Shown here in pieces: positions 1 to 58,617 of a DNA stretch of 58,617 nucleotides (position 1 is its first letter; each line of letters begins with the position of its first letter). The position numbers were made by a program, and so were the translations under genes. Source of the stretch: Acrocarpospora catenulata (lineage in GTDB: Bacteria > Actinomycetota > Actinomycetes > Streptosporangiales > Streptosporangiaceae). Below the pieces are notes generated by a model that ran no database searches, was not told the origin of the DNA, and saw nothing but the letters and a program-made list of their open reading frames with translations. Location: contig NZ_JAHCST010000056.1 in NCBI RefSeq assembly GCF_018476525.1, positions 1-58,617 of the forward strand, written 5' to 3'.

Positions 1-869
1 TGGGCCACGTCCACGTCCACGTTCACGCCCGCCAGGCCGTGGTCGGCGGCCAGGCCGGTCAGTGCCTGGCCGCCGACCAGGCGCTGGAAGGAGCCGGACT
101 GGGGTTCGGTGACGTCGGTGGGGAGTGGCTCTCCGGGCACGGGCAGCCAGCCGATCTCTCCGGCGCCGCCGGTGATGCCCCGGTGGAGCCGGCCGCCCAG
201 CATCACCCCGAGGCCCTGGCCGACCCCGGCCCAGAGGATGGCGAAGTCGTCCTGCCCGGCCGCCGCCCCGTACGCCTGCTCGGCCAGCGCGGCCAGGTTC
301 ACGTCGTTCTCGATCCGGACCGGCTTCCCCAGGCTGGTGCGCAACTCGGCGAGCACCCCCATGTGCCAGGCGGGCAGGTCGAAGGAGTAGCGCACGTCGC
401 CGCTGCGCGGGTCCACCACCCCCCTGGTGCCGATCACGAAGGAGCGCAACTGGGACAGGGCGACGTCGGCGGTCTCACAGGCCCGCCGTACCGCGTTGTG
501 CACGATCCGGACGGGATCGTCCGCCTCGGTGGGGTCGACGGTCACCTCGGCCACGGTCTGCCCGGTGATGTCGGCCACCCCGGCGGTGACCCGGTCCGGC
601 AACACTTCCAATCCGGCCACATACGCACTCGTGGGGTTGACCGTGTACAGAGCGGCGTTGGGGCCGCGCCCACCGGCCCGTTCCCCCGCGGTCCGCACCA
701 ACCCGCGATCCTCCAGTCTGGACAACAACTGGCCAGAGGTGACCTTCGAAAGCCCGGTGAGTTCGCCCAGCTCAGCCCGGGTGAGTGGCCCTTGGGTGAG
801 GAGGAGCTCCAGGGCTGCTCGGTCATTGATCTGGCGTAGCAGCCGGGGTGTTCCCGGTCGTTGGGCCAC
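1..869 (-). CDS. ROK-family transcriptional repressor, partial (C-terminus beyond window start)
   Basis: This is a sugar-responsive repressor with an N-terminal winged helix (reads RQINDRAALELL then LTGLSKVTSGQLLSRLE) and a ROK sugar-kinase-like domain. The stretch IENDVNLAALAEQ and the GGAGEIGWLPV segment are typical of the family. I chose the GTG at 869 because it follows GGGGAG with 7 bases of spacing and the first residues (xAQRPGTPRLL) line up with the second ROK gene at 7729-8910. The reading frame runs off position 1, so the last part is missing. It is divergent from the ABC transporter operon at 1071, which it probably controls. The inducing sugar cannot be read from the sequence; the GH3 gene in the operon suggests an N-acetylglucosamine-type ligand. 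Confidence 0.88.
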   Translation of the reverse strand, partial: MAQRPGTPRLLRQINDRAALELLLTQGPLTRAELGELTGLSKVTSGQLLSRLEDRGLVRTAGERAGGRGPNAALYTVNPTSAYVAGLEVLPDRVTAGVADITGQTVAEVTVDPTEADDPVRIVHNAVRRACETADVALSQLRSFVIGTRGVVDPRSGDVRYSFDLPAWHMGVLAELRTSLGKPVRIENDVNLAALAEQAYGAAAGQDDFAILWAGVGQGLGVMLGGRLHRGITGGAGEIGWLPVPGEPLPTDVTEPQSGSFQRLVGGQALTGLAADHGLAGVNVDVDVA

Positions 870-904
870 TGGCCAGCTCCCCTCTCGTCACGATCCGCTA
901 ACGC

Positions 905-940
905 TGGTTTCTTTTAAGAAAGTTTCTTGTTAGTTTAGCG
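905..940. promoter_or_regulatory. Putative ROK operator in divergent promoter
   Basis: TTTCTT-TT-AAGAAA (908-921) overlaps AAGAAA-G-TTTCTT (916-928), giving stacked inverted repeats, followed by GTTAGTTTA. The block lies between the divergent ROK and ABC genes. A related AAAGTTTC-containing block lies upstream of the second ROK gene. Assignment to ROK binding is inference from position and repetition. Confidence 0.55.
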
Positions 941-1070
941 GCAGTCACCCGGTAGGCAAGCGATCAAGCCTGCTGGATGCCAAAGCCGCCGACCGTCAGG
1001 AACCCCGAGGTGCATCGGTTCGCCGACCACCCCCCAACCTCGACGCGAAGCCGGGAAGGGAGAACCCAAC

Positions 1071-2384
1071 GTGAAGATCGTGAAGATCGCGGGCCTTACC
1101 GCAGCCCTTGCACTGGGTGTCGCCGCTTGCGGTGGCACCGAGCCCGCCAGCCCTGAGCCGTCCGCCGCCGCCCCGGCCTCCAGCGGGCCGAAGTTCGCCG
1201 GGCAGACGCTGACGGTGTGGCGCCTCGGCGACACCAACCCGCCGTCCCAGGCGTACATGGACGACCTGATCGCCGAGTTCAAGACGGCGACGGGCGCCGA
1301 GGTCAACCTGGAGTGGATCCCGTGGCCGCAGGTGAACGACAAGTTCACGGCCGCGGCGGCCGGCGGCGCCGGTCCGGACGTGACCGAGATCGGCAACGAC
1401 CAGGTCCCGCTCTGGCAGAGCCAGGAGGCCCTGGAGCCGGTCACCGCCCTGGCCTCCAGCGGCGAGCAGGCCCAGATCCCGAAGAACCTGCTCGGCCTGG
1501 AGACCATTGACGGCGAGGTCTACGCCCTGCCCTGGGGCGCCGGCACCCGCGCCGTGCTCTACCGCAAGGATTGGTTCGAGGACCTCGGCATCGCCGTACC
1601 CAAGACCTGGGACGAGGTGGTGGCCGCGGCCAAGAAGATCCAGGCCGAGAAGGGCAAGGACGTGGACGGCTTCGCCTTCAACGGCGGCTCCGACGCCAAC
1701 CACCTGCTCGGCGCGCTGGCCTGGTCCGAGGGCGGCGAGTACGCGGTCAAGGAGAACGGCAAGTGGGTCGGCAAGCTCTCCGACCCGACCTTCAAGGCCG
1801 GCTTCGAGACCTACACCGGCCTGGTCACCAGCGGTCTGTCCGGCAAGTCCCGGCTCACCCAGAACACCGTGGACATCCGGACCCGCTTCGCCAACAACAA
1901 GGTCGGCATGTACCTGACCGCGTCGTGGGACATCCCCGGCATCGAGACCGACAGCAAGGGCAAGGTGAAGGCCGACCAGCTGGCCTTCTTCCCGCTGCCC
2001 GCCAAGTCCGGCGGCGAGGCCCCGGCCTTCTTCGGCGGCAACGACATCGCCGTCTGGGGCAACGCCAAGAACAAGGAACTGGCCACCGAGTTCGTGAAGC
2101 TCGCCACCAGCAAGCAGTGGGCCGACCGGTACGCCAAGGACGGCGGCCTGCTCCCGGTCTACCCGGACACCCTGGCCTCGCTGGCCAGCGACCCGGTCCA
2201 GGCGCCGTTCGCGGCGGCCTTCGCCAAGGCCAAGTCGTTCCCGGCCGACCCGAACTGGACCGAGGTCGGCGAGACCAAGGCGGTCCTGCAGAACGCGGCC
2301 CGCTCGGTCATCGAGGGCAAGGCCTCCGCGGACGAGGCGCTCGCGGCGGCCAACAAGGAACTCGAAGACATCCTCAACCAGTAG
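1071..2384 (+). CDS. ABC transporter sugar-binding lipoprotein (family 1, CUT1)
   Basis: This is the extracytoplasmic solute-binding protein of a CUT1 sugar importer. Residues 1-20 form a lipoprotein signal with the lipobox VAAC, so Cys20 would be lipidated and anchor the protein to the outer membrane face. The mature part has the family-1 layout, with motifs such as LTVWRLGDTN near the start, LPWGAGTRAVLYRKDWF in the middle and a WADRYAKDGG segment near the end. The length of 437 residues is normal. The GTG start follows GGGAG at a good distance. It is the first gene of a four-gene operon with two permeases and a GH3 enzyme. The substrate is inferred as amino-sugar oligosaccharide from the NagZ-like GH3; cellobiose-type sugars remain possible. 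Confidence 0.9.
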   Translation: MKIVKIAGLTAALALGVAACGGTEPASPEPSAAAPASSGPKFAGQTLTVWRLGDTNPPSQAYMDDLIAEFKTATGAEVNLEWIPWPQVNDKFTAAAAGGAGPDVTEIGNDQVPLWQSQEALEPVTALASSGEQAQIPKNLLGLETIDGEVYALPWGAGTRAVLYRKDWFEDLGIAVPKTWDEVVAAAKKIQAEKGKDVDGFAFNGGSDANHLLGALAWSEGGEYAVKENGKWVGKLSDPTFKAGFETYTGLVTSGLSGKSRLTQNTVDIRTRFANNKVGMYLTASWDIPGIETDSKGKVKADQLAFFPLPAKSGGEAPAFFGGNDIAVWGNAKNKELATEFVKLATSKQWADRYAKDGGLLPVYPDTLASLASDPVQAPFAAAFAKAKSFPADPNWTEVGETKAVLQNAARSVIEGKASADEALAAANKELEDILNQ

Positions 2385-2388
2385 CGAC

Positions 2389-3405
2389 ATGACGAATACG
2401 TCAACGATCGCCCGGGGCGGAGGCACCTCCTCCGCCCCGGAGCGGCGTCGCAGAAGGTCCCACCGCCCCACGAAGGCGAGTGGACTCCCACCCCGGGCCG
2501 TCCCCTACGTACTGCTGATCCCGGGCATCCTCGTGATCGCCGGTCTTCTCCTCTACCCGATGATCCAAGTGGTCGTCATGTCCTTCCAGAAGGTCGGGCT
2601 CGCCCAGATCAGCGGGAAGCGGCCGACCGAATGGGTGGGATGGGAGAACTACACCAAGATCTTCGAAAACGACATCTTCTGGTCGTCGCTCCGAAACACC
2701 GTCGCATTCGCCGTGATCACCGTGACCCTCACGCTGGCCGTCGGCACCGCGGTGGGCGTCCTGCTCAACCGGCTCAGCAAGCGGATGTCCACCTTCGTCA
2801 TCATCGGCATCATGGGCGCGTGGGCCGTCCCTCCGGTCGCCCAGGGCGCCATCTGGGGCTGGCTCTTCAACGCCGAGGCCGGCATCGTCAACTGGCTGCT
2901 CAACCTGCTGCCCGACTGGCTCTCCCAGGCCCTGTTCGGCCGGTCCGACTGGACCGGCGAACCGTGGCTGAACGACCCGATCACGATCTACCTCGTCCTG
3001 ATCATGACGGTGCTCTGGACCTCGTTCCCGTTCGTGTCCGTCTCGGTGCTGGCGGGTCTGAAGAGCATCCCGGCCGAACTCTACGAGGCGGCCCGGGTGG
3101 ACGGCTCCGGCCCCTGGCGCACGTTCTGGAAGATCACCTTCCCGCTGCTCAAGCCGGTTTTCACGGTCCTGACGATCCTGTCGATCATCTGGGACTTCAA
3201 GGTCTTCAGCCAGCTCTACACGCTGATGGGCGGCCCCACCGTCCGTGAGGCGTTCAACCTGTCCGTGTACTCCTACTCCGAGGCGTTCCGTTCTCCGCCC
3301 AAGATGGGCTCGGGCGCGGCCATCGCCGTGGTGCTGACCGTGATCCTGCTCATCGTGACCGCCATCTACGTACGCCAGATGGTCAAGTCGGAGGAGGTCC
3401 AGTGA
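2389..3405 (+). CDS. CUT1 sugar ABC transporter permease 1 (MalF-like)
   Basis: This is an inner-membrane permease subunit of the importer that starts with the lipoprotein at 1071. After an Arg-rich cytosolic N-terminus (ERRRRRSHR) come six or so hydrophobic segments, the first being VPYVLLIPGILVIAGLLL. The cytosolic EAA loop reads EAARVDGSGPWRTF, which contacts the ATPase. The start lies four bases after the lipoprotein stop, consistent with translational coupling. The stop overlaps the start of the next permease. No ATPase is encoded nearby, so a shared MsiK-type ATPase elsewhere in the genome is probably used, as is known for actinobacterial CUT1 systems. Confidence 0.92.
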   Translation: MTNTSTIARGGGTSSAPERRRRRSHRPTKASGLPPRAVPYVLLIPGILVIAGLLLYPMIQVVVMSFQKVGLAQISGKRPTEWVGWENYTKIFENDIFWSSLRNTVAFAVITVTLTLAVGTAVGVLLNRLSKRMSTFVIIGIMGAWAVPPVAQGAIWGWLFNAEAGIVNWLLNLLPDWLSQALFGRSDWTGEPWLNDPITIYLVLIMTVLWTSFPFVSVSVLAGLKSIPAELYEAARVDGSGPWRTFWKITFPLLKPVFTVLTILSIIWDFKVFSQLYTLMGGPTVREAFNLSVYSYSEAFRSPPKMGSGAAIAVVLTVILLIVTAIYVRQMVKSEEVQ

Positions 3406-4253
3406 CCCCGCTCGCCCGCAAGCGGCTGGCCAAGATCGCGCTCAACACGGCGGGGACCGTGGTGTTCCTGATCGCGGTCTTCCCCGTGTACTGGATGATC
3501 GCGACCTCCTTCAAGGAGAACGACCAGATCTTCACCACCGAGTTCATCCCGTTCCCCACCCACTTCACCTTCGACCACCTGGACCGGGTGCTCACCGAGG
3601 GCGTGGCGGGCAACTCGATCTGGGTCTACCTCCGCAACAGCGCCATCGTGGCCCTCGGCACGGTGCTGGTCGGTTCGCTGTTCGCCCTGCTGGCCGCCAC
3701 GGCGGTGGCCCGGTTCCGCTTCAAGGGCCGGACCAGCTTTCTGATCGGCCTGCTGGTCGCGCAGATGGTCCCGGCCGAGGCGCTGCTCATCCCGCTGTTC
3801 CTCCGGATCAAGCAGCTCGGCCTGTACGACCACCTGCTCGGCCTGATCGTGATCAACGTCGGCCTGACCCTGCCCTTCGGCATCTGGATGCTGCGCACCT
3901 TCGTGGCGGCCGTGCCCAAGTCGCTGGAGGAGGCGGCCTGGATCGACGGCGCGTCCCGGTTCACCACCTTCTGGAAGGTACTCTTTCCGCTGGTGGCCCC
4001 CGGTCTGGTGGCGACCAGCATCTTCTCCTTCATCACCGCGTGGAACGAACTCATCTTCGCGCTGACCCTGATATCCGATTCGTCGGGGTACACGATGCCG
4101 GTCGCCCTGCAGTACTTCTTCGGGCAGCGCGGCACGGACTGGGGCGCCATCATGGCCAGCTCCACCCTGATGACGATTCCGGTGGTCATCTTCTTCCTGC
4201 TGGTGCAGCGGCGCATGGTCTCCGGCCTCGTCGCGGGCGCCGTCAAGGGCTGA
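3402..4253 (+). CDS. CUT1 sugar ABC transporter permease 2 (MalG-like)
   Basis: This is the second inner-membrane permease of the importer. The GTG start overlaps the previous stop codon (GTGA). The protein has about six membrane spans and the EAA loop EAAWIDGASRFTTF, and ends with the family-typical GLVAGAVKG tail. Its length of 283 residues is usual for MalG-type subunits. A strong hairpin separates it from the downstream GH3 gene, so the GH3 gene may be expressed at a different level. Confidence 0.92.
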   Translation: MTPLARKRLAKIALNTAGTVVFLIAVFPVYWMIATSFKENDQIFTTEFIPFPTHFTFDHLDRVLTEGVAGNSIWVYLRNSAIVALGTVLVGSLFALLAATAVARFRFKGRTSFLIGLLVAQMVPAEALLIPLFLRIKQLGLYDHLLGLIVINVGLTLPFGIWMLRTFVAAVPKSLEEAAWIDGASRFTTFWKVLFPLVAPGLVATSIFSFITAWNELIFALTLISDSSGYTMPVALQYFFGQRGTDWGAIMASSTLMTIPVVIFFLLVQRRMVSGLVAGAVKG

Positions 4254-4269
4254 CCCCTCTTCCCCTGGC

Positions 4270-4310
4270 GCTGGTACGGCCGCCGCTCACGAGGCGACGG
4301 CCGTACCAGC
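4270..4310. terminator. Intra-operon hairpin (attenuator or processing site)
   Basis: There is a perfect 13-base inverted repeat: GCTGGTACGGCCG at 4270-4282 and its complement at 4298-4310, with a 15-base loop. No T-run follows. It lies between permease 2 and the GH3 gene, so partial termination or mRNA stabilisation is likely. Confidence 0.65.
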
Positions 4311-4354
4311 CCTGCCCTGAATCCATCCGACACCTACAGGAGCACGAGTCAGCC

Positions 4355-5782
4355 ATGCCTGCACTCTCCGCACTAGCGGCCGGTACGCTGCTGGCCGCCT
4401 TCCCCGGCACCACCCCGCCCGACTGGATCCTGCGCGATCTGGAGGGCGGTCTGGGCGGCGTCACGCTGTTCGGCTTCAACGTGGAAAGCGCCGAGCAACT
4501 GGCGGCCCTCACCGCGCGGCTGAACGAGGCCGGACGCCCGGTGGTCTCGCTGGACGAGGAGGGCGGGGACGTCACCCGGCTGGCCTACCACACCGGCAGC
4601 CCCTACCCGGGCAACGCGGCGCTGGGCGCGGTGGACGACGTCGAACTGACCGAGAGCGTCTACCGCTCGATCGCGGGCGACCTGGCCCGCTGCGGCGTCA
4701 ACCTGGACATGGGCCCGGTGGCCGACGTGAACACCGCCGACGACAACCCGGTGATCGGGACCAGGTCCTTCGGGGCCGCCGCCGACCTGGTGGCCCGGCA
4801 CACCGTGGCGGCCGTGCGCGGGCTCCAGTCGCTCGGCGTGGCCGCCTGCGTGAAGCACTTCCCCGGCCACGGCGCCACCCGGGAGGACTCCCACCTGGAG
4901 ATCCCGCTGGTGGACGCCTCCCCGCAACTGCTCTGGGAGCGCGAGCTGGTGCCGTTCCGTGCCGCCATCGAGGCGGGCGCCCGGTCCATCATGACCGCGC
5001 ACGTCTCGGTTCCCTACCTGACCGGACCGTCACCCGCCACGCTCAGCCCGGCCGCCATGACCGGGCTGCTGCGCGGGGAGCTCGGTTACGACGGGGTGGT
5101 GGTCACCGACGCGCTGGACATGCACGCGATCACCAAGAGCGTGGGCCTGGGCGGCGGCGCGGTGCTCTCGCTGGCCGCCGGCTCCGACCTGCTCTGCCTC
5201 GGGCCGATCCCGACCTATGACGACATCAGGGAGGTGCTGACCGCGATCACAGAGGCGGTCCGGGACGGGCGGCTGCCGCTGTCCCGGCTGGAACAGGCCA
5301 ACGAGCGGGTGGAGCGGCTGCGGGCCTGGCCGGCGCTGGGCTCGGGCGGCGCCACCGAGAACAACGTGATCGGCCTGGCCGCCGCGCGGCGCGCGGTCCG
5401 GCTCTCCGGCTCCGCGGGGCCGCTGGTCGACCCGTACGTGATCGAGGTGGACACCCCGCCCACGATCGCGGTGGGAGACGTGCCGTGGGGCATGGCCCCC
5501 TGGCTGCCGGAGGCCGAGATCGTCCGGGTGAAGCCGGCCGAGGCCGAGCCCGGGGCGCTGCTGACGGCGGCGGCCGGGCGGTCGCTGATCGTGGTGGTGA
5601 AGGACGCGCACCGGTACCCGGAGAGCCAGGCGCTGGTGAGCAGGCTGCTGGCCGGGCGTCCCGACGGCATCGTGGTCGAGCTGGGGCTGCCGATCTGGCG
5701 GCCCGAGGCGGGGGCGTACATCGCCACCTACGGAGCCGCCCGGGCCAACACCCAGGCGGCGGTGGAACTGCTGACCGCCTGA
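4355..5782 (+). CDS. Glycoside hydrolase family 3, NagZ-like beta-N-acetylhexosaminidase
   Basis: This enzyme would hydrolyse terminal beta-linked N-acetylglucosamine or a related sugar from imported oligosaccharides. It has no signal peptide, so it should act in the cytoplasm. The hallmark is KHFPGHGATREDSH (about residues 169-182), the NagZ-type loop with the catalytic Asp-His pair. GVVVTDALDMHAI carries the expected nucleophile Asp. After the TIM barrel there is a C-terminal alpha/beta domain, giving 475 residues. I chose the ATG at 4355, preceded by AGGAG about 12 bases upstream; an upstream in-frame GTG at 4040 lies inside the permease gene and is rejected. It is last in the ABC operon, which supports an oligosaccharide uptake and cleavage role. 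Confidence 0.88.
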   Translation: MPALSALAAGTLLAAFPGTTPPDWILRDLEGGLGGVTLFGFNVESAEQLAALTARLNEAGRPVVSLDEEGGDVTRLAYHTGSPYPGNAALGAVDDVELTESVYRSIAGDLARCGVNLDMGPVADVNTADDNPVIGTRSFGAAADLVARHTVAAVRGLQSLGVAACVKHFPGHGATREDSHLEIPLVDASPQLLWERELVPFRAAIEAGARSIMTAHVSVPYLTGPSPATLSPAAMTGLLRGELGYDGVVVTDALDMHAITKSVGLGGGAVLSLAAGSDLLCLGPIPTYDDIREVLTAITEAVRDGRLPLSRLEQANERVERLRAWPALGSGGATENNVIGLAAARRAVRLSGSAGPLVDPYVIEVDTPPTIAVGDVPWGMAPWLPEAEIVRVKPAEAEPGALLTAAAGRSLIVVVKDAHRYPESQALVSRLLAGRPDGIVVELGLPIWRPEAGAYIATYGAARANTQAAVELLTA

Positions 5783-5790
5783 GCTTGGTA

Positions 5791-5831
5791 CGGGTGCGGC
5801 CCCCCGCTCCTCTCCCGGGGAGCCGCACCCG
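5791..5831. terminator. Bidirectional terminator hairpin
   Basis: CGGGTGCGGC at 5791-5800 pairs perfectly with 5822-5831. It sits between the convergent GH3 gene and the sugar dehydrogenase gene, so it can end both transcripts. Confidence 0.75.
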
Positions 5832-5838
5832 GGCTCTT

Positions 5839-7596
5839 CTAGGGGGAGGTGCAGGTGTATCCGGACGGGACCGAGGTGTTCCCGTTCGGGCGGCTGGCCT
5901 GGAAGCCGAACTCCACGCTCGCGCCCGCCGCGACGGTGCCGTTGTGCCCGACGTTCTTGGCGGTCACGGTCTGCCCGCTGACGGTCAGCGTGGTGTTCCA
6001 GGACCCGGTGATGGTGTGCCCGGCGGGCAGCGTGAAGGTCACCGTCCAGCCGTTCATCGTGGCGGTGCCCGTGTTGGTCACGGTCAGCGGCTGGATCACG
6101 TAGCCGTTGCTCCACTGGGTCTGCACGGTGCCGGTCGCGCTACAACCGCCGCCGGTGCCGCCGCCGGTCGTGGTGAAGGTCACCAGGCCGGAGTTGCCGG
6201 ACAGGTTGCCGGCGTTGTCCCTGGCCCGCACGTACACCTGGTACTGGGTGTTCGGGGTCAGCCCGGTGAGCGTGGCCGAGTTGCTGGTGGTCTGGGCCAG
6301 CAGCGGATCGGTGGCGCCCATCTCGCGGTAGACGTTGTACCCGGCCAGGCCGCTGCCGCCGCTGTCGGTGGACACCGCCCAGTTCAGGGTGGCCGCGTTG
6401 GTGGTGACGTTGAACGCGGTCGGGGTGCCGGGCACCGTCGGCGGGATGGTGTCCACCGGCGGGCTCACGCTGGGCGACGGCGACGGAGAAGGTGAGGGCG
6501 ACGGGTTGACGCCCTGCGGAGGAACCCGGATGATCCGGTCGTCCGCCGCGACCGGGGTGCCCCGGCCGTCCCGGTTGCTGGTGCTCACCCAGAGCCAGCC
6601 GTCCGGGCCCACGGCCACCGCGCGCAGCCGCCCGTAGGTGTTCTGGAACTGCGAGGTCGCCGAGGCCGCGCCGCCGGAGGCGTTGAGGGTGACCGCCCAG
6701 AGCCGGGTGCCGCGCAGCGCGGCGGCGAACAGCGTGTTGTTGGCGTAGGCCAGGCCGCTCGGCGAGGCCTCGGCCGTGGTCCAGGAGATGATCGGGTTGC
6801 GGAAGCTGGGGTTGTTGCAGGCCCCCTCGCAGGTGGGCCAGCCGTAGTTGCCGCCCGCCACGATCTGGTTGATCTCGTCCAGGTTGTTCTGGCCGAACTC
6901 GGAGGCGTACATGCGGCCCTGGTTGTCCCAGGCCAGGCCCTGCACGTTGCGGTGGCCGTAGCTGTAGACCCGGGATCCCGCGAACGGGTTGCCGGAGGCG
7001 GGCACGGCGCCGTCCGGGGTCATCCGCAGGATCTTCCCGGCCGGGGAGTTGAGGTCCTGCGCGTTGGCGGTGGTGGCGGCGTCGCCGGTGGCCACGTACA
7101 GCATGCCGTCCGGGCCGAAGGCGATCCGGCCGCCGTCGTGGATGGTGTTCCGCGGCACCCCGGAGAAGATCACGTTCTGGGTGCCGGGGGCGCTGAGCCG
7201 GAACCGGGCCAGCCGGTTGTCGGTGGCCGTGGTGAAGTAGACGTAGACCCACTGGTCCTGGGCGTAGTTCGGCGAGACCGCGATGCCGAGCAGGCCGCTC
7301 TCACCCGACGCGGAGACCCCGTTGATGGTGGCCACCGCGACCGGGGTCTGGCCCGGCCGCACCTGCATCACCCGGGCCGTGCCCCGTTCGGTGACCAGGG
7401 CGCTGCCGTCCGGGAGGAAGGCGATGCCCCACGGGACCTGCAGTCCGGTGGCCGCGACCTGGGCCCGGTCGAAGTCGAACCCGCCGACCACGGCGGCCCG
7501 GGCGGGCAGCGCGCGGACAATGCCGATCGCGCCCAGTAGTGCGGTCAATCCCAACAGAATTGGCAATAGCGGCGAAATCCGTGTGCGTGTCACCAT
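5839..7596 (-). CDS. Secreted PQQ-type glucose/sorbosone dehydrogenase with FN3 and CBM2 domains
   Basis: This is an extracellular sugar oxidoreductase of the soluble PQQ glucose/sorbosone dehydrogenase family. A signal peptide ends near residue 35 (ALPARA-AV). The six-bladed propeller spans about 38-365 and shows IHDGGRIAFGPDGMLYV and YSYGHRNVQGLAWD, which carry the His and Arg expected for PQQ binding. A Pro-Ser repeat linker follows, then a fibronectin type III domain (about 390-478) and a C-terminal CBM2 cellulose- or chitin-binding domain (about 488-585) bounded by two Cys. I chose the ATG at 7596 because AAGGGG lies 5 bases upstream; a GTG two codons earlier is possible. The CBM2 would hold the enzyme on polysaccharide. 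It may feed electrons to lytic polysaccharide monooxygenases, which is inference. Confidence 0.88.
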   Translation of the reverse strand: MVTRTRISPLLPILLGLTALLGAIGIVRALPARAAVVGGFDFDRAQVAATGLQVPWGIAFLPDGSALVTERGTARVMQVRPGQTPVAVATINGVSASGESGLLGIAVSPNYAQDQWVYVYFTTATDNRLARFRLSAPGTQNVIFSGVPRNTIHDGGRIAFGPDGMLYVATGDAATTANAQDLNSPAGKILRMTPDGAVPASGNPFAGSRVYSYGHRNVQGLAWDNQGRMYASEFGQNNLDEINQIVAGGNYGWPTCEGACNNPSFRNPIISWTTAEASPSGLAYANNTLFAAALRGTRLWAVTLNASGGAASATSQFQNTYGRLRAVAVGPDGWLWVSTSNRDGRGTPVAADDRIIRVPPQGVNPSPSPSPSPSPSVSPPVDTIPPTVPGTPTAFNVTTNAATLNWAVSTDSGGSGLAGYNVYREMGATDPLLAQTTSNSATLTGLTPNTQYQVYVRARDNAGNLSGNSGLVTFTTTGGGTGGGCSATGTVQTQWSNGYVIQPLTVTNTGTATMNGWTVTFTLPAGHTITGSWNTTLTVSGQTVTAKNVGHNGTVAAGASVEFGFQASRPNGNTSVPSGYTCTSP

Positions 7597-7701
7597 CTTC
7601 ACCCCTTATCCAGAGGCTGCACGGTAACCAGCCACTTCCGGGGGGAACAATGATCGACTCCGGACCGCGGGCGCGAGCTGGGATTTCAGGCCGCTCGGCC
7701 C

Positions 7702-7730
7702 GAAACTTTCAGCTAAGTTCGTAAAGTTTC
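7702..7730. promoter_or_regulatory. Putative ROK operator upstream of sugar dehydrogenase gene
   Basis: This is an inverted repeat: GAAACTTT at 7702-7709 and AAAGTTTC at 7723-7730, with a 13-base spacer. It lies about 105 bases upstream of the dehydrogenase start and touches the stop codon of the ROK gene. The AAAGTTTC half-site also occurs upstream of both ROK genes. Confidence 0.5.
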
Positions 7731-8910
7731 AGCTCGCGAAGATCTCTTCCCGGGCCTGCTCCAGCGCGGCCAGCACCGCGCCGCGCAGCACCGGGCCGCT
7801 GCCCAGTTCGCTGGTGACCACCTGCGGCCGGATCGGGCAGATCCGGGCCACCGCCTGCTCCACCCGGGTGGTCAGCGAGGCGCCACCCGCCTGGCCCACC
7901 TCCCCGGCCAGCACCACCAGGCCGGGGTCGAGCACCACGCAGACCGAGGCCACGCCCAGCGCCAGCCGGGAGGCGATCTCGTCGAGCAGGCGCTCGGCCT
8001 GGTCCCCGCCGTCGTGCACGGCGGCGGTCACGCACTCGGCCGCGGTACTGGCGGCGAAGCCGTACTCGGCGGCCAGCTCGACCACCGCCTCGGCGCTGAC
8101 CAGGCTCTGCAGGCCGCCCGCCAGCGAGGGCAACCGGCCGGGAGTGGCCCGGATGTCCTCGGCCAGCGGCACACCGGGCACCGGCAGGTAGCCGATCTCG
8201 CCCGCGCTGCCGGAACGCCCCCGGTGCAGCCGCCCGCCGAGCACCACCGCCAGGCCGATGCCGCGGCCCACCCAGAGCAGCACGAAGTCGTCCACGTCAC
8301 GCGCGGCGCCTTTGGCGCGTTCCGCGATGGCGACCAGGTTCACGTCGTTCTCGATGGTCACGTCCCGCCGCAGGTCCCTGGCCAGGGCCTCGTGGATGCC
8401 CTCGTGCCAGTGCGGCAGGTCGAAGGAGAACCGCACGTCGCCGGTGCGCGGGTCGACCACGCCCGGGGTGCCGATCACCACGCCGCGCAGCCGGGACAGC
8501 GCCACCTTGGCCGAGCGGCACGCCTTGACCACCGCGGTGTGCACCACCGAGACGGGGTCGTCGTGGCCGTTCGGTGCGGCGGTCACCTCGGCCACCACCT
8601 CGCCGTTGATGTCGGCGATGGCGGCGGTGACGAACTCGGGGCCGACGTCCAGACCCGCCACGTAGGCGCAGGAGGCGATCACCCCGTACAGCGCGGCGTT
8701 GGGGCCGCGGTTGCCGGCCTGCTCGCCGACCACCTCGACCAGCCCGCGCTCCTCCAGCCGGGCGAGCGTCTGGGACGCGGTCACCTTGGACAAACCCGTC
8801 AGGTCGCCGATCTGCCCCCGTGTCAGCGGCCCTGATGCCAGCAGCAATTCCAGTGCGGCCCGGTCGTTGATCTCCCGGAGCAGCCTGGGCACGCCAGGAC
8901 GTCGCTCCAT
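7729..8910 (-). CDS. ROK-family transcriptional repressor
   Basis: This full-length ROK repressor (393 residues) is a paralogue of the partial gene at the window start. The N-terminal winged helix reads REINDRAALELLLASG and LTGLSKVTASQTLARLE. The ROK domain has IENDVNLVAIAERAKG, GGRLHRGRSGSAGEIGYLP and a C-terminal LDPGLVVLAGEVGQAGG. The Cys-rich zinc motif of classical ROK proteins is not obvious. I chose the ATG at 8910 because MERRPGVPRLL aligns with the paralogue. AGGAG lies only one base upstream, so the exact start is uncertain; a longer in-frame extension to 9033 has no support. It probably controls itself and the downstream dehydrogenase gene. The ligand is unknown. Confidence 0.88.
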   Translation of the reverse strand: MERRPGVPRLLREINDRAALELLLASGPLTRGQIGDLTGLSKVTASQTLARLEERGLVEVVGEQAGNRGPNAALYGVIASCAYVAGLDVGPEFVTAAIADINGEVVAEVTAAPNGHDDPVSVVHTAVVKACRSAKVALSRLRGVVIGTPGVVDPRTGDVRFSFDLPHWHEGIHEALARDLRRDVTIENDVNLVAIAERAKGAARDVDDFVLLWVGRGIGLAVVLGGRLHRGRSGSAGEIGYLPVPGVPLAEDIRATPGRLPSLAGGLQSLVSAEAVVELAAEYGFAASTAAECVTAAVHDGGDQAERLLDEIASRLALGVASVCVVLDPGLVVLAGEVGQAGGASLTTRVEQAVARICPIRPQVVTSELGSGPVLRGAVLAALEQAREEIFAS

Positions 8911-8961
8911 GCTCCTGCTTTCTATGATCGCCCCCGGGTTACCACTGCTCGCGAAAATGTC

Positions 8962-8986
8962 AACAAAGTTTCCTGCCAGCTTACCG
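8962..8986. promoter_or_regulatory. Putative ROK operator upstream of second ROK gene
   Basis: ACAAAGTTTCCTGCCAGCTT resembles the block at 919-937, with the shared pattern AAAGTTTC, then Y-TG, then AGYTTA. The position suggests autoregulation. Confidence 0.45.
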
Positions 8987-9069
8987 ACTACCCGCCGGTC
9001 CGGAAATTGGCTCTTGCTGTAGCTCCAGGTCAAGCAAGAGGATCACTCATGTCCGACTGAGGAGATCAC

Positions 9070-10929
9070 ATGGCGCCGGCAGTACTGAAATGGCCCATCG
9101 CGGCCCTCACCCTGGGTCTCCTGCTTCTCCTGGACGCATTGCGGGTGTTCCTGCCCTCCCTCATCACCCTGTACGGCCGGGCGGGCGACACCCCACCCGA
9201 ACAACTCGGCCTGTTCGCCGCGTTATGGTTCGTGATCCCGTTCCTGGCCATCCCTATCTCCCGCCTGACCGGGCCGCGAGCCGTCCAGGTGGCCGGGGCC
9301 GTCCTGCTCGCGGCCACCCGGCTCGCCCTCCAGGCCACCGACGGCGGCGACCCCCAGCTCTACCTGTCGGCCGCCGGCGTCACCGCGGGACTGCTCTTCC
9401 TGTACGGCTCCGCCCGCACGATCCCCCGCCTGGCCGCCCCGATCGGCATGGCGCTGGGGCTCGGGCTGAGCGGCCTGCTGCACCTGGCGATCGACCACGT
9501 CGACCTGGTCTGGCAGGACGGCTGGACCCCGTGGCTCCCGGCCGCCCTGGTGGCGGCGGCGTTCCTCTGGGCGACCTTCCGGGCGGAGGCCGCCCCGTCG
9601 GAGGACACGGCCCCCGCCGGGGTGTGGTTCCTGCTCGGCCCCGCGCTCTTCCTGGCCGGCCAGTCGCTCGGGCCGGGCGCCGCCGCCGAGGACCAGTGGA
9701 TCCACGGCGCCCAGGAACAGGCCACGGCGGCGACGGTGGCCGCGCTGGGGGTGGCCTGTCTCAGCCTGGTGCCGTTCGCTATCGCGCCCCTGCTGGCGGG
9801 GGCGCCGCTCCGGGTCTACCGGGTGCTCTTCCCTGCCGGGCTGCTGGTCGGCGTCTTCTCCCCGCTGGCCGGGGTGGCCGAGGCGACTCTGGTGGCGGCG
9901 GGGGTGGGCGGCTGCCTGGGGCTCGCCGCGCTCCGGCAGCGGACGGCCCGCGCGGGGGTCGCGCTGCTCGGGGGCGCGGTGGTGTTCCTGGTGGCGACGT
10001 TCGCCTACTACGCCTCCTACGACGCGGACCTGGGCTTCCCGAACGCGGTGGTGCCCATGGTCGTGGGCGTGCGGATGGCGCTCACCGGGCTGCTCGGCGG
10101 GTGGCACCGGGACTCGCCGCCGCTCCCCCGGCCGGGCCGGAGCCTGCGCACCCTGGTGCCGGGGGCGCTCGCGCTGCTGCTGGTGCCGCCGGTGGTGGCC
10201 GCCGGGCTGACCTGGCGCACGGTGCCCGCCGAAGGCCGGTTGCAGGGCAACGAGTTCACGCTGGTGGCGTACAACATCAGGATGGGGTTCGGCCTGCGCG
10301 GCACCCTGGACCTGGACCGGATCGCGGCCTGGGCCGCCTCGGTCCGGCCGGACGTGGTGCTGCTCAGCGAGGTGGACCGGGGCTGGCTGCTCAACGGCGG
10401 CCACGACGACCTGGACCGCATCGCCCGCGGCCTGGGCATGCGCTACCACTTCGCCCCGGCCGCCGACCCGCTCTGGGGCGACGCCCTGCTCACCAACCTG
10501 CCGGTCTCCCAGGTCGTCTCGCACCGGCTCGGACAGCACGACTACCCCACCGGCGCGCAGGCGCAGACCGCCGTGCTCACCGTCGGCGACCGGGAGGTGG
10601 GCATCGTCAACACCCACCTCCAGGCTCCGGCCGGGCAGGCCCCCGAGGTCGCGGAACTCGTCCGCCGACTGGGGGCAGGGCGGCCGGTGGTGCTGGCCGG
10701 GGACCTCAACACCAGCAAGGAGGATCCCGAGATGCGGGTGCTGGAGGGGGCGGGGCTCACCGACCCGCTGATCGCGCTCGGCGACCCGCCCACCTCCCCG
10801 GCCGACGACCCGGTCAAGCGCATCGACCACGTGCTCGTCACCCAGGGACTGACCGTGGTGAGCGCCGAGGTTCCCAGGGTGCCCTACTCCGACCACCTGC
10901 CCGTGGTGGTCCAGCTTCGGGTCGGGTAA
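9070..10929 (+). CDS. Membrane protein with C-terminal endonuclease/exonuclease/phosphatase (EEP) domain
   Basis: This 619-residue protein has about ten hydrophobic segments over residues 1-385, then a soluble EEP-superfamily domain (about 395-619). The catalytic signatures are visible: LVAYNIRMGFG with the metal-binding Asn, LLSEVDRGW with the metal-binding Glu, VVLAGDLNTS with Asp and Asn, and YSDHLPVVV with the terminal Asp-His pair. The substrate could be a phosphoester, lipid headgroup or nucleic acid outside the membrane; the sequence does not decide. GAGGAG sits 7 bases before the ATG. It is divergent from the ROK gene, and the next gene is about 50 bases downstream. It is not an obvious member of either neighbouring pathway. 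Confidence 0.85.
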   Translation: MAPAVLKWPIAALTLGLLLLLDALRVFLPSLITLYGRAGDTPPEQLGLFAALWFVIPFLAIPISRLTGPRAVQVAGAVLLAATRLALQATDGGDPQLYLSAAGVTAGLLFLYGSARTIPRLAAPIGMALGLGLSGLLHLAIDHVDLVWQDGWTPWLPAALVAAAFLWATFRAEAAPSEDTAPAGVWFLLGPALFLAGQSLGPGAAAEDQWIHGAQEQATAATVAALGVACLSLVPFAIAPLLAGAPLRVYRVLFPAGLLVGVFSPLAGVAEATLVAAGVGGCLGLAALRQRTARAGVALLGGAVVFLVATFAYYASYDADLGFPNAVVPMVVGVRMALTGLLGGWHRDSPPLPRPGRSLRTLVPGALALLLVPPVVAAGLTWRTVPAEGRLQGNEFTLVAYNIRMGFGLRGTLDLDRIAAWAASVRPDVVLLSEVDRGWLLNGGHDDLDRIARGLGMRYHFAPAADPLWGDALLTNLPVSQVVSHRLGQHDYPTGAQAQTAVLTVGDREVGIVNTHLQAPAGQAPEVAELVRRLGAGRPVVLAGDLNTSKEDPEMRVLEGAGLTDPLIALGDPPTSPADDPVKRIDHVLVTQGLTVVSAEVPRVPYSDHLPVVVQLRVG

Positions 10930-10965
10930 TCCGGGGTTGCCGTCAAACCATTGCCAACCAGGCGG

Positions 10966-10978
10966 GATAATCAACTAC
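10966..10978 (+). promoter_or_regulatory. Putative -10 box of a leaderless Rrf2 transcript
   Basis: GATAAT at 10966-10971 ends seven bases before the Rrf2 ATG, which has no ribosome binding site. This spacing would place the transcript start at or next to the ATG. No convincing -35 box is visible. Confidence 0.45.
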
Positions 10979-11443
10979 ATGCGACTTTCTGCCCGTGTCG
11001 ACTACGCCCTTCGCGCCGCCGCCGAGCTCGCCGCGTCCGGCGAGGGGCCCACCACGGTGGGTGAGCTCGCCAAGGGCCAGGAGATGCCGCCCAAGTACCT
11101 GGAGAACATCCTGCTGCAGATGCGCCGGGCCGGCCTGGTCCGCGGCCAGCGCGGACCCGAGGGTGGCTACGTGCTGGCGCGGCCGGCCAACCAGATCTCC
11201 CTGGCCGACGTGATCCGCGCGGTGGACGGCCCGCTGGCCAACGTGCGCGGCGAGCGGCCGGAGCACGTCGGTTACACCGGCGCCGCGCAGGCCCTCCAGC
11301 AGGTCTGGATCGCGCTGCGGGCCAGCGAGCGAGCCATCCTGGAGGAGGTCACGCTCGACCAGATCGCCACCGGCGACCTGCCCAAGCGGGTCACCGACCT
11401 GGCCTCCGACCCCGCCGCCTGGGACTCTCCCACCGCCGTCTGA
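10979..11443 (+). CDS. Rrf2-family transcriptional regulator without iron-sulfur cysteines
   Basis: This is a 154-residue Rrf2-type winged-helix protein. The N-terminus MRLSARVDYALRAAAELA and the recognition region PPKYLENILLQMRRAGLV, followed by the wing GPEGGYVLARP, are classical. It contains no cysteine at all, so it cannot bind the Fe-S cluster of IscR, NsrR or RsrR through thiolates and must sense something else or act constitutively. I chose the ATG at 10979, matching the family N-terminus, over an upstream in-frame ATG at 10937. Its TGA overlaps the ATG of the nei2 gene (TGATG), so the two are translationally coupled. Confidence 0.9.
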   Translation: MRLSARVDYALRAAAELAASGEGPTTVGELAKGQEMPPKYLENILLQMRRAGLVRGQRGPEGGYVLARPANQISLADVIRAVDGPLANVRGERPEHVGYTGAAQALQQVWIALRASERAILEEVTLDQIATGDLPKRVTDLASDPAAWDSPTAV

Positions 11444-12222
11444 TGCCCGAGGGCGACGCGGTCTACCGGACCGCGCAACGGCTGGCGACGGCCCTGGACG
11501 GCCGCGCGCTCACCCGCTCGGACTTCCGTGTCCCCCGCTACGCCACCACCGACCTGCGCGGGCGCCGGGTGCTCGGCACCCAGCCGCGCGGCAAGCACCT
11601 GCTCACCCGGATCGAGGGCGGCCTGACCGCCCACACCCACCTGCGCATGGACGGCAGCTGGCAGATCCAGCCCACCGGGCGGCCGGTGCGCGGCGGCGAC
11701 GTGGTCCGGCTGATCCTGGCCAACGCCGAATGGCAGGCCGTGGGCGTGAAACTGGGCATGGTGGACCTGGTGCCCACCGAACGGGAGGACCGGGTCGTCG
11801 GCCACCTCGGGCCCGACCTGCTCGGCCCGGACTGGGACGCCGGGCGGGCGGCGGCCAACCTGGCCGGACAGCCCGCGCTGACCATCGGGGAAGCCCTGCT
11901 CGACCAGCGCAACCTGGCGGGGATCGGCACGATCTGGCGGGCCGAGACGCTGTTCCTGGCGCGTCTGTCGCCGTGGCGCGAGGTGGGCGAAGTGGCGGAT
12001 CTGGCCGAGCTCGCGGAGCTGGCGCACCGCCTCATGGAGACGTCTAAGGATGGGCCCGCGCCGGTCACCACCGGTGACCCACGGCCGGGTCGGACACTCT
12101 ACGTGTACGGCAGGGCACACCGCCCCTGCCGCGTTTGCGGCAATCCCGTAATACGGGACGAACTTGGCGCGCGTTCAACAGAACGCTTGATCTATTGGTG
12201 CCCGGTCTGCCAGCGAGGCTAG
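11443..12222 (+). CDS. nei2: Formamidopyrimidine-DNA glycosylase family protein, Nei2-type endonuclease VIII
   Basis: This base-excision repair enzyme removes oxidised bases and nicks abasic sites. The mature N-terminus [13 protein letters not shown] supplies the catalytic Pro and Glu. A helix-two-turn-helix region includes [17 protein letters not shown]. The C-terminal zinc finger is complete, with CRVCGNP and then CPVCQRG (four Cys), in 259 residues. PEGD rather than PELPE marks the Nei subgroup. It is coupled to the Rrf2 gene upstream by a one-base overlap. It converges with clgR, and the two genes share the four bases CTAG as overlapping stop codons. Confidence 0.93.
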
Positions 12223-12575
12223 GCGGCCACCATGTCCTTGACCTCAGGGAAACCCTCGAACTCCGGACCCGAGGGCACGGTCTCCGAGAGCGGCAGGCGC
12301 TCGTGTTCCGGCATGTCGGCCAGGACCGGGGCATGCTGGAGTTCGGCCAGCAGGAACTGGTCGGACACCTCGCGGAGCACCTGGGACAGCGGGACGCCGA
12401 GAGCGCCGCAGATCGAAGCCAGCAGCTCCGAGGACGCCTCCTTCTGGCCGCGTTCCACCTCGGAAAGATAACCGAGGGAGACCCGGGCCAACGTGGAAAC
12501 CTCGCGAAGCGTGCGACTCTGGCGCACTCTCAGCCGCCGCAGCACGTCACCGAGCAGCTGACGCAGCAGGACCAT
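12219..12575 (-). CDS. clgR: ClgR-type XRE regulator of Clp protease genes
   Basis: This 118-residue helix-turn-helix activator is of the ClgR type, which in actinobacteria controls clpP, clpC and lon. The N-terminus [16 protein letters not shown], the recognition region [19 protein letters not shown] and the following [14 protein letters not shown] are close to the Streptomyces proteins as I recall them. The protein ends MVAA; a terminal Ala-Ala is the signal by which ClpP degrades ClgR in Streptomyces. GGGAG lies 6 bases before the ATG; a longer frame upstream is rejected because the family starts here. It sits at the end of the rimO-pgsA-cinA block, separated from cinA by about 250 bases that should hold its promoter. 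Confidence 0.9.
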
Positions 12576-12825
12576 CTGTCGCTCCCTTCCCGGCGCGGGT
12601 GTCGACGCGACGTTCCGCGCTGTCTCGTATCGCCCGTTCTTGCCTCGCCCTTCGTACATATTCCTCGCTGTCTTCACGGGATCGCTCGGCCCCTTCGCCG
12701 GGCGCGTCCTGGACTTACTCCTCGCCGATGGCTCACGGACCTCACTCACAGCTCCACCGTACCTGTATCGAGCGACACCGCGGCAGACCGTGGTGAGCAT
12801 GTTCGCTGGGGACGTAACGCGGTAA

Positions 12826-13314
12826 TCATCCGGAATGTTCCCCCAAATTGACCTCCAGCACACCTAGAAGTAGATCTAAAGCCTCTTTACAGGTGTCCTG
12901 ACGAATCCGCTCCCGGGAGCCGCCCAACCGCAGGTCACGGTGGTGAACCCGGTCTCCGGGGCCGGTAAGGGCGAGGTAAACCGTGCCCACGGGCTTGCCG
13001 TCCTGGGGGTCGGGGCCGGCCACCCCGGTCACCGCGAGGCCGTAGTCGGCCCCAGTGAGCTTGCGCACACCGGTGGCCATGGCCTCGGCCACCTCAGGGT
13101 GCACCGCGCCCTCCCTGGCCAGCAGGCCGGCGGGGACGCCGAGCAGGCGCGCCTTGAGCTCGGTGGCGTACACGATGACGCCGCCCGCGAACGCGGCCGA
13201 GGCGCCCGGCGGGGCCGACAGGGTGGCGCCGAGCAGGCCGCCGGTCAGCGACTCGGCCACGGCCACCGTGGCCTTCGCCCGGACCAGCAGGGTCAGCACG
13301 TCGGCGGCGCTCAT
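12826..13314 (-). CDS. cinA: CinA C-terminal domain protein (nicotinamide-nucleotide amidohydrolase, PncC type)
   Basis: This 162-residue protein is the stand-alone CinA C-terminal domain, which deamidates nicotinamide mononucleotide to nicotinate mononucleotide in NAD recycling. Key stretches are [14 protein letters not shown], containing the Ser/Glu region of the active site, [19 protein letters not shown], and [18 protein letters not shown]. The ATG at 13314 overlaps the pgsA stop (TCAT on the plus strand), which fixes the start; a longer in-frame extension inside pgsA is rejected. It lies between pgsA and clgR, an order seen in other actinobacteria, where recA often follows. Here nei2 is found instead. 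Confidence 0.92.
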
Positions 13315-14000
13315 CAGGCCCGCGACCTCTTGGCCACCTGGCGCAGGCGCACCGCGCGGAACACGTAGTCCAGGCCGGTAACCACGGTGACCAGCAGCGC
13401 CAGGCCGAGCGAGGTCCAGCGCGCGAACTCGGGCACCCCTGGCCAGATGTAGAGGGCGATGGCCAGGATCTGCAGCACGGTCTTGACCTTGCCGCCGTAG
13501 CTGGCGGGGATCACGCCGTGCCGGATCACCGCGAAGCGGAGCAGGGTGACGCCCAGTTCGCGGGCGATGATCACCGCGGTCACCCACCAGGCCAGCTCGC
13601 CCAGCAGGGAGAGGCAGACCAGGGCCGAGCCGATCAGCGCCTTGTCCGCGATCGGGTCGGCGATCTTGCCGAAGTCGGTGATCAGCCCGTACCTGCGGGC
13701 CAGCCAGCCGTCCAGTTGGTCGGTGATGGAGGCGACCAGGAAGACCGCCAGCGCGGCCAGGCGCCAGCCCTGGCCCTCCACGAAGAGGAAGACGATGAAG
13801 ACGGGGACGATCACCAGCCGGGCCACGGTGAGCGCGTTGGCGATGTTCCAGGTGCTCACCGGGGCGCCCGGTTCAGGTCCGGAGACGACATGGGGAGGTC
13901 CGGCCGGCACCCTGGGGGCGTCAACCTTCCTGACCTCGGTGACCTCGGCGGCCTCGGGGGCCCCCGGGATCTGCGCGGTGCGCTCGCTGCTGTCGCTCAC
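13314..14000 (-). CDS. pgsA: CDP-diacylglycerol-glycerol-3-phosphate 3-phosphatidyltransferase
   Basis: This integral membrane enzyme makes phosphatidylglycerophosphate from CDP-diacylglycerol and glycerol-3-phosphate, the first step to phosphatidylglycerol and cardiolipin. The CDP-alcohol phosphatidyltransferase motif is complete: [10 protein letters not shown], then G eight residues on, then [12 protein letters not shown]. About five membrane helices follow a 50-residue Pro/Glu-rich N-terminal extension that is longer than in most homologues. The GTG start overlaps the rimO stop (GTGA), and its stop overlaps the cinA start, so the three genes form a coupled operon. Confidence 0.93.
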
Positions 14001-15403
14001 GAACCTGCCTTGATGCGGGCGATCAGGTCAACCCCTTCCGAATCCACGGCGACGGCGCGGACGATCTGGCCGGGCACCAGGCCGATGCCCTGGACGGTGA
14101 CGGAGCCGTCCACCTCCGGGCCCTGGTGGGCGGCACGGCCCTCGTAGCCGCCGTCGCCCAGGTCCTCCTCGACCAGCACCTCCAGCTCGCTGCCGATGCG
14201 CTCCTCGGCGCGCTGGGCGGTCAGCTCCTCGGCCAGCTCGGTGAGCACGGCCACCCGCTCGTCGATGACCTCCTGGTCCAGCTTGCCGTCGAAGGCGGCG
14301 GCCTCGGTGCCGTCCTCGTCGGAGTAGCCGAAGACGCCGATCACGTCCAGCCGGGCGGCGGTGAGGAAGTCCACCAGCTCGGCGAACTCCGCCTCGGTCT
14401 CGCCGGGGAAGCCGACGATGAAGTTGGAGCGCACGCCCGCCTCCGGGGCGCGCTCGCGGACCTGGGCGAGCAGGTCCAGGAACCGGGCCGGGTCGCCGAA
14501 GCGGCGCATGCGCCGCAGCACCGGGCCGCTGGCGTGCTGGAAGGACAGGTCGAAGTAGGGCGCCACGCCGGGGGTGGTCGCGATCACCTCAAGCAGCCCG
14601 GGCCGCAGTTCGGCGGGCTGGAGGTAGCTGACCCGGACCCGCTCCACGCCGTCCACCCCGGCCAGCCGGGGCAGCAGCTTCTCCAGCGCCCTCAGGTCGC
14701 CCAGGTCCTTCCCGTACGAGGTGGAGTTCTCGCTGACCAGGACGAGCTCCCTGACCCCCTGCTCGGCCAGCCAGGCCGCCTCGGCGACCAGATCGTCGGG
14801 GGAGCGGGACACGTACGCCCCGCGGAAGGCCGGGATGGCGCAGAAGGTGCAGCGCCGGTCGCAGCCGGAGGCGAGCTTGAGCGGGGCCACCGGGCCGCCG
14901 GTGAGCCGCTTGCGGAGGGCGCGCGGGCCGCTGGCGGGGGCCATGCCCTCGGGGAGGACGCCGTGGCCCGGAACGTGCGCGTGCCCGGCGGTGCGCTCCA
15001 CCGGGCTGATCGGCAGCAGGGTGCGCCGGTCGCGCGGCATGTGCGGTTTGAGCGACCGGCCGGCCAGCACGTCGTCCAGCCGGCCGCCGATGTCGGTGTA
15101 GTCGTCGAAGGAGATGACCGCGGCCGCCTCCGGCAGCGCCTCGGCCAGCTCCGCCCCGTACCGCTCCGCCATGCAGCCGGCCGCGACGACCTTGGCGCCG
15201 GAGTCGGCTGCGGCCAGCAGGGTGTCGATCGAATCCTTCTTCGCCGATTCGATGAAGCCGCAGGTGTTCACCACGATGACGTCGGGGTCATCGTCACCCA
15301 GTCTCCAACCGGCGGATTCCAGGCGTGCGGCCAGTTCCTCTGAGTCGACCTCGTTACGGGCGCAACCCAGGGTGACCATCGATACGGTTCGGCGAGAAGA
15401 CAT
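13997..15403 (-). CDS. rimO: Ribosomal protein S12 (Asp88) methylthiotransferase
   Basis: This radical-SAM enzyme methylthiolates an aspartate of ribosomal protein S12. The N-terminal MTTase domain carries three cluster Cys: in [22 protein letters not shown] and [10 protein letters not shown]. The radical SAM motif CDRRCTFC is present near residue 184, followed by [13 protein letters not shown]-terminal TRAM domain is seen in [19 protein letters not shown]. The [14 protein letters not shown] segment is typical of RimO rather than MiaB. At 468 residues it matches the family. It is the first gene of the rimO-pgsA-cinA overlapping operon. Confidence 0.95.
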
Positions 15404-15431
15404 GATGAAACTACGGTATCGGGTTCGACCA

Positions 15432-16187
15432 CTATCGGGGACTCGGGACCCCCGGTCCGTAGACCTCCTGGAAGCGCTGCCCGTCCTTTCCAGGCATGCC
15501 GAGGTCCTTGCCGTTGACCATGAGCCGGACCGAACCCGCGTTGGCCAGCTGCAACTGGATCTTCTTCTTGGCCGTGAAGGTCTCCGTCTTGCCCTGGGCG
15601 ATCAGGCCTTCGAACAGTTGCCTGCCCTTGGCGTCCCGCACATTCACCCAGGCCGGGCGGACGGCCGAGATCCGCACGACCACCGGATGTTCCACGGTCT
15701 GCACGGGCCGGGTGAGCGGAGGCACCGCCGCCGGCACCTTCGGGCGGGCGCCCGGGGCCGCCGCCGGTGGCGCGGCGCGGGCCGCGGTGCGCACCGGCTC
15801 CTGGTTGGGCGAACCCATCATGCGGATCACTCCGAAGACCATCACGATGGCCAGCGCCACCCCCATCGCCATGGTCCAGTTGGGCGCCTTGGCTTCGCGG
15901 ATCTTGATCGGGGTGTCCGCCACGAACAGCGCGGACGCCGGCAGCGGCGCCGGAGCCCCGCCGCACTCCTCGTCGTAGAGGCGGACCATCTCGTCGGCGT
16001 CCAGCCCGAGGGCCTTGGCCAGCACGCGAAGGTGACCGCGGGTGTAGAAGTAGGCGCCACAGGTGGAGAAGTCGTCCCGCTCCATTGCGGCGATCACTGG
16101 CTCGCGGATCCGCGTCCGGTCGCTCAGCTGGGCGACGGTCAGCTCCGCCTGCTGCCGTGCTTCGGTCAGAATTGTTCCGATGGACAT
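15432..16187 (-). CDS. Membrane-anchored HTH_25 protein (RodZ-like, DUF4115 C-terminus)
   Basis: This 251-residue single-pass membrane protein has a cytosolic Xre-like HTH (residues 1-70, [20 protein letters not shown] and [17 protein letters not shown]), one membrane span near 102-124, a Pro/Ala-rich linker, and an extracytoplasmic DUF4115-like beta domain (from [15 protein letters not shown] to NGKDLGMPG). This architecture is that of RodZ, which links MreB to the wall. In actinobacteria the same architecture is often found between ftsK and rimO, as here. A role in envelope or division is inference. There are 28 bases between it and rimO, so co-transcription is likely. Confidence 0.85.
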
Positions 16188-16321
16188 ATCTCAACGCCCC
16201 CCGCCGTCCCGACGTTGCGTAGTGAGTCACATTCAATCAGTAACCACTGCGACGCCGTACGGCGGGGTGGCATATGTCCGGAAACGCCGATGGGGGCGGT
16301 ATTGCAGCGCTGTTTGGCCGG

Positions 16322-18853
16322 CTATTCGCCCCCGCGGAGGTCGGCCAGCAGGCCGGGGAGGTCGTCCGGTTTCACCAGGACCTCGCGGGCCTTGGAGCCC
16401 TCGCTGGGGCCCACCACGTTCCGGCTCTCCAGCAGGTCCATCAGCCGCCCGGCCTTGGCGAAGCCGACCCTGAGCTTGCGCTGGAGCATCGAGGTGGAGC
16501 CGAACTGGGTGGTCACGATCAGCTCGGCCGCCTGCACCAGCAGCTCCAGGTCCTCGCCGATCTCCTCGTCGATCTCCTTCTTGGGGGCGGCCGAGGCGGC
16601 CACGTCCTCCCGGTACTCCGCCTGCATCTGCGTCTTGCAGTGCGCGACCACCTCGGAGATCTCCTTCTCCGAGACGAACGCGTTCTGCAGCCGCATCGGC
16701 TTGCTGGCGCCCATCGGCAGGAACAGCGCGTCACCCTGGCCGACCAGCTTCTCCGCGCCCGGCTGGTCCAGGATGACCCGGGAGTCGGCCAGCGAGGAGG
16801 TGGCGAAGGCCAGCCGGGACGGCACGTTGGCCTTGATCAGGCCGGTCACCACGTCCACGCTCGGCCGCTGGGTGGCGATCACCAGGTGGATGCCGGCGGC
16901 GCGGGCCAGCTGGGTGATCCGGACGATGGAGTCCTCCACGTCCCTGGGGGCGACCATCATCAGGTCGGCCAGCTCGTCCACGATCACCAGCAGGTACGGG
17001 TACGGCTGGTAGACGCGCTCGCTGCCCGGCGGAGGCTGGAGCTTGCCCGCCCTGGCCGCCTTGTTGAACTCGTCCACGTGCCGGAAGCCGCTGGCGGCCA
17101 GGTCGTCGTAGCGGCGGTCCATCTCCCCCACCACCCACTCCAGGGCCTCGGCGGCCTTCTTGGGGTTGGTGATGATCGGGGTGATCAGGTGGGGAATGCC
17201 CTCGTACATGTTGAGCTCGACCCGCTTGGGGTCGACCAGCACCATGCGCACCTCGTCCGGGGTGGCCCGCATCAGCACCGAGGTGATCAGCCCGTTGATG
17301 CAGGTGGACTTGCCCGCGCCGGTGGCGCCCGCGATGAGGATGTGCGGCATCTTGGCCAGGTTGGCCACGATGGTGCGGCCCTCCACGTCCTTGCCCAGAC
17401 CGACGATCATCGGGTGGTGGTCGCCCTGGGCCACCTGGGAGCGGAGCACGTCCCCGAGCGAGACCAGGTCTTTGTCGGTGTTCGGAATCTCCACCCCAAT
17501 GGCGGATTTTCCGGGAATGGGAGACAGGATCCGGACATCGGCGGATTTGACGGCGTAGGCGATGTTCTTGGTGAGGGCGGTGACCTTCTCCACCTTCACC
17601 GAGGGGCCGAGCTCGATCTCGTACCGGGTGACCGTCGGGCCCCGGGTGAAGCCGACCACCTGCGCGTCGATGGCGAACTGCTCCATCACGCTGGTGAGCG
17701 CGTTCACCACCACTTTGTTGGCCTTGGTCTCTGCCTTGGGCGCGCTACCGGGCCGCAGCGCCTGCATGTCCGGCAGCGTGTACGGCCCCGCCTGCGGCGA
17801 CAGCACCAGCTGCTCGACCTTGCGCGGCGCCGGGGTGGGCTCCGGGGGCGACAGCGGCGGGACGGGCTCGGCCTCCGCCTCCGGCGACGGGGCGGCCTCC
17901 TCGGGGTCCACAAGCCCCGGCACGATCTCCGGCGAGTGGTCCCGCACCACCGGGGTGTCGTACGGCTTGGCACCTTCGCCGACCTCCGGCTCGGGCTTGG
18001 GCTTCTTCCGCCGCCGGGGCGGCACCGGGGACGGCGGCCCCCCCGTGCCGGGGGCGGGCCGGTCGAAGAGCAGCTGCTTGATCTCCATCAGCCGCTCGGG
18101 CACCCGGTGCACCGGCGTCGCCGTGATCACCAGCACCCCGAACCCGGACAGGATCAGCAGCAGCGGAACGGTCACGAAGGCCGGCAGGATGCTGGACGGC
18201 GGCGCCGAGACCACGAACCCGAGCATGCCGCCCGCCTGCGACACCTTGTCCATGCCGTCCTCGGGCCCGCCCGAGGGGTAGGGCGTGTTGTGCGCCACGT
18301 GCACGATGCCGAGGATGCCGGCCAGCAGCGCGGTCCAGCCGATGGTCATGCGCCCGGTCTCGGCGTTCTGGTCCGGGTGCCGGAGCAGCCGCCAGGCCAG
18401 CAGGGTCAGCAGCACCGGGACCGCCCAGGTGAGCGAGCCGACCGCGCCGTGCAGGATGGCGTCCACCACGGAGGCGAACTCGCCCTTCTGCTCCCGCCAG
18501 GTCATGGTGGCCAGCGTGATGGCCCCGGCCAGCACGGCCAGGCCCGCGCCGTCCCTGCGGTGCGCCGGGTCCAGCTCACGGGCGCCCTGGCCGAGCCCGC
18601 GGGCCGCGCGGCCCGCCACGCCGGCGAGCATGTTCCAGAGCCCGATGACCAGCTTGCCGATCATCATGAAGACCCAGCTGATCGGGTCTCCCCCGGAGGC
18701 GACCGGCTGTTTGGCGGCGGGTTTGATCACACGCTTGGGCGGCGGCGTCCGCTTGGCGGAGGCGGGACGCGACCCGGGGCGCGCCCCGGAACGCGATCCG
18801 GAACGCGCGGCGGGGCGCTTGCCGGATCCGCTTCCAGACGTACGGGTGGCCAT
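16322..18853 (-). CDS. ftsK: DNA translocase FtsK/SpoIIIE
   Basis: This is a septal DNA pump that clears chromosome from the closing septum. It has a basic N-terminal tail rich in Arg, Ser and Gly, four membrane spans within about residues 45-200, a Pro/Glu-rich linker (about 230-330), and the RecA-like motor. Walker A GATGAGKST lies near residue 508 and Walker B LLVIVDELADLMM near 620. The C-terminal gamma winged helix (TTQFGSTSMLQRKLRVGFAKA) recognises orienting DNA motifs. Its 843 residues are within the range for actinobacteria. I chose the ATG at 18853; a TTG three codons earlier is also open. No strong ribosome site is visible. Confidence 0.95.
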   Translation of the reverse strand: MATRTSGSGSGKRPAARSGSRSGARPGSRPASAKRTPPPKRVIKPAAKQPVASGGDPISWVFMMIGKLVIGLWNMLAGVAGRAARGLGQGARELDPAHRRDGAGLAVLAGAITLATMTWREQKGEFASVVDAILHGAVGSLTWAVPVLLTLLAWRLLRHPDQNAETGRMTIGWTALLAGILGIVHVAHNTPYPSGGPEDGMDKVSQAGGMLGFVVSAPPSSILPAFVTVPLLLILSGFGVLVITATPVHRVPERLMEIKQLLFDRPAPGTGGPPSPVPPRRRKKPKPEPEVGEGAKPYDTPVVRDHSPEIVPGLVDPEEAAPSPEAEAEPVPPLSPPEPTPAPRKVEQLVLSPQAGPYTLPDMQALRPGSAPKAETKANKVVVNALTSVMEQFAIDAQVVGFTRGPTVTRYEIELGPSVKVEKVTALTKNIAYAVKSADVRILSPIPGKSAIGVEIPNTDKDLVSLGDVLRSQVAQGDHHPMIVGLGKDVEGRTIVANLAKMPHILIAGATGAGKSTCINGLITSVLMRATPDEVRMVLVDPKRVELNMYEGIPHLITPIITNPKKAAEALEWVVGEMDRRYDDLAASGFRHVDEFNKAARAGKLQPPPGSERVYQPYPYLLVIVDELADLMMVAPRDVEDSIVRITQLARAAGIHLVIATQRPSVDVVTGLIKANVPSRLAFATSSLADSRVILDQPGAEKLVGQGDALFLPMGASKPMRLQNAFVSEKEISEVVAHCKTQMQAEYREDVAASAAPKKEIDEEIGEDLELLVQAAELIVTTQFGSTSMLQRKLRVGFAKAGRLMDLLESRNVVGPSEGSKAREVLVKPDDLPGLLADLRGGE

Positions 18854-18926
18854 GATGGCCAAACTAGGGCGCAGGTTCGCGGGCGTCAGCTAGCCACGCC
18901 GTCAAACGGGATGAACGGATATGGAA

Positions 18927-18957
18927 GAGCGCCGGTCCCGTTGCGGGACCGGCGCTC
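18927..18957 (-). terminator. Strong terminator hairpin after pectate lyase gene
   Basis: GAGCGCCGGTCCCG at 18927-18940 pairs perfectly with 18944-18957 around a TTG loop, just after the pectate lyase stop on the minus strand. Confidence 0.85.
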
Positions 18958-18968
18958 GAAAACAGGGG

Positions 18969-20393
18969 TCAGACGGTGATCTTTCCGGCTCCGGCGCCGT
19001 TGGTCACGATGGTCTTGACGTTGGCCGCCGTGTCCAGCGAGTACGAGTACGGGATGGAGGCGACACTGCCGCCGGCCTGCCCGGTACCCGAGTTGACGAA
19101 GTGGTTGTTCCTGGCCACCAGGCTGCCCGGCCCCGAGGAGCCCTCACCCAGGTGGAAGGGGTCGGCGGTGTTCTCGAAGTAGTTGCCCTCGACGAGCACG
19201 CCGGCGTTCATGGTGGAGGCGACGCCGTAGGAGCCGACGCGGTAGAAGTTGTTGTACACGTGCACCGGGTTGCCGAAGCGCACCCGGGGGTGGCGCTGGT
19301 TGGTGCCGTCGAACCAGTTGTGGTGGTAGGTCACCCGCAGGTGGCCGATGTCCTCGCCGCCGTTGCCGTCGCTGTGGCCGAGCAGCATCGTCTTGTCGTG
19401 GTTGAACAGCCGGTTCCACGAGACGGTCACGTAGTCGCTGGCCCGCTTGATGTCGATGGCGCCGTCGTAGCCGTTGCTGAGCGTGTTGTGGTCGATCCAG
19501 ACCCGGGTGGAGTACTGGACGTTGATCGCGTCGTCGTCCCAGTCCCGGAAGGTGATGTTGCGGATGATCACGTTGGACGCGTTGGAGACGTTCAGGCCGC
19601 AACCGGCGATGGTGGCGCCGGAGTTGCCGAGGATGGTCTTGTTGGAGCCCACGGTGATCATGCCGGAGCAGGAGATGGTGCCGGAGATCCGCACCACCCG
19701 GGCGGTGGTGCCGGAGACGGCGCTGGACAGTGCGGAGGAGCTGGTCACCGTGGTGGCCGCGGCGGTGCCGCCGCCCGTGGTGCCGCCGCCCTGGGTGGCC
19801 CAGCCGACCAGGCCGGTCTGCGGCTGGCTCGGCGGGTTGCTCGGGGTGGGCGTGGGGCTGGTCGGCGGGTTGGTGGGCACCGAGCCCGCCGTGTTGAAGG
19901 TCCAGTGCTTGCTGGTCACCGAGTCGCAGGAGTTCTGCTGGATCCCGGCGGCGAGCGCGGTGGAGCTGTCCACTACGTTCATGCACTTGGCGCTGTTGAC
20001 GTTGATCACCCGGTAGGTGGACCCGACCTGGGTGAGCGTCCAGGTCTGCGAGGTGGCGCCGGTGCAGGACTGCTGCACGATGGCCTTGCCCGCCGAGGTG
20101 GAGGCGTCGGCCACGCCCAGGCACCGGCCGCTGACGGCCGCGGTGAGCCGGTAGCCGCTGCCCTGGGCGCTCAGCGTGAAGCGCTGGTTGGTGTTGTTGT
20201 TGCAGGTGTACTGGATCAGCTGCACGCCGTCGGCGGTGCTGCCGCTCGGCACGTCGAGGCACTGGCCGCTGCCCGCGTTGACCAGCGTGTACGTGCCGGG
20301 CGAGGGCGCGGCGGCGGCCGGGCCCTGGATCACGAGCGCGACGGCGCCCGCGACCACCACGCCGAGCGCGATGGTGAGGCTTCTACGTAACAC
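18969..20393 (-). CDS. Secreted PL1 pectate lyase with N-terminal ricin-type (CBM13) lectin domain
   Basis: This extracellular enzyme cleaves polygalacturonate by beta-elimination. A signal peptide (VLRRSLTIALGVVVAGAVAL to AAAA) is followed by a three-repeat beta-trefoil lectin (about 30-165; each repeat has a QxW-like end such as TNQRFTL, TSQTWTL and TSKHWTF, plus paired Cys). A Pro/Thr/Ser linker leads to a PL1 right-handed parallel beta-helix. Catalytic-site stretches are VWIDHNTLSN, SWNRLFNHDKTMLLG and the Arg-containing RHPRVRFGN. I chose the GTG at 20393, which sits 8 bases after GAAGGG and starts at the basic part of the signal; the longer frame to 20459 is rejected. It is divergent from the KDG kinase gene, with IclR-type sites between them. 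Confidence 0.92.
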   Translation of the reverse strand: MLRRSLTIALGVVVAGAVALVIQGPAAAAPSPGTYTLVNAGSGQCLDVPSGSTADGVQLIQYTCNNNTNQRFTLSAQGSGYRLTAAVSGRCLGVADASTSAGKAIVQQSCTGATSQTWTLTQVGSTYRVINVNSAKCMNVVDSSTALAAGIQQNSCDSVTSKHWTFNTAGSVPTNPPTSPTPTPSNPPSQPQTGLVGWATQGGGTTGGGTAAATTVTSSSALSSAVSGTTARVVRISGTISCSGMITVGSNKTILGNSGATIAGCGLNVSNASNVIIRNITFRDWDDDAINVQYSTRVWIDHNTLSNGYDGAIDIKRASDYVTVSWNRLFNHDKTMLLGHSDGNGGEDIGHLRVTYHHNWFDGTNQRHPRVRFGNPVHVYNNFYRVGSYGVASTMNAGVLVEGNYFENTADPFHLGEGSSGPGSLVARNNHFVNSGTGQAGGSVASIPYSYSLDTAANVKTIVTNGAGAGKITV

Positions 20394-20522
20394 GATCTTT
20401 TCCCTTCGGAGTGTTGAGTGCCGAAACAACGCCCCGGACAGGTCAGGTGGCCGGGACATGAGGCGTCGAGGGAACGGTTCTCCCTTCTTGGGGGGTTGGT
20501 GGGCAGGGCCAACTTAAGCAGG

Positions 20523-20543
20523 CTGTTCCATGTAGTGGAACAG
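20523..20543. promoter_or_regulatory. IclR-type operator (palindrome)
   Basis: CTGTTCCA at 20523-20530 and TGGAACAG at 20536-20543 are perfect complements with a 5-base spacer (core TTCC-N7-GGAA). It is one of three related sites in the 335-base region between the pectate lyase and KDG kinase starts; nothing else was seen in that region. The IclR gene at 21645 is the obvious candidate binder. Confidence 0.7.
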
Positions 20544-20629
20544 TGAGGCGGAAGAGATCTCTCCGAAATGCACGAACAGCAGCCGGCACCTGAAATTTTC
20601 AGAGAAATCTGTTCTGTGTATCGGCGCGA

Positions 20630-20647
20630 TGTTCCATACAGCGGAAA
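20630..20647. promoter_or_regulatory. IclR-type operator
   Basis: TGTTCCATACAGCGGAAA has the TTCC-N7-GGAA core. It lies about 80-100 bases upstream of the KDG kinase start. Confidence 0.6.
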
Positions 20648-20704
20648 GCCGATTGGGGCAACAGATGATCGGGCATAATGCTTGTTGCGCAACATAACAC
20701 CAGA

Positions 20705-20720
20705 TTCCGCTACACAGAAC
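20705..20720. promoter_or_regulatory. IclR-type operator near kinase start
   Basis: TTCCGCTACACAGAAC is a weaker TTCC-N7-AGAA version. The core CCGCTACACAGAAC is repeated exactly in front of the IclR gene (22449-22462). Confidence 0.55.
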
Positions 20721-20728
20721 GGACGTGC

Positions 20729-21658
20729 ATGGACGTCGTCGTGGTAGGCGAACCGCTGGTCGAGTTCTCGGCGGACCGGGCCCTGACCGAGGCCGACACC
20801 TTCCGGCTCTCCTTCTCCGGCGACGCGCTCAACGTGGCCGTGGCGGCGGCCGCCGCGGGCGCGCGCACCGCCCTGGTGGCCCGGCTGGGCGAGGACGAGT
20901 TCGGCCGGCGGCTGCTGACCTTCGCCGCCCGGCACGGGGTGGACACCCGCTGGATGACCCCCGGCCCCGGCTCCACCGGCGCGTACGCGGTGGGCGCCGA
21001 CCCCACCGGCCAGCGCGCCTTCGCCTACATGCGGTACGGCAGCGCCGCCTCCCGCCTCTCCCCCGCCGACGTGGCCGCCTCCCCGGCGGCGCGGGCCCGG
21101 GTCCTGGTGCTCAGCGGCATCACCGCCGCCCTCTCCGCCGATTGCGACCGCGCGGTACGGGAGGCCGCCCGCGCCGCCACCGGCCAGGTCGTCTACGACG
21201 CCAACTACCGGTCCCGGCTGACAGGCCCGGAGGCCGCGGCGGAAACGCTCCGCGCGGTGGCGCCGTACGCGGCGGTGGTGAAGATCTCCGCACCAGGGGA
21301 CAGCCGGGCGCTGGTCGGCACCGGCGACCCCGCCGAGACCCTGCGCCGGGTCCGGCGGCTGGGCGCGCCGGCGGTGGCGGTGACCCTGGGCGCGGACGGC
21401 GTGCTGCTGGACACCGGCGGCGCGGTCCACGAGATCCCGGCGGTCCCGGCCCCGGTGATCGTCGACCAGACCGGGGCGGGCGACAACTTCACCGGCGCTA
21501 TGGCCGCCTGGCTGGCGAAAGGGGCGCCGCTGCTGGCGGCGGTCCGGGCGGGGGCCGCCGCCGCGTCGGTCTCGCTGGCCGGGCAGGGCGGCACCGGCCG
21601 GGTGGCGGGGGCGCCGGAGATCGAGAGCCTGCTCGGGGACCCGGTCAGCGGAGGGTGA
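20729..21658 (+). CDS. kdgK: PfkB-family sugar kinase, probable 2-keto-3-deoxygluconate kinase
   Basis: This 309-residue cytosolic ribokinase-family protein would phosphorylate 2-keto-3-deoxygluconate. The PfkB signature DQTGAGDNFTGAMAAWL, with the catalytic Asp in GAGD, lies near residue 249-265. The N-terminus VVVVGEPLVEFSA and the GDALNVAVAAAAAGA substrate region fit KDG kinases. I chose the ATG at 20729 because the family starts here; the frame is open to 20678. Its position next to a pectate lyase and an IclR regulator supports KDG as substrate, since KDG is made from unsaturated galacturonate; fructokinase cannot be excluded. Its 3' end overlaps the convergent iclR gene by 14 bases. Confidence 0.82.
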   Translation: MDVVVVGEPLVEFSADRALTEADTFRLSFSGDALNVAVAAAAAGARTALVARLGEDEFGRRLLTFAARHGVDTRWMTPGPGSTGAYAVGADPTGQRAFAYMRYGSAASRLSPADVAASPAARARVLVLSGITAALSADCDRAVREAARAATGQVVYDANYRSRLTGPEAAAETLRAVAPYAAVVKISAPGDSRALVGTGDPAETLRRVRRLGAPAVAVTLGADGVLLDTGGAVHEIPAVPAPVIVDQTGAGDNFTGAMAAWLAKGAPLLAAVRAGAAAASVSLAGQGGTGRVAGAPEIESLLGDPVSGG

Positions 21659-22409
21659 GTGTGGTGGGCGCGCCCAGGGCCAGGGAGACCTCGCGGGCGG
21701 CCGAGACGATCTCCGGGGCCAGCTCGCGCAGCGCGTCCGGCTCCAGGTCCATGGCGAGGGTGGAGATGGAGATGCCGCCGAGCACCTGGCCGGTGTGGTC
21801 GAAGACCGCCGCGCCGACGCAGCGGATGCCCGGCACGTTCTCCTCGTCGTCCACCGCGTAGCCGAGGGCGCGCACCCGGCTCAGGTGGGCCAGCAGCTCC
21901 TCCTCGCCGGTGATCGTGTTGGGGGTGAGCCGGACCAGCTGGGTGCGGGCGCAGATGGCGCGGACCTCGTCGTCGTCCAGCTGGGCCAGCAGCGCCTTGC
22001 CGATGGCGGTGCAGTGCAGGCGCAGGCTCATGCCCACCCGGGAGGGCATCTGGTAGGGCCGGCGGCCCTCCAGCTTCTCGACGTAGACGGCCTCGTCGCC
22101 GCTGCGGATGGCGAAGTGGGTGGTGAAGCCGGTGCGCTCGTGCAGCGCGCGCAGGGCGCCGGCCGCCTGCCTGGCCGGGTCGAACCGGCTCATCACCCGC
22201 CCGGCCAGGGTGAGGATGCGCGGGCCGGGCTCGTAGCCCCCGTTCCCGTCGGTACGGGCGAAGCCCCATTCCACCAGGGACTGCAGGATGCGGTGCACCG
22301 TCGACTTGGACACCCCGGTGGTCGCCGCGATGTCGGTGATCCGGTGATGCTCGGCGATCGCCTCAAGAACCGCGAGCGCCTTGTCGATGGAGCTGCCTTC
22401 CCTCACCAC
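21645..22409 (-). CDS. IclR-family transcriptional regulator (KdgR-like)
   Basis: This 254-residue regulator has an N-terminal winged helix (SSIDKALAVLEAIAEHHRITDIAATTGVSK, of which the recognition part is GVSKSTVHRILQSL) and the IclR effector domain, with the conserved LHCTAIGKALLA and GGISISTLAMDL. It is convergent to the KDG kinase gene and downstream of a site sharing its core with those in the pectate lyase-kinase intergenic region. Control of pectin breakdown by a KDG-like effector is inferred from Gram-negative KdgR. The 14-base 3' overlap with the kinase gene is unusual. Confidence 0.9.
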   Translation of the reverse strand: MVREGSSIDKALAVLEAIAEHHRITDIAATTGVSKSTVHRILQSLVEWGFARTDGNGGYEPGPRILTLAGRVMSRFDPARQAAGALRALHERTGFTTHFAIRSGDEAVYVEKLEGRRPYQMPSRVGMSLRLHCTAIGKALLAQLDDDEVRAICARTQLVRLTPNTITGEEELLAHLSRVRALGYAVDDEENVPGIRCVGAAVFDHTGQVLGGISISTLAMDLEPDALRELAPEIVSAAREVSLALGAPTTLTLR

Positions 22410-22441
22410 GCCCCGAGCCTACTAGCGCGGCCATCCGATCA

Positions 22442-22463
22442 TGTTCTCCCGCTACACAGAACA
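22442..22463. promoter_or_regulatory. IclR-type operator upstream of iclR
   Basis: TGTTCT at 22442-22447 and AGAACA at 22458-22463 form an inverted repeat around a 10-base spacer. It contains the same CCGCTACACAGAAC core as the kinase promoter. It overlaps the 3' end of the epimerase gene and would serve iclR autoregulation. Confidence 0.6.
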
Positions 22464-23438
22464 TTCACCTGCCTTATAGAACGACGGAGGGCACAAAAAG
22501 CGGTACTCGGTGCAGGACGCGAACTCCTCCCCCGGCCGGAGCACGGTGGAGGGGAAGGCGGGCTGGTTGGGCGAGTCGGGGAAGTGCTGGGTCTCCAGGC
22601 AGAGGCCGGCGTGCGGGCCGTACGGGGTGGTCTCGGCGCTGAGCATGCCGCCGGTGTAGAACTGCACGCCCGGCTGGGTGGTGACGACCTCCATGGCGTG
22701 ATCGCCGAACTCGACCCGGATGCCGCCGCCGGGGTTGAGCACGAAGTTGTGGTCGTAGGAGCCGTTCAAACGGTCGCCGATCCGGTGCGGGGTGCGGAAG
22801 TCGAACAAGGTGCCCTCGACGGGAGCCAGTTCGCCGGTGGGGATCTTGTGTTCGTCCACAGGGGTGTACCGGTCGGCGTCGATGGTGACCACGTGGTCCA
22901 GCACGTCGCCCGCGCCCGCCAGGTTGAAGTAGGAGTGGTTGGTGAGGTTCAGCACGGTCGGGGCGTCCGTGGTGGCCGTGTAGTCGATGCGCAGGCCGTC
23001 GCCGGCCAGCGTGTAGGTGACGGTGACGGAGAGCGTGCCGGGGTAGCCCTCCTCGCCGTCCGGGCTGACATAGCTGAGGCGCAGCCGGTCGTCGCCGTCC
23101 GGTTCGGCGGTCCAGACCCGCTTGTCGAAGCCTTTCCGGCCCCCGTGCAGGGCTGCGGTTCCGTTGTTCCTGGCCAGCTCGTAGGTCTTCCCGTCGAGCT
23201 CGAAGCGGCCGTTGCCCAGGCGGTTGCCGTACCGGCCGACGACCGCGCCGAAGTACCGGCTCCGGGTGCGGTAGTCGGCCAGGGTGGCGCAGCCGAGCAC
23301 CACGTCCCGCCCGGCCACCTCCAGCGACTGGATGACGCAGCCGTAGCTGAGCACCTGCGCGGTGAGCAGGCCGTCCGTCAGCGTGTACCGCTCGACCTGC
23401 TCGCCCTCGGGCGTGACGCCGAAGTGTTCGACCTTCAT
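22452..23438 (-). CDS. Aldose 1-epimerase (galactose mutarotase family)
   Basis: This 328-residue cytosolic enzyme interconverts alpha and beta anomers of aldoses. Family signatures are VVGRYGNRLGNGRF near residue 67, LHGGRKGFDKRVW (active His), NLTNHSYFNLAG (second active His), and a late GLCLETQHFPDSPN segment with the catalytic Glu. The ATG at 23438 overlaps the lacI stop (ATGA), so it is translationally coupled to that regulator. In this cluster it may act on galacturonate or arabinose anomers; the substrate is not determined by sequence. Confidence 0.92.
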   Translation of the reverse strand: MKVEHFGVTPEGEQVERYTLTDGLLTAQVLSYGCVIQSLEVAGRDVVLGCATLADYRTRSRYFGAVVGRYGNRLGNGRFELDGKTYELARNNGTAALHGGRKGFDKRVWTAEPDGDDRLRLSYVSPDGEEGYPGTLSVTVTYTLAGDGLRIDYTATTDAPTVLNLTNHSYFNLAGAGDVLDHVVTIDADRYTPVDEHKIPTGELAPVEGTLFDFRTPHRIGDRLNGSYDHNFVLNPGGGIRVEFGDHAMEVVTTQPGVQFYTGGMLSAETTPYGPHAGLCLETQHFPDSPNQPAFPSTVLRPGEEFASCTEYRFLCPPSFYKAGECSV

Positions 23439-24412
23439 GGGGGCACCGGTCCCGTCGACTCGCGGATGATCAGATGGGTGGCCAGGGTGGTGAGCGCGGG
23501 GGTGGCCGTCTCGCCCGCGCCGACGAGCTGGAGCAGCAGGTCCACGGCGGTCCGCCCGGCCGCCTCCGTGGGCATCGCCACCGTGGTCAGCTTGGGCCGG
23601 GCCAGCCGCCCGGGCACGATGTCGTCCACGCCGACCACGCTGAGCTCCCCGGGGACCTCGACCCCGCGCTCGGCCAGCCCCTCGACCAGGCCGATGGCCA
23701 TCAGGTCGTTGTAGGCCAGCACCGCGGTCACCCCGGCGGCCAGCACGCCCGCCGCGGCGGCCAGGCCGCCGTGCTCGGTGGGCGAGTTGGGGCCCAGGAC
23801 GGTCAGCTCGATGCCGGGCACGGCACGGGCCGCGTCGGCCATCTCCCTGCTGGTCCAGGAGCCGGCCGGTCCTGACAGCAGCGCGATCCGCCGGTGGCCC
23901 AGCGCGACCAGGTGGGCGAGGGCCAGCCTGGCCCCGTGCCCGACGTCCATCAGCACCGTGGACATGCCCTTCAGCCGCCGGTTCACCACCACGAAAGGCA
24001 CGTCCTGGTGGAGCCGCTCGATGACCCGGTTGGACAGGCGCGGGCTGCACAGCAGCACCCCGTCCACCTGCTTGGTCAGGGTCTGGATGAGCTCCTCCTC
24101 GACCTGCGGGTCCTCGTCGGTGTCGGCGACGAAGACGTGGTAGTCGCGGAGCCTGGCGTGCGCCTGGGCGGCCTTGATGAGCGGCGGGAAGAACGGGTTG
24201 GCGATGTCGGCGACGATCAGGCCGAGGTTGTGGGTGCGGCCGGTGGTCAGCGCCCTGGCCGCCCGGTTGGGCCGGTAGCCGAGGTCCTCGGCGACGGCCA
24301 GCACCCGGTTCCGGGTCTCGGCGTTGACCAGGTGCGGCGCGGAGAACGTACGGGAGACGGTTGAAACGTGCACTCCGGACGCCTGAGCCACATCCCGGAT
24401 CGTCGCAGCCAC
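23435..24412 (-). CDS. LacI-family repressor of the galacturonate gene cluster
   Basis: This 325-residue LacI/GalR protein has a DNA-binding head TIRDVAQASGVHVSTVSRTF and hinge NRAARALTTGRTHNLGLI, then a periplasmic-binding-protein-like core ending in VVGVDDIVPGRLARPKLTTV. I chose the GTG at 24412, preceded by GAGAGGGG; the upstream extension to 24514 has no family support. It is divergent from the permease-led operon at 24649, and the intergenic region holds three copies of a TGCAACCGGTTGCA-type palindrome. The effector is probably a uronate or oligogalacturonide (inference). Confidence 0.92.
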   Translation of the reverse strand: MAATIRDVAQASGVHVSTVSRTFSAPHLVNAETRNRVLAVAEDLGYRPNRAARALTTGRTHNLGLIVADIANPFFPPLIKAAQAHARLRDYHVFVADTDEDPQVEEELIQTLTKQVDGVLLCSPRLSNRVIERLHQDVPFVVVNRRLKGMSTVLMDVGHGARLALAHLVALGHRRIALLSGPAGSWTSREMADAARAVPGIELTVLGPNSPTEHGGLAAAAGVLAAGVTAVLAYNDLMAIGLVEGLAERGVEVPGELSVVGVDDIVPGRLARPKLTTVAMPTEAAGRTAVDLLLQLVGAGETATPALTTLATHLIIRESTGPVPP

Positions 24413-24456
24413 AGAACCCCTCTCCCGAACCGAGTACACATGTCGCCGCACATTAA

Positions 24457-24470
24457 TGCAAACGGTTGTA
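24457..24470. promoter_or_regulatory. LacI-type operator 1 of galacturonate cluster
   Basis: TGCAAACGGTTGTA differs at two positions from the perfect palindrome at 24600-24613. It lies 45 bases upstream of the lacI start, suggesting autoregulation. Confidence 0.7.
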
Positions 24471-24490
24471 CCGGTGTCAACCGGTCCAGC

Positions 24491-24504
24491 TGCGAACGGT
24501 TGCG
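24491..24504. promoter_or_regulatory. LacI-type operator 2 of galacturonate cluster
   Basis: TGCGAACGGTTGCG is a near copy of the palindrome. A further half-site (GTCAACCGGT) sits at 24476-24485 between sites 1 and 2. Confidence 0.65.
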
Positions 24505-24599
24505 GCTGATTCACCTACCCGTCCAGCCAGAATCCCCAGCCCACACAGATCCCGAAAAATCACCTCTTGACGTTTCCTCGGAGTGAATGGAATGTTTCG

Positions 24600-24613
24600 T
24601 GCAACCGGTTGCA
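24600..24613. promoter_or_regulatory. LacI-type operator 3, perfect palindrome before the permease operon
   Basis: TGCAACCGGTTGCA is a perfect 14-base palindrome with the CG centre of LacI-family operators. It lies 36 bases upstream of the permease start, where it could block transcription. Confidence 0.8.
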
Positions 24614-24648
24614 GAACTTCCCCTCCGACTGAAGAGGAGTCACCGGCC

Positions 24649-25557
24649 ATGGCAGTCGCCGTGGAAGGAAGACGCCGCCGGACCGATCGGCGGCCGCGCA
24701 CCCCGTACCTGCTGATCGCACCCGCCGTGGTCGCGATGCTCGGGTTCCTCGTGTACCCGATGGGCAGCGTGCTGTACTACAGCCTCCAGCACTACAACGT
24801 GAGCAAGCCCTGGGAGCACGGCTTCGCCGGGCTCGCCAACTTCCGCACGCTGCTGCTCGAGGACCCGCTCTTCTGGCAGAGCCTGGCCTTCAGCGCCAAA
24901 TGGGTGGCCGTGGAGGTCGGGTTACAGCTGCTGTTCGGCCTGGCGCTGGCGCTGATCGTCAATGAGACGTTCATCGGCCGGGCGCTGGCCAGGTCGCTGG
25001 TGTTCTCGCCGTGGGCGGTCTCGGGGGTGCTCACCACCGGCATCTGGATCCTGCTCTACAACCCGACCACGGGGATCTTCCGCTACCTGGCCGACCTGGG
25101 CATCGGCTCGTACGACACCGCCCCGCTGGCCGACCCCGGCACGGTGTTCGCCGCGGCCGTGGTCGCCGAACTCTGGCGGGGAGTGCCGTTCTTCGCCATC
25201 CTCCTCCTGGCCGACCTCCAGACGATCTCCAAGGACCTGTACGAGGCCGCCGCCGTGGACGGCGCCACCCGGCTGCGCCGGTTCGTGCACATCACCCTGC
25301 CGCACCTGAAGGACGCCATCGTGCTGTCCACGCTGCTCCGCGCGGTCTGGGAGTTCAACAACGTCGACCTGCTCTACACGCTCACCGGCGGCGGCCCCGC
25401 CCACCAGACCACCACGCTGCCGCTGTACGTGGCCGCCAAGGCCGTGCAGTCCCACGACTTCGGGTACGGCTCGGCGCTGACCACGGTCGCCTTCCTGATC
25501 CTGACCTTCTTCTCCATCGCCTACCTGAGGCTGAGCAAGTTCGGAGCGCGCACGTGA
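24649..25557 (+). CDS. CUT1 ABC transporter permease 1 (galacturonate cluster)
   Basis: This 302-residue inner-membrane permease has about six spans, the first being PYLLIAPAVVAMLGFLV, and the EAA loop EAAAVDGATRLRRF. I chose the ATG at 24649 (MAVAVEGRRRR), preceded by AGGAG; an upstream ATG at 24583 overlaps the operator and is rejected. It opens a seven-gene run in which each gene overlaps the next by 4 to 8 bases. The partner lipoprotein is the last gene of the run (31239), not the first, and no ATPase is present. The likely cargo is galacturonate or oligogalacturonides. Confidence 0.92.
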   Translation: MAVAVEGRRRRTDRRPRTPYLLIAPAVVAMLGFLVYPMGSVLYYSLQHYNVSKPWEHGFAGLANFRTLLLEDPLFWQSLAFSAKWVAVEVGLQLLFGLALALIVNETFIGRALARSLVFSPWAVSGVLTTGIWILLYNPTTGIFRYLADLGIGSYDTAPLADPGTVFAAAVVAELWRGVPFFAILLLADLQTISKDLYEAAAVDGATRLRRFVHITLPHLKDAIVLSTLLRAVWEFNNVDLLYTLTGGGPAHQTTTLPLYVAAKAVQSHDFGYGSALTTVAFLILTFFSIAYLRLSKFGART

Positions 25558-26408
25558 CCCTCGCCCTGCCCCGCGCGCGCCGCCTGACGCGCGCCCGCAC
25601 CGGGAACAGACCCCGCTGGGAGATCTGGCTCCCGCTCGGGTTCTACCTGCTGTTCACCCTGGTCCCCTTCTACTGGATGCTGGTCTTCGCGCTCCGCCCA
25701 CGCGGTTCCGACTCGCTGCTGCCCTGGCCGATCACCTTCGACAACTTCGTCACCGTCTGGACCGGCATGGGGTTCGGGATCTTCTTCCAGAACAGCCTGC
25801 TGGTGGGGGTGGCCTCGCTGCTGGCCACCACGGTGATCGCGCTGTCCGGCGGGTACGCGCTGGCCCGCTACGACTTCCGGGGCCGGCGGCTGTTCCTGGT
25901 GGCCATGCTCTGCACCCAGTTCATCCCGGGCGCGATGATGCTCATCCCGCTCTTCGAGATCTTCCGTACCCTCGGTCTGGTCAACTCGCTCTGGGCGCTG
26001 GTGATCGCCGAGACGGTCTTCCAGCTACCGCTCTCGCTCATCCTGCTCAGCGGGTTCATCCGGAACATCCCGGTGGAGCTGGAGCAGGCCGCCTGGGTGG
26101 ACGGCTGCGGGCGGCTGCGCGGCTTCTTCGCGGTGGTGGTGCCCATGCTCCGGCCGGCGCTGGTCGCGGTGGGCTCGTTCGCCTTCATCCACAGCTGGAA
26201 CAACTTCCTGTTCGCGCTGATGTTCGTCAGCGAGCAGGAGAAGTTCACGCTGCCGGTCGGGCTTGCCTTCACCATCGGCGAGTTCAGCGTGGACTTCGGC
26301 GCGCTGGCCGCCGGGGGCGTGGTGGCCGCGGTGCCGGTGGTGCTGGTCTTCGCGGTCATCCAGCGGTACCTGGTGCAGGGCATGTCGGCAGGGGCGGTGA
26401 AGGGATGA
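25554..26408 (+). CDS. CUT1 ABC transporter permease 2 (galacturonate cluster)
   Basis: This 284-residue MalG-type permease pairs with the upstream permease. The GTG start overlaps the previous stop (GTGA). It has six hydrophobic segments, the EAA-type loop QAAWVDGCGRLRGF (Gln replaces the first Glu), and the usual C-terminal GMSAGAVKG. The stop overlaps the next gene's ATG. A longer frame starting at 25011 is a shadow inside permease 1. Confidence 0.92.
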   Translation: MTLALPRARRLTRARTGNRPRWEIWLPLGFYLLFTLVPFYWMLVFALRPRGSDSLLPWPITFDNFVTVWTGMGFGIFFQNSLLVGVASLLATTVIALSGGYALARYDFRGRRLFLVAMLCTQFIPGAMMLIPLFEIFRTLGLVNSLWALVIAETVFQLPLSLILLSGFIRNIPVELEQAAWVDGCGRLRGFFAVVVPMLRPALVAVGSFAFIHSWNNFLFALMFVSEQEKFTLPVGLAFTIGEFSVDFGALAAGGVVAAVPVVLVFAVIQRYLVQGMSAGAVKG

Positions 26409-27298
26409 CCCGGGTTCTGATCACCGGCAGCGCCGGACGGTTCGGCCGGAGCGTGGTCGCCGCGCTGGCCCAGGCCGGGCACGAGGTGATCGGCGTCGAC
26501 ACCGCGCCCGGCACCCCGCCGGAGGCGGCGGCCACGCTGCCCGCCGACCTCACCGATCTCGGGGAGGCGTACGGGGTGATGAACCGGTTCCGGCCGGGGG
26601 CGGTGGTGCATCTGGCGGCGGTGGCCACGCCGTTCAGCCGGACCGACGGGCTGACCTTCCGGGTCAACAGCCAGCTGGCCTTCAACGTGTGCGAGGCAGC
26701 CACCGCGACCGGGGTGGCGAGCACCGTGGTGGCCAGCAGCCCGACCGTGATCGGGTACGGCGCCCCTGGCGGCTGGACCCCGGCCTATCTGCCCATCGAC
26801 GAGAACCACCCGGCCGCGCCGTGGAACGCCTACAGCGTCTCCAAGCTGGTGGCCGAGCAGGTCATGGCCGCCTTCGCGCGGGCCCACCCGGAGCTGCGGC
26901 TGGCGGCGGTACGGCCGTGCTTCGTGGTGGCGCCGGAGGAGTGGGAGGGCGCGCCCACCCAGTCCGGGCACACGATCAGGGAGCGGCTGGACCGGCCCGA
27001 CCTGGCGGGGGTCTCGCTCTTCAACTACGTGGACGCGCGGGACGCCGCGGAGCTGGTGCGCACGCTGGTGGAGCGGCTGCCCGAGATACCCAGCGGCGAG
27101 GTGTTCTTCGCCGGGGCCGCCGACGCGCTGGCCCGGGATCCGCTGGCGGAGCTGCTGCCCAAGGTGATCCCCGCCACGGCCGGGCACGCCGCCGCCCTCA
27201 CCGGCACCGCGCCCGCGTTCTCCTCGGCCAAGGCCGGGCGGCTGCTCGGCTGGCAGGCCAAACGCAGCTGGCGTACCGAACTGGGAGACCTCACGTGA
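26405..27298 (+). CDS. NAD-dependent epimerase/dehydratase family protein, probable uronate dehydrogenase
   Basis: This 297-residue short-chain dehydrogenase of the extended type has a Rossmann motif TGSAGRFGRS at residues 7-16, ADLTDLG for the adenine side, active-site YSVSK and an upstream VASSPTVIGYG. In context it would oxidise D-galacturonate to galactaro-1,5-lactone with NAD, as uronate dehydrogenase does. The family alone does not settle this: sugar-nucleotide epimerases share these motifs. The small size, the ASSxxxIGY stretch and the placement before a dehydratase and an enolase-family gene favour the uronate reading. ATGA overlap on the left, GTGA on the right. Confidence 0.75.
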   Translation: MTRVLITGSAGRFGRSVVAALAQAGHEVIGVDTAPGTPPEAAATLPADLTDLGEAYGVMNRFRPGAVVHLAAVATPFSRTDGLTFRVNSQLAFNVCEAATATGVASTVVASSPTVIGYGAPGGWTPAYLPIDENHPAAPWNAYSVSKLVAEQVMAAFARAHPELRLAAVRPCFVVAPEEWEGAPTQSGHTIRERLDRPDLAGVSLFNYVDARDAAELVRTLVERLPEIPSGEVFFAGAADALARDPLAELLPKVIPATAGHAAALTGTAPAFSSAKAGRLLGWQAKRSWRTELGDLT

Positions 27299-28152
27299 AC
27301 CTCGACGGCGTTCTCTTCTTCCCCGTGACCCCCTTCGATCCGGACGGGCGGCTGGCGGCCGGCGTGCTGGCCGAGCACATCGCGGCCGGGGTCGCCCATG
27401 GACCCGGCGGGGTCTTCGTGGCCTGCGGGACCGGCGAGTTCGGGGCGCTCGCCGAGGGCGAGCACCGGCAGGCCGTACAGGTGGCCATCGAGACCGTGCG
27501 CGGGCGGGTGCCGGTGGTGGCGGGCGCGGGCGGGCCGCTCGGGGCGGCCCTCGCCCAGGCCCGGGCGGCGCGGGAGGCGGGCGCGGACGGGCTGCTGCTC
27601 ATGCCGCCCTACCTGGGGGTCAGAGGCGGATATTTCGCCTATGTTCGTGCGGTTGCCGCGGTCGGCCTGCCGGTGATCGTGTACGCCCGGGACGCCGTCG
27701 TGCTGGAACCCGACGAGGTCCTGGCGCTGGCCGACATCCCGGGCGTGGTCGGCCTGAAGGACGGCATCGGCGACATCGACCGCATCCAGCGAATCGTGCT
27801 GGCCATGGCCGGACGGCCGTTCACCTTCTTCAACGGCCTGCCCACCGCCGAACTCACCATGCCGGCCTACCGGGCGCTCGGCGTCACCCTCTACTCCTCG
27901 GCCGTGTACGCCTTCGCCCCCGAGATCGCCCTCGCCTACTACCACGGCAACCCCCACCTGCTGACCGGCTTCTACGAACCCCTGGTCCGCCTGCGCGGCC
28001 GCGTCCCCGGCTACGCGGTCGCCCTGGTCAAGGCGGGGGTACGCCTGCGCGGCCTGGACGTCGGCCCGGTCCGCCCGCCGCTGACCGACCTGACCCCCGA
28101 ACACCTGGCCGAACTGGACGCGCTCATCAAGACGGGACTGGACCTGCTATGA
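27295..28152 (+). CDS. DapA-superfamily aldolase, probable 5-dehydro-4-deoxyglucarate dehydratase
   Basis: This 285-residue TIM-barrel enzyme is of the dihydrodipicolinate synthase superfamily. LDGVLFFPVTPFDPDG at the start, ACGTGEFGALAEGE, VIVYARDAV (active Tyr) and VVGLKDGIGDID (Schiff-base Lys) fit 5-dehydro-4-deoxyglucarate dehydratase, which decarboxylates and dehydrates its substrate to 2-oxoglutarate semialdehyde. The FFNGLPTAE segment is also typical. The GTG start overlaps the previous stop; a frame open from 26689 lies inside the dehydrogenase gene. Together with its neighbours it builds the oxidative galacturonate route known from Agrobacterium and Pseudomonas. Confidence 0.85.
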   Translation: MNLDGVLFFPVTPFDPDGRLAAGVLAEHIAAGVAHGPGGVFVACGTGEFGALAEGEHRQAVQVAIETVRGRVPVVAGAGGPLGAALAQARAAREAGADGLLLMPPYLGVRGGYFAYVRAVAAVGLPVIVYARDAVVLEPDEVLALADIPGVVGLKDGIGDIDRIQRIVLAMAGRPFTFFNGLPTAELTMPAYRALGVTLYSSAVYAFAPEIALAYYHGNPHLLTGFYEPLVRLRGRVPGYAVALVKAGVRLRGLDVGPVRPPLTDLTPEHLAELDALIKTGLDLL

Positions 28153-29213
28153 CGATCGCCGCCCTGCGCACGCTGGCCCTGCGCGCCGAGTTACCCCGCC
28201 CCTGGGGGCCGGACGCGCCGGCCAACCACGTGATCGCCTGCGAGCTCACCCTCACCGACGGCCGGGTGGGCACCGGGTTCTCCTGGACACCCCGGGTCGG
28301 CGCGGCGGCGGTCAAGGCGCTGCTCGACACCGAGATCGCGGCGGCGGTGCGCGGCCTGCCCGCCCACCCCGAGCTCGTCTGGGACCACCTGTGGCGGCTG
28401 CTCAGGGAGGCCGGGGACGGCGGGGTGACCACGATCGCGCTGGCCGCCGTGGACATCGCCCTGTGGGACCTGCGCGCCACCGCCGCCGGGCTCGGCCTGG
28501 CCGACCTGCTCGGCCGCCGCCGCGCCACCGTCCCCGTGTACGGCAGCGGCGTCAACCGCCACTACACCCTCCCCGAACTGGTCGCCCAGGCCCACCGGTG
28601 GGCCGGCTACCCGGCCGTCAAGATCAAGGTGGGCCGCGACGACCTGGCCGAGGACCTCGCCCGGGTGGCCGCCGTCCGCGAGGTCATCGGGCCGGACACG
28701 CTCCTCATGGTGGACGCCAACCAGCGCTGGGACCTCCCCCGGGCGCTGCGGGCGATCGCCGCGCTGGCGCCGTACAACCCGCACTGGGTGGAGGAGCCGC
28801 TCCCCGCCGACGACATCTCCGCCCACGCGAGCCTGCGCGCCCGCACCAGCGTGCCGATCGCCGTCGGCGAGAGCGTCTACACCGTCTACGGCTTCCGCGA
28901 CCTGCTGGCCGCCGGGGCCTGCGACATCGTGCAACCCAACGTGGTCAGGGTGGGCGGGATCACCCCGTTCCTGCGGATCGCCGAGCTGGCCCGCGCCTAC
29001 TCCGTGCCCACCTTCCCGCACCTGCTGCCCGAGCTCTCCGGCCAGCTCGCGGCGGCGCTGCCGCTGCCCGCCATGGTCGAGGACGTCGAGGACGCCTCGC
29101 TGGAGGCGCTCGGCCTGCTAGCCGGGCCCTCGCCGGTGGAGCTCGGCCCCGAACTGAAGATCCGCGACCACCTGGGCCATGGAATCCGCTTCCACGGATG
29201 GGAGTCCCGATGA
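28149..29213 (+). CDS. Enolase-superfamily (mandelate racemase/muconate lactonizing-like) dehydratase or cycloisomerase
   Basis: This 354-residue enzyme has an enolase-type N-terminal capping domain and TIM barrel. Active-site features are the KIKVGRD motif near residue 156, metal ligands in LMVDANQRW (Asp), HWVEEPLP (Glu) and VGESVYTVYG (Glu), and the C-terminal FPHLLPEL with a possible general-base His. In this operon it could convert galactarolactone or galactarate to 5-dehydro-4-deoxyglucarate, the substrate of the preceding gene's product. A galactarolactone cycloisomerase-like role fits best, but the exact substrate is inference. It is joined to its neighbours by ATGA overlaps on both sides. 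Confidence 0.83.
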   Translation: MTIAALRTLALRAELPRPWGPDAPANHVIACELTLTDGRVGTGFSWTPRVGAAAVKALLDTEIAAAVRGLPAHPELVWDHLWRLLREAGDGGVTTIALAAVDIALWDLRATAAGLGLADLLGRRRATVPVYGSGVNRHYTLPELVAQAHRWAGYPAVKIKVGRDDLAEDLARVAAVREVIGPDTLLMVDANQRWDLPRALRAIAALAPYNPHWVEEPLPADDISAHASLRARTSVPIAVGESVYTVYGFRDLLAAGACDIVQPNVVRVGGITPFLRIAELARAYSVPTFPHLLPELSGQLAAALPLPAMVEDVEDASLEALGLLAGPSPVELGPELKIRDHLGHGIRFHGWESR

Positions 29214-31246
29214 ACGGCACGGCTGAACGCCAGACCGGGAACCAGCCCCGCCTGACCAGCACCCCCGTGCCGGTGGTGCTGGCCGGAGCGTACGGGCACG
29301 GCTGGTGGCACCTGGACAACCTGCGGCGGCTGACCCAGGCCGGGATCGTCCGGCTGGCCGGGGTCTGCGACGTGCGGCCGGTGGAGCCGGAGCGGCTGCA
29401 CGGGCTCGGCTACCCGGAGCAGTCCAGCGACCTGGGGCAGCTGATCGAGCGCACCGGCGCCCGGATCGCCATCCTGGTGACGCCCATCCCCACCCACGCC
29501 GACCTGGCCGTACGGGCTCTGGAGGCGGGGGCGCACCTGCTGCTGGAGAAGCCGCCGGCCGCCACCTTCGCCGGGTTCCAGCGCATTCTCGCCGCGGCCG
29601 AACGGACGGGGCTGGCCTGCCAGGTGGGGTTCCAGAGCCTGGGGTCCGCGGCCATTCCGGCGATCCGGCAGCTGGTCGCCGACGGAGTCGTGGGGCGGGT
29701 GAAGGGGATCGGGGTGGCCGGAGCGTGGGAGCGCGACACCGCGTACTTCACCCGCTCCGCCTGGGCCGGGCGGCGGCGGGCCGGCGAGGTCGAGGTGATG
29801 GACGGGGCGCTGACCAACCCGTTCGCGCACGCGGTGGCGACCGCGCTGGCGGTGGCCGGGCGGGGGTCCGCCGACGAGGTGGCGGGGGTGGACGTGGAGC
29901 TCTACCACGCCAACCCGATCGAGGCCGACGACACCTCCTGCCTGCGGGTGCACCTGGCCGACGGGCCGCCCATCACGGTGGCGGTTTCGCTGGCCGCCGA
30001 CCGGCGGCACGAGCCGTACGTGATCGTGCACGGCACCGAGGGGCGGATCACGCTCACCTACACCCTGGACCGGGTCCGGGTGGAGCGGGTCGGCCGGGAG
30101 GTGACCACCAGCGTCCTCCCCCGCACCGACCTGCTGGAGAACCTGGTTGGGCACCTGCGGGACGGTGAGCCGCTGCTGGTGCCGCTCGGCCACACGGGGG
30201 CGTTCATGCGGGTGCTTGAGGCGATCAGGCAGGCGCCCGATCCGCTGCCCATCCCGGACCGGCACCAGGAGCTGGAGCGGGACGAGCAGGGCCGGGTGGC
30301 GCGCCGGGTGCTGCCGGGCATCGCCAACCTGACCGCGCGCAGCGCCGAGCACCTGGCCCTCTACTCCGAGCTGGACGTGCCCTGGGCCGCGCCGCGCGCG
30401 GTGCTCCGGGTGGGCGCGCGACCCGTGGCCGAGTACAACTGGCGGCCCGACCTGGCCACCACGCTGTCGCCCCGGCCGTACCTGCATCCGGTGCGGACGC
30501 TCGGCGGGGTGACCGTGACCGAGGTGAACCCGGCCGACCACGTGCACCATCTGGGCGTCTCGGTGGCGGTCGCGGACGTCGGCGGGCGGAACTTCTGGGG
30601 CGGCAGGACCTACGTGCGCGACCTCGGACCGACCTGGCTGGACGACCACGGCACGCAGCGGCACGTGGCGTTCACCCGGCGGGACGACCACGGGTTCACC
30701 GAGACGCTGCGCTGGGCCGGGCCTGACGGGGTGGAACTGCTGGAGGAGGAGCGCCGGGTGGCGGCGGTGCCGCTGGACGGCTGCTGGGCGCTGGACGTGG
30801 CGTTCACGCTCACCAACCTGACCGGTTCCCGGCTGCTGGTGCGGAGTTCGGCCACCAAAGGGCGGGCCGGGGCCGGGTACGGCGGGTTCTTCTGGCGGGC
30901 CACCGGCGCCTCGACCGGCCGGGTGGCGTTCATCCCTGGCGGGGGCGAGCCGCACGGCAGCCGCGCGCCCTGGCTGGGCCTGTCCGGCACGGCCGCCGAA
31001 GGCGACTGGACGCTGCTGTTCGTCCAGTCCCAGGACCCCTGGTTCGTCCGGGTCGAGGAGTATCCCGGCGCCGGTCCCGCGCTCGCCTGGGACCGGCCGC
31101 TGGTGGTGGAGGAGCGGCTGGTCCGCCGGGTCGTCACCGTGGTGGCGGACGGGCGGGCGAGCCGTACACGGGCGGAGGCGCTGGCGCTGGCCGCGATGGA
31201 GATCTCGGGGGGAACTGAGAAAAGAGAGGCAGAGGACCATGGCTAG
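29210..31246 (+). CDS. Fusion of Gfo/Idh/MocA oxidoreductase and PmoA-like (DUF6807) domain
   Basis: This 678-residue two-domain protein is unlike its single-domain neighbours. Residues about 18-350 are a Gfo/Idh/MocA oxidoreductase: Rossmann start VVLAGAYGHGWWHLDNL, then LVTPIPTHADLAV and LLEKPPAATFAGF with the conserved Lys-Pro, and a barrel domain. Residues about 385-660 resemble the PmoA/DUF6807 family, with VTEVNPADHVHHLGVSVAV, NFWGGRTYV, and an EERRVAAVP to GYGGFFWRAT stretch. The function of DUF6807 is not known; clustered His (HVHHLG) hints at metal or sugar binding. A redox step on a uronic acid or its methyl ester or disaccharide is possible. I chose the ATG at 29210 overlapping the previous stop; its end overlaps the lipoprotein gene by 8 bases. 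Confidence 0.8.
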   Translation: MNGTAERQTGNQPRLTSTPVPVVLAGAYGHGWWHLDNLRRLTQAGIVRLAGVCDVRPVEPERLHGLGYPEQSSDLGQLIERTGARIAILVTPIPTHADLAVRALEAGAHLLLEKPPAATFAGFQRILAAAERTGLACQVGFQSLGSAAIPAIRQLVADGVVGRVKGIGVAGAWERDTAYFTRSAWAGRRRAGEVEVMDGALTNPFAHAVATALAVAGRGSADEVAGVDVELYHANPIEADDTSCLRVHLADGPPITVAVSLAADRRHEPYVIVHGTEGRITLTYTLDRVRVERVGREVTTSVLPRTDLLENLVGHLRDGEPLLVPLGHTGAFMRVLEAIRQAPDPLPIPDRHQELERDEQGRVARRVLPGIANLTARSAEHLALYSELDVPWAAPRAVLRVGARPVAEYNWRPDLATTLSPRPYLHPVRTLGGVTVTEVNPADHVHHLGVSVAVADVGGRNFWGGRTYVRDLGPTWLDDHGTQRHVAFTRRDDHGFTETLRWAGPDGVELLEEERRVAAVPLDGCWALDVAFTLTNLTGSRLLVRSSATKGRAGAGYGGFFWRATGASTGRVAFIPGGGEPHGSRAPWLGLSGTAAEGDWTLLFVQSQDPWFVRVEEYPGAGPALAWDRPLVVEERLVRRVVTVVADGRASRTRAEALALAAMEISGGTEKREAEDHG

Positions 31247-32546
31247 AGGTCTGCTCCCGGCGGTCGTGGTGATCGCCGGGTTGGCGCTCACCGGCTGCGG
31301 CGGGGAGTCCGCACCCGCCGGGGACGGCAAGACGAAGATCACCTTCTGGGACGACAACGGCGGCCCCGCCCGCACCCCGGTCTGGGAGCACATCATCGCC
31401 GAGTTCGAGAAGGCCAACCCCACCATCGACGTGCAGTACGTCGGCATCCCGATCGCCCAGGCCCAGCAGAAGTACGACACCGCCATCGCCGGGGGCGGCC
31501 TGCCCGACGTGGGCGGGGTGTCCACCGCGATGCTGGGCAACATGGTGGCGCGCAAGGCCCTGGACCCGCTGGACGACCGGATCGCCGCCGGTCCGCTCAG
31601 CGGCAAGCTGAACGAGCAGGTGCTCGCCTCGGTCAAGGGCACCGTGCCGGACGGCAAGACGTACATGGTGCCGCTCTCCACCAACATGGGCGTCTTCTGG
31701 TACCGGACCGACTGGCTGAAGGAGGCCGGTCTGGAGCCGCCGCAGACCTGGGACGCGTTCTTCACCACCGTGGAGAAGCTCACCGACAAGGGCCAGAACC
31801 GGTACGGCTTCACCATCCGCGGCGCCGCCGGGTCCATCGCCCAGATGCTGGAGGTCGTGTACGGCCAGTCCGGCATCACCGAGATCTTCGACGCCACCGG
31901 CAAGTCCACGGTGAACGACCCGAAGAACGTGGCCGCGCTGGAACGCCTGGTCAAGCTCTACAAGGCGCACACGCCGTCGGCCGACGTGACCAACGACTAC
32001 CCCAAGATGGTCGCCCAGTTCGACGGCGGCAGCATCGGGATCATGCAGCACAACCTGGGGTCGTACAACGACCACGTGAAGACGCTCGGCGCGGACAAGG
32101 TGGCGGCGCTGCCGGTGCCCCGCCCCGCCGACGGCGCGGGCCGGGTCGTGCTGTCCAACCCGGTGGCGGGCATCGGGGTCTTCACCAGTGGCAAGAACAA
32201 GGACGCCGCGTTCAGGTTCGCCGAGTTCGTCGCGTCCAAGCCGATGGACAGCTACTGGGCGGACAAGACCGGGGTGCTGCCGGCCAACACCGAGGTGAAC
32301 GGCGAGCCCTGGATCGGTGAGCGGCAGCACATCGCCGCCGCCGTGGAGGTGCTCAACGACCCCGGCACCAAGGTGGTGCAGCTCCCCTACTACCTGCCCG
32401 AGTTCAACGCGATCACCAAGACCGACGCGGAGCCGGTGTTCCAGCAGGTGCTGCTGGGCGAGGCGCCGGCGAGCAAGCTGCTCGACCAGATCGCGAACGC
32501 CCTGACCGAGGCCCAGAGCAAGTGGAAGCAGCGCAACGGCGGCTGA
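31239..32546 (+). CDS. ABC transporter sugar-binding lipoprotein (galacturonate cluster)
   Basis: This 435-residue family-1 solute-binding lipoprotein has signal residues 1-19 and lipobox LTGC (Cys20). The mature protein shows ITFWDDNGGPARTPVWEHI, then the family hallmark MVPLSTNMGVFWYRTDWLKEAG (here split at its centre, MGVFWYRTDW), and late DAAFRFAEFVASKPM. It should deliver substrate to the permeases at 24649 and 25554. Its position at the 3' end of the operon is odd, since the binding protein normally comes first. AGAGGCAGAGG upstream gives a ribosome site. A hairpin follows the stop. Confidence 0.92.
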   Translation: MARGLLPAVVVIAGLALTGCGGESAPAGDGKTKITFWDDNGGPARTPVWEHIIAEFEKANPTIDVQYVGIPIAQAQQKYDTAIAGGGLPDVGGVSTAMLGNMVARKALDPLDDRIAAGPLSGKLNEQVLASVKGTVPDGKTYMVPLSTNMGVFWYRTDWLKEAGLEPPQTWDAFFTTVEKLTDKGQNRYGFTIRGAAGSIAQMLEVVYGQSGITEIFDATGKSTVNDPKNVAALERLVKLYKAHTPSADVTNDYPKMVAQFDGGSIGIMQHNLGSYNDHVKTLGADKVAALPVPRPADGAGRVVLSNPVAGIGVFTSGKNKDAAFRFAEFVASKPMDSYWADKTGVLPANTEVNGEPWIGERQHIAAAVEVLNDPGTKVVQLPYYLPEFNAITKTDAEPVFQQVLLGEAPASKLLDQIANALTEAQSKWKQRNGG

Positions 32547-32565
32547 CCCGCCCCTCCCCCGACCA

Positions 32566-32606
32566 CCGCGCGTCTCCCGCTCCCTGACCTGGCGGGAGCC
32601 GCGCGG
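32566..32606 (+). terminator. Hairpin after the galacturonate operon
   Basis: CCGCGCG and CTCCCGC at 32566-32580 pair with 32592-32606, with one mismatch in 15, around an 11-base loop. It lies between the lipoprotein stop and the second pectate lyase, so it probably attenuates read-through into that gene. Confidence 0.75.
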
Positions 32607-32639
32607 CCCTTCTCATCACGTTCAGGAGTTCATTCCGTC

Positions 32640-33923
32640 ATGCGTAGAAGTCTCGCGGCGACGGCGGCCTTACTGGCCTGCTCCGCGCTGTTCACGCTCC
32701 CCGCCGCCGCCAAACCGGTGGACCTCGGCCGCCAGACGTTGCCTCCCGGGGACGGGTGGGGCTCCCAGGGGTCCGGGACCACCGGTGGGTCGGGCGCGTC
32801 CTCGACGTACACCGTCACCACCCGGGCCCAGTTGGTGGCCGCGCTGGCCGCACCCAGCCCGAAGATCATCTATGTCAAGGGCGTCATCGACGGCAACACC
32901 GACGACACCAGCGCCAGGCTGACCTGCGACGCGTACGCCACCGGCGGGTACACCCTGGCCGGATACCTGACCGCGTACGACCCGGCCACCTGGGGCACCG
33001 CCGACCCGTCCGGCCCGATGGAGGAGGCCAGGGCCGCCTCCGCCGCCCGCCAGACCGCGCACATCAAACGCAAGGTCGGCTCCAACACCACCATCGTCGG
33101 CCTCGGCAAGGCCACCCTGCGCGGCTTCAACCTGCATGTGGACAAGGCCGACAACGTGATCATCCGCAACCTCACGTTCGAGGACGCCCACGACTGCTTC
33201 CCGCAGTGGGACCCGACCGACGGCGCCACCGGCAACTGGAACTCGCTCTACGACAACATCTCGGTGACCGGCTCCACCCACGTCTGGGTCGACCACAACA
33301 CCTTCACCGACGGCGCCAACCCGGACTCCGGCCAGCCCGTCTACTTCGGCCGCCCGTACCAGGTCCACGACGGCCAGCTCGACATCACCAACGGCGCCGA
33401 CTACGTGACGGTCTCCTGGAACACCTTCCGCGACCACGACAAGACCATGCTCATCGGCTCCACCAACAACCCCACCCAGGACCTGGGCAAACTCAAGGTC
33501 ACCGTGCACCACAACATGTTCGACACGACCCTCCAGCGCCTCCCCCGGGTCCGCTTCGGCCAGGTCCACGTCTACAACAACTACTACGAGATCCCCTCCG
33601 CCGAGGACTTCGTCTACGCCCTGGGCGTCGGCATCCAGTCCCAGATCTTCGCCGAGAACAACTTCTTCCGCCTCGGCCGCGCCGTCGACCCCGCCAACCT
33701 GCTCTACAACTGGGGCGGCACCGCGCTGACCACCCGCGGCGACGTCCTGCGCGTGGGCGGCTCGGTCACCCCCATCGACCTGGTCGCCACCTACAACGCC
33801 AAGCACGACCCCGACTTCCTGCCGGACGCGGGCTGGACCCCCACCCTGCACACCACCGTCGAACCGGCCGAAGACGTCCGCCGCTCCGTCTCCCGCCACG
33901 CCGGCGCCGGAAAAGCCGTCTGA
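32640..33923 (+). CDS. Secreted PL1 pectate lyase (no lectin domain)
   Basis: This 427-residue extracellular pectate lyase has a signal peptide at residues 1-24 (ALFTLPAAA-KP). The PL1 beta-helix shows VWVDHNTFTDG, YVTVSWNTFRDHDKTMLIGS and the catalytic-Arg region RLPRVRFGQVHVYNNYY. GSNTTIVGLGKATLRG and NVIIRNLTFEDAHDC form the Ca-binding side. It carries long inserted loops (TAYDPATWGTADPSGPM) and lacks the lectin of the lyase at 18969, so it belongs to another PL1 subfamily (probably PL1_6-like; not verified). It follows the galacturonate operon in the same direction. Confidence 0.92.
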   Translation: MRRSLAATAALLACSALFTLPAAAKPVDLGRQTLPPGDGWGSQGSGTTGGSGASSTYTVTTRAQLVAALAAPSPKIIYVKGVIDGNTDDTSARLTCDAYATGGYTLAGYLTAYDPATWGTADPSGPMEEARAASAARQTAHIKRKVGSNTTIVGLGKATLRGFNLHVDKADNVIIRNLTFEDAHDCFPQWDPTDGATGNWNSLYDNISVTGSTHVWVDHNTFTDGANPDSGQPVYFGRPYQVHDGQLDITNGADYVTVSWNTFRDHDKTMLIGSTNNPTQDLGKLKVTVHHNMFDTTLQRLPRVRFGQVHVYNNYYEIPSAEDFVYALGVGIQSQIFAENNFFRLGRAVDPANLLYNWGGTALTTRGDVLRVGGSVTPIDLVATYNAKHDPDFLPDAGWTPTLHTTVEPAEDVRRSVSRHAGAGKAV

Positions 33924-33943
33924 CCCGGTACGCCTCCCGCCAC

Positions 33944-33972
33944 GACGGCTCCCGGAAACCCCGGGAGCCGTC
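33944..33972 (+). terminator. Terminator hairpin after pectate lyase
   Basis: GACGGCTCCCGG at 33944-33955 pairs perfectly with 33961-33972 around a 5-base loop, just after the lyase stop. Confidence 0.85.
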
Positions 33973-34029
33973 CCTGACAGCTACTCGCACCGCGCGGATT
34001 CTCCTTGCCGAAACGGACAGAACCGAGTA

Positions 34030-34614
34030 CTAGTCGTCCGCGCGCTTCGTGCCCGGCGGGCCGGTGAGGACCGTCGGCACGTACTCGAGCAGTTGGAGTC
34101 TGTCGTCGAACGTCCGGCTCTCGACCAACTCGAGCGACACATCGGGGTAGCCGTCGTAGATTCGCTCACGGCCGGTGCTGCCGGTGATGACGGGGAAGAC
34201 GACGACGCGGAAGCGGTCGACGAGGCCGGCCGCGAGCAGCGTGCGGCAAAAGGAGAGACTGCCCAGTGTGCGCAGCGGGGTCGTGCCGTCCCGCTTCAGG
34301 GCGCGGACCGCGTCGACCGGGTCCCCGTCGACAAGCTTCGTGTTGGCCCACTCCAGCGGCTCCGCCAGTGTCGATGAGAAGACCACTTTGGGTGCTCTGG
34401 TCAGCTCCTCAACGCCGGGCTCAGCTGCGCCCGCCGCGAAACCCGCCATGAGGCGATAGGTGTTCGCCCCCATGAGGATGGTGTGGTCCCGCTCCGGCGA
34501 CTCGGCAAGCCACGAAAGGTACTCAGGCCCTTCAAGTCCCCAAAACCCCGGCCATCCCTCTGCTGATGCGTAACCGTCGAGCGAGATGATGAAGTCCACC
34601 AGGAGTTCTGGCAT
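34030..34614 (-). CDS. Dihydrofolate reductase-like (RibD C-terminal domain) protein
   Basis: This 194-residue NADPH-binding reductase is of the DHFR/RibD C-terminal superfamily. Visible features are the N-terminal LLVDFIISLDGYAS, the cofactor region DHTILMGANTYRLM, VVFSSTLAEPLEWANTK, and LRTLGSLSFCRTLLAAGLVDRFRVVVFPV. Many such proteins in actinobacteria have no known substrate, and nothing in the context links it to pectin or arabinose genes. AAAGGA sits 7 bases before the ATG at 34614. Confidence 0.87.
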   Translation of the reverse strand: MPELLVDFIISLDGYASAEGWPGFWGLEGPEYLSWLAESPERDHTILMGANTYRLMAGFAAGAAEPGVEELTRAPKVVFSSTLAEPLEWANTKLVDGDPVDAVRALKRDGTTPLRTLGSLSFCRTLLAAGLVDRFRVVVFPVITGSTGRERIYDGYPDVSLELVESRTFDDRLQLLEYVPTVLTGPPGTKRADD

Positions 34615-35028
34615 TGGTTGGTCCTTTCATGCTTCGTCCAGCGGGCCACGCCCAGACCAAAGGTAAGGACCAGCGAACCTCCAGATGAAGCGGGAACGGC
34701 TCGATTGGCCGAAATCCTGGGAATCCCGTCCGACAGCCACGCAAGCGCGACCTCCAGGGCATGCCAACCGATGCCGCAGAGACCGGAATCCCAAGATTTC
34801 AGCCATACCCGGGGGAAGGGCCTGTCGCCCGGCGCGGCCGCCGGAGCACGCTGACACTCCCATTCAGGGAGGAGCACATCGTGACCACCGTCGCGTTTCC
34901 CGAGTCCAGTCCGAGCGGGTGATCGAAGTGCCCACGGCCACGGCCGCCCAGTACCACGAGGCCCCGCTGTCCGCCGTCACCGCCTCACCCACCCCGCGCA
35001 TGCACATCACCAGAACGGAGACAGGGCA
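34615..35028. other. Gene-free stretch with inverted repeat and short ORFs
   Basis: About 410 bases separate the reductase and the DJ-1/PfpI gene, and I see no convincing gene here. A GGAGGAG followed by GTG at 34881 opens only a 13-codon frame, and an overlapping short frame runs to 35047. The main structure is the long inverted repeat at 34707-34804. The promoters of the two flanking divergent genes must lie here. Confidence 0.5.
34707..34804. repeat. Imperfect inverted repeat, about 24-base arms
   Basis: The left arm at 34707-34731 begins GGCCGAAATCCTGGGAATCC. The reverse complement of the right arm (34781-34804) begins GGCTGAAATCTTGGGATTCC, so 17 of 20 bases match. The spacer contains a smaller dyad (GGCAT then ATGCC). 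It could be a structured RNA, a small non-autonomous element or a terminator-like relic. Confidence 0.6.
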
Positions 35029-36402
35029 GTGTGGCGCCGAGTGCTGACGGTCGCGGTCGCGGTCTTCGCCGCCATTGCCACCCCCGTGGCCGGCGCGGCG
35101 GTCGCGATCCGCGACGCGGTAGCCCAGGTGTACCCCGCCCCAGGGCCTGGGGCACTGCCTTCGGGGTACCCCACCCGCGAGCCGCACCTGGACCCGAGCC
35201 GGCCCACGGTGGCGATCGTGCTGGGGGCCGAGGGCGGCAACGTCGCCGACGCCCTCGCCCCGTACGAGGTATTCGCACGCACCGGTCGGTTCAACGTGGT
35301 CACCGTGGCTCCCATCGCCGCGCCGGTGCCGCTGACGGGCGGGCTGGACATCGTACCTGACTTCACCTTCGGCACCCTGGCCAAACGTCTCCCCCACGCG
35401 CCGGAGGTGATCGTCGTACCACAGATCAACGGTGACACGACCGCGGTGGTGGCCTGGCTCACCCGGCAGCACCAGGCCGGGGCTCCGCTCATCATGAGCG
35501 TCTGTGTCGGCGCGGGCGTCCTGGCCGACACCGGCCTGCTCGCCCACCGTAGAGCCACCTCCCACTGGCTCGGGCTGATCGGGCTGCGACGCTCCCACCC
35601 CGAAGTCGACTGGGTGACCGGCGAGCGGTTCGTCGACGACGGCGACCTGATCACTACCGCCGGGGTCCTCTCCGGCATCGACGGATCACTGCGCGTCATC
35701 GAGCGAACCATCGGACCCCGGATGGCCAACGACGTCGCTGACCAGATCCACTGGAACGGATACCGGTCCGGGATGAGCACCGCCATCCCCGCGGCAGTAC
35801 CGCAGCCCGCAGACCTGGTCGGGCTCCTCAACGCCGGCTACCGCTGGGACCGCCCCACAATCGGAATCCTGCTCACCGACGGGGTTGGCGAGATCGAGCT
35901 GGCCGCTGCCTTCCGGCCCTACACCGAGCTGTCCTACCTCGCAACACTGCGGGCGGTCACCCACAACGGACGCCCCATCAAGTCGCGACACGGCTTGACC
36001 TTCGTGCCCCGCTCGGGCTGGGCCGCGGCCGGCCCAGGTGTCGACCGGCTGCTCGTGCCCGGCGCCCAAGCCGCCGCCACCAAGGCCGCCAACACCCTGC
36101 CCGGCGCCCACGACGTCACCTACCTGCACCGGGCACAAGGCGACGAGTTCCCCTTCGACGGCACGCTACGCGACATCGCCCGCTTCTACGACACCGCCAC
36201 CGCCACCTGGGTGGCCAAGACTCTGCAGTACCCGACACCACGGCTGGACCAGGCCACCAGCAGGTGGCCGTGGGCACCCACCGCCCGGATCACTCTCCTG
36301 GCCGCCGGCGGCGCCGGCCTCGCCCTGATCATCCAGGCTCTCCTCCGGCGCCGCAGAGCTACCGTCGCCACCCCGCCGATCCCCACCGGCTTCGTGAAGT
36401 GA
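35029..36402 (+). CDS. Membrane-tethered protein with two tandem DJ-1/PfpI domains
   Basis: This 457-residue protein has a hydrophobic N-terminal segment (residues 5-30) and a C-terminal membrane span near 418-438 (ITLLAAGGAGLALIIQAL) followed by a basic tail. Between them are two DJ-1/PfpI (class I glutamine amidotransferase-like) domains: about 58-235 and about 275-395. The first keeps the elbow Cys in SVCVGAGVLADTG, plus the TSHW motif. The second, starting TIGILLTDGVGEIELAAAF, has VPGAQAAAT where the Cys elbow should be, so it is probably inactive. It resembles the sensing half of GlxA-type regulators but has no DNA-binding domain. I chose the GTG at 35029 with GGAG upstream. The substrate is unknown. 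Confidence 0.8.
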   Translation: MWRRVLTVAVAVFAAIATPVAGAAVAIRDAVAQVYPAPGPGALPSGYPTREPHLDPSRPTVAIVLGAEGGNVADALAPYEVFARTGRFNVVTVAPIAAPVPLTGGLDIVPDFTFGTLAKRLPHAPEVIVVPQINGDTTAVVAWLTRQHQAGAPLIMSVCVGAGVLADTGLLAHRRATSHWLGLIGLRRSHPEVDWVTGERFVDDGDLITTAGVLSGIDGSLRVIERTIGPRMANDVADQIHWNGYRSGMSTAIPAAVPQPADLVGLLNAGYRWDRPTIGILLTDGVGEIELAAAFRPYTELSYLATLRAVTHNGRPIKSRHGLTFVPRSGWAAAGPGVDRLLVPGAQAAATKAANTLPGAHDVTYLHRAQGDEFPFDGTLRDIARFYDTATATWVAKTLQYPTPRLDQATSRWPWAPTARITLLAAGGAGLALIIQALLRRRRATVATPPIPTGFVK

Positions 36403-36609
36403 TGACCACGTTACTTCGTTGAAACTTTCACAGTCCCCATCGCCCCGCCCCGCTCGCTCCGGACGGAAACACCCAGGCCCGGAAGCGTGCGGGGCGCGAC
36501 TGCCCAGCGGGGAGTTCCGGCCGATCGTTGACGGTGCCGGATCCGTTGGATGTACTCCGCGACATCGCGGTCCTTCCGCACCTGACCCGGAAGAACCGAC
36601 GCCTGAAAA

Positions 36610-36623
36610 TGTTAGCGCTAACA
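36610..36623. promoter_or_regulatory. LacI operator (arabinose regulon), perfect palindrome
   Basis: TGTTAGCGCTAACA is a perfect 14-base palindrome, distal of two copies in front of the GH127 gene. The rest of the 346-base region 36403-36748 shows no gene. Confidence 0.85.
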
Positions 36624-36665
36624 GAAATTTGCATCAAAGGAGCACAGATAGGCCAAAACTGCGCT

Positions 36666-36679
36666 TGTTAGCGCTAACA
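36666..36679. promoter_or_regulatory. LacI operator (arabinose regulon), second perfect copy
   Basis: An identical TGTTAGCGCTAACA lies 56 bases centre to centre from the first and 70 bases before the GH127 start. Two copies on either side of the promoter would suit repression by looping. Confidence 0.85.
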
Positions 36680-36748
36680 CACTGACCCAGGCCGGTCCCT
36701 CGGACACGTGGGGAACCACCCGCCCTGCCCCCGACCGTGGAGAGTCCC

Positions 36749-39490
36749 ATGTCGTCATCATTCAGTCGCCGCCGACTGTTCCAGGCCGCCGGTATCACCG
36801 TGGCGGCCTCCGTCACCGGCCAGGTGGCCGGCGCCACCCAGGCCCGCGCCGAACTGGCCCCCGTCCGGGCCGACCTCGGCGTGTCCGCGTACCCGTTCGA
36901 GTTCGGGCAGGTACGCCTGACCGCCGGCCGCTGGCTGGACAACCAGAACCGTACGCAGTCGTACCTGCAGTTCGTCGACGTCAACCGGTTGCTCTACAAC
37001 TTCCGCGCCAATCACCGCCTGTCCACCAACGGCGCCGCGGCCACCGGGGGCTGGGACGCCCCGACCTTCCCCTTCCGCACCCACATGCAGGGACATTTCC
37101 TGACCGCGTGGGCCCAGGTGTGGGCGGTGACCGGCGACACCAACTGCCGGGACAAGGCCAACCTCATGGTCGCCGAGCTGGCCAAGTGCCAGGCCAACAA
37201 CGCCGCGGCCGGGTTCAACGCCGGTTACCTCTCGGGTTTCCCCGAATCCGACTTCACCGCCCTGGAAGCCCGCACGCTGAGCAACGGCAACGTGCCGTAC
37301 TACTGCATCCACAAGACGATGGCCGGCCTGCTCGACGTGTGGCGCATCATCGGCAGCACCCAGGCCCGTGACGTGCTCCTGGCACTGGCGGGCTGGGTCG
37401 ACTGGCGGACGGCCCGGCTCACCGCCACCCAGATGCAGAACATGCTGGGCACCGAGTTCGGCGGCATGAACGCCGTACTGACCGACCTGTACCAGCAGAC
37501 CGGTGACGCCCGCTGGCTGACCGCCGCCCAGCGGTTCGACCACGCCGCCGTGTTCAACCCCCTGGCGTCCAACCAGGACCAGCTCAACGGGCTGCACGCC
37601 AACACCCAGGTGCCCAAGTGGATCGGCGCCGCCCGCGAGTACAAGGCCACCGGCACCACCCGTTACCGGGACATCGCCACCAACGCCTGGAACCTCACCG
37701 TCAACGCGCACACCTACGTGATCGGCGGCAACAGCCAGGCCGAGCACTTCCGCGCGCCGAACGCCATCGCCGGGTACCTGAACACCGACGCCTGCGAGGC
37801 GTGCAACACCTACAACATGCTGAAGCTGACCCGGGAGCTGTGGCTGCTGGCCCCGACCCGGGTGGACTACGTCGACTTCTACGAGCGGGCGCTGCTCAAC
37901 CACCTGATCGGCCAGCAGAACCCCGCCGACGCGCACGGGCACGTCACCTACTTCACCCCGCTCAACCCCGGCGGACGCCGTGGCGTCGGCCCGGCCTGGG
38001 GCGGCGGCACCTGGAGCACCGACTACAACTCGTTCTGGTGCTGCCAGGGCACGGGTGTCGAGACCAACACCAAGCTGATGGACTCCATCTACTTCTTCAA
38101 CGGCACGACCCTGTTCGTGAACCTGTTCGCGCCGTCCACGCTGAACTGGTCCCAGCGCGGCATCACGGTCACCCAGACGACCTCCTTCCCGGTGAGCGAC
38201 ACCACGAGCCTGCAGGTCACCGGCAACGTGAGCGGGTCGTGGTCGATGCGTATCCGCATCCCGGCCTGGACGAGCGGCGCCACGGTCAGCGTCAACGGGG
38301 TCCAGCAGAGCATCGACACCACGCCGGGCGCGTACGCCGTGCTCACCCGCTCCTGGACCTCCGGCGACACGGTCACCGTGCGCCTGCCCATGCGCGTGGT
38401 GATGAAGAGCGCCAACGACAACCCCAACGTCCAGGCGGTCACGTACGGGCCGGTCGTGCTGTCGGGCAACTACGGCAACACCGCGCTGTCGGCGCTGCCG
38501 GCGCTGAACACCGCCTCGGTGACGCGGACCAGCAGCTCGGCGCTCACCTTCACCGCCACCGCCAACTCGGCCACCGTCAACCTGATCCCTTTCTACGACG
38601 CCCACGGCCACAACTACACCGTCTACTGGAACGCCGGCGGCGGGGGCGGCACCTCGGGAGAGGCGAGCTTCCGGCTGGTCAACGCGGCGAGCGGGCTGGC
38701 GCTCGGCATCCAGAACATGTCCACCGCGGACGGCGGCCTGGCGTTGCAGTGGACCGACAACGGCACCGCCGACCACGACTGGGTGCTGATCGTGGACGGC
38801 ACCGCCCTCCGGCTCCGGAACGTCAACAGCAACAAGGTGCTGGGCGTGGAGAACATGTCCACCGCCGACAACGCCCGGGTCCTGCAGTGGGCCGACAACG
38901 GGACCGCCGACCACCGGTGGACCGTCGTCGACGTCGGGGACGGCTCGCACAAGCTCCGCAACGTCAACAGCGGCAAGCTGCTGGGCATCCTCAACGGCTC
39001 GACCGCGAACGGGGCGCAGGCCGTACAGGATCCGGACAACGGCTCGGCGGACAACCAGTGGCGGTTCGTGCCGAACGGCGCGCGGCGCATCCAGAACCTG
39101 GCCAGCGGCCAGGTGCTGGGCGTGCAGAACATGTCCACCGCGGACGGCGGCCTGGTGCTCCAGTGGGGCGACACCGGCACCGCCGACCACCTGTGGACCG
39201 CGGTCGTCGACACCGGCGGCTACCTGCGGCTGCGCAACTCCAACAGCGGCAAGGTGCTCGGCGTGGAGAACGCGAGCACGGCCGCCGGCGCCCGGGTGGT
39301 CCAGTGGGCCGACAACGGCACCAACGACCACCGGTGGCGGCTGCAGTACGGCGCCAACGGCTACTTCCGCATCCAGTGCGCCAACGGCGGCCGGGTCCTC
39401 GGCGTCAGCGGCGGCTCCACGGCGCAGGGCGCCCAGATCGTGCTGGCCGACGACAACGGAGCCGGCGACCGGCTCTGGCGGTTCATCTGA
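36749..39490 (+). CDS. Secreted GH127 beta-L-arabinofuranosidase with double ricin-type lectin
   Basis: This 913-residue exported enzyme would remove beta-L-arabinofuranose from arabinan or arabinogalactan-protein glycans. A twin-arginine signal (SRRRLFQAAG) runs to a QARA-EL cleavage site. The GH127 (DUF1680) catalytic part spans about 45-630: NSQAEHFRAPN has the Glu acid/base, DACEACNTYNM supplies a zinc Glu and Cys, and SFWCCQGTGVE gives the adjacent Cys pair, one of which is the nucleophile in studied members. Residues about 640-913 are six lectin repeats forming two beta-trefoils. I chose the ATG at 36749 with GGAG 6 bases upstream. Two perfect LacI operators precede it. Confidence 0.9.
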   Translation: MSSSFSRRRLFQAAGITVAASVTGQVAGATQARAELAPVRADLGVSAYPFEFGQVRLTAGRWLDNQNRTQSYLQFVDVNRLLYNFRANHRLSTNGAAATGGWDAPTFPFRTHMQGHFLTAWAQVWAVTGDTNCRDKANLMVAELAKCQANNAAAGFNAGYLSGFPESDFTALEARTLSNGNVPYYCIHKTMAGLLDVWRIIGSTQARDVLLALAGWVDWRTARLTATQMQNMLGTEFGGMNAVLTDLYQQTGDARWLTAAQRFDHAAVFNPLASNQDQLNGLHANTQVPKWIGAAREYKATGTTRYRDIATNAWNLTVNAHTYVIGGNSQAEHFRAPNAIAGYLNTDACEACNTYNMLKLTRELWLLAPTRVDYVDFYERALLNHLIGQQNPADAHGHVTYFTPLNPGGRRGVGPAWGGGTWSTDYNSFWCCQGTGVETNTKLMDSIYFFNGTTLFVNLFAPSTLNWSQRGITVTQTTSFPVSDTTSLQVTGNVSGSWSMRIRIPAWTSGATVSVNGVQQSIDTTPGAYAVLTRSWTSGDTVTVRLPMRVVMKSANDNPNVQAVTYGPVVLSGNYGNTALSALPALNTASVTRTSSSALTFTATANSATVNLIPFYDAHGHNYTVYWNAGGGGGTSGEASFRLVNAASGLALGIQNMSTADGGLALQWTDNGTADHDWVLIVDGTALRLRNVNSNKVLGVENMSTADNARVLQWADNGTADHRWTVVDVGDGSHKLRNVNSGKLLGILNGSTANGAQAVQDPDNGSADNQWRFVPNGARRIQNLASGQVLGVQNMSTADGGLVLQWGDTGTADHLWTAVVDTGGYLRLRNSNSGKVLGVENASTAAGARVVQWADNGTNDHRWRLQYGANGYFRIQCANGGRVLGVSGGSTAQGAQIVLADDNGAGDRLWRFI
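38669..39487 (+). repeat. Six tandem ricin-lectin repeats inside the GH127 gene
   Basis: The units are about 135 bases each, encoding patterns such as SNKVLGVENMSTAD then NGTADHRW. The second, fourth and fifth units are especially alike at DNA level. They build two three-fold trefoils. The downstream GH62 gene has three diverged copies of the same unit. Confidence 0.85.
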
Positions 39491-39512
39491 CGGCCCGACG
39501 AACGTCCCGATG

Positions 39513-39538
39513 ACCGGCCGGGCGCGTGCCCGGCCGGT
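39513..39538 (+). terminator. Hairpin between GH127 and GH62 genes
   Basis: ACCGGCCGGGC at 39513-39523 pairs perfectly with 39528-39538 around GCGT. It is placed to end or attenuate the GH127 transcript before GH62. Confidence 0.8.
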
Positions 39539-39563
39539 TCCAACCCCCTAAGGGAGAAATGTG

Positions 39564-41069
39564 ATGCCCATGTTCGGCAAGGTCCCCCGACGACGTGGCC
39601 TGCGTCCGCTGATCGCCGCGGCCGTGGCGGCGATCCTCACCGCCACCACGCTCACCGTCGCCACATCCGCGGCCAATGCCGCGACCGTGGACACCAACGC
39701 CTGGTACGTCCTGGTCAACCGCAACAGCGGCAAGGCCCTGGACGTCTACAACCTCTCCACCGCCGACGGCGGCCGGATCACCCAGTGGACCAGGAACAAC
39801 CAGAACAACCAGCAGTGGCAGTTCGTCGACTCCGGCGGCGGCTACTACCGGATCAAGTCCCGCCACTCCGGCAAGGTCCTGGACGTCTACAACTTCTCCA
39901 CCGCCGACGGCGGCACCATCGTGCAGTGGGCCGACAACAACACCAACAACCAGCAGTGGCGGCTGGCCGACTCCGCGGGCGGCTACGTCCGCTTCATCAG
40001 CCGCCACAGCGGCAAGGCGCTGGAGGTCCAGGGCGCTTCCACCGCCGACGGCGGCAACATCGTCCAGTACAGCGACTGGGGCGGCAACAACCAGCAGTGG
40101 CAGCTCGTCCAGGTCGGCGGCACCAACCCCACGCCGACCCCGACTCCGACGCCGACCGGCACGTGCAACCTTCCATCGACGTACCGCTGGACCTCGACGG
40201 GCTCGCTGGCGAACCCAAAGTCGGGGTGGGTCTCGCTGAAGGACTTCACCGTCGCCCCCTACAACGGCAGGCATCTCGTCTACGCGACGACGCACGACAA
40301 CGGATCGAGCTGGGGCTCGATGAACTTCGGCCTCTTCACGAACTGGTCCGAGATGGCCTCGGCCAGCCAGAACACGATGTCTTCCTCCACCGTCGCGCCC
40401 ACGCTCTTCTACTTCGCCCCGAAGAACATCTGGGTGCTCGCCTACCAGTGGGGTGGGACCGCCTTCTCCTACCGGACGTCGAGCGACCCCACCAACGCCA
40501 ATGGCTGGTCATCGCAGCAGGTGCTCTTCTCCGGAAGCATCTCCGGTTCCGGGACGGGACCCATCGACCAGACGCTTATCGGTGACAGCACGAACATGTA
40601 TCTGTTCTTCGCCGGGGACAACGGCAAGATCTACCGGGCCAGTATGCCCATCGGGAACTTCCCGGGCAGCTTCGGCAGCACATCGACAGTGATCATGAGC
40701 GACACGACGAACAACCTGTTCGAAGCGGTTCAGGTCTACAAGCTCCAGGGCCAGAACCTCTACCTCATGATCGTCGAGGCGATCGGCTCGCAGGGCCGCT
40801 ACTTCCGCTCGTTCACGTCCACCAGCCTGAGCGGTTCGTGGACACCGCAGGCCGCGACCGAGAGCAACCCCTTCGCCGGCAAGGCCAACAGCGGCGCCAC
40901 CTGGACCAACGACATCAGCCACGGCGAGCTGATCCGCACCAGCGCCGATCAGACCTTCACCGTCAATCCCTGCAATCTGCAGTTGCTCTACCAGGGACGT
41001 AGCCCCAGCTCCGGCGGTGACTACGGCCTCCTGCCCTACCGGCCAGGGCTGCTGACACTGCAGCGCTGA
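39564..41069 (+). CDS. Secreted GH62 alpha-L-arabinofuranosidase with N-terminal ricin-type lectin
   Basis: This 501-residue extracellular enzyme cuts alpha-linked arabinose side chains from arabinoxylan or arabinan. Its signal has a twin Arg-rich start ([10 protein letters not shown]) and ends ANA-AT. Three lectin repeats (about 47-187, each with NNQQW) form one trefoil, then a Pro-Thr linker leads to the GH62 five-bladed propeller. Catalytic candidates are the Asp of [10 protein letters not shown], the Asp of [11 protein letters not shown] and the Glu of [17 protein letters not shown] lies 7 bases before the ATG; a GTG one codon earlier is possible. The catalytic part looks somewhat less GC-rich at third positions than the lectin part, which may reflect domain shuffling. 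Confidence 0.92.
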
Positions 41070-41086
41070 CGACCCTCCCCGAAAGA

Positions 41087-41122
41087 CCGACAGCCTGGCC
41101 GTGTACGCGGCCAGGCTGTCGG
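41087..41122. terminator. Bidirectional terminator between GH62 and transporter operon
   Basis: CCGACAGCCTGGCCG at 41087-41101 pairs perfectly over 15 bases with 41108-41122. It separates the convergent GH62 and CUT2 permease genes. Confidence 0.88.
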
Positions 41123-41136
41123 CTTCTCCCCGCCGC

Positions 41137-42177
41137 TCAGTCGTCAGCGCCGGCGGCAGGAACCGGCACGCGGCGGGAGCGTAGTCGCGGCCAGCCGGTA
41201 CGACGGGTACCGATCAGGCGCTGGAGCACGATGAAGACGAACAGCAGCACGCCGATGAAGATCCTCGTCCACCAGGAGCTGAGGGTGCCCTCGAAGCTGA
41301 TGATGGTCTGGATCAGGCCCAGCACCAGCACGCCCAGCACGGTGCCGAACAGGTAGCCGGTGCCGCCGGTCAGCAGGGTGCCGCCGATGACCACGGCGGC
41401 GATGGCGTCCAGTTCCATGCCGACGGCGTGCAGGCCGTACCCGGAGAGCATGTAGAAGGACAGCAGCACGCCGCCCAGGGCGGAGCAGAACCCGCTGATC
41501 GTGTACACGGCGATCTTGGTGCGGGCCACGGGCAGGCCCATGAGCAGCGCCGACTGCTCGCTGCCGCCGGTCGCGTACACGGTGCGGCCCAGGCGCGTGT
41601 AGTGCAGCACGTACGCCGCGACCAGCACCACGACGGCGCCGATCAGCACGCTGGGCGTGATCCACAGATCGGGACCCAGCGGGACGGCCGACTGCGCGAA
41701 CGTGGTGAAGGTGGGGTTGGTGATCGGGATCGAGTCGGTGCCGATGGTGTAGCAGAGCCCGCGGGCCAGGAACATGCCGGCCAGTGTGACGATGAAGGGC
41801 TGGATCTCGAAGTAGTGGATGATCGCCCCCATCCCCAGCCCGAGCACACCGCCGATGACGAGCACCAGCAGGATCACCGCGTACGCGTTCCAGCCGTCGT
41901 TCAGCAGGCTGGCGGTGATCATCGTGGACAGCGCGACCACCGAGCCCACCGACAGGTCGATGCCGCCAGCCAGGATGACGAAGGTCATGCCGACCGCGAC
42001 CACCAGCAGGAAGGCGTTGTCGATGAAGACGTTGAGGACGATCTGGCCGGTGGCGAAGCCCTGGTAGCGGATCCCGCCCGCCACGAACATGGCCACGAAC
42101 AGGCCGGCGGTCACCAGGACGGGCACATACTTGCGCGGGATCCCTGGCCACCCGGTCGGCACGGTACGGCTGGTCAC
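41137..42177 (-). CDS. CUT2 sugar ABC transporter permease (YjfF-like)
   Basis: This 346-residue ribose/galactofuranose-type permease has about eight to ten membrane segments. The family signature GGIDLSVGSVVALSTMI is present near residue 73, and a second conserved region reads GMELDAIAAVVIGGT. The GTG start at 42177 overlaps the previous permease stop (GTGA). As the last gene of a four-gene importer (binding protein, ATPase, two permeases) in an arabinose locus, it most likely moves L-arabinose, perhaps in the furanose form, as inferred from YtfQRT-YjfF. Confidence 0.92.
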   Translation of the reverse strand: MTSRTVPTGWPGIPRKYVPVLVTAGLFVAMFVAGGIRYQGFATGQIVLNVFIDNAFLLVVAVGMTFVILAGGIDLSVGSVVALSTMITASLLNDGWNAYAVILLVLVIGGVLGLGMGAIIHYFEIQPFIVTLAGMFLARGLCYTIGTDSIPITNPTFTTFAQSAVPLGPDLWITPSVLIGAVVVLVAAYVLHYTRLGRTVYATGGSEQSALLMGLPVARTKIAVYTISGFCSALGGVLLSFYMLSGYGLHAVGMELDAIAAVVIGGTLLTGGTGYLFGTVLGVLVLGLIQTIISFEGTLSSWWTRIFIGVLLFVFIVLQRLIGTRRTGWPRLRSRRVPVPAAGADD

Positions 42178-43220
42178 AGCGAGACCTTCACCTTCTTCTC
42201 GGCCACCGGGGGCGCCGTGACCGGACGTCGTCGCCGGTGGAACACCTTCTCGCGGAAGGCCGGGGACTGGAGCAGGCAGACGATGGTCACCACCAGCGCC
42301 TTGAACAGCAGCGTCGTCTCCGGCGGCACGCCGATGGAGTAGATGGTGGTGGTCAGCGTCTGGATGATGAGCGCGCCGAGCACGGTGCCGCCCAGCGAGA
42401 AGCGCCCGCCGGACAGCGAGGTGCCGCCGATGACGACGGCGAGGATGGCGTCCAGCTCGATCCACAGGCCGGCGTTGTTGCCGTCCGCGCTGGACACGTT
42501 GGAGCTGATCATCAGGCCCGCGATGCCGGCGCAGAGGCCGCAGAAGGCGTAGACCATGATGAGCACGCCCTTGGCCCCGATCCCGGCCAGGCGGCTGGCC
42601 TCGGCGTTGCCGCCGACCGACTCGATGAGCAGGCCGAGGGCCAGGCGCCGGGTGAGGAACGCGGAGATCGCCAGCACCAGGGCCACCACGATGATGCCGA
42701 AGGGCAGCGTCAGCCAGTACCCGCCGCCGACCACCTTGTACGGCGCGCTGTTGATCGTGATGATCTGGCCGTCGGTGATCAGCTGGGCCAGGCCCCGCCC
42801 GGCCACCATGAGGATCAGGGTGGCGATGATCGGCTGGATGCCCGCCCCGGCCACCAGCAGGCCGTTCCAGGCACCGAGCACCAGCGACAGGCCCAGCGCC
42901 AGGGCCATCGCGGCGAGCACGCCGCCGGTGGAGCTCTGGTCGTCCAGGAGGCTGATCCGCAGGCAGGCCAGCGCGCCCGCGATGGCCACCACCGAGCCCA
43001 CCGACAGGTCGATGCCGCCGGTGGCGATGACCAGGGTCATGCCAATCGAGACCAGGATGAGCGGCGCCCCGAACCGCGCGATGTCGATGAGGCTGCCGTA
43101 GAGGTGGCCCTCCTTGATCTCGATGGTGAAGAAGTGGTCGGTGAAGACCAGGTTGAGCAGCAGCAGTCCGGCCAGGATGACGAAGGGCCAGAACAGGCGG
43201 TGTCTCAGGAGTCGGCTCAT
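42174..43220 (-). CDS. CUT2 sugar ABC transporter permease (YtfT-like)
   Basis: This 348-residue permease is paralogous to the next gene. It has the same GGIDLSVGSVVAIAG signature and WIELDAILAVVIGGTSLSGG. The ATG at 43220 overlaps the ATPase stop (ATGA). The two different permeases form the heterodimeric channel seen in YtfT/YjfF-type systems, whereas RbsC-type systems use one. A C-terminal basic tail (HRRRRP) is cytosolic. Confidence 0.92.
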   Translation of the reverse strand: MSRLLRHRLFWPFVILAGLLLLNLVFTDHFFTIEIKEGHLYGSLIDIARFGAPLILVSIGMTLVIATGGIDLSVGSVVAIAGALACLRISLLDDQSSTGGVLAAMALALGLSLVLGAWNGLLVAGAGIQPIIATLILMVAGRGLAQLITDGQIITINSAPYKVVGGGYWLTLPFGIIVVALVLAISAFLTRRLALGLLIESVGGNAEASRLAGIGAKGVLIMVYAFCGLCAGIAGLMISSNVSSADGNNAGLWIELDAILAVVIGGTSLSGGRFSLGGTVLGALIIQTLTTTIYSIGVPPETTLLFKALVVTIVCLLQSPAFREKVFHRRRRPVTAPPVAEKKVKVSL

Positions 43221-44728
43221 GACCGGGCTCCGCTCGCGATCGTCTCGGTCAGGGTGTCGGTGGTGAGTTCCTCGTCGTTGTCCAGCTGGGAGACCACCCG
43301 GCGGTCGCGTAACACGGCGACCTTGTGGCTCAGCCGCAGCACCTCGTCCAGCTCGGCGGAGATGAACAGCACGGCCGTCCCGCCGTCGGACAGCTCGACG
43401 ACCAGGCGCTGGATCTCCGCCTTGGCGCCCACGTCGATGCCCCGGGTCGGCTCGTCCAGGATGAGCAGCCGGGGCTCCAGGATCAGCCACCGGGCCAGCA
43501 GCACCTTCTGCTGGTTGCCGCCGCTGAGATTCCTGACCAGCTGGTCCGGGTCGCCCGGGCGGATGTTGAGCGCGGCCACGTACCGCTGGACCAGCTCGTC
43601 CTGGCGGCGCCGGGGGATCGGCCTGGTCCAGCCGCGGGCGGCCTGCAACGCCAGGATGATGTTGTCCCGGACGGTGAGGTCGGGGATGAGGCCCTCGGCG
43701 CGCCGGTTCTCCGAGCAGAAGGCCAGCTTCTGCCGTATCGCGGCCCGGGGGGTGCGGAGGGAGGCCTGGGCCCCGTCCACCTTCAGTGAACCGGTGCTCG
43801 CGTGGTCGGCGCCGAACAGCAGCCGGGCGATCTCGGTACGGCCCGAGCCAAGCAACCCGGCCAGGCCGACCACCTCGCCCTGGTGGATGGTGAGCTGGAA
43901 GGGCTCGATCGCCCCGGCGCGGCCCAGATTCTCCGCCTCGATCAGGGGGGTGGTGTGCCGGACGGTGGGACGGCTCTCCAGGCGCTCCAGGTCGGCCAGT
44001 TCCCGGCCGATCATCTTGCCGACCAGCTCGACCTGAGGCAGCTCGGCGGTCCGGTACTCCCCCACCAGCCCGCCGTTGCGCAGCACGGTCACCCGGTCGG
44101 AGATCTCGTAGATCTGGTCGAGGAAGTGCGAGACGAACAGGATGGCGATGCCCTGTTCCTTCAGGCGGCGCATCACGGCGAACAGCCGCCCGACCTCGCC
44201 GGCGTCGAGGCTGGAGGTCGGCTCGTCCAGGATCAGCACCTTGGCGTCGATGTCGACGGCCCGGGCGATCGCCACCATCTGCTGGACGGCCAGCGAGTAC
44301 GTGGCCAGCTGCGCCGTCACGTCGATGTGGATGTCGAGTTGCGACAGCATCTCGACGGCGCGGTCGCGCATCACGCGCCACTGGAGCCGGCCGAACCTGC
44401 GCGGCTCCCGGCCGATGAAGATGTTCTCCGCCACCGAGAGGTTGGGGCAGAGGTTGACCTCCTGGTAGACGGTGCTGATGCCGGCGTGCTGGGCGGCCAG
44501 GGGGCTGGCGAAGTCGACCCGGCGGCCGTCGAGTTCGATGGTGCCGCCGTCGATGTCGTAGACCCCGGTCAGCACCTTGATCAGCGTGGACTTCCCGGCG
44601 CCGTTCTCGCCCATCAGCGCGTGCACCTCGCCCGGCATCAGCCGGAAGTCCACGCCGTCCAGCGCTTTGACGCCGGGAAACTGCTTCTCGATCCCGCTCA
44701 TGCGCAGGATCGGCGTGGGTGTTTCCAT
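43217..44728 (-). CDS. CUT2 sugar ABC transporter ATPase, double nucleotide-binding domain
   Basis: This 503-residue ATPase of the RbsA/AraG/YtfR type carries two fused nucleotide-binding domains. The N-terminal half has Walker A GENGAGKST (about 40-48), a degenerate signature (ATYSLAVQQMVAIARA) and Walker B VLILDEPTSSLD. The C-terminal half has a degenerate Walker A (GLLGSGRTEIARLL), signature LSGGNQQKVLLARW and Walker B LLILDEPTRGID. That asymmetric pattern is normal for the family. Unlike the two CUT1 systems in this window, this importer carries its own ATPase. Confidence 0.94.
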   Translation of the reverse strand: METPTPILRMSGIEKQFPGVKALDGVDFRLMPGEVHALMGENGAGKSTLIKVLTGVYDIDGGTIELDGRRVDFASPLAAQHAGISTVYQEVNLCPNLSVAENIFIGREPRRFGRLQWRVMRDRAVEMLSQLDIHIDVTAQLATYSLAVQQMVAIARAVDIDAKVLILDEPTSSLDAGEVGRLFAVMRRLKEQGIAILFVSHFLDQIYEISDRVTVLRNGGLVGEYRTAELPQVELVGKMIGRELADLERLESRPTVRHTTPLIEAENLGRAGAIEPFQLTIHQGEVVGLAGLLGSGRTEIARLLFGADHASTGSLKVDGAQASLRTPRAAIRQKLAFCSENRRAEGLIPDLTVRDNIILALQAARGWTRPIPRRRQDELVQRYVAALNIRPGDPDQLVRNLSGGNQQKVLLARWLILEPRLLILDEPTRGIDVGAKAEIQRLVVELSDGGTAVLFISAELDEVLRLSHKVAVLRDRRVVSQLDNDEELTTDTLTETIASGARS

Positions 44729-44786
44729 ACGGGCCCGTTCTCCTCCTGCTGGTATGTCGCGCTCGTCCTACCCGGAGAGCGCGGCT

Positions 44787-44823
44787 GCCGGGCCGCCTCG
44801 GGTCGGGGGGCAGGCGGCCCGGC
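44787..44823 (-). terminator. Attenuator hairpin between binding protein and ATPase genes
   Basis: GCCGGGCCGCCT at 44787-44798 pairs perfectly with 44812-44823. It lies in the 112-base gap after the binding-protein stop. It would lower transport-gene expression relative to the binding protein. Confidence 0.75.
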
Positions 44824-44840
44824 ATCTGCGCTGCTCAGGA

Positions 44841-45827
44841 TCAGTACTTGCGCTCGGCGAGGACCGCCTTGGCCTGCTCCTGGGTGAAGGTGGTCTCCTC
44901 GGTCACCACCCGGGCGGGCACCTGCTCACCCTTCACGACCTTCTGGGCCAGGTCCATGAGTTGGGGGCCAAGCAGCGGGCTGCACTCCACGATGTAGTTG
45001 ATCTTGCCGTCGGCCAGCGCCTGCATGCCGTCCTTGACCGCGTCGATCGTGATGATCACGATGTCCTTGCCCGGCACCTTGCCCGCGCCCTCGATGGCCT
45101 CGATGGCGCCCAGGCCCATGTCGTCGTTGTGCGCGAACAGCACGTCGATGTTCGGCGTGGACTTCAGGAACGCCTCCATGACCTCCTTGCCCTTGGCCCG
45201 GGTGAAGTCACCGGTCTGCGAGGCGGCGATCTTGAACTTGGGGTCGGACCCGATGACCTCCTGGAAGCCGGCCTTGCGGTCGTTGGCGGGCGCCGAGCCG
45301 GTGGTGCCCTGCAGTTCGACGATGGTGACCGGGTCGGTCTTGTCCTTGTACTGCTCGACCAGCCACTGACCCGCCTTGCGGCCCTCCTCCACGAAGTCCG
45401 AGCCGAGGAAGGTCTTGTAGAGGCTGGTGTCCGCGGAGTCCACCGCCCGGTCGGTCAGAATGACCGGGATGTTGGCCCGCTTCGCCTCGTTGAGCACCGG
45501 GTCCCAGCCGGACTCCACGACCGGCGAGAACGCGATGACGTCGACCTTCTGCTGGATGTAGGAGCGGATGGCCTTGATCTGGTTTTCCTGCTTCTGCTGG
45601 GCGTCGGAGAACTTCAGCTCGATGCCGGCCGCCGCCGCCGACTCCTGGACCGACTTGGTGTTGGCGGTGCGCCAGCCGCTCTCCGCCCCCACCTGGGAGA
45701 AGCCCATGACGAGCTTGTCGCCCCCGCCGGGGGCCGACGAGGCGCCGGTGTCGCCGTCGCTGCCGCATCCAGTCATGGCCATCCCGATCGCGCCGATCGC
45801 GATCAGGGCCGAGATCCTTCGGAACAC
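44841..45827 (-). CDS. CUT2 sugar-binding lipoprotein (YtfQ-like, L-arabinose type)
   Basis: This 328-residue periplasmic-binding-fold lipoprotein has the signal VFRRISALIAIGAIGMAMTGC with the Cys at about residue 21. The mature protein shows LVMGFSQVGAESGWRTANT, IRSYIQQKVDVIAFSPVVESGWD and VILTDRAVD; the first and third are characteristic of galactofuranose-binding YtfQ. I chose the GTG at 45827 because GAAGGG lies 8 bases upstream; a frame open to 45893 overlaps an operator. An L-arabinose (furanose) cargo is inferred from the surrounding arabinofuranosidases and ara genes. Confidence 0.92.
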   Translation of the reverse strand: MFRRISALIAIGAIGMAMTGCGSDGDTGASSAPGGGDKLVMGFSQVGAESGWRTANTKSVQESAAAAGIELKFSDAQQKQENQIKAIRSYIQQKVDVIAFSPVVESGWDPVLNEAKRANIPVILTDRAVDSADTSLYKTFLGSDFVEEGRKAGQWLVEQYKDKTDPVTIVELQGTTGSAPANDRKAGFQEVIGSDPKFKIAASQTGDFTRAKGKEVMEAFLKSTPNIDVLFAHNDDMGLGAIEAIEGAGKVPGKDIVIITIDAVKDGMQALADGKINYIVECSPLLGPQLMDLAQKVVKGEQVPARVVTEETTFTQEQAKAVLAERKY

Positions 45828-45845
45828 GTGGTATTCCCTTCTAAT

Positions 45846-45859
45846 TGTTAACGCTAACG
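45846..45859. promoter_or_regulatory. LacI operator before the CUT2 transporter operon
   Basis: TGTTAACGCTAACG matches 12 of 14 positions of the perfect palindrome. It lies about 19 bases upstream of the binding-protein start. Confidence 0.75.
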
Positions 45860-45911
45860 CGATACGACTTGGGCTCCCCCGATGTCTCCTCATTTATCGA
45901 CTCGGGATGAC

Positions 45912-45925
45912 TGTGAGCGTTAACA
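45912..45925. promoter_or_regulatory. LacI operator, second copy before the transporter operon
   Basis: TGTGAGCGTTAACA matches 12 of 14 positions. A weaker half-copy (TGTTAACGCGCA) follows at 45979. The remaining bases of the 315-base gap 45828-46142 hold the araA terminator and no gene. Confidence 0.7.
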
Positions 45926-46080
45926 CCACCTACCGTCAAGCCGCCGAGGGGTTACGGTCCGATCACATCGAAACCTGCTGTTAACGCGCACATGGGCATG
46001 CCGAAGCCACGCCGCGGCGGCGCGCTCGCATGCTGGGCGAACGCGCCGCATCGCGGCGGGACGGCGGGATGGCGAGGTGG

Positions 46081-46108
46081 CGGGGCGGCCCGCGCAGCGG
46101 CCGCCCCG
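46081..46108 (-). terminator. Terminator after araA
   Basis: CGGGGCGGCC at 46081-46090 pairs perfectly with 46099-46108, just downstream of the araA stop on the minus strand. Confidence 0.75.
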
Positions 46109-46142
46109 CGATGATCGGTTCAGGCTGGCGGGTGATCCCCGG

Positions 46143-47624
46143 TTACAGCCCTCCGGCCAGGCGGTGGTAGGCCTGGTTCCAGCGCAGCTCCCTGGCGAAC
46201 TGCCGCGAGGTGGTGGCGGCGTCGATGACCACGAGCTCCACGCCGAGCATCTCGGCCAGGTCGGTGAGCTCCTCGGTCCCCACGGCGGAGGTCAGCACCG
46301 TGTGGTGCGAGCCGCCCGCCATCAGCCAGGACTCCGTGGAGGTGCGCAGGTCGGGGCGGGGCCGCCAGACGGCCCTGGCCACGGGCAGGTTGGGCAGCGG
46401 CTCGGGCGGCGGCACCACGTCGATCTCGTTGGCCACCAGCCGGAGCCGGTCACCGAGATCCATCAGGCCCACCACCACGGCGGGGCCGGGCGCGGCGTCG
46501 AAGACCAGGCGCACCGGGTCCTCCTTGCCGCCGATGCTCAGCGGGTGGATCTCGCAGGACGGGGTGCCGGCCGCGATGGACGGGCAGACCTCCAGCATGT
46601 GCGCGCCGAGGATCACCTCGTTGCCCGGGGTCAGGTCGTAGGTGTAGTCCTCCATGAACGAGGAGCCGCCTGGCCGCCCCCTGCCCATCACCTTCATCGC
46701 GCGCAGCAGCACCGAGGTCTTCCAGTCGCCCTCGCCGCCGAAGCCGTACCCGTCGCCCATCAGGCGCTGGACGGCCAGGCCTGGCAGCTGCCGCAGGGCG
46801 CCGAGGTCCTCGAAGTTGGAGGTGAACGCCTGGAAGCCGCCCGCCGTCAGGAAGGTGCGCAGGCCCAGCTCGATGCGGGCCGCGTAGGTGAGCGACTCGC
46901 GGCGCTCCCCGCCGGCCACCAGCTCGGGCGCCACCCGGTAGGCGTTCTCGTACTCCTTGACCAGCTCGGCGATCTTGGTGTCCGGGACCTCGCCCATCAC
47001 CTCGACCAGCTCGTTGACGCTGTAGGTGTTCACCGAGACGCCCAGGCGCAGCTGGGCCTCGACCTTGTCGCCCTCGGTCACCGCGACGTCGCGCATGTTG
47101 TCGCCGAACCGGGCCACCTTCAGCGTGGCCAGTTCCGCCCGCCCGGCCGCGGCCCGCGCCCAGGCGCCCACCCGCTCGACGACCGAGGGGTCGCTGACGT
47201 GCCCCGCCACGGTCTTGCGGGGCACGCCCAGCCGGGACTGGACGTAACCGAACTCCCGGTCGCCGTGCGCGGCCTGGTTGAGGTTCATGAAGTCCATGTC
47301 GATGGTGGACCACGGCAGCGCCTGGTTGGCCTGGGTGTGCAGGTGCAGCAAGGGCTTGCGCAGCGCGTCCAGGCCGGCGATCCACATCTTCGCCGGGGAG
47401 AAGGTGTGCATCCAGGCGATCAGGCCGAGGCACTCGTCGTCGGCGTTGGCCGCCAGGCAGACCCGGCGGATGGACGCCGCGTCGGTGAGCACCGGCTGCC
47501 ACTCCACCTCGATCGGCAGCGCGTGGTCCAGCGCCGCCGCGATCGACTGTGACTGCTCGGCGACCTGGTTCAGGGTCTCGTCGCCGTACAGGCCCTGACT
47601 TCCGGTCAAAAACCAGATCTTCAC
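46143..47624 (-). CDS. araA: L-arabinose isomerase
   Basis: This 493-residue cytosolic Mn-dependent isomerase converts L-arabinose to L-ribulose. The family N-terminus [16 protein letters not shown] is present. Metal and catalytic residues fall in [10 protein letters not shown] (Glu), [10 protein letters not shown] (Glu), ILGAHMLEV (His) and GGSHHTVLT (His). Its length equals that of E. coli AraA. The GTG start is 3 bases after the araD stop, with GAAGGG 7 bases upstream. It is the last gene of araB-araD-araA, whose promoter carries a perfect LacI operator. Confidence 0.97.
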
Positions 47625-47627
47625 CGT

Positions 47628-48296
47628 TCAGCCCTTCTGCCCGTAAACGTTCTGATAGCGGTGGTACAGGTGATCGATGTCATCGCTCTCGATCGGGAGC
47701 GGCTCGCCCAGCTGCCGGGCCAGATGCACGGTACGGGCGACGTCCTCGCACATCACCGCGGCCTTCACCGCGGCGGTGGGGGTGGCGCCGATGGTGAAGA
47801 CGCCGTGGTTGCGCATCAGCACGGCGGGCGAGCGGTGGCCGGTCAGCACGTCCACCACGCCCCGGCCGATGTCGTCCCCGCCGATCAGCGCGAAGGGGCC
47901 GATCGGGATCTCCCCGCCGAACTCGTCGGCCATCGCGGTCAGCACGCACGGGATCGACTCGCCCCTGGCCGCCCAGGCCGAGGCGTACGCCGAGTGGGTG
48001 TGCACGACCCCGTGCACCTCCGGCATGTGGCGGTAGACGTAGGCGTGCGCCGCGGTGTCGCTGGACGGGGAGTAGTCGCCCTCCACCACCTTGCCGTCGA
48101 GATCGCAGACCACCATGGACTCGGGCGTCAACCGGTCGTAGGACACCCCGCTCGGCTTGATGACGAACAGGTCCGCGCCAGGAACCCGGCCGGAGACGTT
48201 CCCGGCCGTCCAGGCGACCAGGCCGTAGCGCACCAGCTCGGCGTGCAGGTCGCAGACGGCCTCTCGTAACTCCTTGATCGTTTTCTCCCCGATCAT
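47628..48296 (-). CDS. araD: L-ribulose-5-phosphate 4-epimerase
   Basis: This 222-residue class II aldolase-family enzyme makes D-xylulose-5-phosphate from L-ribulose-5-phosphate. Visible features are TAGNVSGRVPG, VIKPSGVSYDRL, the zinc pair in VVHTHSAYAS, VLMRNHGVFTIG with the third His, and a C-terminal HLYHRYQNVYGQ with the catalytic Tyr region. The ATG at 48296 overlaps the araB stop. The much longer open frame to 49649 is a shadow of araB. Confidence 0.95.
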   Translation of the reverse strand: MIGEKTIKELREAVCDLHAELVRYGLVAWTAGNVSGRVPGADLFVIKPSGVSYDRLTPESMVVCDLDGKVVEGDYSPSSDTAAHAYVYRHMPEVHGVVHTHSAYASAWAARGESIPCVLTAMADEFGGEIPIGPFALIGGDDIGRGVVDVLTGHRSPAVLMRNHGVFTIGATPTAAVKAAVMCEDVARTVHLARQLGEPLPIESDDIDHLYHRYQNVYGQKG

Positions 48297-49939
48297 TCGC
48301 TCGCCTCGTTTCTGATCGCGCGCAGCCGGTGCATCAGGCCGGACTCCGCGAAGTGGTCGTGCAGCAGCCGGTACTCGGCGTACAGGCGGTCGTAGGCGGC
48401 GGCCCGCTCCGGGTCGGGGACGTAGGCGCGCTGCATGCGGCCGCCCATGGCGGCCGCGGCGGCGGTGAGGTCCGGGTAGGCGCCGGCGGCCACGGCGGCG
48501 TGGATGGCCGATCCGAGCGCGGGGCCCTGGTCGGAGCCGATGACCGACAGCGGCCGGTTCAGCACGTCGCTGTAGACCTGCATGAGGAACCGGTTCTTCA
48601 GCAGCCCGCCCGCCGCGACGAACTCCGTCACCGGCACGCCGGACTGCTCGAACGTCTCGACGATCACCCGGGTGCCGAAGGCGGTGGCCTCGATCAGCGC
48701 GCGATAGACGTCCTCGGGGCGAGTGGCGAGCGTCTGCCCCACGATCAGGCCCGACAGGTCGTGGTCGACCAGGACGGAGCGGTTCCCGCTGTGCCAGTCG
48801 AGCGCGACGAGCCCGTGCGCGCCGACCCGCTGCCGCTCGGCCAGCATGCTGAGGTACTCGTGGATGTCCATGCCCCGGTCGGCGGCCTGCTGGGTGTAGG
48901 AGGCGGGCACGCCGTTGCGGACGAACCAGCCGAAGATGTCCCCCACCCCGGACTGCCCCGCCTCGTACCCCCACAGCCCGGGCACGATGCCGTCGCGGAC
49001 CACGCCGCACATGCCCGGCACCTCGGCGAGCTGGTCGGAGACCATGACATGGCACGTCGAGGTGCCCATGATGGCCACCAGCTGCCCGGGGCGCACGGCG
49101 TCGGCCGCGGCGGCGGTCACGTGCGCGTCCACGTTGCCGACGGCCACCGCGATGCCCTCGGGCAGGCGGGTCCACTCGGCGGCGCGGGCGGTCAGCCGCC
49201 CGGCGAGAGCCCCGAGCTCGGCGGTCTCCCTGGCCAGCTTGCCGGCGAACCCGGCGAAGGCGGGGTTCAGCTCCGCCAGGTAGTCGGCGGAAGGATACCG
49301 GCCGTCCTGGTAGATCCCCTTGTAGCCGGCCACGCCGACGCCGCGGGACTCGACGCCGGTGAGTTCCCAGACGATCCAGTCGGCCGCCTCGATCCACCGG
49401 TCCGCCAGGCCGTAGATCTCCGGATCCTCTTCCAGGAGTTGCAGGCCCTTGGCGAACTCCCACTCCGAGGAGATCTTGCCGCCGTACCTGGCCAGCCAGG
49501 GCTCGCCACGCTCGGCGGCCAGGGCGTTGATGCGGTCGGCGTGCGGCTGGGCGGCGTGGTGCTTCCAGAGTTTGGGCCAGGCGTGCGGCCGGTCGGGATA
49601 CGCCTCGCACAGCGGCACGCCGTCGGCCGTGGTGGGCAGGATGGTGCACGCGGTGAAGTCGGTCGAGACGCCGATCACCGACGAGGCGGGCACGCCCGCG
49701 GCGACCAGCGCCTTGGGCACCGCGACCCGCAACACGTCCCGCCAGTCCTCGGGAGACTGCAACGCCCAGTCCGGCCCGAGCCGTACGCCACCGGGTAACG
49801 CCTCCTCGAGCACGCCATGGGCGTACTCATGCACCGCGCTGCCGACTTCGGCGCCATCCGCCACCCGTACCACGACGGCCCGGCCGGAGAGCGTGCCGAA
49901 ATCGACGCCGACCACATAGCGGTCCAGTCCCGCCTGCAC
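48293..49939 (-). CDS. araB: L-ribulokinase
   Basis: This 548-residue FGGY-family kinase phosphorylates L-ribulose. It begins VVGVDFGTLSGRAVVV, the ATP-binding phosphate-1 motif. STDFTACTILPT, YGGKISSEWEFAKGLQ, VGNVDAHVTAAAADA and IMGTSTCHVM are typical of AraB. GGLLKNRFLMQVYSDVLNR is the adenosine motif (here VAAGGLLKN). The GTG at 49939 follows AAGGGAGG at 8 bases. It is first in the operon, directly behind a perfect LacI operator. Confidence 0.96.
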   Translation of the reverse strand: MQAGLDRYVVGVDFGTLSGRAVVVRVADGAEVGSAVHEYAHGVLEEALPGGVRLGPDWALQSPEDWRDVLRVAVPKALVAAGVPASSVIGVSTDFTACTILPTTADGVPLCEAYPDRPHAWPKLWKHHAAQPHADRINALAAERGEPWLARYGGKISSEWEFAKGLQLLEEDPEIYGLADRWIEAADWIVWELTGVESRGVGVAGYKGIYQDGRYPSADYLAELNPAFAGFAGKLARETAELGALAGRLTARAAEWTRLPEGIAVAVGNVDAHVTAAAADAVRPGQLVAIMGTSTCHVMVSDQLAEVPGMCGVVRDGIVPGLWGYEAGQSGVGDIFGWFVRNGVPASYTQQAADRGMDIHEYLSMLAERQRVGAHGLVALDWHSGNRSVLVDHDLSGLIVGQTLATRPEDVYRALIEATAFGTRVIVETFEQSGVPVTEFVAAGGLLKNRFLMQVYSDVLNRPLSVIGSDQGPALGSAIHAAVAAGAYPDLTAAAAAMGGRMQRAYVPDPERAAAYDRLYAEYRLLHDHFAESGLMHRLRAIRNEASE

Positions 49940-49967
49940 GACGACCGCCTCCCTTCGGTTGGTTTGC

Positions 49968-49981
49968 TGTTAGCGCTAACA
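49968..49981. promoter_or_regulatory. LacI operator of araB-araD-araA, perfect palindrome
   Basis: TGTTAGCGCTAACA, identical to the two copies before GH127, lies 29 bases upstream of the araB start. Confidence 0.87.
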
Positions 49982-50023
49982 CTTCTGCACACAACTCTGC
50001 CGGCGCGCGACCCGCCGGATTTC

Positions 50024-51058
50024 TTACCCAGGTGGAGCGCTGCTGCTGGCCCGCAGGACGAGCGTCGGGAGGATCACCATGCGCTCCGGACCCGCCGCCG
50101 ACGGCGACTCGATCCGTCGCAACAGCACCTCGATGCTGTGCCGCCCCACCGCGCCGAAGTCCTGCCGGACCGTGGTGAGCGGGGGCGTGAAGTACTCCGA
50201 CTCGGGGATGTCGTCGAAGCCGACGATGCTGACCTGCTCGGGCACCCGCACCCCCGCCTCGGCGAAGGCCCGCAGCACGCCCAGGGCCATCTGGTCGTTG
50301 GCCACGAACACCGCGGTCACCCGGCCGGGCCGCTCGGCGAGGGTGGCCAGCCGCCGCCCCGCGGCGTGCCCGGAGCGCGGGCTCCAGTCACCGCCGAGCA
50401 GTTCGGGAACCTCCCGGCCAGCGGCGGTGAGCGTACGGCGCCAGCCTTCGACGCGGCCCTCCGCCTCCAGCCAGTCCGAGGGGCCGCTGATGTGCCAGAC
50501 CGTCTCGTGGCCCAGGTCCAGCAGGTGGCTGGTGGCCAGCCGGGCGCCCTCCATCTGGTCCACGCAGATCACGGGCGTCTCGCCCTCCTGCTCCCCCTCC
50601 ACGGCCACGATGGGGATGTTCGTCGGCAGGTCGGCCAGCGCGTCGGCGGCGGACCGCTGCGGCGCCACCACCACGATGCCGTCCACGCCCTGGTCGCCCA
50701 GGTAGTCCACGGCGTCGCAGACACCGGCCCGGTCGATGGTGCGCAGGCTCACGATGCTCACGAAGTAGCCCGCCGCCCGCGCCGCCCGCTCGATGCCGTA
50801 CACGGTGCTGGCCGGGCCGTACAGCGTGGTGTCGAAGCTGACCACGCCCAGCGTGCGCGAGTGCCGGGTGACCAGGGCGCGCGCCACCATGTTCCGCCGG
50901 TAGCCCAGCCGGTCGATGGCCGCGAGCACGCGGATGCGCGTCTCCTCGCGCACGTTCGGATGCTCGTTGAGCACACGGGAGACCGTCTGATGGGACACAC
51001 CCGCCGCTCTGGCCACATCCGCCATCACAGGTGCCCGCCGCTCAGACCTGGTACCCAC
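50024..51058 (-). CDS. LacI-family repressor of the arabinose regulon
   Basis: This 344-residue LacI/GalR protein has the head VMADVARAAGVSHQTVSRVL and hinge YRRNMVARALVTRHSRTLGVV, then a ligand core with VAVEGEQEGETPVICVD and VVGFDD-type end (IVGFDDIPESEYFTPPLTTV). The GTG at 51058 follows GAGAGGAG. It lies upstream of araB in the same direction. A TGTTAGCGCTAACA-type site is found in front of itself, araB, the CUT2 transporter and GH127, so it most likely represses all of them. L-arabinose is the probable inducer (inference). Confidence 0.93.
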   Translation of the reverse strand: MGTRSERRAPVMADVARAAGVSHQTVSRVLNEHPNVREETRIRVLAAIDRLGYRRNMVARALVTRHSRTLGVVSFDTTLYGPASTVYGIERAARAAGYFVSIVSLRTIDRAGVCDAVDYLGDQGVDGIVVVAPQRSAADALADLPTNIPIVAVEGEQEGETPVICVDQMEGARLATSHLLDLGHETVWHISGPSDWLEAEGRVEGWRRTLTAAGREVPELLGGDWSPRSGHAAGRRLATLAERPGRVTAVFVANDQMALGVLRAFAEAGVRVPEQVSIVGFDDIPESEYFTPPLTTVRQDFGAVGRHSIEVLLRRIESPSAAGPERMVILPTLVLRASSSAPPG

Positions 51059-51092
51059 CCAAGCGCTCCTCTCGCTGCCTACTCGACAGAAC

Positions 51093-51106
51093 TGTGAACG
51101 TTAACA
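51093..51106. promoter_or_regulatory. LacI operator, autoregulatory
   Basis: TGTGAACGTTAACA matches 11 of 14 positions of the palindrome, 35 bases upstream of the repressor start. Confidence 0.7.
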
Positions 51107-51206
51107 ACAGTCGTCGTCAAGCCGTACCTCTATTACAGTCCCGTTACCAAGAGAACCGAACAACCAGGCACGCGACTTATCTTAACCACCATCCGCAAGC
51201 ACCGAG

Positions 51207-51220
51207 TGTTACCGATAACA
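51207..51220. promoter_or_regulatory. LacI operator-like site, distal
   Basis: TGTTACCGATAACA is a near palindrome (TGTTA/TAACA arms) 114 bases from the previous site. It lies between the repressor promoter and the end of the broken membrane gene. Confidence 0.55.
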
Positions 51221-51238
51221 GCAAATCGGCCGCTTTGT

Positions 51239-52295
51239 TCACCCGCCGGGGGCATCAGCCGCCGCCCGCAGTGCCCGTGCGCTCATGGCGACGAGAGTGA
51301 TCCCGCTTACCACCAGCACAGCGAGTTGCAGACCACCGACGAGGTTGGCCGCCCGGGTGATGGAGTCGGTCCCCGCGTCCGGCAGCACGGCCACGCGGGC
51401 GAACACGGCGGGCACGGTCAGGATCGCCGCCCCCAGCGCCACCGGCGCCGACGCCCGGCGCCGGGCCGCGCACCACACCGTCACGGTCGCCAACGACAGG
51501 CAGGCGAGGCCGAGCGTGTCGAGCCATGTGAACGCCTGCACCAGGAACCCGACCGGGACTGCCCCGCCTCTCGCCAGCGAGCCGAGCGCACCGACGACCA
51601 GCGAGATCAGGACACCCGCGGCGGCCGGAAGCGCGACCATACGCAGGGCCCGCCCCCTGCGCAGGCGCGGCGGCGGCGCGTCGCGGTGGAATCCGATCAG
51701 CAGGGCCAGCACGGTCACCGCGGCCGGGAGCACGGTGCAGGCCCAACGCGCCCATACGAAGACATCCCACAGCCCGGGGGGGGACCAGCACGTACGGCAG
51801 GACCAGGGCGCCGACAGCCGCCGCCTTCGCCGACCGGCGGTGACCGAGGACGAGCGCCCCCAGGCTCACCGCCCACAGCAGAGGTGCCAGATCCGCCAGC
51901 ACGTGCCGCAGGCGCTCGGGCGAGCCGGGATCGCCGGGTGCCGAGATCACCCCGTCGGGAAGCGACTCGGCGGGCATGCCGTACATCAGCACCGCCGTGA
52001 CGGACAGGATGCCGGCCATCGTCCAGAAGACCAGGCCGAGCACGGCGGCGCGGCGGACCGCCTCTCCCCACAGGAACGACCTCGGCGGCGCGCCCGGGCC
52101 GCCGAGCCGCAGCCGCAGCGCGAGCGCCGCCACGCTGGCGATCTCCATCCAGCGCGGTCGCTGGTCGTCGAGGCCGACCTTCCCGCGCCGGGCACCCTCG
52201 AGAAAGGCCGAGACCATCTCCTCCTCGCGCACGGCTCGGTAAGCGGCGGGCAGCAGGCGCAGCACCCGCCGATAGCGCTCCTCAAGCCCGCTCAC
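51239..52295 (-). pseudogene. Multi-pass membrane protein frameshifted at a homopolymer
   Basis: The gene starts at the GTG at 52295 (MSGLEERYRRVLRLLPAAYR), overlapping the padR stop (GTGA). It reads an N-terminal cytosolic region (IASVAALALRLRLGG at about 52-66) and several membrane spans up to VLPYVLVPP. There the frame runs into unrelated residues. A run of eight G (plus strand 51776-51783) lies exactly at this point. Removing one base restores the frame (VPPGLWDVFVWARWACTVLPAAV) to a hydrophobic C-terminus ending at 51239, giving about 351 residues. PadR plus a membrane protein with an N-terminal region like this is a common actinobacterial pair. A sequencing error, a true mutation or phase variation are all possible. 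Confidence 0.8.
51776..51783. repeat. Homopolymer of eight G at the frameshift
   Basis: CCC followed by eight G then ACC. One base fewer restores the minus-strand frame of the membrane protein. Confidence 0.85.
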
Positions 52296-52630
52296 GCCAG
52301 ACCTCCCGCCTGCCGGAGCCGGAGCAGTTCGACCGCGCGGCGCGCGTTGTCGGCCAGCCGTACGGCCTCCTCCTCCAGGGCCCGCGCTCCCTCATCGGTG
52401 AGCCGGTAGTAGCGGCGCAGCCGCCCCTGCCACACCTCCTCCCGGTCGCGCTCCACCAGCGCATCGGCCGCGAGCCGGTCGAGCACGCCGTACAAGGTGC
52501 CAATCCTGAGCCGGACCCGGCCCTCGGACAGCCGTTCGACCTCCTGCACGATGCCGTAACCGTGGCGCGGCTCATCGACCAGCGCAGTGAGAACGAGAAA
52601 GGCGGGTTCCGTCATAGCACGTGCCGTCAT
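52292..52630 (-). CDS. PadR-family transcriptional regulator
   Basis: This 112-residue winged-helix repressor shows the PadR pattern AFLVLTALVDEPRHGYGIVQEV, here recognised by the PRHGYGI core, then RIGTLYGVLDRLAADALV and RRYYRLTDEGARAL (wing). It is translationally coupled to the downstream membrane gene. The ATG at 52630 has GGAGG only one base upstream; a second ATG at 52615 is also possible. A dyad just upstream probably allows autorepression. The ligand is unknown. Confidence 0.9.
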   Translation of the reverse strand: MTARAMTEPAFLVLTALVDEPRHGYGIVQEVERLSEGRVRLRIGTLYGVLDRLAADALVERDREEVWQGRLRRYYRLTDEGARALEEEAVRLADNARRAVELLRLRQAGGLA

Positions 52631-52641
52631 GCCTCCAGGAT

Positions 52642-52660
52642 ATATCGGAAGGCATGATAT
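52642..52660. promoter_or_regulatory. PadR operator-like dyad
   Basis: ATATC at 52642-52646 and GATAT at 52656-52660 form an inverted repeat with a 9-base spacer, 12 bases upstream of the padR start. Confidence 0.55.
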
Positions 52661-52861
52661 TCAGATCGGATGAACGCAACCGTTTGAACTCATGGCGACG
52701 AGCGTGCCCCTCCAGGGCGAGCATCTGCGTCCGCGCCAAGAGCTCGCAGGCCAGCGCAACGATCTCGCACCAGATCTGCTACCCCACCTAAGCCATAGGT
52801 TCCGCCAACTCCGTTTCCCCTCCTCGAACGGGGGATCGGGTTCGTAGGTCGGATCGCACTG

Positions 52862-53238
52862 TTGACGGATCAGTTGAGCGGCTCGCCGTTGCGCGTGCGC
52901 GTGACTGGTCACTTTGCCGTCGAACTGCTTGTACCTGCGCGGGAACGCCCGCACATCGCCCGAGCGCTGTTCGCTGCGGCTGAGCGGCTCGGCCTGCACG
53001 CCGAGGTTGTGCGATCGACATCGAACGGCTACCTCGTGCCGTAGCCGATGCGGCTGACGAACAGCTCGCCGAGGACCCGCCTGGCGGGTTCCGCATCTCC
53101 GCCGCAGCGTCACCCGGTGGCGGCGAGGCCGACAGCCCCGAGTCGGGCTCCGACGAGACCGGCCAGGCCTAGGGGGAAGAACCGGAGGTTGCTAGCGAGC
53201 CGCCCATGCCCGCGCGCAGCCGCAAGCGCGCGCGTTGA
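52862..53238 (+). pseudogene. Decayed gene of unknown function (one frameshift, one nonsense codon)
   Basis: The plus strand from about 52862 (TTG) reads LRVRVTGHFAVELLVPARE and on to STSNGYLVP, then a TAG at 53042. Shifting by one base at that point gives VADAADEQLAEDPPGGF and a GEADSPESGSDETGQA tail. A TAG at 53167 interrupts it, after which the same frame continues GEEPEVASEPPMPARSRKRAR to a double stop at 53236-53241. Restoring one lost base near 53040 and one sense codon gives a single protein of about 125 residues. The true start may lie further upstream, since the frame is open. I do not recognise the family; it looks like a small plasmid- or integrative-element protein. Confidence 0.6.
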
Positions 53239-53402
53239 TGAGCAGGCCGTTCCAGCCGCGCGATTACGCTCGCCATCGAGGTCGGCGCCGGGTTCGGGTG
53301 CGCGCCGATCGCCCCTACAGCCCCGACGACGATCGACGTGCTCGCCTCGGCCGGTACCCCTGCGTCCGGCGTGACCGTACACGCGATCCGGATCAGGCCT
53401 GA
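53238..53402 (+). CDS. Small Arg-rich ORF, doubtful
   Basis: The ATG at 53238 overlaps the double stop of the decayed gene before it (TGATGA). It encodes 54 residues rich in Arg and Asp (MSRPFQPRDYARHRGRRRVR at the start). I do not recognise it. The overlap is what an operon partner would show, but codon use gives no clear support. Confidence 0.3.
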   Translation: MSRPFQPRDYARHRGRRRVRVRADRPYSPDDDRRARLGRYPCVRRDRTRDPDQA

Positions 53403-53440
53403 CCGTCTCCCTGAGGCCACAGCGCCGTCAGCGAGGCCCG

Positions 53441-53916
53441 TCAGCGGTCGGCCGCTTCGGCGCGCACGACCCCGCTTGCCGTGTAGTGCGTGCACAGCCA
53501 TCCCAGGATCTCGTCGAGCCCGCTCTCGCCGGCGACGAATGGAATCGGGCCGCCGACCATCACCAGCACGCACCCCTCCGCTAACGCCGCGCTGAACCAC
53601 TGGTCGGGCGTGCCGCTCATGCGCCCGACCACGGTGACTAAGTCGCCGACGCGGGCCCAGACCTCGACCCGCCGCTCGGGGGAGACACGCACTCGCCAAC
53701 GGGGGCCTGCTGACAACACGTCATAGCCGACATCGGCGCCGTGGCCGTAGGCGCTGGTCATGCGCAGGCCACGGACCGCGCACCAGTCGACGAATTCCTC
53801 GGTCCTCGGGTCGCCGATTGGGGTTGAGATGCCGCAGTCGGGAAGTGCGGTTCACCGGGGGTGTAGAAGGCGCGCACATCGACGTCCCCGAGCATGTGCG
53901 CAAGCGTCAGTTCCAC
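53441..53916 (-). pseudogene. Frameshifted gene of unknown function
   Basis: The minus strand from the GTG at 53916 reads ELTLAHMLGDVDVRAFYTPG then EPHFP, and leaves frame at TTCCCGAC (about 53842-53850). Adding one C there continues as DCGISTPIGDPRTEEFVDW and on through RMTSAYGHGADVGYDVLSAG, PRWRVRVSPERRVEVWARVG and IPFVAGESGLDEILGWL to a stop at 53441. The restored product is about 157 residues. A 106-residue part from the ATG at 53761 is still open and could be expressed. The start overlaps the end of another remnant (GIIGEWNLNEWN, stop at 53907). The family is not recognised. Confidence 0.6.
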
Positions 53917-54047
53917 TCGTTGAGGTTCCACTCGCCGATGATGCCCCGGCGGCGAGTCAAGCCGTCATCTCCAAGCCGGATTCAAGTTGGAGTCAGCAGC
54001 GGCCCTCTTGCGGGGCTGCCTGGATTGCGGTTGACCAACGCTGTGTC

Positions 54048-54515
54048 TTATCCCGCCAGAACAGCCGGAACGGCCGGGGCGCCATCGACCAGATAGCCCT
54101 TGATCACCCCGGTCAGGCCTAGGGGATACACGGTCTGGCGGGTGCTTTCGAGGTCGGCCAGATCCCACCACTGCCAGGCGAGAATGTCGTCGGTCTGGGT
54201 GGCCTTGGCCACATCGACGAGGCTGGCCGGGACACGGGCGGTGAAATACTGCTCGACCTGTTCGACCGGCTCGTCGCCGATCATGTGGGTCTTGGCGCGT
54301 GAGGCGAGCGAAGGCCCGAGTTCGACCTCGTCGACGCCGAGTTCTTCCCGCAGCTCGCGCAGTGCGGCCTCGGCGTGGGTCTCGCCGATCTCCAGGGCGC
54401 CGCCCGGGGTAGCCCAGAACACCCCTGCCCCTTCGTCGTAGCGAAGGAGCAGGACGCGGTCGTCTTGATCCAGGACGATGACGCGGGCGGCGTGGCGGCG
54501 GCGAACGGCGGTCAT
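54048..54515 (-). CDS. NUDIX hydrolase
   Basis: This 155-residue NUDIX protein has the full box GGALEIGETHAEAALREL followed by REELG, near residues 38-60, which binds Mg and hydrolyses a nucleoside diphosphate linked to another group. The N-terminus ARVIVLDQDDRVLLLRYD is the usual first strand, and WWDLADLEST is typical near the end. It lies 24 bases after the carbamoyltransferase stop in the same direction, so it may belong to that cassette, for example cleaning up a nucleotide intermediate. The substrate cannot be predicted. Confidence 0.93.
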   Translation of the reverse strand: MTAVRRRHAARVIVLDQDDRVLLLRYDEGAGVFWATPGGALEIGETHAEAALRELREELGVDEVELGPSLASRAKTHMIGDEPVEQVEQYFTARVPASLVDVAKATQTDDILAWQWWDLADLESTRQTVYPLGLTGVIKGYLVDGAPAVPAVLAG

Positions 54516-54539
54516 GCCTCCATTGTCGCAGTCTCGTCG

Positions 54540-56165
54540 TCAGGGTTGTTTCTGGACGAGGTAGTCGCCCAGGCACAAAGCGTCCAGGTCGGTGGCCTGG
54601 AAGGTGGCCAGGGCGTCGGCAGGGGTCTCGACGATGGGTTCTTGATCGTTGAAGCTCGTGTTGAGCACGACCGGCACGCCGGTGATCTTCCCGAAGTGGC
54701 CGATGAGGGCGGCGAACCGGGGATTGACGGCCGGATCGACAGTCTGGGCGCGGGCGGTTCCGTCGACGTGGACGACTCCGGGGATCTGTGCGACACGTTC
54801 GGGGCGTACGGCTGGCGCCAGCAGCATGAACGGTGATCCATCGGCGTCGAGGTCGAACCAGCGCGAGCCGTCGGCGGCGGCCACGGCGGGAGCGAAGGGC
54901 CGGAAGGGCTCGCGGTGCTTGATGCGATGGTTGAGGGCCTCACGGCTGGCGATCGTGCGCGGGTCGGCCAGGATGGAGCGGTGGCCGAGCGCGCGCGGCC
55001 CGAGCTCGCTGCCGCCTTGGAACCAGCCGATCAGTTTGCCGTCGGCAAGAAGTTGGGCCGCGGTGGCGGCGATGTCGGACTCACAGCTCCAGGTGAACGG
55101 AACGAACGCGCGTTCGACCAGGCCAGAGCGGGGGTCACGGGTCAGGGCAAGTTCGATCTCGTCGTCGGTGTAGGGGCGGCCGAAACAGTCGTCGGCCAGG
55201 GGGCGGCGCGGTAGTTCGCCGGTGAGCCGGTGCAGGCCGTACAGGGCGCAGCCGAGCGCCTGTCCGCGGTCGGATGCGGGCGGTGGGACGAACAGGCCGC
55301 CGACGGACGGCAGGCGCCGCAGGGCGTCGTTGGCAACGCAGTTGAGCGCGACCCCGCCAGCCAGGCACAGCCGAGGGGTACCGGTTTCGGCGATGACGTT
55401 CTCGACGAGCCCGGTCAGGACCTGCTGGACCTGAGTCTGCAGGTAGGCGGCCGCGTCGATGCCGCGCTGGTCGCCGCCTTTGCTGCCGGGCGGCCCGAAG
55501 TCCCAGCCGGTACGGGCGGCCAGCTCGGCCACGCCGGCGGCGTGGGTCGCGGTGAGCCGGCCGTACACGCGGGTGTCGCACAGGTCGAACAGCGGGGCGG
55601 CGAACACGCCCGAGTCGCCGTAGGAGGCCAGCGCCATGGTCTTGCCGGCCTCTTGGGCCGACCAGCCGAGGTATTCGGTGAACGCCTCATAGGTGGCGCC
55701 GATCCCGCCGGCGCGCGGGCGGGCAGGGTCGTTGCCGCCCAGGCGGGTGATGCCGTCACGGGTGGCGGCGTAGAAGGTCTCGGTGTCGGTGTTGTTGCCG
55801 GCGCCGTCGGCGACCACGATGGTGGCCTCTTCGTACGGGCCCAGGCAGTAGGCGGTGTAGGCGTGGGCAAGGTGGTGGTCGGCGATGATGATTCGCGCCG
55901 GGTCCAGGCCCAGGTGCTGCAGGCCGGTGTCGGCGGGTTGGGCAGGGGTGCGGCCGTAGGAGCTGGCGACCACCAGGTCGACGTCATCGAGCGTCAGCTC
56001 GGCGGCGCGTAGGCAGTACAGCAGGGCGTTGAGCCAGCCGGGGCTGTAGCGGCGGCGATTGAGCCGTTCCTCGCCGATCGCGATCATCCGGTCGGGGGTC
56101 ACGAGGGCGGCGCCGCCGTCGTGGCCGAAGTTGATGCCGATCACGCATGGGGCGGTACGGGACAT
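54540..56165 (-). CDS. NodU/CmcH-type O-carbamoyltransferase
   Basis: This 541-residue enzyme would transfer a carbamoyl group from carbamoyl phosphate, through carbamoyl-AMP, to a hydroxyl of a small molecule. The N-terminal Kae1-like domain shows VIGINFGHDGGAALV, metal-binding ADHHLAHAYTAY and VVADGAGNNTDTE, and LCLAGGVALNCVAN. The C-terminal YrdC-like part shows GWFQGGSELGPRALGHRSI, a family hallmark, and VVLNTSFNDQEPIVETP. I chose the ATG at 56165 (MSRTAPCVIGINFG) with GGAG 7 bases upstream. It overlaps the kinase gene by 25 bases. Family members decorate antibiotics (tobramycin, cephamycin, novobiocin types) and Nod factors; the acceptor here is unknown. Confidence 0.93.
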   Translation of the reverse strand: MSRTAPCVIGINFGHDGGAALVTPDRMIAIGEERLNRRRYSPGWLNALLYCLRAAELTLDDVDLVVASSYGRTPAQPADTGLQHLGLDPARIIIADHHLAHAYTAYCLGPYEEATIVVADGAGNNTDTETFYAATRDGITRLGGNDPARPRAGGIGATYEAFTEYLGWSAQEAGKTMALASYGDSGVFAAPLFDLCDTRVYGRLTATHAAGVAELAARTGWDFGPPGSKGGDQRGIDAAAYLQTQVQQVLTGLVENVIAETGTPRLCLAGGVALNCVANDALRRLPSVGGLFVPPPASDRGQALGCALYGLHRLTGELPRRPLADDCFGRPYTDDEIELALTRDPRSGLVERAFVPFTWSCESDIAATAAQLLADGKLIGWFQGGSELGPRALGHRSILADPRTIASREALNHRIKHREPFRPFAPAVAAADGSRWFDLDADGSPFMLLAPAVRPERVAQIPGVVHVDGTARAQTVDPAVNPRFAALIGHFGKITGVPVVLNTSFNDQEPIVETPADALATFQATDLDALCLGDYLVQKQP

Positions 56166-57019
56166 GGGATGGCTCCGCAGGGGTCGTGGGTGGGCAGCAG
56201 GTCGAAGGGATTCCACAGGCGGGTGATGCCGTCTCGGGTGTGGATGAGGCTGGCGAGCTGGAACATCTGCATCACGCCGCCGCCGCGGTGGGGGAAGGCG
56301 TCGGTGACGGTGCCGCCCAGTACGGCCGCCCCGCCGAACTGCCGGTAGAAGTCGGCGAAGCGGGCATCCACGGTGGGTGCGTGTGGGGCGGCGGGCAGGG
56401 AGGCCGGGAGGCTGGCGCCGGCCGCGCGCAGCTCGTCGGCGACGGCGGACAGCACCGCGGCCGGGGTGAGCGGGTCGGTGTCGATGATCAGCGGCGGGTT
56501 GGGGCAGAGATCGGGTGCGTGCTCGGTGTAGAACTGGCGCATCCGCTCAAGCAGCCGCGGGTCGTACCACTGCCGCCAGCGTGGATGGGCGGGTTTGCCG
56601 CCGCGGCGGGTGAGGCTGGCCGCCACGCTCACCAGCAGGATCACCGTGCGCAGCCGCGTGTCGTACAGCGGGGCGATATTCCGCCGGTAGTAGGCCACGG
56701 CTTTGCCGTAGGGGAAAGCCGCCTGGCGGCGGGCGGCGAAGGTGTAGGCCAGCACGCCCAGGTGATTGCGGTCACACACCACCACGTCGGCGGGAACGGC
56801 GCGCAGGGCTGCCGCGCGGGCCTGTTCCTGGCGCAGGTACCACAGGGTGTGCGCGGCCGGGGACGAATGGACCGGGGCCCCGGTGCCGCGGCTGAGTTTG
56901 ATGTTCGGTTCGCTGAAGAACAGGGCGGTGTCGCCGAGGCCGGGGACCAGGGCGCCGAGCAGGGTGGTTTTGCCCGCCCCGGGCGGGCCTTCGAGGGCGA
57001 GCGTGACGGGGCCGGTCAT
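56141..57019 (-). CDS. P-loop kinase (thymidylate/deoxynucleoside kinase-like) with unusual C-terminal domain
   Basis: Residues 1-205 form a P-loop kinase: Walker A LALEGPPGAGKTT at 7-19, an acidic/Arg motif VVVCDRNHLG near 79-88, and a lid-like Arg-rich stretch near residue 140 (RRGGKPAHPRWRQWY). This resembles dTMP or deoxynucleoside kinases. Residues about 215-285 read FADFYRQFGGAAVLGGTVTD, then VMQMFQLASLIHTRDGITRL and WNPFD. This looks like the repeat found in extracellular bacterial proteins with a GG-x-x-x-LG-x-P-x-T-x-x-F core and a QYFERA-like strand; I have not seen it on a cytosolic kinase. The substrate is not known. It overlaps the carbamoyltransferase by 25 bases and the oxidoreductase by 4. 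Confidence 0.75.
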   Translation of the reverse strand: MTGPVTLALEGPPGAGKTTLLGALVPGLGDTALFFSEPNIKLSRGTGAPVHSSPAAHTLWYLRQEQARAAALRAVPADVVVCDRNHLGVLAYTFAARRQAAFPYGKAVAYYRRNIAPLYDTRLRTVILLVSVAASLTRRGGKPAHPRWRQWYDPRLLERMRQFYTEHAPDLCPNPPLIIDTDPLTPAAVLSAVADELRAAGASLPASLPAAPHAPTVDARFADFYRQFGGAAVLGGTVTDAFPHRGGGVMQMFQLASLIHTRDGITRLWNPFDLLPTHDPCGAIPCPVPPHA

Positions 57020-58050
57020 CGGCTACTACCGTGAGCGGCTGCTTGGGCTCGGGGGCCGGTTTCCGGGACGGTGATCCATTCCCCGTCGCGGGCCGCCGAG
57101 GCCGCGGCGGCTGATGCGACGGCGAGGCTGCGCAGGTGGTCGGTGATGTCGTGCTCGGGCACGGTGCCGGCCGCCAGAGCCTGGGTGAAGGCGGTGTAGG
57201 CGCCGAGGATGCCGTCGGGCACCCACTCTCCGGGCGGGGTGTGGGTCTGCGGCCCGGCGGCGGTGTGGAGTGTCGCGGTGCTGTAGGTGGCCTGGGCGTC
57301 GGCCTGGTCGCCGTTGACGTACCAGGCCGACGCCCAGGCGTGCGGGGTTCGGGTGCGGTCGTACATGCTCAGGGTCGCCACCAGGGGGCTGTCAAACGCG
57401 AGCATGATCGTGTACGTGAGGGGGCAGCGGGCCGCCTGGCCGGGCAGAACACCGGCGCGGGCGGTCACGGCGACCGGGTCGGCCCCGGCCAGACGGCGAG
57501 CCAAGTCCAGGTAATGCAGGCCGTGGTCGAGGAACAGATAGCCGGGATGGTCGGTGTACCAGGTGACTTCGTCCTCGTTGAAGTGGTGCACGTGCGCCAG
57601 GTGGGCCAGCCGCCCCAGGCCGCCGCCGCGCGCCCAGTCCAGCAGGAGCCGCTGCGCGGGCGCCCAACGCAGATTGTGGTTGACCGCGACCGGCACGCCC
57701 GCCCGGGCCGCCTCATCGGCGATGGCGCGCGCCTCGTCCAAGGAGTAGGCGACGGGCTTTTGCAACAGCAGCGGCTTGCCGTACGGCAGCAACGCGCGGA
57801 CCAGGTCCAGGCGGCCGTGCGGCCGGGTCGCGACGTCGATGATCTCGACGTCCGGGTCGGCGGCGAGCTCGACGGCGCTGTCGTGGATGCGCACCCCGGG
57901 CAGGGCGCGGGCCGCCTGCTCGGCGCTGGCACGGGTGCGCGCGCAGATCGCGGCGACGGGCACGCCGCCGCTGATGTAGGCGGGCAGGTGCCCGGTGCGG
58001 ACGATCCGGCCCGCACCGATGACGCCGATCCGGGCGGGGATGGGAGTCAT
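57016..58050 (-). CDS. Gfo/Idh/MocA-family oxidoreductase
   Basis: This 344-residue NAD(P)-dependent sugar or inositol dehydrogenase family protein has a Rossmann start RIGVIGAGRIVRTGHLPAY, then VATRPHGRLDLV, the conserved catalytic Lys in LLLQKPVAYSLDEA, and GVPVAVNHNLRWAP. The second domain has HVHHFNEDEVTWY and FLDHGLHYLDLARRL with the active-site His and Asp. It is tightly coupled to its neighbours (ATGA on both sides). Together with the carbamoyltransferase and kinase it suggests modification of a sugar, cyclitol or nucleoside. Confidence 0.9.
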   Translation of the reverse strand: MTPIPARIGVIGAGRIVRTGHLPAYISGGVPVAAICARTRASAEQAARALPGVRIHDSAVELAADPDVEIIDVATRPHGRLDLVRALLPYGKPLLLQKPVAYSLDEARAIADEAARAGVPVAVNHNLRWAPAQRLLLDWARGGGLGRLAHLAHVHHFNEDEVTWYTDHPGYLFLDHGLHYLDLARRLAGADPVAVTARAGVLPGQAARCPLTYTIMLAFDSPLVATLSMYDRTRTPHAWASAWYVNGDQADAQATYSTATLHTAAGPQTHTPPGEWVPDGILGAYTAFTQALAAGTVPEHDITDHLRSLAVASAAAASAARDGEWITVPETGPRAQAAAHGSSR

Positions 58051-58617
58051 GCAACCTCCGAGGTGCTGATCGTGGTGGGCGAGGGCGGCGCCGCGGTGAC
58101 GGTGAGGTAGGCCAGCCCGTGTGCCAGCCGTTCGACGGTCTCGGCGAGACGGCCCGTTGCGCCCTCGGCCTGGCGGCCGCGCGTGTGAGCGGCCAGGCGG
58201 CCGGCGATGGCCGACCACATCCGCACTGCGGCGCCGTCGGCGCGGCCGGGAACGAGGTTGTCGTGCGTGCCGCAGGCGGTGACAGAGCCGGGGCCGGCGG
58301 GACCGTACGGGGGCGGGAAGTCCGCGGTGAGCGTCACCTGCGGGCCGGTCAGGCTCGCTTGATCGAGCCACACGCCGGCGGGCGCGGAACCGACCGTGCA
58401 TGCGATCACCGCGCCGCCCGGGGTGCGGACGCTGGCGAAAACCGTTTCCCCGTCGGCCGTGAGGGTGCAGGCCGTCGGCTGGGCGCCCGGCGCGGCCAGG
58501 GCCAGGACGGTCAGCAGGTGGTAGCCCTGCCACAGCCAGATTTCCAGAGCTCGCCGCCCGGCCGGGTTGAGCCCGGCCGGGGCCTGTTGAGGCGGGTCGT
58601 CGGCGAAGGTGTAAGGC
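58047..58617 (-). CDS. C-terminal part of a further oxidoreductase-like gene, cut by window end
   Basis: The minus-strand frame is open from position 58616 to the stop at 58047 with no interruption and has clear high-GC codon use. It reads PYTFADDPPQQAPAGLNPAG, ALEIWLWQGYHLLTVLALAA, then late VPGRADGAAVRMWSAIAG and VERLAHGLAYLTVTAA. The layout would fit the C-terminal half of another Gfo/Idh/MocA-type dehydrogenase, but the motif-bearing N-terminus is outside the window, so I leave the function open. The stop overlaps the next gene's ATG. An internal GTG at 58409 is not the real start. Confidence 0.7.
   Translation of the reverse strand, partial: PYTFADDPPQQAPAGLNPAGRRALEIWLWQGYHLLTVLALAAPGAQPTACTLTADGETVFASVRTPGGAVIACTVGSAPAGVWLDQASLTGPQVTLTADFPPPYGPAGPGSVTACGTHDNLVPGRADGAAVRMWSAIAGRLAAHTRGRQAEGATGRLAETVERLAHGLAYLTVTAAPPSPTTISTSEVA

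Follow-up and report, generated by a model that had tools for sequence, protein, structure and literature searches.

What does the compact operon at the right end of a 58,617-base stretch of the Acrocarpospora catenulata genome make? This stretch, hereafter the window, makes up contig C134 in full, in a genome of 10.29 Mb. A preliminary description had read five co-directional genes at its edge as a possible small-molecule cluster without a described counterpart, whose enzymes would act on a sugar, cyclitol or nucleoside by oxidation, phosphorylation and carbamoylation. All five genes are present on the minus strand at 54048–58617. They encode the 3′ part of a Gfo/Idh/MocA-type oxidoreductase (GfoA; 58047..58617), a second Gfo/Idh/MocA oxidoreductase (GfoB; 57016..58050), a kinase with a thymidylate-kinase/deoxynucleoside-kinase fold and a conserved C-terminal extension (KIN; 56141..57019), a 541-aa TobZ/CmcH/NodU-type O-carbamoyltransferase (CAR; 54540..56165) and a 155-aa NUDIX hydrolase (NUD; 54048..54515). 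Overlaps had been claimed throughout, and we found them at three junctions (4 bases at GfoA/GfoB, 4 at GfoB/KIN and 25 at KIN/CAR), with a 24-base gap at the last one, CAR/NUD.

Base 58617 is the contig end, and the prediction that more genes lie past it proved correct. The right end of C134 matches the end of contig C78 (167,565 bases) over 63 exact bases (58555..58617), an assembly overlap rather than a biological feature, and among the 13 genome matches listed none besides C78 covers those bases. Reading across the overlap yields an uninterrupted GfoA of 358 aa, the rest of which lies on C78 (L009:19432-20000, plus strand), followed upstream by a TIM-barrel isomerase-like protein (TIM; AP_endonuc_2, 300 aa), an archaeal-type methionine adenosyltransferase (MAT; AdoMet_Synthase, PF01941, 413 aa), a GT2 glycosyltransferase (GT2; 317 aa) and, beside GT2, a gene in divergent orientation for an NsdA-family regulator (309.5 bits, cut-off 75). 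We consider the join supported because the open frame continues across it and relatives show the same gene order. The complete cassette comprises eight genes over about 8.2 kb. Of the gene types to be looked for on the right, a glycosyltransferase was found in GT2, but there is no aminotransferase among the eight genes and no conserved transporter or recognised resistance gene. GT2, TIM, the regulator and the archaeal-type MAT all lie outside the window and hence had been missed; above all, it is the MAT that changes the question posed by the locus.

The catalytic motifs of the cassette proteins are largely kept. The window part of GfoA by itself matches no Pfam or NCBIfam family, and the profile of its relatives matches the sugar 3-ketoreductase 3rbv. 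GfoB (PF01408, 62.6 bits; PF22725, 42.6 bits) has the inositol 2-dehydrogenase 4hkt as its best PDB match and myo_inos_iolG as its top NCBIfam match, at 74.5 bits and so short of the cut-off of 355. For TIM, the best-named PDB relative is IolI, and each of four metal-site motifs is found in 24–26 of 26 sequences. Relatives of these three kinds, IolI, inositol 2-dehydrogenase and sugar 3-ketoreductase, fit a keto-based remodelling; here we take the roles of IolI, KijD10 and NsdA to be those generally ascribed to them. GT2 carries no additional domain in Pfam.

KIN had been called a nucleoside-kinase-like P-loop protein; the kinase assignment and the P-loop stand, and the protein is better named after its thymidylate-kinase/deoxynucleoside-kinase fold. 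The match to a nucleoside/nucleotide kinase of TMP-kinase fold covers residues 2–203, the window protein falls into none of the NCBIfam families, the dTMP kinase equivalog included, and the C-terminal extension matches no Pfam family in any of four pieces. CAR is a predicted O-carbamoyltransferase with both expected domains, Carbam_trans_N (PF02543, 105.4 bits, cut-off 24) and Carbam_trans_C (PF16861, 216.8 bits, cut-off 27), and its best PDB match is TobZ, an enzyme that acts through a carbamoyl-adenylate. The motif HHL[SA]HA is present in all 19 aligned rows (the narrower HH.AHA in 5 of 27) and corresponds to HHxxHA, which we take to be the metal motif of the Kae1-like domain. CAR thus shares both Pfam domains and this motif with TobZ, CmcH and NodU and yet forms a separate subfamily within that type: the window protein is 63–84% identical to CAR of other cassettes and 57% to that of a sister cluster (G138), and at most 38.6% to proteins of other plasmid records (among the best 18 of 323 matched). 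Besides this CAR, the sister cluster encodes a GT2 and a kinase, of 37% and 27% identity, as well as NUDIX and cytidine-deaminase-like proteins. In NUD (PF00293, 71.1 bits), the NUDIX box GX5EX7REUXEEXGU is found in 25 of 27 cassette proteins, the misses being L043 and L050.

The preliminary description had allowed that this gene order might be conserved nowhere else, and we found the opposite. A genome-collection scan with the kinase alignment returned 17 loci (Sphaerimonospora, Microtetraspora, three Actinomadura, Streptosporangium, Actinocorallia, eight Streptomyces, Frankia and a Micromonosporaceae MAG), and every one holds a seven-gene core in the same order, GT2-MAT-TIM-GfoA-KIN-CAR-NUD. 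GfoB is also present in six of these loci and absent from 11, and appears as an accessory gene of some Streptosporangiales versions. Within the order, a kinase search of 297 genomes gave 14 matches at E 0.001, ten of them strong including our own; eight of the other nine strong loci carry the whole core in order, and the ninth (G191, L028) is reduced to KIN-CAR-NUD with stumps of GfoB and the regulator. In the class, the kinase was found at E 1e-20 in four of 394 genomes, own included, with the full core at all three other loci. Three class kinase matches contain two TGA codons, which we put down to the match overrunning the gene end; the full-locus class matches contain none. Two Streptomyces plasmids also bear the cassette. 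Once genomes seen twice are removed, the core is syntenic in 23 distinct loci (the 17 above, the window, G054, G223, G735 and the two plasmids), spread over Streptosporangiales, Streptomyces, Frankia and Micromonosporaceae. The kinase was not found in the three congeners searched, which marks the cassette as an accessory unit.

Incomplete copies occur as well. At E 1e-120, CAR was detected in 14 of the 297 order genomes: our own, eight full cassettes, one sister cluster and four remnants, namely L028, L109 (CAR-NUD only, in open frames), L110 (NUD and a CAR split into three fragments that are out of frame with one another) and L111 (the 3′ half of CAR and a NUDIX). Remnants were sought through CAR or KIN, so that copies with the 5′ genes alone could escape, but a MAT search of the 297 order genomes revealed no remnant keeping only these genes. 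As the remnants keep CAR-NUD or KIN-CAR-NUD alone, these genes may have a separate role. Fuller loci can be interrupted as well: GT2 of L034 is cut by a contig end (row omitted from A6), GfoA of L046 is in two pieces (row omitted from A5), and CAR of L036 has an in-frame stop. Elsewhere the genes overlap or almost touch in most loci, with intergenic spacing mostly between −10 and +50 bases. Distance matrices of the genes correlate at 0.855–0.965 over 21 gene pairs and 19 loci (L034, L036, L046 and G735 omitted), and as the comparison had no outside control gene these values show shared descent, not more. Across five locus pairs, dN/dS was 0.08–0.42 in 36 valid comparisons, a 37th (L036 CAR, 1.886) being excluded as an artefact of the in-frame stop; the MAT had the lowest value in every pair but one, in one case by a margin of just 0.001. 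The cassette is a patchily distributed, well-conserved unit under purifying selection.

The NsdA-family regulator lies directly upstream, in divergent orientation, in 16 of 22 loci, and is the sole flanking family in more than nine of the 22. By place and strand, the next two families by count are frames antisense to the regulator, followed by an HTH family in six of 22 loci. In Actinomadura (L036, L037 and L039) another family occupies the regulator position, an HTH protein in both cases tested. We rejected a wider cluster on the grounds that the regulator is the only widely conserved flanking family, in flanks that are short near contig ends.

What, then, is the MAT doing in this operon? The protein is a clear member of PF01941 (347.1 bits, cut-off 27) that misses the NCBIfam cut-offs (314.6 against 481 and 307.8 against 435 bits). 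The host genome encodes one bacterial MetK (PF02773) and one archaeal-type MAT, that of the cassette, and the cassette itself encodes no methyltransferase. We mapped by alignment seven SAM contacts outside the lid that are named in PMC8727953 and PMC3853416, and all seven (H28, H57, N59, N174, D214, Y285 and D297, two of which hold the methionine carboxylate) are invariant in 16 of 16 rows of the cassette type, type A. With these contacts kept, the cassette MAT in all likelihood still transfers an adenosyl group to an alpha-amino acid. The lid itself is different. In the Thermococcus enzyme it supplies residues that touch the adenine and the methionine side chain (PMC3853416). The lid segment spans 36–37 residues in type A, 34 in type B, 35 in type D and 25–27 in type C, against 16–18 in 13 reference archaeal-type MATs from other actinobacteria, which may not be housekeeping enzymes themselves (four of four reference genomes checked also have a bacterial MetK); the lid is likewise short in aligned MATs of solved structure from Pyrococcus, Thermococcus, Methanocaldococcus and Sulfolobus. 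The type-A lid is therefore about 20 residues longer and does not qualify as short. Long lids of types A, B and D carry SPG and WF.P motifs, and the equivalent in type A of the Asp-Leu pair through which the short lid makes its adenine and side-chain contacts is not placeable by sequence.

Among 396 phylum genomes only our own has a cassette-like MAT; another 24 gave matches, but these genomes measure 0.8–2.9 Mb and encode MATs of at most 43% identity. An archaeal-type MAT was found in 35 of the 297 order genomes, with identity of at least 68% in ten, of 46–49% in eight and lower in the remainder. We read 11 of 12 non-cassette neighbourhoods (all but L136, of 3,580 bases), G234 and G262 being the two of the eight genomes at 46–49% left out of this reading. 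In five of that group the MAT stands in a common operon, type B (MAT-APH-His phosphatase-SerRS-GT4-unknown), in which APH is a kinase, the His phosphatase is present in all loci but one and none of the annotated genes is a methyltransferase. Four members of the lower-identity group, type C, have the MAT near a second GluRS (two GluRS over the cut-off in four of four), and in three of the four a gene that we read as a hydrolase adjoins it, the one tested belonging to the STM4013 family below its cut-off. In type D (G118), the MAT lies with myo-inositol-1-phosphate synthase, a TIM barrel of marginal likeness to cassette TIM (E 0.012), APH kinases, an SDR and an aminotransferase. The coexistence of MAT and MetK extends beyond the cassette: all of another 13 genomes that encode a MAT and were checked for MetK have one, namely G227, five of type B, two of type C, one of type D and four reference genomes.

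One genome connects the cassette with type B. G227 has a type-B operon whose APH, SerRS, GT4 and unknown protein are 40–66% identical to those of L128 and in which no His phosphatase was found; as in the five type-B genomes, the SerRS is a second copy (two over the cut-off in six of six tested). Its MAT, on the other hand, is of type A, with 70–71% identity to that of the window versus 50% to that of L128, and in the tree it falls within the type-A clade, next to a Streptosporangium sequence, with support 100/93 (the tree flags long branches in types C and D and one reference row, whose deep placement we did not use). Of six type-B genes, only MAT was matched in ten type-A loci tested. Most simply read, a MAT moved between two operons that have none of the other tested genes in common, and its product can serve in either; a cassette-type MAT in the G227 operon suggests that type-A and type-B MATs provide a common SAM or SAM-like building block, possibly a scaffold.

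No described cluster that we found in open full texts accounts for the cassette. A parallel by gene type is offered by puromycin-type actinomycete nucleoside clusters (puromycin, A201A and cystocin; pur, ata and cst), which pair the NAD-dependent nucleotide dehydrogenase Pur10 with the NUDIX protein Pur7 (PMC11641026). The cassette likewise has oxidoreductases and a NUDIX hydrolase but is without a methyltransferase, an aminotransferase and an aminoacyl-nucleoside synthetase, and adds MAT, GT2, the TIM barrel, the kinase and the carbamoyltransferase; with both the aminotransferase and the synthetase missing from the eight genes, we rejected a puromycin-type aminonucleoside cluster. An aminoglycoside or aminocyclitol cluster was rejected likewise, there being no aminotransferase with a cyclitol-forming enzyme among the eight genes and no widely conserved flank besides the regulator. 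Inositol catabolism resembles the cassette in that TIM and GfoB have IolI and IolG, respectively, among their best profile matches, but no other iol-type gene occurs among the eight, and an iol locus was rejected on the IolG score of 74.5 against 355 bits. Searches of open PMC full texts gave no description of such a cassette and no cluster of known type that it matched, subscription literature lying outside their scope. We read the cassette as an orphan biosynthetic operon whose product is undescribed in the literature searched; the earlier interpretation of the locus is in this sense partly supported, its orphan small-molecule cluster with the proposed oxidation, phosphorylation and carbamoylation being the part that stands.

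Specifically, we give a probability of about one half to a biosynthetic operon that is complete in itself and yields a polar metabolite, glycosylated, O-carbamoylated and phosphorylated and most likely nucleoside-derived. MAT would supply SAM or a SAM-like adenosyl unit, and GT2 would add a sugar taken from a donor of primary metabolism. GfoA may generate a ketone at a ring carbon, the putatively metal-dependent TIM barrel move or epimerise the adjacent centre, and GfoA, or GfoB if present, re-reduce the ketone in an overall redox-neutral remodelling. CAR would place a carbamoyl group on a hydroxyl, KIN would phosphorylate a nucleoside-like intermediate, and NUD would cleave a phosphoanhydride for maturation or self-protection. 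The nucleoside-type reading is favoured by the nucleoside/nucleotide kinase fold of KIN, by the cytidine-deaminase-like protein in the G138 sister cluster, and by the precedent of the Pur10/Pur7 pairing (PMC11641026). Pur7 is also the precedent for the clean-up role proposed earlier for the NUDIX enzyme, which NUD may share. Against the proposed operon counts the conserved set, with neither a transporter nor a recognised resistance gene.

The same relatives of TIM and GfoB point equally to cyclitols, which speaks against a nucleoside acceptor. GfoB, TIM and GfoA could convert myo-inositol to another inositol that is then glycosylated, phosphorylated and carbamoylated, as in an aminoglycoside-like pathway, with MAT only boosting SAM for enzymes elsewhere. 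The PDB matches to IolI and inositol 2-dehydrogenase and the top NCBIfam match of GfoB agree with such a route, as does the order genome G118, in which a long-lid MAT adjoins myo-inositol-1-phosphate synthase and a TIM barrel, next to APH kinases and an aminotransferase. We nevertheless regard it as possible but doubtful, given that GfoB is missing from 11 of the 17 collection-scan cassettes and falls short of the IolG cut-off, that KIN has a nucleotide-kinase fold, and that the eight genes include no aminotransferase. Alternatively, the MAT could be a resistant target duplicate in an operon whose product inhibits bacterial MetK or blocks the use of SAM. Its occurrence beside a single MetK without any methyltransferase in the operon, its low dN/dS and its apparent swap between two operon types, which implies a generic role, would all suit this, as would the second SerRS or GluRS copies near type-B and type-C MATs, since extra aminoacyl-tRNA synthetases can be resistance copies. 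The four remnants, however, keep CAR-NUD or KIN-CAR-NUD and not MAT, and the plain alternative of extra SAM supply for enzymes encoded elsewhere accounts for the same facts, so that we hold a resistance duplicate to be unlikely.

A function outside secondary metabolism, as a cell-surface glycan modifier or a nucleotide-based defence operon, would agree with the patchy distribution, the plasmid copies and the presence of GT2 and CAR, as GT2 enzymes and NodU-type carbamoyltransferases also decorate lipo-oligosaccharides. GT2 here has no extra Pfam domain, no flanking family besides the regulator is widely conserved, and PADLOC matched the NUDIX protein alone, weakly, among the eight proteins given (GfoA left out), on which basis anti-phage defence was rejected; we judge any such function decidedly improbable. 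The fragments that stand alone in some genomes (L028, L109, L110 and L111) could recall a chance or decayed assembly of unrelated genes, but 23 distinct syntenic loci under purifying selection make this vanishingly improbable, and conserved synteny refutes a chance assembly.

A further reading of the putative nucleoside-type operon concerns the MAT product itself. The cassette and the type-B operon both combine a long-lid MAT with a kinase, a glycosyltransferase, a phosphohydrolase (in four of five type-B loci) and an adenylate-forming acyl enzyme, SerRS working via seryl-adenylate. Tentatively, and against the odds as we see them, SAM or an analogue made by the long-lid MAT may donate no methyl group and instead form the scaffold on which the product is built, with the two operons as two branches of a so far undescribed adenosyl-sulfonium natural-product family: an interchangeable MAT would give the core, to which a sugar, a phosphate and an adenylate-delivered acyl group (carbamoyl in the cassette, seryl in type B) would be added. 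If so, these molecules would act in nature as antimetabolites against methyltransferases or SAM sensors.

Compact, complete and recurrent (at least 23 sequenced loci have the core), the cassette lends itself to heterologous expression. If long-lid MATs make plain SAM, the retention of one beside MetK by two unrelated operons that lack a methyltransferase needs explaining; if they make something else, they would mark a hidden class of actinomycete adenosyl-sulfonium metabolites. Either outcome informs the annotation of archaeal-type MATs in actinomycete genomes.

Within the window, the stretch at 42174–51058 carries genes resembling those for a sugar ABC transporter, an L-arabinose isomerase, an aldolase and a kinase, together with a LacI-type regulator, and from its translations it would be an ordinary arabinose-use operon. 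In L009, the stretch of contig C78 that joins the window end and carries the 5′ genes of the cassette, small orphan genes at 10954–14723 separate a normal region from the cassette; the first reads as caspase-like, their third-position GC is low (0.65–0.76), and they were possibly acquired recently. The cassette kinase bears a C-terminal extension (window 56144–56410) with conserved GG and RGG..Q..QL motifs, which gave no match in a Pfam search.

The O-carbamoyltransferase (CAR) and NUDIX genes also occur without the rest of the cassette, with both frames open, in L109 (G196:C6:136500–156000) at 8264–10366, where the neighbors read as NRPS, MFS and methyltransferase genes, suggesting that the pair can serve a role of its own. 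A sister cluster, L053 (G138:C11, 7218–19153), encodes a 57% identical CAR along with GT2, kinase, NUDIX, cytidine-deaminase-like, GT4-APH fusion, NTP_transf_5, transketolase-half and PhyH genes.

Archaeal-type methionine adenosyltransferases (MATs) were found in several further settings. The conserved type-B operon (L128, 8792–14983; also L129, L130, L131 and L132) has the order MAT-APH kinase-(His phosphatase)-second SerRS-GT4-unknown 336-aa protein, with no methyltransferase among its annotated genes, and our literature search of open PMC full texts found no published description of it. In L126 (G227:C1:81500–101000, 9209–15815), an operon otherwise of type B contains a cassette-type MAT (type A), an apparent replacement of this single gene. 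A long-lid MAT lies in L127 (G118:C7, 1669–12981), possibly an orphan aminocyclitol locus, beside myo-inositol-1-phosphate synthase-like, TIM barrel, two APH kinase, SDR, class III aminotransferase and NUDIX genes. Short-lid MATs are present in small-genome actinobacteria (L058–L070, including genomes G433, G390, G379 and G629); all four tested also have bacterial MetK and thus a MAT besides the short-lid one. Finally, type-C MATs lie near 9–10 kb in L133, L134, L135 and L137, each near a second GluRS, and in 4/4 aligned rows the methionine-carboxylate ligands His and Asn are replaced by Asn and Trp; it seems likely that the substrate of these enzymes differs.
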